Shown: positions 1 to 25,407 of the stretch, piece after piece
Layout of the letters: every line of letters begins with the position of its first letter
How positions within the stretch are numbered: the first letter of the stretch is position 1
Source: an uncultured Sphingobium sp.
Lineage (GTDB): Bacteria; Pseudomonadota; Alphaproteobacteria; Sphingomonadales; Sphingomonadaceae
NCBI GenBank assembly: GCA_946479185.1
Contig: CAMLFF010000009.1
Span: forward strand, 1 to 25,407
Direction: 5' to 3'
Length of the DNA stretch: 25,407 nt
The notes under the pieces: model-generated
What the model was told of the DNA's origin: nothing
The model's database searches: none
What the model saw: only the letters and a program-made list of their open reading frames with translations
Translations under genes and position numbers: made by a program

Positions 1-1421
1 ACCGGGAAAATCCCTATCAGACAGGGCAGGGAACGGCGTTCGACTGGTTCCGCAGCTACCAGCTTGGCGGTCGCTCGCTCACCTGGGGCAGGCAATGCTA
101 CCGCTGGTCGGACTACGACTTTGATGGGAACAAGCGGGACGGACATGGCACGGACTGGCCGATCCGCTACGCCGACCTGGCGCCCTGGTACGACAAGGTC
201 GAAGAGTTCATCGGTGTGTCAGGTGCGGCTGAGGGCCTTGCTCAATTGCCGGACGGTCGCTTCCAGCCAGCCATGGCGCTCAACGTGGTGGAACAGGCGC
301 TGCGCGAGCGCATTCTGGCGCAATATCCTGACCGGTTGATCACGATCGGCCGCACGGCGAACCTGACGCAAGCGAAGGAAGGGGAGGGGCGCGGCGCTTG
401 CCAGAACCGTAACATCTGCGCGCGGGGATGCTCCTACGGCGCCTATTTCTCGACGCAATCCTCGACATTGCCCGCCGCGATGAAGACGGGCCGCTTGACC
501 GTTGTGACTGACGCCATCGTCGAACAGGTCGACTATGACGCGGCGCGGCGCCGAGTCACGGGCGTTCGCTGGGTGAATCGCAACACGGGTGAACGCAGTG
601 CGGCATCATCGCGGATCGTGTTTCTCAATGCGGGCGCGTTCAATTCGGTGCAGCTGATGCTGAATTCCGCCAGCGAAGCGATGCCCAATGGTCTCGCCAA
701 TGGCAGCGGCGTTCTTGGCACGCACATCATGGACCATGCGAACACGATTTCCGCGCTCGCCATGGTGCCGGGCTTTGAGGACCGCACGACCTACGGGAAT
801 CGTCCGACCGGCATCGTCGTGCCTCGCTTTCGCAATCTCGACCAGCTTGACGGCGAGGGCTTTACCCGCGGCTATTTCTTTCAGGGCGGCGCGCTCCAGG
901 GGGCATGGGCTCGCGGCAAGCGGATGGCGGGCATTGGTGAGGGGTTTAAGGACGAGCTGCAAAAGGTCGGGCCCTGGACGATGGTGCTTGTCGCTTTCGT
1001 GGAGTCTCTTCCCCGCGCGCGCAATCGTCTGCGCCTCAGCAAGCAGACGGACCGGCATGGCATTCCCCAGCTCGAAATCCACTTCGCCCATGGCAAGGAA
1101 GAGCTGGCGGCGCTTGCCGACGCCAAGCGAGAGGCGGGCGCAATGATGGTCGCCGGAGGCGCGCAGGTCATCATGGGCTTTGACCAGCCGAACAATGGCG
1201 GCACATCGATCCACGAAATGGGCGGCGCCCGGATGGGATATGATCGGGAAACATCTGTGCTCAATCGCTGGAGCCAAGCGCATGACGTGCCCAACCTCTT
1301 TGTCACGGACGGCGCGCAGATGAGTTCATCGGCCTGCCAGAATCCGTCGCTCACCTATATGGCGCTGACCGCGCGGGCCTGTGACTATGCCGTGCGGGCG
1401 CTTCAGGCCGGCAGGCTGTGA
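1..1421 (+). CDS. GMC-family FAD oxidoreductase, 5'-truncated by window edge
   Basis: The reading frame is open from nucleotide 3 to the TGA at 1419-1421, and the N-terminal FAD-binding part (GxGxxG) lies outside the window. About 472 residues are visible, against roughly 560-580 for the family. GMC features visible are the LGGRSLTWG segment near the left edge, the C-terminal HEMGGARMG motif (His codon at 1212) and the ACQNPSLTYMALTARA motif (Asn codon at 1341). These give the His/Asn pair expected to abstract the substrate hydride and proton. The enzyme probably oxidises a sugar or polyol hydroxyl with FAD. Sphingomonad relatives often act as membrane-linked glucoside 3-dehydrogenases, but the substrate cannot be read from this fragment. 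An internal ATG at 216 should not be taken as the start, because clear family homology continues upstream of it. Confidence 0.9.
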   Translation, partial: RENPYQTGQGTAFDWFRSYQLGGRSLTWGRQCYRWSDYDFDGNKRDGHGTDWPIRYADLAPWYDKVEEFIGVSGAAEGLAQLPDGRFQPAMALNVVEQALRERILAQYPDRLITIGRTANLTQAKEGEGRGACQNRNICARGCSYGAYFSTQSSTLPAAMKTGRLTVVTDAIVEQVDYDAARRRVTGVRWVNRNTGERSAASSRIVFLNAGAFNSVQLMLNSASEAMPNGLANGSGVLGTHIMDHANTISALAMVPGFEDRTTYGNRPTGIVVPRFRNLDQLDGEGFTRGYFFQGGALQGAWARGKRMAGIGEGFKDELQKVGPWTMVLVAFVESLPRARNRLRLSKQTDRHGIPQLEIHFAHGKEELAALADAKREAGAMMVAGGAQVIMGFDQPNNGGTSIHEMGGARMGYDRETSVLNRWSQAHDVPNLFVTDGAQMSSSACQNPSLTYMALTARACDYAVRALQAGRL

Positions 1422-1975
1422 GGCATTGTTCGGCATCCGCTGAGGCCGCTAAGGGCGTTCGTTCCGGATTTCCGGGTCAGTCGCTGACGACAACATCTCA
1501 GCCAATGTGGGCATCAATCTGGTGTTCGTTTTTTAACAGGTCAAGGGAAAGATCCGCTCATCATTAACGCCGAAGCGGCCGTCGAAATGTTCGAGCGGAC
1601 TGCGCATGCATGTTGAAGGAACTGATTATGCGGCGCGTTACGGCCGCGCAGCGACAGCATGCTCGAGTGTGAACGTAGGGCAGGTTTCCACGGGCTGATA
1701 ATAGCGCGCGAATGACATCTGTGGGCGCCCCTTCGGATGCAAGCAGTAAATTTGGGTGTGTTGGCACGTAGTCGGATGCTATCATCTGTCCGGCCTCGAT
1801 GAGTAGCGCCATAGCTGGGCCAGTATGGGAGTTCGCGGACCGGATCCATTACAGGTTTGCGCGCTTGGGTAGCGCTCTGCCATTCACTGGTTCTTCCGGC
1901 CCCGTCTCGCCGACTGTTGTGCCATACCCTCCTTCGACCGCCTACGTCCCCGACGCCTCTGGCTGCTGTCCCGGC
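1422..1975. other. Gene-poor scar between GMC gene and IS110 remnant
   Basis: I see no credible gene in these 554 bases. Short ORFs on both strands have no recognisable domain and no good ribosome-binding site. The stretch contains one copy of a 37-bp repeat (1712-1748) that recurs at 24838-24874. From about 1850 on it is probably the non-coding end flanking the IS110 transposase; IS110 elements carry a structured non-coding end there, but its boundary cannot be fixed by eye. A short open stretch around 1553-1619 (ending AEAAVEMFERT then a stop) may be a decayed gene end. Confidence 0.5.
1712..1748 (+). repeat. 37-bp dispersed repeat, copy A
   Basis: The stretch starts ATGACATCTGTGGGCGC and ends GGATGCAAGCAGTA. 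It matches 24838-24874 in the same orientation with two C/T differences. Weaker similarity extends upstream in both copies (GGCCGCG, CGACAGCATGCT, GAAC in the same order but with different spacing), so the shared unit is probably more than 90 bp in a diverged form. Downstream of AGCAGTA the two loci diverge abruptly. Both copies can be read as MTSVGAPxDASS from the ATG, but neither continues into a credible protein. The repeat could be the end of a mobile element or a dispersed intergenic repeat of sphingomonads. Confidence 0.75.
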
Positions 1976-2840
1976 TTACACCGCGACCGCCGCCGGAGCT
2001 CTGTAATCTTCCTTCTTTGTGAGCAGCGCCCAGACCATGCGCGCCATCTTGTTCGCCAGCGCGACCGAGACGAGCATGCGCGGTTTGCGTGCCAGCATTC
2101 GCTCCAGCCATGATCCCGTCGGCGCGCCAAGGCGACACGCCTGACGCACCATTGAGCTACCCCCGATTATGAGCAACCGCCTGATGGTCCGCTCGCCCAT
2201 CTTAGATATGCTTCCAAGCCGCTGTTTGCCGCCAGTCGAGTGCTGGCGCGGGGCGAGGCCGAGCCAGGCCGCAAAGTCGCGACCCTTGCGGAACGTCTCG
2301 ATCGGTGGAGCTAGCGCAATGATGGCGGCCGCCGCGATAGGACCGATGCCGGGTATGGTCATCAGCCGCCGGGCTGCTTCGTCCTCCTTTGCTCGTCGGG
2401 AGATCTCACGGTCAAGCACGGCGATCTGCTCGTCGAGATCGGCCAGCAGTTCGACCATGAGCCTGAACATCGGCCGCGCTGCTTCCGGCAGGGTCGAGGC
2501 TATCTCCTCATCCTCGAGGAGGTCGGCAAGCATCGTCATATGCGCCGTCCCGCGCGGCGCCACCCAGCCATACTCGGCCAAATGACCTCGGATCGCATTG
2601 ATGAGCTGGGTGCGCTGACGCACCACTAGATCGCGTGTCCGGAACACGAGCCCAGCAGCCTGCTGCGCCTCGCTCTTCACCGCAACGAAGCGCATGCCGG
2701 GGCGCTGCGCCGCTTCGCAGATCGCTTCGGCATCGATCGCATCGTTCTTGTTGCGCTTCACAAACGGCTTCACGTAGACCGGTGGGATTAGTCGCACCTC
2801 ATGTCCCATCGCCTGTAACTCGCGCGTCCAGTGATGCGCG
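1976..2840 (-). pseudogene. IS110-family transposase, N-terminally truncated
   Basis: The protein matches IS110-family transposases from the AHHWTREL segment onward. It retains the RLIPPVYVKPFVKRNKNDA block with the last two Asp residues of the RuvC-like DEDD site (NDAIDAEA). It also retains the C-terminal Transposase_20 half: PGIGPIAAAAI, the DFAAWLGLAP block and GGSSMVRQA with the expected catalytic serine. About the first 60 residues are missing, including the first Asp (IGLDLAK-type motif) and the Glu of the DEDD tetrad, so the enzyme should be inactive. An ATG at 2869 opens the frame, but its first ten codons come from an unrelated joined sequence and are not family sequence. The stop is TAA at 1976-1978. 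The upstream non-coding end, which in IS110 elements can encode the bridge RNA, is lost on this side. Confidence 0.9.
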
Positions 2841-2900
2841 CCCTCTTGTTGGCGAGTGCGACCGAGCATTGCCGGACCTGTTGCGTGCTGGGCAATGTGA
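2828..2900 (-). pseudogene. Tail fragment of a second IS110-like transposase gene
   Basis: Read on the minus strand this stretch encodes SVALANKRARI, the counterpart of SVALANKMARM near the C-terminus of the adjacent transposase (DNA around 2030-2075). On the plus strand the block GCGCGCCCTCTTGTTGGCG at 2835-2853 parallels GCGCGCCATCTTGTTCGCC at 2039-2057. The order is therefore reversed relative to a normal gene: a C-terminal piece lies immediately upstream of, and is fused to, an N-terminally truncated copy. The two pieces meet within a 12-15 bp stretch around 2828-2840 that fits both family positions, which suggests recombination at short homology between two IS110-type elements. Similarity fades beyond about 2900. 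Confidence 0.65.
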
Positions 2901-3488
2901 GGGGAGGCTGGCGGTTACCCAGATTGGCGAAGATAGGTATCGGACGTGAGCATGGCTCCTTCAGCCAGCAGGTGAGCCCACATGGGCCGAGGTATGGCGT
3001 CCTCTCCTTCCGCAGTGCCAGGCGTCGTCGGCGCGATTGCGCCGCGCTGCCAATCAAGTCTTGGACAGGATCTTCAGGATTGCCACTGCTGCCCGCCCCA
3101 GCGCCCGATCCGGGCACTTCGCCGATGCTCTTCCCCGTAATCCATAACGGTCATTTCTGTTCGCCCCGTAAGCTCGAAAAATCCATAACGTCCAACAGTT
3201 GCTCACAAGATATCGGCCGAACTTTAAGCAGGCTGGCGGCTCTGCAGACTGCCAGCGATCATGCAAAGCCGACTGGCATTATGGAGAGCCGGAAAATCCA
3301 TCGCATCGCTACAAACGCAGCTCTGCGAAGCGGAATGAAACTCGCCAGTGTTGCATTACTACAACCGCGCCTGTCGTTGAACCATAAAACGGTAACAGCT
3401 GCAACAATGATCTTGCTCAACCATGCTGCACATGTAGATGTTTCAACTTGTAGCAAGCATCAGAATTAGATGCAGGGGAGGAAAGTCG
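2901..3488. other. Intergenic scar and upstream region of the first TonB receptor
   Basis: No credible gene is seen. Several open frames cross the stretch, the longest a 212-codon plus-strand frame starting at 2831, but they resemble no family and run through the IS110 junction. A short direct repeat AATCCATAACG occurs near 3139-3149 and 3179-3189. The promoter of the receptor must lie here, but I cannot point to convincing -35/-10 boxes. The TGGT-N3-ACCA palindrome found before the second receptor is absent here. The purine-rich GGGGAGGAAAG just before 3489 is the receptor's ribosome-binding site. Confidence 0.4.
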
Positions 3489-6050
3489 ATGGCAATCGTT
3501 GCGACGCGTTCGGATCTCGTCCGTAAGCTAACTGGATGCGCGCTGGCGGCGCTCATTGCTGGCCTCGGGACAACCGCAAAAGCGCAAACCGATGACGCGC
3601 AGGCCACCCAAAGCAATTCTGACGATGCCGCAGGCAGCGAAATCGTCGTAACCGCGCAGTTCCGCCAGCAGCGGTTGCAGGATACGCCTTTGGCAATCAC
3701 CGCCGTCAACTCAGAGATGCTCCAGGCGCGCAGCCAGACCGACATCTCACAGGTCGCTAATCAGGCGCCTTCGGTCACTCTCAAACCGCAGGGTGCCACC
3801 TTCGGGCCCTCAATGGGCGCATCGATCCGTGGCGTTGGCCAATTTGACTTTAATCCAGCGGTCGAGCCAGGCGTCGGACTTTATGTCGATGATGTGTACT
3901 ACGCCACGCTGACTGGATCGGTCCTCGATTTGCTCGATCTTGACCGGGTCGAAGTGCTGCGCGGCCCGCAAGGCACGCTCGCTGGACGTAACTCCATTGG
4001 CGGCGCGGTGAAGCTCTATTCCCAGCGCCCCACCGGGGATAATAGCGGTTATGTTTCAGCAACTTATGGCAGCCGCAATCGGGTGGACATTCGCGGCAGC
4101 GCAGATTTCAACCTCGCTGAAAATCTCGACGTGCGGATCTCCGGCGTCTCAAAAAAGCAGGGCGGTTATGTTGATCGCCTGGATTTCGGCTGCGTCTATC
4201 CAGCCGGTGGACCAACGACATTCGTCAATCGCGCTGGCGCCACCGTTCCAATGAATCCGGCGGGCGGCATACCTGCTCAAACCAACAGGACCGATTGCAA
4301 AGTTGCCGATGAAGGTGAAGTCAATCTCTCTGCTGTGAGAGGCCAGCTGCGTTTTCGCCCCAACGACCGGATCGATATCAACATCATCGGTGATTACAGC
4401 ATCGACAGCCGCTATACCGCCGGCACCATCCTGCTCGATCGCGTTTATCCAAATGGAGGTCCGGCCAGCCCGATCTTCCCGCTGACGCCGAACCTGCCCT
4501 ATACCCCAGGCACGTCGTCCGCAGGCCCGGTCCCGCGTGATATCCAGCCTTTCCCAACCACGGTTCCCTATGATCGGCGTTTCGTTTGCGGCAATTTCTG
4601 CAACTATGCCTCGTTCAACATGCCGGCGGATGGGCCGTATCGCGCAGCCAAGGGGGATGGCCGCGTGCGCTTCGAGGGTTGGGGCGTGTCGGGCCAGCTC
4701 GAATGGGACGTTGTCGACAAGCTTCAGTTCGTTTCGATTACCGCCTACCGCACCTATGATTCCTCATTCTCCAATGACAATGACGCTTCGCCGCTGTCAC
4801 ACAGTTTGGGGTACAGCCCGGTCGGCTTCGAGTTCTTCAGCCAGGAATTACGCCTCAACGGTTCGTTCGGCGAGCGTGACCAGATTCAATATACTGTCGG
4901 CGGATATTACAGCGATCAGCGCTCTATTTCCGCAACCTTCCAGGATCTGCGTTCCTCAGCCCTGCAGTTCCAGCAAAACGATAAGGTGGATGCCGACAGC
5001 AAGGCGGTTTTTGCTCAACTCTCCTGGAGTCCGATCGAGCGCCTGACGGCTACCGGCGGCATTCGCTACACCAAGGAATCGAAGGTTTACCAATATGTGC
5101 GCCAGCGCCCGTATAACGATCCGACGTCCATTACGGCCAACGGCGTCCTGCCGCTGAACGGTTTGATCGGCGCATATAGCGGCAATCGTGTCGATTACCG
5201 GGCCAATCTTCAGTACGCCTGGACCGACGACCTGATGACCTACGCCCAATTCTCGACTGGCTTTAAGGGCGGTGGCGTCAACCCGAGGCCATTCTTCGTG
5301 CAACAGGCGATCTCGTTCAATCCGGAAACGCTGGATTCATATGAGCTCGGGCTCAAGAGCGACTTTTTCGACCGACGCGTTCGCCTGAACATCGCTGCCT
5401 TCTACAGCAAGTATAAAGGCATCCAGCTGCGCCTGAACGATTGCACGGCTTTAACCGGACCGGGCGCCGGCATCCCCTGCCAGCTACCAATCAACTCGGG
5501 CGACGCGGTGATCAAGGGCATCGAGGTGGAGACCACGATCCGGCCAGTCGCCGGCATGCTGATCGATGCGGCATTAAGCTATCTGGAGTTCGACTATAAA
5601 AAGTTCGGGTCGTTCACCACAACCAACCCGGTGACCAACGTCACCACCACTGCAACCGTGGGCGGGCCCGGCAACATCAACGGTCCGCAATTTGGCGATT
5701 ACGCTCCCTACACGCCAAAGTGGAAATGGAGCATCGGCGCGCAGTATGAGATCGACCTTGGCAAGGCCGGTTCGCTCACCCCGCGGCTCGATGCCGCTTA
5801 TCAGGGCGTCGTCTTCACCGAAGCGGCAAATCGCTCAACCAACCGCATCGATAGCTACACCATTGCCAATGCGCGGCTCACCTGGCGCAACCAATCCGAC
5901 GACCTCGAGCTCGGTCTGGAAGTCACCAACCTGTTTGACGAATATTATCTGCTGACCGTCAACGATCAGACCATCGGATCGCAGGGCTACTCCATCGCGC
6001 AGCCTGGCCGTCCGCGGGAATGGGCGGTGAATCTGCGCAAGCGCTTCTGA
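3489..6050 (+). CDS. TonB-dependent outer-membrane receptor (first)
   Basis: This is an 853-residue ligand-gated outer-membrane transporter powered by TonB-ExbBD. It has a Sec signal peptide (residues 1-32, cleavage after TAKA), a TonB box EIVVTA at 51-56, and a plug domain with the conserved blocks SIRGVGQ, GLYVDDVY, LDRVEVLRGPQGTL and NSIGGAV. A C-terminal 22-strand barrel ends in the terminal aromatic RKRF. There is no N-terminal STN signalling domain, so it is not a FecA-type transducer. I chose the ATG at 3489 because GGGGAGG stands 7 nt upstream. An ATG at 3438 in the same frame would place a non-signal-like tail before the signal peptide. Its substrate is not evident. It belongs to the large OMR-type receptors abundant in sphingomonads, and an uptake role next to a sugar locus is plausible but unproven. 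Confidence 0.93.
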   Translation: MAIVATRSDLVRKLTGCALAALIAGLGTTAKAQTDDAQATQSNSDDAAGSEIVVTAQFRQQRLQDTPLAITAVNSEMLQARSQTDISQVANQAPSVTLKPQGATFGPSMGASIRGVGQFDFNPAVEPGVGLYVDDVYYATLTGSVLDLLDLDRVEVLRGPQGTLAGRNSIGGAVKLYSQRPTGDNSGYVSATYGSRNRVDIRGSADFNLAENLDVRISGVSKKQGGYVDRLDFGCVYPAGGPTTFVNRAGATVPMNPAGGIPAQTNRTDCKVADEGEVNLSAVRGQLRFRPNDRIDINIIGDYSIDSRYTAGTILLDRVYPNGGPASPIFPLTPNLPYTPGTSSAGPVPRDIQPFPTTVPYDRRFVCGNFCNYASFNMPADGPYRAAKGDGRVRFEGWGVSGQLEWDVVDKLQFVSITAYRTYDSSFSNDNDASPLSHSLGYSPVGFEFFSQELRLNGSFGERDQIQYTVGGYYSDQRSISATFQDLRSSALQFQQNDKVDADSKAVFAQLSWSPIERLTATGGIRYTKESKVYQYVRQRPYNDPTSITANGVLPLNGLIGAYSGNRVDYRANLQYAWTDDLMTYAQFSTGFKGGGVNPRPFFVQQAISFNPETLDSYELGLKSDFFDRRVRLNIAAFYSKYKGIQLRLNDCTALTGPGAGIPCQLPINSGDAVIKGIEVETTIRPVAGMLIDAALSYLEFDYKKFGSFTTTNPVTNVTTTATVGGPGNINGPQFGDYAPYTPKWKWSIGAQYEIDLGKAGSLTPRLDAAYQGVVFTEAANRSTNRIDSYTIANARLTWRNQSDDLELGLEVTNLFDEYYLLTVNDQTIGSQGYSIAQPGRPREWAVNLRKRF

Positions 6051-6376
6051 CCGATCGATACAGCGGCGAGGGCAGTAAGGGCATTGCACCCTTGAGCGCG
6101 AGTTCAAACTCGCGCTCACCTACGCTGGCCGCACGCTCATCGAAAGCAGGCGAGCTAATAAGCTCGTTGCGCTGAGGAAAGCATGGTTCTCGCTTATGCC
6201 GAATTCAATGCAAAAAAGCAAAAGCTCCTGCCGCAATAGAACTGCGCCACGTTAGTAAACGACAGTTATGACAACGGTTGCTCCACTCCGCAAATGTCCG
6301 CACTTGGCTATGTTTCGGCATTGATGACACCAGTCGAAGGCGAAGAAAGATATCGGGACGCTGAAAGGGAGATAAG
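6051..6376. other. Intergenic region between first receptor and histidine kinase
   Basis: These 326 bases hold the hairpins at 6077-6117 and another at 6151-6166 (CGAGCT-AATA-AGCTCG), plus the kinase ribosome-binding site AGGGAG just before 6377. No response-regulator gene or other coding sequence is present. This is notable because sensor kinases usually sit beside their partner. Confidence 0.5.
6094..6117 (+). terminator. Stem-loop after first TonB receptor
   Basis: GAGCGCGAG and CTCGCGCTC form a perfect 9-bp GC-rich stem with the hexaloop TTCAAA, 44 nt after the receptor stop codon. It lacks a following T-run, so it is not a textbook intrinsic terminator. It may stabilise the 3' end or assist termination. 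A smaller hairpin (AAGGG...CCCTT, 6077-6093) directly precedes it. Confidence 0.5.
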
Positions 6377-7725
6377 ATGTCAGCGCAGTCCGGGTCGTCC
6401 GCAGGCCTTCGCCCCCTTCGGTCACAGCGGTTAATTGCCTATGCTATGGGGCTCTTCCTGTTGGTCGCGCTGGTGCAAGTGACGGCGAGTATCCTTTTCT
6501 ACGAGGCGATCGACCGGAACGCCCTGCATCAGGATCATGCGCGGCGGGTGGCGGAACTGCTGGTCGTTAGCGACCGCATCCATCGCCTGGATCCCGCTCT
6601 TACTGCGCGGACGATGTCGAGCCAGTATCTTGATGTCCACGTTGGGAGGCAACCGAGCGTCACCCGGTCGCATGATGAGGATGCGGTGACCCGGATTTGC
6701 GAACATATCGTCGCCTGGGAGCCGGGTCTTGCGGCGCGCGACATCATGCTCAGAATCGTGCCGGGCGCGGCGGGGCGGCAGGATTTGGTCGGGTCGATAT
6801 GGCGCTGAGGGACGGCAACTGGCTGAATTTTCGCTCGCGCGATATTTCGTCCGGCTGGCCAATCGTATTGAGGGCGATTGCAGCCACGCTCGCGATCACC
6901 TTGCTGTGCGTCGCTTTCGGTTTGTACGGTCTCCATCTCCTGGCCATGCCGCTCAACCGGCTTTCGCAGGCTACGGCCGGGCTGGGGAGAGATCGCCCCA
7001 CACCGCTAGAGGAGCGTGGCCCCTCCGATATTCGCGGGCTTTTTCGGACGTTCAATGAGATGCAGCTGCGCATCTCCGATCTCGAAAATAATCAGTCCAA
7101 ATCATTTGAGGCGATCAGCCATGATCTGCGCACGCCGATCAGCCGCCTGAAACTCGCCGCTGATTTTGTGTCCGACACAGAGATCAGCCGCATCGTCCAA
7201 GGTAGCGCGGCTGAGATGGAGGCGATGATCATGTCGCTGCAGGCCTTCCTGCGCGCTGAGCATCTGGAGAGCGACTTATCATCCTTTGATCTCACGTCAT
7301 CGATCGCGGGATTGCTGGAGCACTATGGCGTGCAGGCCGCTCTGAAGGCGCCCGCAGAGGCGATCGTACGGACGTATCGTGAGCCACTGGAACTCGCGCT
7401 CAAGCCACTCTTCGACAATGCCGTGCAATATGGAATGAGGCTGGGTGTCACGGTCCGTCCGTCGGGCGACGACTGGCTCATCGAGATTGACGATGACGGA
7501 CCGGGTATTGCCGAGCAGCATTTCGCGGCGGTGCTAGACCCCTTCTTCCGTGCCGATGAAGCGCGGGCCCGGAATACGCCAGGGTTCGGCCTGGGTATCC
7601 TGACGGCCCATCGGCTGCTGACGCGCTTTGGCGGCGCACTTAGCTTCCACAAAAATGTCATTGGCGGCACAACAGTGCGTGTAACTGTCCGCTGCGTAGC
7701 AAACCTCGCAGACAACATCATGTGA
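6377..7725 (+). pseudogene. Orphan sensor histidine kinase split by a frameshift
   Basis: Two overlapping frames together make one EnvZ-like membrane kinase. The first (6377-6808) has an N-terminal transmembrane segment (VALVQV region) and a periplasmic sensor part, then stops at TGA 6806-6808. The second frame, from about 6799, continues with the family's WLNFR block, transmembrane segment 2, a HAMP region, the H-box ISHDLRTPISR (His codon 7120), a modified N-box LFDNAVQYG, and DDDGPGIAE, DPFFRAD and GFGLGI of the ATPase domain. A one-base loss or two-base gain near 6797-6801 accounts for the break. Alternatively an ATG at 6799 overlapping the stop could restart translation and give a separate TM2-HAMP-kinase protein of 308 residues. 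No response regulator is adjacent. It could be a real mutation, an assembly error or a split gene. Confidence 0.8.
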
Positions 7726-7841
7726 ACGGATGACCGCTTTTTGGGAAACCCCAGCCGCTAGCTGATGAGCGCTGGATCACGAATACGCACGGCTAAAGCA
7801 TTCGCAAGTCACCGACGCCAATCGATAGAAGGAACTGGCTT

Positions 7842-9272
7842 TTGTCCCGAACAACCATGGTGCAGAACGTTCTAACTGCAGTCGGCCTGATGGTCAGTAT
7901 AGCCTCTGCAGGGTCCGCCGCAGCACAGGGCAAGGCACGTGTCATCGTTCTGACGGATATCGGCAACGAGCCCGATGATTCCGAGAGTTTCGTCCGCTTC
8001 CTCCTTTATTCCAATCAGCTTGATGTCGAAGGGCTGATCGCCACGACATCGACTTGGCAGCGGGATCGCGTCCAGCCCAAGCTTCTCGGTGACCGGATCG
8101 AGGCTTATGGCAAAGTGCTGAGCAACCTGCGTCGCCACGCAAATGGTTATCCAGACGTGGCTACGCTGAATGCTGCCGTCCGAGAAGGAACAGCGACCTA
8201 CGGCATGCGTGGCGTTGGTGAGGGCAAGGATAGCGCCGCTTCCCGGCACATCATCGATGTCGTAGACCGCCCTGATCCGCGCCCGGTCTATATCCCCGTG
8301 TGGGGCGGGGCAGCCGACCTCGCGCAGGCACTGTGGTCCGTTCGCCAGTCCCGTTACCCCGAGCAAGTGAAGGCGTTTGTCGCCAAGCTTCGCGTTTACT
8401 CTATCTCGGATCAGGACGACGCCGGGCCTTGGCTTCGGCAGAATTTTCCGGACCTCTTCTACATCGCCAGCGTCCACGGCTGGGGCCAATATGGGATGGC
8501 GGCGTGGATCGGCATTTCTGGCGATGTTTTCCGGCCGGAGAAGTGGCCGGGCGCAGACATGGTGACCAACCCTTGGCTGGCGAAGCATATCAGGCGAGGG
8601 CCGCTGGGCGAAACATATCCGCCGCACACCTTCATCATGGAAGGCGACACGCCATCCTTTCTCGGCCTGATTGCCAATGGCCTAAACGAGCCTGAGCATC
8701 CTGAATGGGGTGGTTGGGGCGGCCGTTATATTCAGTCCTATGAAGGGTCTGGTCATCGGGGAGACGCGCAGGATCGCTTTGTGGATGCTGACGGCAAAAG
8801 CTGGTCAGGCAATCAGGCCACCATCTTCCGCTGGCGCAATGCCTTCCAAAACGACTTTGCGGCGCGCATTGCCTGGAGCCTTTCGCCCGATGTCAAAAGC
8901 GCCAATCACAACCCGGACGTTATCCTGAATGGGGCGTCCGGTCTTGCACCGATCGCATTGACTGCGAAGGTCGGGTCCACCGTCAAGCTCAGTGCGACCG
9001 GTACGCGCGACAGAGATGGGGACCGCCTCACTTATCGCTGGTGGCAGTATGAAGAACCGAGCGCCGCCCCCGGCTATGGCGTGCCGAAACTGGAAATCGC
9101 AGGCGCTGACAGGCAGCAGGCAAGTTTCGCAGTCCCTGCATTCACGAAGAACGCAGAAAACACGCCCCCGCTGGCTACACCCCTTGCATATCATGTCATT
9201 CTTGAGGTCACGGATTCCGGCACGCCCGCGCTTACCAGCTATCGGCGCGCCATCATCACCGTCGCGCCATGA
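7842..9272 (+). CDS. Secreted DUF1593 (Sde182-like) protein
   Basis: This 476-residue exported protein has a Sec leader (residues 1-29, ending SAAAQ). A nucleoside-hydrolase-like N-terminal domain carries the Asp cluster LTDIGNEPDD (D39, D45, D46) that in inosine-uridine hydrolases binds Ca2+. The C-terminal part from about residue 360 is a beta-rich Sde182-C/Ig-like domain (TRDRDGDRLTYRWWQYEE). The family is named after a Saccharophagus degradans protein with a proposed cellulose-binding role, and its reaction is not established. I chose the TTG at 7842 because GAAGGAA lies about 7 nt upstream. An ATG at 7857 lacks a clear site. It lies between the histidine kinase and the second TonB receptor, and may act on a carbohydrate in the periplasm (inference). 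Confidence 0.85.
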   Translation: MSRTTMVQNVLTAVGLMVSIASAGSAAAQGKARVIVLTDIGNEPDDSESFVRFLLYSNQLDVEGLIATTSTWQRDRVQPKLLGDRIEAYGKVLSNLRRHANGYPDVATLNAAVREGTATYGMRGVGEGKDSAASRHIIDVVDRPDPRPVYIPVWGGAADLAQALWSVRQSRYPEQVKAFVAKLRVYSISDQDDAGPWLRQNFPDLFYIASVHGWGQYGMAAWIGISGDVFRPEKWPGADMVTNPWLAKHIRRGPLGETYPPHTFIMEGDTPSFLGLIANGLNEPEHPEWGGWGGRYIQSYEGSGHRGDAQDRFVDADGKSWSGNQATIFRWRNAFQNDFAARIAWSLSPDVKSANHNPDVILNGASGLAPIALTAKVGSTVKLSATGTRDRDGDRLTYRWWQYEEPSAAPGYGVPKLEIAGADRQQASFAVPAFTKNAENTPPLATPLAYHVILEVTDSGTPALTSYRRAIITVAP

Positions 9273-9413
9273 TCAGAAGGCTCGTTGCTCAACGATCCTG
9301 AGACCATAAGCTTCAAGGCCGACCGGAACGCGGTGACGATCGGTCAGAAGAACGATGTCACGCGCTCCCAGTTCCGCGAGAATTTGGGCACTAATTCCAT
9401 ATTCTCCTAGCGT
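9273..9413 (-). pseudogene. 3' remnant of a GTP cyclohydrolase II (ribA/ribBA) gene
   Basis: On the minus strand, 46 codons encode EYGISAQILAELG, then VLLTD, then VGLEAYGLRIVEQRAF and a TGA. This is the pattern of the extreme C-terminus of GTP cyclohydrolase II or of bifunctional RibBA (EYGIGAQIL..LG, LLTN, VGLEGYGLxIVE). The remaining 150 or more residues, including the zinc-binding cysteines, are absent, and sequence beyond 9413 does not resemble the family. The remnant's stop abuts the stop of the DUF1593 gene tail to tail with no spacer. It marks an old rearrangement end point and should make no functional enzyme. Confidence 0.75.
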
Positions 9414-9747
9414 GCCCTTCTGGTGCCGGAAGGATGAGTGCCTTGTATTCCGGCGACCATCCAACAACCTTCATCTCGCAAATACGGCACTTTTGGAGCG
9501 GCTTATTTAGCTGGTGCAATCAACTCGCCTCGCTCACCTGCGCAACATTTGGTCTTACCAATTAAGATTGCAAGAATTCTTTTGATTCAGCCGCGGCCGA
9601 ACACATACTCGCTTTTCCGGCGATCTCAGTAGTCGGGATGCAGCCAAATGATAAAATTGGCCAACTAATCTCGACAGTAGGAATTTTAATTGATATAGCC
9701 AATCCATACAAGGTGATCAGGCCAAATCTATGGGTAGGGGATGTGAC
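9414..9747. promoter_or_regulatory. AT-rich upstream region of the second TonB receptor
   Basis: The stretch is clearly richer in A+T than its surroundings and contains no credible gene. It holds the palindrome TTGGTCTTACCAA (9549-9561), a nearby AAGAATTCTT (9572-9581), and two candidate ribosome-binding sites. One is ATCAGG before the ATG at 9730; the other is AGGGGATG before the GTG at 9748. The promoter is expected here, but no single -35/-10 pair stands out. Confidence 0.55.
9549..9561. promoter_or_regulatory. FadR/GntR-type operator palindrome before second TonB receptor
   Basis: TTGGT-CTT-ACCAA is a perfect inverted repeat with 5-bp arms and a 3-bp spacer, fitting the TGT/TGGT-N3-ACA/ACCA shape bound by FadR-subfamily GntR regulators. 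Its core TGGTCTTACCA is the exact reverse complement of TGGTAAGACCA at 20986-20996, before the regulator gene in this window. It also resembles the E. coli ExuR/UxuR type TTGGTATACCAA. It lies 187 nt before the GTG start at 9748. The match is seen directly; binding is inferred. Confidence 0.65.
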
Positions 9748-12681
9748 GTGAGCGGGATTTTCTCATTTTTCGGCGGTGGTTCGGCCAGCCTTCAGCAGCG
9801 TAGCCTCAAGCTTGGGCTGTTGACCGGCGTTTCTGCGCTGATCATTGCATCGCCAGTTGCAGCGCAGCAGGCGTCGCCGAGCACGCAAACAGCGCCCCAG
9901 TCCGAAGCTGACGTGCAGGATATCGTTGTCACCGCCTCGCGAATCGTGCGTGATGGCTACACAGCGCCAACGCCGACGACTGTGGTGAGTCAGGAGTTTG
10001 TTCTGCAGCGCGCTATTACCAATATCGGCGATGCGCTGAACAAGGTGCCGGCCTTCCGGGCGGCTGTTTCGCCAAATGCTGGCGGCCTTGGCAACACAGG
10101 TGCCTTCTTGGCTGATCTTCGTGGTCTGGGCCCAACGCGCACATTGGTTCTTCTTGATCGCGGGCGTTTGCCGCAAACCATTGTTCCCGGCGCCGCCAAT
10201 ACGGCGGGATCGACCGATCTCAACGTGATCCCTACAGTTCTTATCCGCAACTCCGATGTGGTCACGGGCGGCGCGTCGGCGGCTTATGGATCGGATGCGG
10301 TCGCGGGTGTCATCAACTTCCAACTCGATGACCGCTTCACCGGCCTCAAGGGTTCGGCGCAATATAGCGAAACCGAATATGGCGATGCCAAGACCAAGTT
10401 TGCAACGCTTGCTGCCGGAACAAGCTTTGCAGGTGGCCGCGGCCATGCTGTGATCGGGTTCGAATATTTCGACGATGGTGGCAGCGACATTTACAACACG
10501 GCGCGTCCCTGGGGGCGTGAAGGTTGGGCGAGCGCAACCATCACGAACCGGCCGGCTGGCACGCCCAGCACGATCCTCGCACCCAACGGCTCCTATTTCG
10601 GCACCGGCACGAGCGGCGGTCTAATCCTTTCCAACGGCGCGCTAAGGGGGCTGGCATTCGTGCCAACGGCTGCTGGCGGCGTTACGACGGCTCGGTTCAC
10701 GCCTGGTCTGTCCAACCTGACCTCCAGCTTGGACTTTTTCTCAGATGCCGCCGTGGCTGCCAACCGCGCTGCGGGGATCGACCATTTTTCGACCGAGCAG
10801 CTGCGTCCTGCGCAGACCCGCTACAATGTGATGGGTAAAGTGTCGTTCGAAGCGAGCGATAATCTGACATTTTATGTGTCGCCACTTTACTCGCATGTTT
10901 CGTCGACCGGCTCGATCATCACACGGCGCGACGGTGCGGGTGCAGGCCCTGCGCTTACGATCGCGCGTGACAACCCTTATCTCGCGCAGGCATTGACGCC
11001 TGAGCAGTTCGCTCTTGTGCCGACCGGCGGGCTTTCCGTGGGCTATGTCGGTTTGGCGTTCGGCCCCAATTACCGGACGGTCAAGAAAGAGCTTATCCGC
11101 GTTCAGACCGGCGTCGAGGGTTCTTTTGGTGACAGCTGGAAGTGGGATGTGTCCTATGTTTATGGCCAGAACACCTCTGACATTTCGATCTTCAACAACT
11201 TCAACAATGTGAACTTCCGCAGCGCGCTCGATGCGGTTTCCCTGAATGGTCAGATCGTTTGCCGCAATGCGACAGCGCGGGCAGCGGGTTGCGTGCCGAT
11301 CAACATTCTGGGTGCGCCTAGTGTGTCGGACGCCGCGCGTGCGGACATCATCGGCACAGCGACAGGCACTGGCAAGACGGTGCTGAACGACGTGTCGGCG
11401 AACTTGCAGGGTGAGCCCTTCTCGACATGGGCTGGCCCGGTTTCGATTGGCATCGGTGTAGATTACCGCAAGGAGTCCATCGAGCTTTCGTCTGATCCAT
11501 TATCGCGATCCGGCGCCTGGTTCACGACTGCGGGCATTGTCCTGCCAAAGGTCGCTCAGACTGTGAAGGAAGCCTATTTCGAGACGATCGTGCCGCTGGC
11601 AACGGATGTTTCCTTCGCCAAGAAGCTGGAATTCAACGGCGCGGTCCGCGTCACGGATTACAGCACGTCCGGCAGCGTCGTGACCTGGAAGGCCGGCTTG
11701 ACCTGGGAAGTGATCGACGGGCTGTTGTTCCGCACGACACGCTCGCGCGATATTCGTGCGCCTAACCTTATCGAACTGTTCACGCCGCAAACAGCCTCAC
11801 TACCGCTGCCAAACGATCCCCGCGTGGGTGTCGCCCGGCCAACGAACAATGCAGGCTTCTTCGTTGGCGGTAACCCCAATCTGACGCCCGAAAAGGCGAC
11901 CACGCAGACGGTGGGCTTCACCTATCAGCCAAGCTTCTTCAACAGGCTGCAATTCTCGGTCGACTATTATAATATCGAGATCGAGGATGCGATTACGTCG
12001 ACCAGCACGCAAGGCGTAGTGAACAACTGCTTCGTAGGCGGTGTTTACACCAACAATAGCTGGTGCTCATTGCTCAGCTTCGCCAATAATGATCCTGTGG
12101 CCGGGCAACTGACTGGCGCACAGGGCATCACGGCCAACGTCGCGAGCTTCAAGGCTAAGGGCCTCGATTTCCAGGTCAGCTATCGCCAGCCTCTGGCGAA
12201 TGGCGTTTTGAGCATGAACTTGCTCGCAACCCATGCGATTTCCTTCAAGTCGTCGACCGATGTGTCCACGCTCTTCCCGAATGGTATCGATCGTGCGGGC
12301 CAGACCGGCGCGCAGTTCGGTGGTCCTGCTGGTGTGCCCAAGTGGCTGGTCAACTACACGGCGGATTATGAAGTCGGACGTGTTGGGTTGAACGCCAACG
12401 TGCGGTTCGTGTCCAAGTCTAATGTGAATAATGGTCTCTTCGGTCCCGGCGAGCCTGAATATAATCCTGCACTTGCGACCAGCATCAATAATAACACCAT
12501 CCTGGACGCCGCCTATCTTGACCTTGGTGTTCGCTACAAATTGGGCAGCAGCGAGAATATCACGGTCTATTTCAACGTCGACAACGTCTTCAACCGCAAC
12601 CCACCACTGCCTGCAACGGGCAGCGCCTATTACGACCTGATGGGCCGGACGTATAAGGGCGGCGTGAGGTTCTCCTTCTAA
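9730..12681 (+). CDS. TonB-dependent outer-membrane receptor (second, large)
   Basis: This is a receptor of up to 983 residues. The N-terminal region has a hydrophobic Sec leader (about residues 27-45, cleavage near SPVAA), a TonB box DIVVTA at 64-69, and a plug with RGLGPTRTLVLLDRGR and VVTGGASAAYGSDAVAGV. The C-terminal barrel ends in GGVRFSF with the terminal Phe. This is the long sugar-associated plug type (VPAFR, RTLVLLDGRR style) common in sphingomonad and Caulobacter carbohydrate loci. Either ATG 9730 or GTG 9748 may start it; AGGGGATG 4-7 nt before the GTG favours 9748, giving 977 residues. The operator at 9549-9561 points to uronate-responsive control, and a uronic-acid-containing glycoside is the likely cargo (inference). 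A strong hairpin follows the stop, but the creatininase-like gene starts only 119 nt on. Confidence 0.93.
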   Translation: MGRGCDVSGIFSFFGGGSASLQQRSLKLGLLTGVSALIIASPVAAQQASPSTQTAPQSEADVQDIVVTASRIVRDGYTAPTPTTVVSQEFVLQRAITNIGDALNKVPAFRAAVSPNAGGLGNTGAFLADLRGLGPTRTLVLLDRGRLPQTIVPGAANTAGSTDLNVIPTVLIRNSDVVTGGASAAYGSDAVAGVINFQLDDRFTGLKGSAQYSETEYGDAKTKFATLAAGTSFAGGRGHAVIGFEYFDDGGSDIYNTARPWGREGWASATITNRPAGTPSTILAPNGSYFGTGTSGGLILSNGALRGLAFVPTAAGGVTTARFTPGLSNLTSSLDFFSDAAVAANRAAGIDHFSTEQLRPAQTRYNVMGKVSFEASDNLTFYVSPLYSHVSSTGSIITRRDGAGAGPALTIARDNPYLAQALTPEQFALVPTGGLSVGYVGLAFGPNYRTVKKELIRVQTGVEGSFGDSWKWDVSYVYGQNTSDISIFNNFNNVNFRSALDAVSLNGQIVCRNATARAAGCVPINILGAPSVSDAARADIIGTATGTGKTVLNDVSANLQGEPFSTWAGPVSIGIGVDYRKESIELSSDPLSRSGAWFTTAGIVLPKVAQTVKEAYFETIVPLATDVSFAKKLEFNGAVRVTDYSTSGSVVTWKAGLTWEVIDGLLFRTTRSRDIRAPNLIELFTPQTASLPLPNDPRVGVARPTNNAGFFVGGNPNLTPEKATTQTVGFTYQPSFFNRLQFSVDYYNIEIEDAITSTSTQGVVNNCFVGGVYTNNSWCSLLSFANNDPVAGQLTGAQGITANVASFKAKGLDFQVSYRQPLANGVLSMNLLATHAISFKSSTDVSTLFPNGIDRAGQTGAQFGGPAGVPKWLVNYTADYEVGRVGLNANVRFVSKSNVNNGLFGPGEPEYNPALATSINNNTILDAAYLDLGVRYKLGSSENITVYFNVDNVFNRNPPLPATGSAYYDLMGRTYKGGVRFSF

Positions 12682-12689
12682 TAGATAGC

Positions 12690-12727
12690 GTCTGAGGGTG
12701 GGGTGTTCACACTTCCCACTCTCAGAC
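12690..12727 (+). terminator. Stem-loop terminator after second TonB receptor
   Basis: GTCTGAG at 12690 pairs with CTCAGAC ending at 12727. The inner GTGGG/CCCAC and GTG/CAC blocks also pair around a short TTCA loop, giving an almost complete long stem starting 8 nt after the stop. It is followed by ATTTCT, a weak T-run. It may terminate or attenuate, lowering expression of the downstream periplasmic genes relative to the receptor. Confidence 0.65.
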
Positions 12728-12800
12728 ATTTCTGGCGCATGGCTGCCCTTTATCGGCACGCGCCTCGGCGATTCCAAGCGTTCTAGAAATTGGGGATCTC

Positions 12801-13775
12801 ATGAAAAACCTTCTCAAGACCGTGACGCCAATTCTTTCTCTCGTTGCAGCAGCGGCCATCGCCGTAACGGCGACGCCTGCGTCGGCGCAGAAGTCAGCCC
12901 CTGCCAAGGCGACAAAGGCCGTGCCCGAGATGCGCTCGCGGTTGCTGACCACCCTGACCGGCTGGGAAGTGACTGAATATCTCAAGCGCAATGATGTGAT
13001 CTATGTGCCGATCGGCCCGGTCGAGCAGAATGGCGGCAGCCCTACGGATGTCGAATATGTCATCCCGCTCGCTTATGCGACGGAGCTTGCCGCCAAGAGC
13101 GACGGTCTTGTCATGCCTTACCTCGCCTATTTCTATCCCGGCGGCACGACGACGAGCCCGGCGACAGTCTATGTCTCGACCTCAGACAGTCTGCCCTATC
13201 TCAAGGCGATCACGCGCTCGCTGATCCGCCAGGGCTTCCGCCGCATAGTGTTTCTGACGTCGCATGGCCCTTCGGCCAACACGATGCTGCCGCTCGTGCG
13301 CGAGACGTTCGATGAATATCATGTGCCGGTGCTGTGGATGGATACCGGCATGGTCCGTCCGACGAAGCCCGGCGAGGGGCCGCCCCGCTTTGGCGATGGT
13401 CCGCCCAATGCGCGCAATTTGAGCATCTATGGTTCCTATCAGCTTGTCGGGCGCCTCAACGACATCCCCGTTGGCCTGACCCAGCCCAAGCACGAAATCC
13501 TGCGCGATCCGAGCAATCTCTCGCGCTATGCACCGCCGTTCAATGGCACGCCCGCTGGCAGCTTCTATCCCGACCCTGCCGAGCATGGCGGCTTTGTCGA
13601 GCCGGTGACTGCCGAACAACGTGATCAGTGGGGCCGTGAGGGCGCTGCCTTTATCAAGGCGCAGGTGGCGGGTTATGATGCGAACGGAATGCTCGATGCG
13701 CTCCGCAAGCGGGACGAGTTCACGCGTGAGCTCGAAAAGAAATATGGTGATTTGCTGCCCGCAGCGGGCCGCTAA
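12801..13775 (+). CDS. Secreted creatininase-family protein with altered metal site
   Basis: This 324-residue protein has a clear Sec leader (residues 1-29, ending TPASA). The creatininase fold is recognisable from VIYVPIGPVEQNGGS (residues 66-80), TDVEY and FLTSHGPSAN (151-160). Classical members are cytoplasmic amidohydrolases or deformylases with the motifs GSTEQHGPHLP..TD and NGHGGN/GHxEN. Here Glu75 and an Asp (D83) remain, but the His of EQHG is Asn77, the loop before the Asp is about 3 residues shorter, and the position after His155 that usually carries Glu or Gly is Pro157. The metal site must therefore differ from creatininase. Family relatives open rings or cut C-N or C-C bonds (creatininase, the riboflavin/F420-pathway deformylase ArfB, the inosose hydrolase IolN). 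A periplasmic role on a sugar derivative is inferred from its place between a TonB receptor and a GH2 enzyme. Confidence 0.85.
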   Translation: MKNLLKTVTPILSLVAAAAIAVTATPASAQKSAPAKATKAVPEMRSRLLTTLTGWEVTEYLKRNDVIYVPIGPVEQNGGSPTDVEYVIPLAYATELAAKSDGLVMPYLAYFYPGGTTTSPATVYVSTSDSLPYLKAITRSLIRQGFRRIVFLTSHGPSANTMLPLVRETFDEYHVPVLWMDTGMVRPTKPGEGPPRFGDGPPNARNLSIYGSYQLVGRLNDIPVGLTQPKHEILRDPSNLSRYAPPFNGTPAGSFYPDPAEHGGFVEPVTAEQRDQWGREGAAFIKAQVAGYDANGMLDALRKRDEFTRELEKKYGDLLPAAGR

Positions 13776-13824
13776 CATCAAACGATCGACGCGATAATTT
13801 GAGCTTTAGGTTAGGAAGAACAAC

Positions 13825-16497
13825 ATGACTTGGTCTGCTGCCCGCTGGGGTTCTCACTTCATGGCAGCAGCCTGCCTCAGCTCCGCACTCGTCGCGCAAG
13901 TGCCGCAGGCGCCCCGGGACGTCACGACGCTCAGCGACGGCTGGGCCTTCAAAATGGGTGGTGTGGTCGATCCGACCTCCGCCCAAATAGGCAGCGAGGG
14001 CTGGGAAAAGGTCTCGGTGCCGCACACTTGGAACCGTGCCGGCTATTATCTTGGCGATCCGGCCAGCCACATCAATACCGCCGAGAACATCAACAAGACG
14101 CAAGGCGTGGGCTGGTACAAGCTGGCGTTCAGCGCGCCCGCGCTGACAGACGGTCGTCGAGCGTGGCTGCAATTTGATGCCGCGAGCCGTTTGGCGGAAG
14201 TTTGGCTGAACGGCGTGCGACTGGGCGAGCATCGCGGCGGATTTTCAAGGTTCCGGTTTGACGCGACGGCTGCCATGCGTCCGGGGCAAGCGAATGTGCT
14301 GGTGGTGCGTGTGGACAATACCCAGCCGGCCAAGGGTGTAAACACGCCAGCCACCTTCCCGTTGACGGGCGACTTCTTCATTCATGGCGGTCTGTATCGG
14401 CCGGTAAGCCTGATCGTTACGGACGCCGTGCATATCGACATGCTCGATTTTGGCGGGCCGGGTGTTTACGCGCAGACCAAGACGGTGCGTGGTCGCAATG
14501 CCGATGTGCAGGTGAGCTCGCGCATCCGCAATGATGGCGGCGCGGCGCACACCGTTCGCCTTGTCACCCAGCTCGTCGATGCGTCTGGCAAATCGGTCGC
14601 GAAAGCCGAGCAGATTCTGGCCTTGAAGGCGGGTGAAACAGCCCAGCCCGTTCAGCAGCTTGCCGTGAAGCGCGCGCGGTTATGGCAGGGCGTTGCCGAC
14701 CCGTATCTCTATACCCTGCGCACGGAAGTGCGTGCAGAGACCGGCGAAGTGCTCGACACGCAAGATCAGGCCTTCGGAATCCGCACCATGCGCCTCGACC
14801 CCGCCAAGGGCTTTTTCCTCAACGGAAAGCCGCTCAAGCTGCACGGTGTTGGCCTCCATCAGGATTGGGAAGGCAAGGGCTGGGCGCTCGGCCCGAAAGA
14901 GGTTTCCGATACCGTCGATATCATTCGGGAAATGGGCGCGAACACCATTCGCCTCACCCATTATCAGCATGGCTCGCCCATCCATGAGATTGCCGACCGC
15001 ACCGGCCTGATCCTGTGGGATGAGATCGCAGTGGTGACGGCCTGGACTTTGGGTGATGACAAGGAAGTGTCGCCCGAGTTGCGCGCCAATGCGCATCAGC
15101 AATTGCAGGATCTGATCCGGCAGAATTATAATCATGCCTCGGTCGCGGTGTGGGGCCTTGCGAACGAGGTCGACTTTGGACCGGGACGCCCTGATTTTCT
15201 GGGTCGTCCGCCCGCCAATGTGCTCGATCCGATGGAGTTTCTGCGCGAGCTGAACACGCTCGCCAAAAGCGAAGACCCCAACCGCCCCACCGTGATTGCA
15301 AATTGCTGTGAAGATCGCGGGATGAAGGACGTGCCGCTGACGGCAGATGCTGCCGATGCCTCGGGCGTAAATCGCTACTTCGGCTGGTATTATGGGGAAC
15401 CGCATGAGCTGAGCAATCACCTCGATAAGATACGCGCCGCACGTCCGCATCAGCCGCTCTCGGTCAGCGAATATGGCGCAGGCGGCGACATTACGCTGCA
15501 CACCGATAATCCACTCGGCGGACCGATCGATATGGCGGGCCGGGTGCAGCCCGAGGAATATCTCTCCTGGATCCACGAAGAGAATTGGAAGATCATCAAG
15601 ACGAAGGATTATCTGTGGGGTAGCTGGCTGTGGAACAGCTTTGATTTCGCGACGACGGTTCGTAGCGAAGGAGAGTCTCGCGATATCAATACCAAGGGTC
15701 TCGTCACTTATGATCGCAAGGTCAAAAAGGACGCTTTCTACTTCTACAAGGCGAACTGGTCGGATGCGCCGACGGTTCATGTGACGGGCCGTCGCTATGT
15801 CGATCGCGCCTATCCCGTGATGCAGGTGCGGGTTTACAGCAATGCACCCACGACGCGATTGACGGTGAATGGCAAGGCCATCGGCCAAAAGACCAATTGT
15901 CCGGATCGCATTTGCGTGTGGGAGAATGTGCGTCTTGCGGCGGGGCAAAACGCTGTCATCGCGACTGGGGCGTTCAAGCAGGGCGCCGTGAGCGACGAGG
16001 TGACGTGGAACCTTGGCGAAGCAAATGCGATGGCATTCCGGATCGACAGCGGCACTATTCTCGCCGCGCCATCGCCCGTGCCGTTCGGTTCAGACGCATG
16101 GTTTGTGGGCGGCAAAGCAGGGAGCACGGATTCGCCGGGTGGACGCGGCCGCAAGCCGTTCACGGCGCCCATCGTCGGCAGCACCAATCGCAATGTGGCG
16201 GCGAGCTTCCGCGAGGGTGATTTCCATTATCGGCTTCCGTTGGAGGCTGGGCGCTACAAGGTTGAACTGACCTTTCTGGAGCCTGAAAAGCCCGCTGGCG
16301 CGCGTAGCTTCAACGTGTCTGCGAACGGCGCTCCGCTTCTGCAGGCGCTTGATGTGGCGCAGGCTGCAGGTGGGAAATTGACCGAACTGCGCCGCAACTT
16401 TGAAACCGTTGTGGGGGCGCGCGGGCTTGATCTGCATTTCCAGCCGGGTACAGGCCCGGCAATCGTGTCCGCTATCGAGGTCACCCCGATCAAGTGA
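13825..16497 (+). CDS. Secreted GH2 glycoside hydrolase with malectin-like domain
   Basis: This 890-residue protein has an N-terminal Sec leader (to about residue 29, SSALVA). GH2 domains follow in order. The jelly-roll sugar-binding domain is at about 35-190 (WLNGVRLGEHRGGFS near 127). Next is an Ig-like domain at about 195-310. The TIM barrel is at about 320-610 (GVGLHQDWEGKG near 338), with acid/base Glu448 in WGLANEVDF and nucleophile Glu549 in SVSEYGAGG. An Ig-like C-domain is at about 640-730. A malectin/carbohydrate-binding domain covers about 736-888 (AFRIDSG start). Catalysis should be retaining exo-cleavage of a beta-glycoside. GH2 covers beta-galactosidases, glucuronidases and mannosidases, and the neighbouring uronate genes make a beta-glucuronidase-type activity attractive but unproven. 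AGGAAG 6 nt before the ATG supports the start. The stop overlaps the next gene by 4 bp. Confidence 0.93.
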   Translation: MTWSAARWGSHFMAAACLSSALVAQVPQAPRDVTTLSDGWAFKMGGVVDPTSAQIGSEGWEKVSVPHTWNRAGYYLGDPASHINTAENINKTQGVGWYKLAFSAPALTDGRRAWLQFDAASRLAEVWLNGVRLGEHRGGFSRFRFDATAAMRPGQANVLVVRVDNTQPAKGVNTPATFPLTGDFFIHGGLYRPVSLIVTDAVHIDMLDFGGPGVYAQTKTVRGRNADVQVSSRIRNDGGAAHTVRLVTQLVDASGKSVAKAEQILALKAGETAQPVQQLAVKRARLWQGVADPYLYTLRTEVRAETGEVLDTQDQAFGIRTMRLDPAKGFFLNGKPLKLHGVGLHQDWEGKGWALGPKEVSDTVDIIREMGANTIRLTHYQHGSPIHEIADRTGLILWDEIAVVTAWTLGDDKEVSPELRANAHQQLQDLIRQNYNHASVAVWGLANEVDFGPGRPDFLGRPPANVLDPMEFLRELNTLAKSEDPNRPTVIANCCEDRGMKDVPLTADAADASGVNRYFGWYYGEPHELSNHLDKIRAARPHQPLSVSEYGAGGDITLHTDNPLGGPIDMAGRVQPEEYLSWIHEENWKIIKTKDYLWGSWLWNSFDFATTVRSEGESRDINTKGLVTYDRKVKKDAFYFYKANWSDAPTVHVTGRRYVDRAYPVMQVRVYSNAPTTRLTVNGKAIGQKTNCPDRICVWENVRLAAGQNAVIATGAFKQGAVSDEVTWNLGEANAMAFRIDSGTILAAPSPVPFGSDAWFVGGKAGSTDSPGGRGRKPFTAPIVGSTNRNVAASFREGDFHYRLPLEAGRYKVELTFLEPEKPAGARSFNVSANGAPLLQALDVAQAAGGKLTELRRNFETVVGARGLDLHFQPGTGPAIVSAIEVTPIK

Positions 16498-17480
16498 TCC
16501 GGGTCGGTCTTCTTGGCGCCGGGATGGCGGGGAGGGTTTTTCACGCCCCGCTAATCCGCGCGGTCCCTGAGCTCGACCTAGCGTGCATGGTTGGGTCGAG
16601 CGAGAGCCTGGCGACCATCGCGCGTGCGGACATCGATGTGATCGTCATCGCAACGCCGCATGACACGCATTTTGATCTGGCGCAGCGCGCGTTGCTGGCT
16701 GGCAAGCATGTCGTCATTGATAAGCCCTTCGCCTTGAGCGTTGCGGATGGTGAGCGGCTGATCGCGCTCTCCAAGCGCGTTGGCCGATTGCTGACGGTGT
16801 TTCACAACCGGCGGTGGGACGGGGATTTTCTGACGGTGCGGGACATTCTCGCGCAAGGGATGTTGGGCGAGGTGCGCCTGTTCGAGGCCTATTGGGATCG
16901 CTTCCGCCCGGACATCAAAGCCGGATGGCGCGAGAGCGCAGCGCCGGGCGCGGGCATTGTGTGGAATTTGGCGCCGCACCTTGTCGATCAGGCGCTACTT
17001 CTCTTCGGTATGCCTGATGCAGTTCGGGCGGACATCGAAACACAGCGTGCTGCGGCGGAGGTCGAGGACTATTTTCAAGCCACGCTCTTTTACGGCGCAT
17101 CTCGTGTGCATCTCGGCGCGTCTAGCCTCGTGGCGGCGGCCCGGCCTCGCTTTGCGTTGCACGGAACGCAGGGCAGCTTCGTCAAATTCGGGCTGGATCC
17201 GCAGGAAGACCGGCTTGCAGCGGGCGGGCATCCGCTGAGCGCTGGCTTTGGCAAGGATGTGCAGGATGGCTATGGCCAGCTGTCCATTGCGTATGCCCCG
17301 GCCCGAGCAATCACAACGCACAGCGGCGCCTATGTGGAGTTTTACCGCACCCTCGCAGATGCCATTGCAACAGGCACACCATTGCCTGTCGAACCATCCG
17401 ACGCGCTGAGTGGGCTCAAGATTCTCGAGGCAATCCACAGCAGCGCCGCAGCGGGCGTCGTGGTTAAAATATCTGCCTGA
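16494..17480 (+). CDS. Gfo/Idh/MocA-family oxidoreductase, short N-terminal domain
   Basis: This is a 328-residue NAD(P)-dependent sugar oxidoreductase without a signal peptide, so cytoplasmic. The Rossmann glycine motif VGLLGAGMAGRVFHAPLI is at the N-terminus. DVIVIATPHDTH and the catalytic-Lys motif GKHVVIDKPFA follow, and the C-terminal GFO/IDH/MocA domain contains GGGIVWNLAPHLVDQ-like sequence (here GAGIVWNLAPHLVDQ, with the conserved His). The GTG start at 16494 overlaps the GH2 TGA (GTGA), which implies translational coupling and a shared pathway. About 15-20 residues normally found between beta-strand 2 (CMVGSS) and beta-strand 4 (DVIVIATP) are missing: the chain goes from SSESLATIAR straight to ADIDV. 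It may be a natural short variant or a deletion damaging cofactor binding. It likely oxidises or reduces the sugar released by the GH2 enzyme. Confidence 0.92.
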   Translation: MIRVGLLGAGMAGRVFHAPLIRAVPELDLACMVGSSESLATIARADIDVIVIATPHDTHFDLAQRALLAGKHVVIDKPFALSVADGERLIALSKRVGRLLTVFHNRRWDGDFLTVRDILAQGMLGEVRLFEAYWDRFRPDIKAGWRESAAPGAGIVWNLAPHLVDQALLLFGMPDAVRADIETQRAAAEVEDYFQATLFYGASRVHLGASSLVAAARPRFALHGTQGSFVKFGLDPQEDRLAAGGHPLSAGFGKDVQDGYGQLSIAYAPARAITTHSGAYVEFYRTLADAIATGTPLPVEPSDALSGLKILEAIHSSAAAGVVVKISA

Positions 17481-17523
17481 GCAATTTGATTGACCTACCT
17501 GACCAATTTAAATAGCCGTTTAC

Positions 17524-17536
17524 GTCTTGGGAAGAC
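17524..17536. promoter_or_regulatory. Small palindrome in MFS gene leader
   Basis: GTCTT-GGG-AAGAC is a perfect inverted repeat with 5-bp arms, upstream of the leader ORF. It does not fit the TGGT-N3-ACCA operator. It could be an operator for another protein or chance. Confidence 0.25.
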
Positions 17537-17548
17537 TGGAGACCGTCG

Positions 17549-17599
17549 ATGTATGATCTGAAACGACCAGTGCCTTCTCAATCGCGCGAGCAAAACTGA
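17549..17599 (+). CDS. Putative 16-residue leader ORF coupled to MFS transporter
   Basis: A short frame (MYDLKRPVPSQSREQN) has a better ribosome-binding site (GGAGA, 6 nt before the ATG) than the transporter itself, whose start is preceded only by GCGAGCAAAACTG. Its stop TGA at 17597-17599 overlaps the transporter ATG as TGATG, the classic layout for translational coupling or reinitiation. It is in another frame, so it is not an N-terminal extension. The peptide has no recognisable function. The ORF could also be chance, as it is only 16 codons. Confidence 0.4.
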   Translation: MYDLKRPVPSQSREQN

Positions 17600-18864
17600 T
17601 GTTTTCGCGGCGCATTGGCAATCTTCGCTGGTGGATCATCGGGCTGGTGACGCTCGGCACAGTGCTGAACTATCTGGCCCGCTCGACGCTATCGGTCGCG
17701 GCGCCCACGCTCAAAGCCGAATTCTCCATGACGACCGAGGAATATAGCTGGGTCGTTCTGGCGTTCCAGGGCACTTACACGATCATGCAAACGGTTGCCG
17801 GAACGGTGCTCGATGCGCTGGGCACGCGGCTTGGCTTCTTCATCTTCGCGATCGGTTGGGCGCTCTCCAACATGGCGCATGCCTTCGCCACAGGCTGGCC
17901 AAGCCTCGCATTCTTTCGCGGCCTGCTAGGCGCGACCGAGGCTGCCGCCATTCCGGCGGGTGCGAAGGCGGTATCGGAATGGTTCCCCCCGCGCGAACGT
18001 CCGCTTGCCACTGGCGCGTTTCAGATGGGCACCAGCGTTGGCAATATGCTCGCGCCGCCGCTTGTCGCCTTCTGCATCCTGTGGTGGGGCTGGGAATCCG
18101 CCTTTGTGGTGACCGGTGCGCTCAGCCTGCTCTGGGCGGCGATGTGGTGGTTTGGCTACCGCACGCCTGCCGAGCATAAGGGGCTTTCCGGCACCGAGCG
18201 CGAACATATCGAGAGCGGTCGTGTCGAGGACGCGGAGGGCAAGCCCGCAACGCGCAAAGCGGTGCTCAAGTCGCGCGGCTTCTGGTCCATCGCGATACCG
18301 CGCTTCCTCTCCGAACCGGCCTGGCAGACATTCAACTTCTTCATCCCGCTCTATCTCGTCGCCGTGTGGGATCTGGATCTGCGCAGCATTGCGCTATGGG
18401 CCTGGATACCCTTCCTCGCCGCAGATTTCGGATCATTGGCCGCTGGTCTGCTTCCAGCCTGGCTGATGAAGCGGGGGGTGTCGCTCATCGATTCCCGCAA
18501 GATCACGATGACGACCGGCGCTGTCTTCATGGTCGGCCCGGCCTGCATTGGGCTGGCACATTCGCCGGGCGTTGCGATTGCCCTGTTCTGCGTGGGCGGC
18601 TTTGCGCATCAGATGCTCAATGGCGCGTTGATTACTTTGTGCTCGGATGTTTTCGATAGCCGCACGGTCGGCACGGCAAGCGGCATGACAGGCTCAGCCG
18701 CGTGGATCGGCGGGATGCTGTTCACGTTCCTGATTGGCCAGAGCGCGGATTCCTTCGGCTACAACCCGCTGTTCGTTGCGCTGGCGGGACTCGATCTTCT
18801 TGCAGCGGCGGTGCTCTGGACGTTGCTCAGGAACCGGAAGGCGGGATCGCGCCAGGTCGCATGA
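17599..18864 (+). CDS. MFS transporter, ExuT-like hexuronate uptake
   Basis: This 421-residue inner-membrane carrier has about 12 hydrophobic helices. It matches the anion:cation symporter branch of the major facilitator superfamily, with an N-terminal LNYLARSTLSVAAPTL (helix 1), RGLLGATEAAAIPAG and VSEWFPPRERPLATGAF (the WFP..ER.LA.G signature between helices 4 and 5) and GTSVGNMLAPPL. ExuT, GudP and DgoT belong to this branch, taking up hexuronates or hexonates with protons. Adjacency to uxaC, uxuB, manD and kdgK makes glucuronate/galacturonate the best guess, though a short uronosyl-saccharide is possible. The start ATG lacks a good ribosome-binding site and overlaps the stop of the leader ORF. 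Its 3' end overlaps the convergent kdgK gene by 38 bp. Confidence 0.93.
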   Translation: MFSRRIGNLRWWIIGLVTLGTVLNYLARSTLSVAAPTLKAEFSMTTEEYSWVVLAFQGTYTIMQTVAGTVLDALGTRLGFFIFAIGWALSNMAHAFATGWPSLAFFRGLLGATEAAAIPAGAKAVSEWFPPRERPLATGAFQMGTSVGNMLAPPLVAFCILWWGWESAFVVTGALSLLWAAMWWFGYRTPAEHKGLSGTEREHIESGRVEDAEGKPATRKAVLKSRGFWSIAIPRFLSEPAWQTFNFFIPLYLVAVWDLDLRSIALWAWIPFLAADFGSLAAGLLPAWLMKRGVSLIDSRKITMTTGAVFMVGPACIGLAHSPGVAIALFCVGGFAHQMLNGALITLCSDVFDSRTVGTASGMTGSAAWIGGMLFTFLIGQSADSFGYNPLFVALAGLDLLAAAVLWTLLRNRKAGSRQVA

Positions 18865-19714
18865 TGGTCCATGCGGCCAGAACATGGCCTTCACGGGCTG
18901 CTGCTTCGGGGGGGGCGCCCTGAAGGCGCGCGGAGAGATAGCCTGCGTCAAAGGCGTCGCCCGCGCCGCTGGTGTCGACCGGCTCCAGCTTTAGGCCGGG
19001 CGCGATGATGGCGCCATTCGCCAAGCGGCAGCCCTCTTGGCCCAGCTTTACAACGACCTCGCGGCAGCCGAGCGCGGTCCACTTCTGCGCAACCTGCTCG
19101 GCATTGCTGGCGCCCCACAGTTCCTGCTCGTCGGAGAGCGTGGGCAGGCCGATGTCAGCGACAGCGATGCCCTGTTCCAGCGCAGCTATCGCTTCGGCCT
19201 GACTTGCCCACAAGCGCGATCGATAATTGCCGTCGAATGCTACCTTCCCGCCATTGGCGCGGACGCGCTTGGCCAGATTGATAAGCTTTGCACGATCATC
19301 CGGCGATAGAATGGCGAACGTGATGTGCGAGAAGAAGAACAGATCGCATTGCTCGATGGCAGGCAATAGCGCCGCCAGCGCCTCGAGCTGAAAAATCTCC
19401 CGCGCCGCGCTGGTCTCGCGCCAATAGGTGAAGGTCCGCTCGCCCTGATCGTCCGTCGTAATGGCATACAGCCCCGGCGTGCGGCGGGGATGTGTGAGTA
19501 CATAATCAAGAGCAACGCCCTCGGCCGCCCATTTCCTCCTCAGCTCATCACTGAAGGGGTCGCTGCCCAGCGCTGTCAGATAAGCGACATCATGCCCTTT
19601 GCGCGCAAGGTGGATGGCCGTGTTGAGCGTGTCACCGCCAAAGCCCAGCCCCCAGCCGCTCTTCGACCGGGAGAGCTCGAGCATGCCTTCACCGCAACTG
19701 ACAATCCGAGCCAT
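18827..19714 (-). CDS. kdgK: 2-keto-3-deoxygluconate (KDG) kinase, PfkB family
   Basis: This 295-residue ribokinase/PfkB-fold protein phosphorylates KDG to KDPG, the last uronate-specific step before the Entner-Doudoroff aldolase. The N-terminal substrate-binding part has GFGGDTLNTAIHLAR (PfkB motif 1, G-G-x-x-x-N). The C-terminal ATP-binding/catalytic motif is DTSGAGDAFDAGYL with catalytic Asp253. AFDGNYRSRLW in the middle matches KDG kinases, where NYR-type residues contact KDG. The ATG at 19714 follows the TAA of manD with zero spacing, so the two are one operon and probably translationally coupled. The 3' end overlaps the opposite-strand transporter. Assignment as KDG rather than another sugar kinase rests on family resemblance plus the mannonate dehydratase next to it. 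Confidence 0.9.
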   Translation of the reverse strand: MARIVSCGEGMLELSRSKSGWGLGFGGDTLNTAIHLARKGHDVAYLTALGSDPFSDELRRKWAAEGVALDYVLTHPRRTPGLYAITTDDQGERTFTYWRETSAAREIFQLEALAALLPAIEQCDLFFFSHITFAILSPDDRAKLINLAKRVRANGGKVAFDGNYRSRLWASQAEAIAALEQGIAVADIGLPTLSDEQELWGASNAEQVAQKWTALGCREVVVKLGQEGCRLANGAIIAPGLKLEPVDTSGAGDAFDAGYLSARLQGAPPEAAAREGHVLAAWTIMRPGAIPPSGS

Positions 19715-20923
19715 TTACCAGCTCCACATCGTCCCATCTTCAAGCCGGGCGACCGGCAGATAAGCGCGCTTATACGGATATTTCGCGGCCAGCGCCTCAT
19801 CGATGTCCACGCCATGTCCCGGCTTCTCGCTGCAGATCAGATAGCCATCCTCAAAGCGATAGTCGTGCGGGAAGACAGCGTCCGTCTCAGGCGTTTGGCG
19901 CATATATTCCTGAATGCCGAAATTGGGCACCCAGGTATCGAAGTGGAGCGCAGTGCCCATGGTGACGGGCGAGAGGTCCGTCGCGCCGTGGCAACCGGTG
20001 CGCACCTGATAAAGGCTCGCCAGATCGGCAATGCGGCGCAGATGGGTGAGGCCGCCTGCGCCCACGATCGTGGTGCGGATATAGTCGATCAGCTGGTTCT
20101 GGATCAGATCCTTCGCGTCCCAGATCGTGTTGAAGATCTCGCCAACCGCCAGAGGCGTAACGGTGTGCTGGCGTACCAGCTTGAACGCTTCCTTATTCTC
20201 GGCAGGCGTCACATCTTCCAGCCAGAAGAGCTGGTAGGGCTCCAGCATCTTGCCCAGATTGGCCGCTTCCTGCGGGGTGTAGCGGTGATGGCCGTCATGC
20301 AGCAGATGATGATCGAAGCCATAGGTGGCGCGCAGCTTTTCGAACAGCTTGGGCACATAGTTCAGCGCCTTGCGCGTATCCCATCCGGTTGAACTGGGCA
20401 GGTCCGCATCGGCGGGCTCATAATAGAGTTTGCCGCGGCCCACGCCATAAGCATCCTTGATGCCGGGCACGCCGGTCTGCGCGCGGATCGCCTTATAGCC
20501 CATGTCGATATAGTGGCCGACCGCTTGGACCGTATCTTCGATCGTGTCGCCATTGGCATGGCCATACACCATCACGCGATCACGGCTGCGGCCTCCGAGC
20601 AATTGATAGAGCGGCATCCCGGCCATCTTGGCCTTGATGTCCCACAGGGCTACGTCGACAGCAGCAATTGCCCGCATGGTGACGGGGCCGCCGCGCCAAT
20701 AAGCGCCCTTGTAGAGATATTGCCACGTGTCTTCGATCGCCTGTGGATCACGCCCGATGAGGGTCGGGATCACATGATCTTCCAGATAGGAGACGACCGA
20801 AAGCTCCCGGCCATTGAGAGTAGCGTCGCCAATGCCATAGACGCCCTGATCCGTCTCGATCTTGAGCGTAACGAAATTGCGCCCTGGACTGGTTACGATA
20901 ACTTTGGCGCTGGTGATCTTCAT
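19715..20923 (-). CDS. manD: D-mannonate dehydratase, enolase-superfamily ManD
   Basis: This 402-residue enzyme converts D-mannonate to 2-keto-3-deoxygluconate with Mg2+. It is nearly the same throughout as the structurally studied N. aromaticivorans ManD as I recall it. Metal ligands are Asp in [11 protein letters not shown], Glu in FWLEDVTP and Glu in AVGEIFNT. Catalytic-region residues include Arg and Tyr around [14 protein letters not shown], His in DGHH and His in CHGATDLSP. The C-terminus [11 protein letters not shown] is family-typical. I chose the ATG at 20923 ([10 protein letters not shown]) because homologues begin there. An in-frame ATG at 20956 has the stronger ribosome-binding site (AGAGGGG, 5 nt before) and would add 11 residues. 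It is first in the minus-strand operon with kdgK, transcribed away from the regulator gene across the 20984-20998 operator. Confidence 0.95.
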
Positions 20924-20983
20924 GTTTGTGCTACCCTTGCTAGCGGGGAAACTCATTCTACCCCTCTTGCCAATTTCAAGTCC

Positions 20984-20998
20984 AGTGGTAAGACCACT
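20984..20998. promoter_or_regulatory. FadR/GntR-type operator in divergent manD/regulator promoter
   Basis: AGTGGT-AAG-ACCACT is a perfect 15-bp palindrome with 6-bp arms and a 3-bp centre. It lies between the divergent manD and regulator starts (13 nt before the regulator ATG at 21012). The position is ideal for simultaneous repression of both operons and autoregulation. Its core TGGTAAGACCA is the reverse complement of the core at 9549-9561. The shape is that of FadR-subfamily sites, and the adjacent gene encodes such a regulator. Confidence 0.75.
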
Positions 20999-21011
20999 TT
21001 AAGAGGAATTT

Positions 21012-21788
21012 ATGTCGCCAAAAGGAAAAGATAGTCCGGTGACGGTCTCAACGCGCATCTATGAGCGGCTGGCGCGTCAACTTGCGGGTGAGCTTGGAAG
21101 CGGCGCTTACAAGATTGGCGACCGGCTGCCCGCCGAGCGAGAGCTTGCGCTGGAATATCAGGTGAGCAGGCCTGCTGTGCGGGAAGCCATGATTGCGCTG
21201 GAAGTGCAAGGCCTCATCGATGTGCGCATCGGATCAGGCGCTTATGTGAAGCGCTTGCCCGGCGGAACCGATGAAGAATCCCTTTTTCACGCCACGGCCT
21301 TTGAGGTGACGGAAGCCCGGCTGCTGATAGAGGGTGAGGCTGCTGCGCTGGCCGCGTCCCAGATCAGTGATGAGGAAGTCACGCAGCTTGAGGAGCTGAT
21401 CGCGCAAATGGGCCGCGCTGATTTACGCGTTGGTGAGAGTGAGGCGGCGGACCGCGCCTTTCATCTGCTTATCGCACAAGCGACGCGAAACGCAGTGATC
21501 AGCAACACCGTCGAGCGGCTTTGGGATTTGCGCGTAACCTCGCCCGAATGCGTGCTGCTGCATGAGAAATCCCGCGATGCTGGCAATCGCCCGGTGCCGG
21601 ACGAGCATGAGATGATCGTGGCCGCGCTGAGGAACCATGACCCTGCTGCCGCGCGCGCCGCGATGCGCCAGCATTTGAGCCAGGTGATGGATTATCTGCT
21701 GTTCGCAACGGAAGAGCGGGCTTTGGCAGAAGCGCGCAAGTCTGTGGATTCAAAGCGCCAGCGCTACGCCGGCTCAGCAATTTTATAA
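21012..21788 (+). CDS. FadR-subfamily GntR regulator of uronate genes
   Basis: This 258-residue DNA-binding regulator has an N-terminal winged helix-turn-helix (about 15-80; LPAERELALEYQVSRPAVRE is the recognition-helix region, with GSGAYV as wing) and a C-terminal all-helical FCD ligand-binding domain (about 95-230). The usual acidic and histidine metal/ligand positions are visible in DRAFHLLIAQAT, DEHEMIVAAL and MRQHL. The family includes the uronate repressors ExuR and UxuR. AGAGGA 7 nt before the ATG supports the start. It is first in the plus-strand operon with uxaC (19 nt gap) and uxuB, and diverges from manD-kdgK over a matching palindrome. It is likely a repressor relieved by a uronate-pathway intermediate (inference). 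Confidence 0.93.
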   Translation: MSPKGKDSPVTVSTRIYERLARQLAGELGSGAYKIGDRLPAERELALEYQVSRPAVREAMIALEVQGLIDVRIGSGAYVKRLPGGTDEESLFHATAFEVTEARLLIEGEAAALAASQISDEEVTQLEELIAQMGRADLRVGESEAADRAFHLLIAQATRNAVISNTVERLWDLRVTSPECVLLHEKSRDAGNRPVPDEHEMIVAALRNHDPAAARAAMRQHLSQVMDYLLFATEERALAEARKSVDSKRQRYAGSAIL

Positions 21789-21807
21789 TGAAAGACAAGA
21801 GCTTCTG

Positions 21808-23226
21808 ATGAACGACACCGCGCTTGTGCTGCATCCAGATCGGCTGTTCCCCATCGACCCGACGGTGCGCGCCATCGCTCGCGATCTATATGGCGCGGTC
21901 GCACATTTGCCGATCATCAGTCCGCATGGGCATACGGACCCGAAATGGTTCGCGACGAACGAGCCGTTCAGCAATGCTGCGGAATTGCTGCTGCTGCCGG
22001 ACCATTATTTGTTCCGGATGCTCTATAGTCAGGGCATTCCGCTCGAAAGTCTGGGACTTTACCCAAAGGGCTATGCTGGAGAGCACACCAGCGCCCGTGA
22101 AGCCTGGCGCATCTTCGCGGCCAATTATCACCTGTTCCGCGGCACCCCCTCGCGCATGTGGCTCGACTGGGTGTTCGCCGAGGTGTTCGGCATGACGCAG
22201 CCGTTCAGTGCGGCCACTGCCGATCTCTACTTTGATGCGATCACGGCAGCGCTGAGCGAAGAGGCTTTTCACCCCCGCGCGCTGTTCGAGCGGTTCAATA
22301 TCGAGGTGATCGCGACCACTGAGTCGCCAATCGATGATCTGCGGCATCATGCCGCGATCCGCGAGAGTGGCTGGTCAGGCCGTGTTATCACCGCATATCG
22401 CCCAGACCCGGTGATCGATCCCGAATTTGAAGGGTTTAAGAACAATCTCCAGCGCATGTCCGATCTGACGGGTGAGGACTGCTTTAGCTACACGGGCTAT
22501 CTCAACGCCCATCGCAAACGGCGCGCCTTTTTCGCGCAGATGGGCGCGACCTCGACCGATCATGGCCACGCCACCGCCGCCACGGCTGATCTGACGGCAC
22601 AAGAGGCCGAGCAGCTCTTCGCAACGGTGACCGCAAGCACTCCAACACCGGCAGAGGCCGAGCTTTTCCGCGCGCATATGCTCACCGTGATGGCGGGCAT
22701 GAGCGTGGAGGATGGGCTGGTGATGCAGCTCCACCCCGGGAGCTTCCGCAATCATAATCGCAGCCTGTTCGAGCGGCTTGGGCGAGACAAGGGCGCTGAT
22801 ATTCCGATGCAGACCGATTATGTGCATGGCCTGCGTCCGTTGCTGGATCGCTATGGCAACGATCCGCGCCTGACGCTCATTCTGTTTACGCTGGATGAGA
22901 CCGCCTATGCGCGCGAACTCGCGCCGCTGGCAGGCCATTACCCAGCGCTGAAGCTTGGGCCGGCATGGTGGTTCCACGATAGTCCCGAGGGCATGCGGCG
23001 CTTCCGCAACCAGATGACCGAGACGGCCGGCTTCTACAATACCGTTGGCTTCAATGACGACACACGGGCCTTCCTCTCGATCCCGGCACGCCATGATGTT
23101 GCGCGGCGGGTGGATTGTGGTTTCCTCGCCCAACTGGTCGCGGAGCATCGCATAGCCGATTGGGAGGCAGCAGAACTTGCGGTCGACCTGAGCTATAATC
23201 TTGCGAAAGCGGCGTATAAATTATGA
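21808..23226 (+). CDS. uxaC: Uronate (glucuronate) isomerase
   Basis: This 472-residue amidohydrolase-superfamily TIM barrel has the usual length for UxaC. It interconverts D-glucuronate with D-fructuronate and D-galacturonate with tagaturonate. The N-terminal metal motif is SPHGHTD (His40, His42), followed by EPFSNAAELLLLPDHYLFRML and IEVIATTESPIDDLRHH in the middle (strings interrupted here by no gaps in the gene). C-terminal blocks GPAWWFHDSPEGMRRFRNQ and TDDTRAFLS-like FNDDTRAFLSIPARHDVARR match the family. It acts in the cytoplasm as the first step after uptake. Its stop overlaps the uxuB start as ATGA, implying coupling. No separate promoter is seen between it and the regulator gene. 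Confidence 0.95.
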   Translation: MNDTALVLHPDRLFPIDPTVRAIARDLYGAVAHLPIISPHGHTDPKWFATNEPFSNAAELLLLPDHYLFRMLYSQGIPLESLGLYPKGYAGEHTSAREAWRIFAANYHLFRGTPSRMWLDWVFAEVFGMTQPFSAATADLYFDAITAALSEEAFHPRALFERFNIEVIATTESPIDDLRHHAAIRESGWSGRVITAYRPDPVIDPEFEGFKNNLQRMSDLTGEDCFSYTGYLNAHRKRRAFFAQMGATSTDHGHATAATADLTAQEAEQLFATVTASTPTPAEAELFRAHMLTVMAGMSVEDGLVMQLHPGSFRNHNRSLFERLGRDKGADIPMQTDYVHGLRPLLDRYGNDPRLTLILFTLDETAYARELAPLAGHYPALKLGPAWWFHDSPEGMRRFRNQMTETAGFYNTVGFNDDTRAFLSIPARHDVARRVDCGFLAQLVAEHRIADWEAAELAVDLSYNLAKAAYKL

Positions 23227-24629
23227 GACTTTCCGCGAACATCTTGGATGATGCAGACCCGTCGGTCGAGCGCTTTGGCTATGACCGCCGCGCGCAAGCA
23301 ACCGGCATCGTGCATCTTGGGGTAGGCGCGTTCCACCGGGCGCATCAGGCGGTTTACACGGATCGCGCGATGAGCGGGGGTGACCGCGATTGGTCGATCT
23401 GCGGCATTTCTCTGCGCTCGCAGGCCGTGTGCGATCAGCTTATGCCGCAGGACGGGCTCTACACCGTGACGGAGCGGAGCGGTGATGGGCAGAAGACATC
23501 CCTCATTGGCGCGATCAACAGGCTATTGGTCAGCCGCGACCACACGTCCGCAGCGGCAGAGGCGCTCGCGATGGCGAGTGTGCGTATCGTCACGCTGACC
23601 GTCACCGAAAAAGGCTATTTTGGCGCTGTTGGCGGTGGGCTGGATGTGAACGCTAGCGATATCGTGCATGATCTTACGGATGGCATGCAGAAGCGTACGA
23701 TTTATGGGCTGCTGGCGGCGGCATTTGCGTTGCGGCGCGCGGCAGGCCTGCCCGGGCTTACGCTCTTGAGCTGCGATAATCTGGCCGATAATGGAAAGAT
23801 ATTGTCGGCCAATCTATCGCAATTTCTCGAACGTGCAGACCCCGCGCTGGCTGACTGGTTCCGCAGTGAATGCGCCACGCCTGCATCGATGGTCGACCGG
23901 ATCGTCCCCGCGACGACGGACGACAAGATCGCCGATCTGGAAAATCAGATCGGCTTTCGCGATGAAGCCGCCGTCTTCACCGAGCCATTCTCGCAATGGG
24001 TGATCGAGGATCGCTTTGCTGGCGCGCGGCCGCGATGGGAATTGGGCGGTGCGCAATTTGTCGACGATGTGAAGCCGTTCGAAACAGCAAAGCTGCGAAT
24101 GCTCAACGGCGCGCATTCCGCTTTGGCGTATCTGGGGCTCAATCGCGGCTTCGCCTTCGTCCATGAAGCGATTGCCGATCCGCAAATCCGTGCGACGATC
24201 AACAAGCTGATGCTGGATGAGGCCGCGCCCACGCTGCCGCCAACCAAGGGGCTGAACCCGCAAAGCTATGCCGATCAATTGATCGAGCGCTTCTCCAACG
24301 CAGCGCTGGCGCATCGGCTCGATCAGATCGCCATGGATGGATCGCAGAAGATTCCCCAGCGCTGGCTGCACACACTGCGCTTCCACCAGCAAAAGGGGCA
24401 GCAATGCCCCGCGATCCTGGAGGCCTTCGGGGCATGGCTGACCTATCTGCGCCCCGGCGCGAATGCCGTCGCTGATCCGCTGGCGGACAGGCTGACGGCA
24501 CTGTGGGCGCAGGGCGGGCAAGCCCAGATCGCCGCAGCGCTTGTCGGTGCGGGCGGCCTGTTCGCTGATGTCTGGACAGCGAGCGAACGCGATATCGAGC
24601 TGATCAACGGACATTTGAGAGCGCGCTGA
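23223..24629 (+). CDS. uxuB: D-fructuronate reductase (mannitol dehydrogenase family)
   Basis: This 468-residue NAD-dependent long-chain polyol dehydrogenase has an N-terminal Rossmann domain with GIVHLGVGAFHRAHQAVYTD and the C-terminal family signature KLRMLNGAHSALAYLG, which carries the catalytic Lys, Asn and His. Relatives reduce fructuronate to D-mannonate (UxuB), tagaturonate to altronate (UxaB) or oxidise mannitol. With a ManD-type mannonate dehydratase nearby and no altronate dehydratase, fructuronate reductase is the best assignment. The ATG at 23223 overlaps the uxaC stop by 4 bp. It is last in the regulator-uxaC-uxuB operon. No clear terminator follows; the next 250 bases are repeat-like sequence. 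Confidence 0.92.
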   Translation: MRLSANILDDADPSVERFGYDRRAQATGIVHLGVGAFHRAHQAVYTDRAMSGGDRDWSICGISLRSQAVCDQLMPQDGLYTVTERSGDGQKTSLIGAINRLLVSRDHTSAAAEALAMASVRIVTLTVTEKGYFGAVGGGLDVNASDIVHDLTDGMQKRTIYGLLAAAFALRRAAGLPGLTLLSCDNLADNGKILSANLSQFLERADPALADWFRSECATPASMVDRIVPATTDDKIADLENQIGFRDEAAVFTEPFSQWVIEDRFAGARPRWELGGAQFVDDVKPFETAKLRMLNGAHSALAYLGLNRGFAFVHEAIADPQIRATINKLMLDEAAPTLPPTKGLNPQSYADQLIERFSNAALAHRLDQIAMDGSQKIPQRWLHTLRFHQQKGQQCPAILEAFGAWLTYLRPGANAVADPLADRLTALWAQGGQAQIAAALVGAGGLFADVWTASERDIELINGHLRAR

Positions 24630-24884
24630 GCGGCTGTAAGGCCAATGAGCGAAGGGGTGTTTTCCCAAATTGCTCGCCGATGACAGACGTTTCGGGCCGT
24701 CCGCAATCGCGGCCATTCTGAGCCCCGCGAACCGACGTCCGTTTTTTGGCCGAACTGCCATTTGACTGCCGAGCGGTGAATGGCCGGTAAGTTCCCACGA
24801 ACGGTCGAGGGCGAGGCCGCGACAGCATGCTGAACATATGACATCTGTGGGCGCTCCTTTGGATGCAAGCAGTACGCGCTGGGA
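24630..24884. repeat. Repeat-like intergenic block after uxuB
   Basis: There is no credible gene in this stretch. It contains GC-rich short motifs of the kind seen in sphingomonad intergenic repeats (GACGTCCG-type and TTTTGGCCGAACTGCC segments around 24735-24760, GGGCCGTCCGCAATCGCGG around 24692) and ends in the 37-bp repeat at 24838-24874. The family name is not known to me. The next base pairs belong to a truncated monooxygenase gene, so this block appears to have replaced that gene's 5' part. Confidence 0.5.
24838..24874 (+). repeat. 37-bp dispersed repeat, copy B
   Basis: This is the same-orientation copy of 1712-1748, differing at two C/T positions and ending in the same GCAAGCAGTA. It is preceded by CGACAGCATGCT and GAAC as in copy A, with shorter spacing. 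Immediately after it begins sequence homologous to the interior of an FAD monooxygenase gene, so the GCAGTA end coincides, within about ten bases, with the breakpoint. Confidence 0.75.
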
Positions 24885-25407
24885 AGCATCGGCCTTGCTC
24901 AGCGCTGCCTGGACGCGGGGGTAGCTGACGAAACCGTTGTCCTGCACGCACCCGATGGCACGGTCGTCGCCAGGCAACCCGCCGTGCGCCACTGCGGCAC
25001 GCACTGGCCGGGCTATACCGGCATCAGACGCTCGGCGCTGCACGCAATTCTGGTCGCGGGCGCTCGCGAGGCAGGTGTGACGCTGCTGACGGATGCACAA
25101 GTCACGGGCGTGGAGCAGGATCCGGACCGGGTTCACGTCACGCTGGCGGACGGCCGCACGCTCGCTGCTGATATGCTGGTGGGTGCCGATGGCGTCCATT
25201 CGGCCTTGCGGGCGCAGCTATTCCCGACCCACGCCGCGCCTCAGCCGATCGCCGAGGGTGTTTGGCGCGCGTTCATCCCGGGTGTTCATCGCGAGGATGT
25301 GCGCATCATGTACGGTGGGGGTGTCGGCACGATCGGCTACACGCCCTTGCGCGACGGGCTTTATGTCTATGTTGTCGATAGCAATGACCGTGCGCCTGCA
25401 CATGACG
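24885..25407 (+). pseudogene. FAD-dependent monooxygenase, 5'-truncated; runs off window
   Basis: An open frame without a usable start encodes IGLAQRCLDAGVADETV, YTGIRRSALHAILV and DMLVGADGVHSALRAQLF. The last is the GD/DG motif of class A flavoprotein monooxygenases (FAD_binding_3, salicylate or kynurenine hydroxylase-like), which contacts NADPH and FAD. About 80-100 N-terminal residues with the GxGxxG dinucleotide-binding motif are missing and replaced by the repeat block. The frame stays open upstream only to a TGA at 24831, and the first in-frame ATG lies deep inside the domain. The product should not bind FAD, so I call it a pseudogene. The C-terminal half continues beyond the window. 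It has no obvious link to uronate metabolism. Confidence 0.8.

Follow-up and report, generated by a model that had tools for sequence, protein, structure and literature searches.

Escherichia coli UxuR and ExuR are described as controlling a beta-glucuronidase and glucuronide transporters along with the genes of the Ashwell pathway and their own gene (PMC9369180). For the FadR subfamily, the reported consensus operator consists of TKGT and ACMA boxes with a GT-AC spacing of typically 3 nt, alternatively 2 nt, and the 3-nt spacing is there assigned to ExuR, not UxuR (PMC4494728). The kind of regulation that we report here is already known from E. coli UxuR/ExuR, and the stretch of DNA that we analyzed, a 25,407-bp piece of one contig (the window; site coordinates are those of its forward strand), is a further example of it. 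The palindromes found in the window are very probably operators of the FadR-type regulator encoded at 21012-21788, a predicted ExuR/UxuR-like repressor of three adjacent operons, and this single regulator probably turns the uptake and the breakdown of glucuronides on and off as a unit.

Two Matching Palindromes in the Window

An 11-bp core, TGGTAAGACCA, is present at 20986-20996, and its exact reverse complement is found at 9550-9560, as the initial annotation of this DNA had claimed. The pattern TGGTNNNACCA (TGGT-N3-ACCA) occurs at these two sites only, which confirms for the whole window what had been said of its intergenic DNA; 0.09 sites are expected (mean of 100 dinucleotide-preserving shuffles, one of which reached a count of 2). 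With up to two mismatches, TGGTAAGACCA has seven matches in the window against 2.37 expected, a number reached in 2 of 100 shuffles. The putative operator O1 lies in the intergenic region 9273-9729 upstream of the TonB-dependent receptor, and O2 in the intergenic region 20957-21011 between the manD ORF and the regulator gene, its centre 21 bp upstream of the regulator ATG and 68 bp upstream of the likely manD ATG at 20923, a start placed there because the family model begins at residue 12 of the ORF.

The motif derived from the window was then tested on 80 relatives of the regulator. The best upstream match to TGGTNNNACCA had no mismatch in 11 of the 80 and a single mismatch in 41, whereas random stretches of the same loci gave 0.7% and 9.1%, respectively. 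An independent 19-bp matrix was built from 22 sites before regulator relatives (33 loci), with the window excluded, and over all window positions it ranks 9550 first, 20986 second and 9691-9701 third; the next score (11.9) lies inside manD. The third site, which had been overlooked in the initial annotation, is proximal to the receptor start, as are the sites of the receptor orthologues. In dinucleotide shuffles of the AT-richer region in which each site lies, the score at 9550 was reached in 1 of 4000 (P 0.00025), that at 20986 in 0 of 4000, and two positions scoring at least 15.87 within 9273-9729 in 0 of 4000.

The 15 window genes examined reach an upstream score of at most 8.3 unless they stand behind O1 or O2. 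The first TonB receptor (3438-6050) has an upstream score of 4.1 and no site; it was left out of the regulon, as were a kinase-like ORF and an Sde182-like gene, which also lack a site. A match at 20554 inside manD, found in the manD of relatives as well, was rejected as an operator because, on a codon reading, it encodes the conserved YGHAN residues.

Table 1. Predicted regulatory sites and genes of the three operons
Feature	Position	Strand	Remarks
Operator O1 (putative), TTGGTCTTACCAA	9549..9561	+	top matrix score in window, 23.7
Probable second, weaker receptor operator, TAATTGATATAGCCAATCC	9687..9705, core 9691-9701	+	score 15.9
TonB-dependent receptor, 983 aa	9730..12681	+	Plug + TonB_dep_Rec_b-barrel
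Creatininase-family protein	12801..13775	+	apparent signal peptide (by reading)
GH2 enzyme, probable exported beta-glucuronidase	13825..16497	+	NTK loop motif (NxK type)
Gfo/Idh/MocA oxidoreductase	16494..17480	+	overlaps GH2 stop codon
MFS transporter, probably for sugar acids	17599..18864	+	best NCBIfam match D-galactonate transporter subfamily, 289.9 bits (below 395 cut-off)
kdgK, 2-keto-3-deoxygluconate kinase	18827..19714	-	297.7 bits, below 400 cut-off
manD, D-mannonate dehydratase	19715..20956	-	724.4 bits, cut-off 550
Promoter-like TGGACT-N18-TAGAAT for manD	20955..20984	-	weak consensus match, 9/12; shuffles mean 0.1
Operator O2 (putative), AGTGGTAAGACCACT	20984..20998	+	score 17.8; common to divergent manD and regulator genes
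FadR-subfamily (GntR + FCD) regulator	21012..21788	+	nearest NCBIfam models ExuR, UxuR
uxaC, glucuronate isomerase	21808..23226	+	594.9 bits, cut-off 387
uxuB-type fructuronate reductase	23223..24629	+	362.6 bits, below 603 cut-off

Gene Content of the Three Predicted Operons

The regulator matches PF00392 (61.6 bits, cut-off 27) and PF07729 (93.1 bits, cut-off 24.3), the winged helix and FCD domain that place it in the FadR subfamily, and both of its predicted binding sites read TGGT-N3-ACCA and so match the TKGT/ACMA boxes. Against the equivalog models for ExuR (NF008571, 151.9 bits, cut-off 396) and UxuR (NF007588, 117.5 bits, cut-off 442) it scores below the cut-offs, and the spacing is 3 nt rather than the 2 nt of UxuR. 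The likeness to E. coli ExuR and UxuR sites that had been noted for the palindromes therefore stands for ExuR but not for UxuR, going by the spacings given in PMC4494728.

All four Ashwell-pathway functions (UxaC, UxuB, mannonate dehydratase and KdgK) are encoded in the window. The uxaC and manD products score above the model cut-offs, whereas uxuB and kdgK are named from their best-matching models at scores below cut-off (Table 1). No eda gene (KDPG aldolase) is present among the annotated ORFs of the window.

On the receptor side, the GH2 sequence INTKGL aligns with INDKGL of 3cmg and MNHKGL of 6mvg and thereby contains in loop 8 the NxK motif reported as a mark of GH2 beta-hexuronidases (PMC12243196). 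The 6mvg entry bears the name beta-glucuronidase. With 552.6 bits the enzyme stays below the cut-off of 950 for the NCBIfam beta-glucuronidase LacZ4 model (NF050095); its C-terminal part matches malectin, and its N-terminus reads as that of a probably exported protein. Judged from the sequence, the receptor would start at ATG 9730 or, behind a purine-rich stretch, at GTG 9748. The receptor heads a run of five genes, which we infer to be a single transcript, ending in the MFS transporter, and O1 therefore belongs to a neighbouring operon. The receptor site described earlier as 11 kb away is in this sense not remote.

Conservation of the Sites before Orthologous Genes

Searches at E<=1e-250 found orthologues of the receptor in 1/397 genomes at family level and in 8/195 at genus level (70-79% identity by tblastn, n = 9). 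A matrix score of at least 12 is present within 350 bp upstream of 9/9 orthologues, which are not independent events, near-identical sites being found in G428, G455, G469 and G535, against 13/95 other genes of the same loci; before one receptor the score is weak (12.2). Non-orthologous receptors (36-41% identity) reach this score in 0/30 cases, the control being oriented and covering ~600 bp before the aligned start (only ~220 bp upstream in L082, and with an approximate start in L090). Poor conservation before orthologous receptors, which the initial annotation had named as grounds for abandoning its proposal, is not what we observed, and its proposal that one FadR-type regulator controls its own operon, manD-kdgK and the receptor gains computational support from the matrix ranking and from the 9/9 against 0/30. 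Genome G155 repeats the predicted regulon: the MFS-GH2 and manD-uxuR intervals carry sites, and so does the region upstream of the receptor orthologue, which has two of them and lies on the same contig at a distance of ~157 kb. In the genomes with a receptor orthologue, 5/10 uxuR homologues are preceded by a weak site (13.2). Within the genus, the receptor and uxaC do not occur together significantly often (6/8 vs 91/195 overall, P 0.10).

In 22 genomes, TTGGTMWKACCAA has 7 sites, compared with 3 for a reversed control pattern. Two of the 7 are at manD/uxuR, one is at manD/esterase-uxaC and one at a receptor orthologue, so that 4/7 fall at regulon-type genes; of the others, one lies before a GH106 rhamnosidase and two are unexplained. 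Exact matches are thus few and not purely random. Short sites do arise by chance in whole genomes, as the 3 control sites illustrate, and a short palindrome might simply have recurred in one AT-rich intergenic stretch of the window. The window expectation of 0.09, the rarity of the O1 score in shuffles of its region and the conservation before every orthologue contradict this explanation, and we regard it as very improbable.

Given that TKGT/ACMA boxes with 3-nt spacing are common to ExuR, DgoR, FadR, GlcC, LldR, PdhR and others (PMC4494728), we asked whether O1 might serve a second FadR-subfamily regulator that is encoded elsewhere in the genome and has the same recognition helix, in which case its likeness to O2 would be family-wide and not the sign of one regulon. 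The VSRP[AT]VREA stretch is common to all 25 aligned regulator homologues and not peculiar to one regulon, and the matrix also matches non-uronate loci: a receptor/SIS/amidohydrolase/PTS locus (20.9), an aminotransferase/response-regulator-like pair (20.7), some genes with no visible link, and positions flanked by two converging gene ends, at which a promoter would not be expected (L125:13901 and L166:7919, both 16.3). However, the matrix was trained solely before relatives of the regulator and yet finds the receptor orthologues and none of the other receptors, and among the genes of the receptor operon itself are an MFS transporter and a GH2 enzyme that resembles glucuronidases. At E<=1e-30, 8/9 receptor genomes have a regulator homologue, and 6 have a single one, a count that excludes more distant FadR-type proteins; in the ninth genome, G469, the contig stops ~100 bp past the site, at a place where manD and uxuR come next in G535. 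Control of O1 by a different regulator is thus unlikely, and the regulator at 21012-21788 is the preferred candidate.

The same regulator could also bind the sites but activate or merely modulate the receptor operon, with O1 far upstream and the receptor mainly under other control. The centre of O1 is ~175 bp upstream of the receptor start, a search for a sigma-70-like promoter in 9280-9780 found none, and in three relatives examined a divergent LysR gene adjoins the receptor, given which a second regulator may act at the receptor locus. Repression is favored by the position of the 9691 site and by the orthologues, where the best site is proximal in 8/9 cases (-11 to -64 from the extrapolated start), by the contact of O2 with the -35-like box of the manD promoter-like element, and by the description of E. 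coli ExuR and UxuR as autorepressors (PMC9369180). Activation or modulation therefore seems improbable, and we retain repression as the predicted mode.

In the 33 regulator loci of relatives, with genes called by a codon-usage gene caller, sites scoring at least 16 stand before 10/17 other TonB receptors, 4/14 GH2 genes and 3/263 unclassified genes. Fisher tests against the unclassified genes give 7e-12 for the receptors and 1e-4 for GH2, on counts that are not independent events since relatives among L001-L033 have sites in common (e.g. L025 and L027). The relatives also have a strong site (22.1) before an MFS gene. Of the places where the initial annotation had suggested looking for matches, other TonB receptors thus have them, but a divergent GH115 gene pair has a weak site only (12.7). 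The orthologue of the window receptor is absent from 23/23 regulator-relative genomes searched, the best match at E<=1e-100 being 41% identical. Near the relatives of the window receptor, a carboxylesterase is found in 9/9 and sulfatases at 5 loci.

Discussion

Taken together, the sites and their neighbours suggest a working model. Without uronate, a dimer of the regulator would sit on O2 and O1, and probably also on 9691, and repress three operons: regulator-uxaC-uxuB, manD-kdgK and receptor-creatininase-like-GH2-Gfo/Idh-MFS. A hexuronate entering the cell, the predicted effector, would cause the regulator to release the operators. The receptor would import a glucuronide or a glucuronate-bearing oligosaccharide, from which the exported GH2 enzyme would liberate glucuronate; the MFS protein would carry this into the cell, where UxaC, UxuB, ManD and KdgK would convert it to KDPG.

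Sphingomonads have many TonB receptors, and to our knowledge most of them have no known ligand. A motif through which individual receptors are linked to the breakdown of glucuronate would give them a testable ligand class and would allow receptors to be sorted by regulon instead of by sequence. The unnamed receptor, GH2 and MFS genes of the window become a unit for glucuronide uptake that can be tested. Of most interest is the link of the operator to several receptor families. Because 10/17 receptors near the regulator have a site, yet 0/23 such genomes hold the window receptor's orthologue, and because the window receptor family has the site in 9/9 genomes, we tentatively suggest, at somewhat less than even confidence, that sphingomonads have a fixed switch, made up of one uronate regulator with its operator, and that different TonB receptors have repeatedly been brought under it. 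As part of this same tentative reading, the carboxylesterase and sulfatases of the relatives might mean that the window receptor family takes up glucuronides with ester or sulfate groups and not plain oligosaccharides.

The locus resembles the predicted GntR-family UxuR regulon of two Rhodobacteriaceae bins (as spelled there) in combining an alphaproteobacterial GntR-type regulator with glucuronate genes of the UxaC route; in the account of that regulon an ABC transporter operon is a predicted target and a TonB receptor is not reported (PMC5507952). It also has the gene content of the CUT loci known from Xanthomonas and aquatic bacteria (carbohydrate utilization with TonB-dependent receptors), a receptor, a degradative enzyme, an inner-membrane transporter and a sugar regulator standing together, with carbohydrate transport as a prediction. 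The CUT loci described concern sucrose, pectin, xylan and maltodextrin, whereas the window has a FadR-type regulator and a predicted glucuronide substrate (PMC1790865); GntR is not mentioned in the text of that source. With the E. coli UxuR/ExuR regulon the window has in common a FadR-subfamily regulator with predicted control of Ashwell-pathway genes, of a glucuronidase-like enzyme, of transport genes and of itself, and a putative operator with the 3-nt spacing of ExuR (PMC9369180, PMC4494728). Unlike in E. coli, one regulator is seen in place of a pair, its scores fall far short of the cut-offs of the ExuR and UxuR models, the mannonate dehydratase belongs to the ManD family, and a TonB receptor provides the outer-membrane step.

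Candidate Operator Sites and Gene Layout of the Window

Both palindromes reported in the initial annotation, O1 before TonB receptor 2 and O2 between manD and the FadR-type regulator, were present on re-reading the window sequence, and its claim that they are the sole perfect sites agrees with two occurrences of TGGTNNNACCA in the window against 0.09 expected from shuffles. Allowing up to two mismatches, TGGTAAGACCA gave seven window matches against 2.37 expected, a number reached in 2 of 100 shuffles.

The motif taken from the window was sought within 300 bp upstream of the best 80 of 551 regulator relatives (38-67% identity). The best match carried 0, 1, 2, or 3 mismatches in 11, 41, 24, and 4 of the 80 loci, compared with 0.7, 9.1, 50.3, and 39.5% of 305-bp stretches taken at random from these loci, coding and intergenic DNA alike, so that AT-rich motifs are somewhat favored. 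A 19-bp matrix was built from 22 distinct sites with at most one mismatch in the 33 best-matching loci, with the window excluded (11 of the 33 yielded no site or a duplicate). Because site choice was steered by a TGGT-N3-ACCA core, this core went into the matrix as a premise and is not a result of it.

The highest matrix scores in the window were 23.7 (9550), 17.8 (20986), 15.9 (9691), and 11.9 (20554, within manD). Of 4000 shuffles of region 9273-9729, one reached 23.7 and 11 reached 15.87 (P 0.00275), and none held two positions scoring 15.87 or more; for region 20957-21011, none of 4000 reached 17.8. Receptor 2 is thus preceded by a strong distal and a weak proximal site. Among the 15 window genes examined (350 bp upstream), those not behind O1 or O2 score at most 8.3, and each of the uronate genes is located downstream of one of these two sites.

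The initial annotation had placed the receptor 11 kb away; the run from receptor 2 to the MFS gene converges with manD-kdgK, so receptor 2 heads the adjoining predicted operon. The convergent MFS and kdgK gene ends overlap by 38 bp (18827-18864).

Genes and candidate operators of the window, from left to right
Feature	Coordinates	Strand	Remark
GMC oxidoreductase			leftmost gene
IS110-type transposase	1976-2869	-	adjoins TonB receptor 1
TonB receptor 1	3438-6050		no operator; top upstream score 4.1
Histidine-kinase-like ORF			between TonB receptor 1 and Sde182-like gene
Sde182-like protein	7842-9272
O1	9549-9561		palindrome
Third candidate operator	9691-9701		core; weaker
TonB receptor 2	9730-12681
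Creatininase-like protein			directly after TonB receptor 2
GH2			after creatininase-like gene
Gfo/Idh/MocA oxidoreductase			after GH2
MFS transporter	end at 18864		last of run from receptor 2
kdgK		-	after MFS transporter
manD		-	after kdgK
O2	20984-20998		palindrome
GntR/FCD regulator	21012-21788		after manD
uxaC, then uxuB			after regulator
FAD monooxygenase fragment			rightmost, after uxuB

Sites Upstream of Receptor Orthologues

Matches to receptor 2 at E ≤ 1e-250 were found in at least 1 of 397 family genomes and at least 8 of 195 genus genomes, counts that are lower bounds, since scoring covered just the top 2 or 4 candidates of each genome. A site upstream of the receptor is conserved in all nine orthologues, whose top scores from 350 bp before the start to 30 bp inside the gene (12.2, 14.2, 17.2, 18.2, 18.2, 18.7, 18.8, 19.9, and 22.9) are at least 12. 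Among the 95 remaining genes of these loci, scores of 12, 14, and 16 were reached by 13, 8, and 6, several being uronate genes, a sulfatase, or a divergent neighbor with the same site; none of 30 receptors of 36-41% identity reached 12 upstream (highest 11.6). Measured from the alignment-extrapolated start, the top site is proximal (-11 to -64) in eight orthologues, and the ninth (locus L127) has 11.9 at -36 and its top site, 17.2, at -253. Extra sites lie at -190 to -295 (11.3 to 17.2) in L121, L122, L125, and L127, and second sites at -108 (16.0) in L112 of genome G155 and at -44 (14.1) in L126.

A PF00135 carboxylesterase-family gene adjoins the receptor orthologue in all nine loci (L112 and L121-L128); in the window, this place is taken by a creatininase-family gene. 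Sulfatase genes are nearby in L122, L124, L125, L126, and L127. A divergent LysR-family gene lies beside the orthologue in L125, L126, and L127, the three loci scanned, and the gap before receptor 2 in the window contains none.

The regulator belongs to the FadR subfamily, with ExuR and UxuR as nearest models, far under their cut-offs; PdhR and NanR are among the solved structures that match it best. Homologues at E ≤ 1e-30 occur in 8 of the 9 receptor-orthologue genomes (single in six), and all ten score 13.2 to 19.5 upstream. In G469 the contig ends ~100 bp past a site (L192:12311), so regulator absence is not scorable there; the matching G535 site (L166:7919) precedes manD and uxuR. The G535 site, scoring 16.3, falls between the ends of two convergent genes, a position in which a promoter would not be expected; the same applies to an unexplained 16.3 site in G540 (L125:13901).

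In G155, whose receptor orthologue is 74-79% identical to receptor 2, sites are found between MFS and GH2 (18.6), between kdgK-manD and uxuR-uxaC-uxuB (19.5), and, ~157 kb away on the same contig, upstream of the receptor orthologue (19.9 and 16.0). Thus the same parts recur behind sites of this kind, though ordered differently, and G155 has an independent copy of the predicted regulon. Its receptor orthologue is interrupted by an IS4/5-type DDE transposase gene (L112:9689-10489). G540 has 18.7 and 15.5 upstream of the receptor orthologue and 17.1 and 14.7 between manD and uxuR, all within 20 kb of a divergent GH115 pair. The shared upstream region of this pair scores just 12.7.

The Wider Predicted Regulon in Relatives

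In the regulator loci L001-L033 (codon-usage gene caller, upstream threshold ≥16), sites stand before 16 of the 29 regulators and 13 of the 19 manD genes, both partly matrix training data. Sites before other TonB receptors were found for 10 of 17; these are not orthologues of receptor 2, since a search of 23 genomes of regulator loci gave no match to it above 41% identity. Sites also precede GH2 (4/14) and MFS (3/15) genes, but none precede uxaC (0/15), uxuB (0/15), or kdgK (0/11), as expected from downstream operon positions. GMC genes gave 0/2 and other genes 3/263; Fisher tests on these counts ignore the relatedness of the loci.

The strict pattern TTGGTMWKACCAA occurs at 7 sites in 22 genomes compared with 3 for the reversed pattern. 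Four are on the uronate or receptor side (two manD/uxuR, one manD/esterase-uxaC, and one receptor orthologue), and the others are found upstream of a GH106 rhamnosidase, upstream of a nucleoside-hydrolase-like gene, and where a nucleotidyltransferase gene begins. A looser one-mismatch pattern gave 109 matches against 23 for the control in nine genomes. In a subset of these from G535 and G527, matches lay at uronate genes and receptors, and some also in coding DNA, in other sugar loci, or between unrelated genes, so genome-wide lists from the motif need filtering.

Three further loci deserve mention. In G015, a manD/uxaC cluster with a strong site (23.2; L129:218-2603) has an esterase-like gene in the regulator's usual place, and a regulator homologue is in a separate locus (L016) beside an MFS gene. 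A site scoring 20.9, with a TonB receptor on one side and SIS/amidohydrolase/PTS genes on the other (L171:2826-3330), probably belongs to a different regulator; the region contains TGGTATT stretches resembling those quoted for NagQ. In G527 (L177:12682-16375), a strong site (22.1) belongs to an MFS gene located downstream of a gene for altronate/galactarate dehydratase, a hint that the regulon there may extend to galacturonate genes.

Proposed Mechanism and Comparison with Known Regulons

O2 touches a promoter-like -35 box of manD, and its end lies 13 bp short of the regulator ATG, a placement expected if both genes are repressed. We infer by analogy that the regulator would act as a repressor, and the effector likewise. 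Receptor 2 would provide the outer-membrane step, the uptake of glucuronides, and the GH2 of the window carries the NxK motif that PMC12243196 gives as a rule for beta-hexuronidases. Among titles and abstract beginnings of the open-licence PMC literature we found no description of a sphingomonad regulon of the UxuR type that includes TonB receptors, and an earlier prediction is possible. PMC9369180 describes the UxuR and ExuR proteins of E. coli as autorepressors and names as targets UxaC, UxuB, UxuA, the glucuronidase UidA, and the transporters UidB and UidC. In contrast to that regulon, the window would have the outer-membrane role filled by a TonB receptor.
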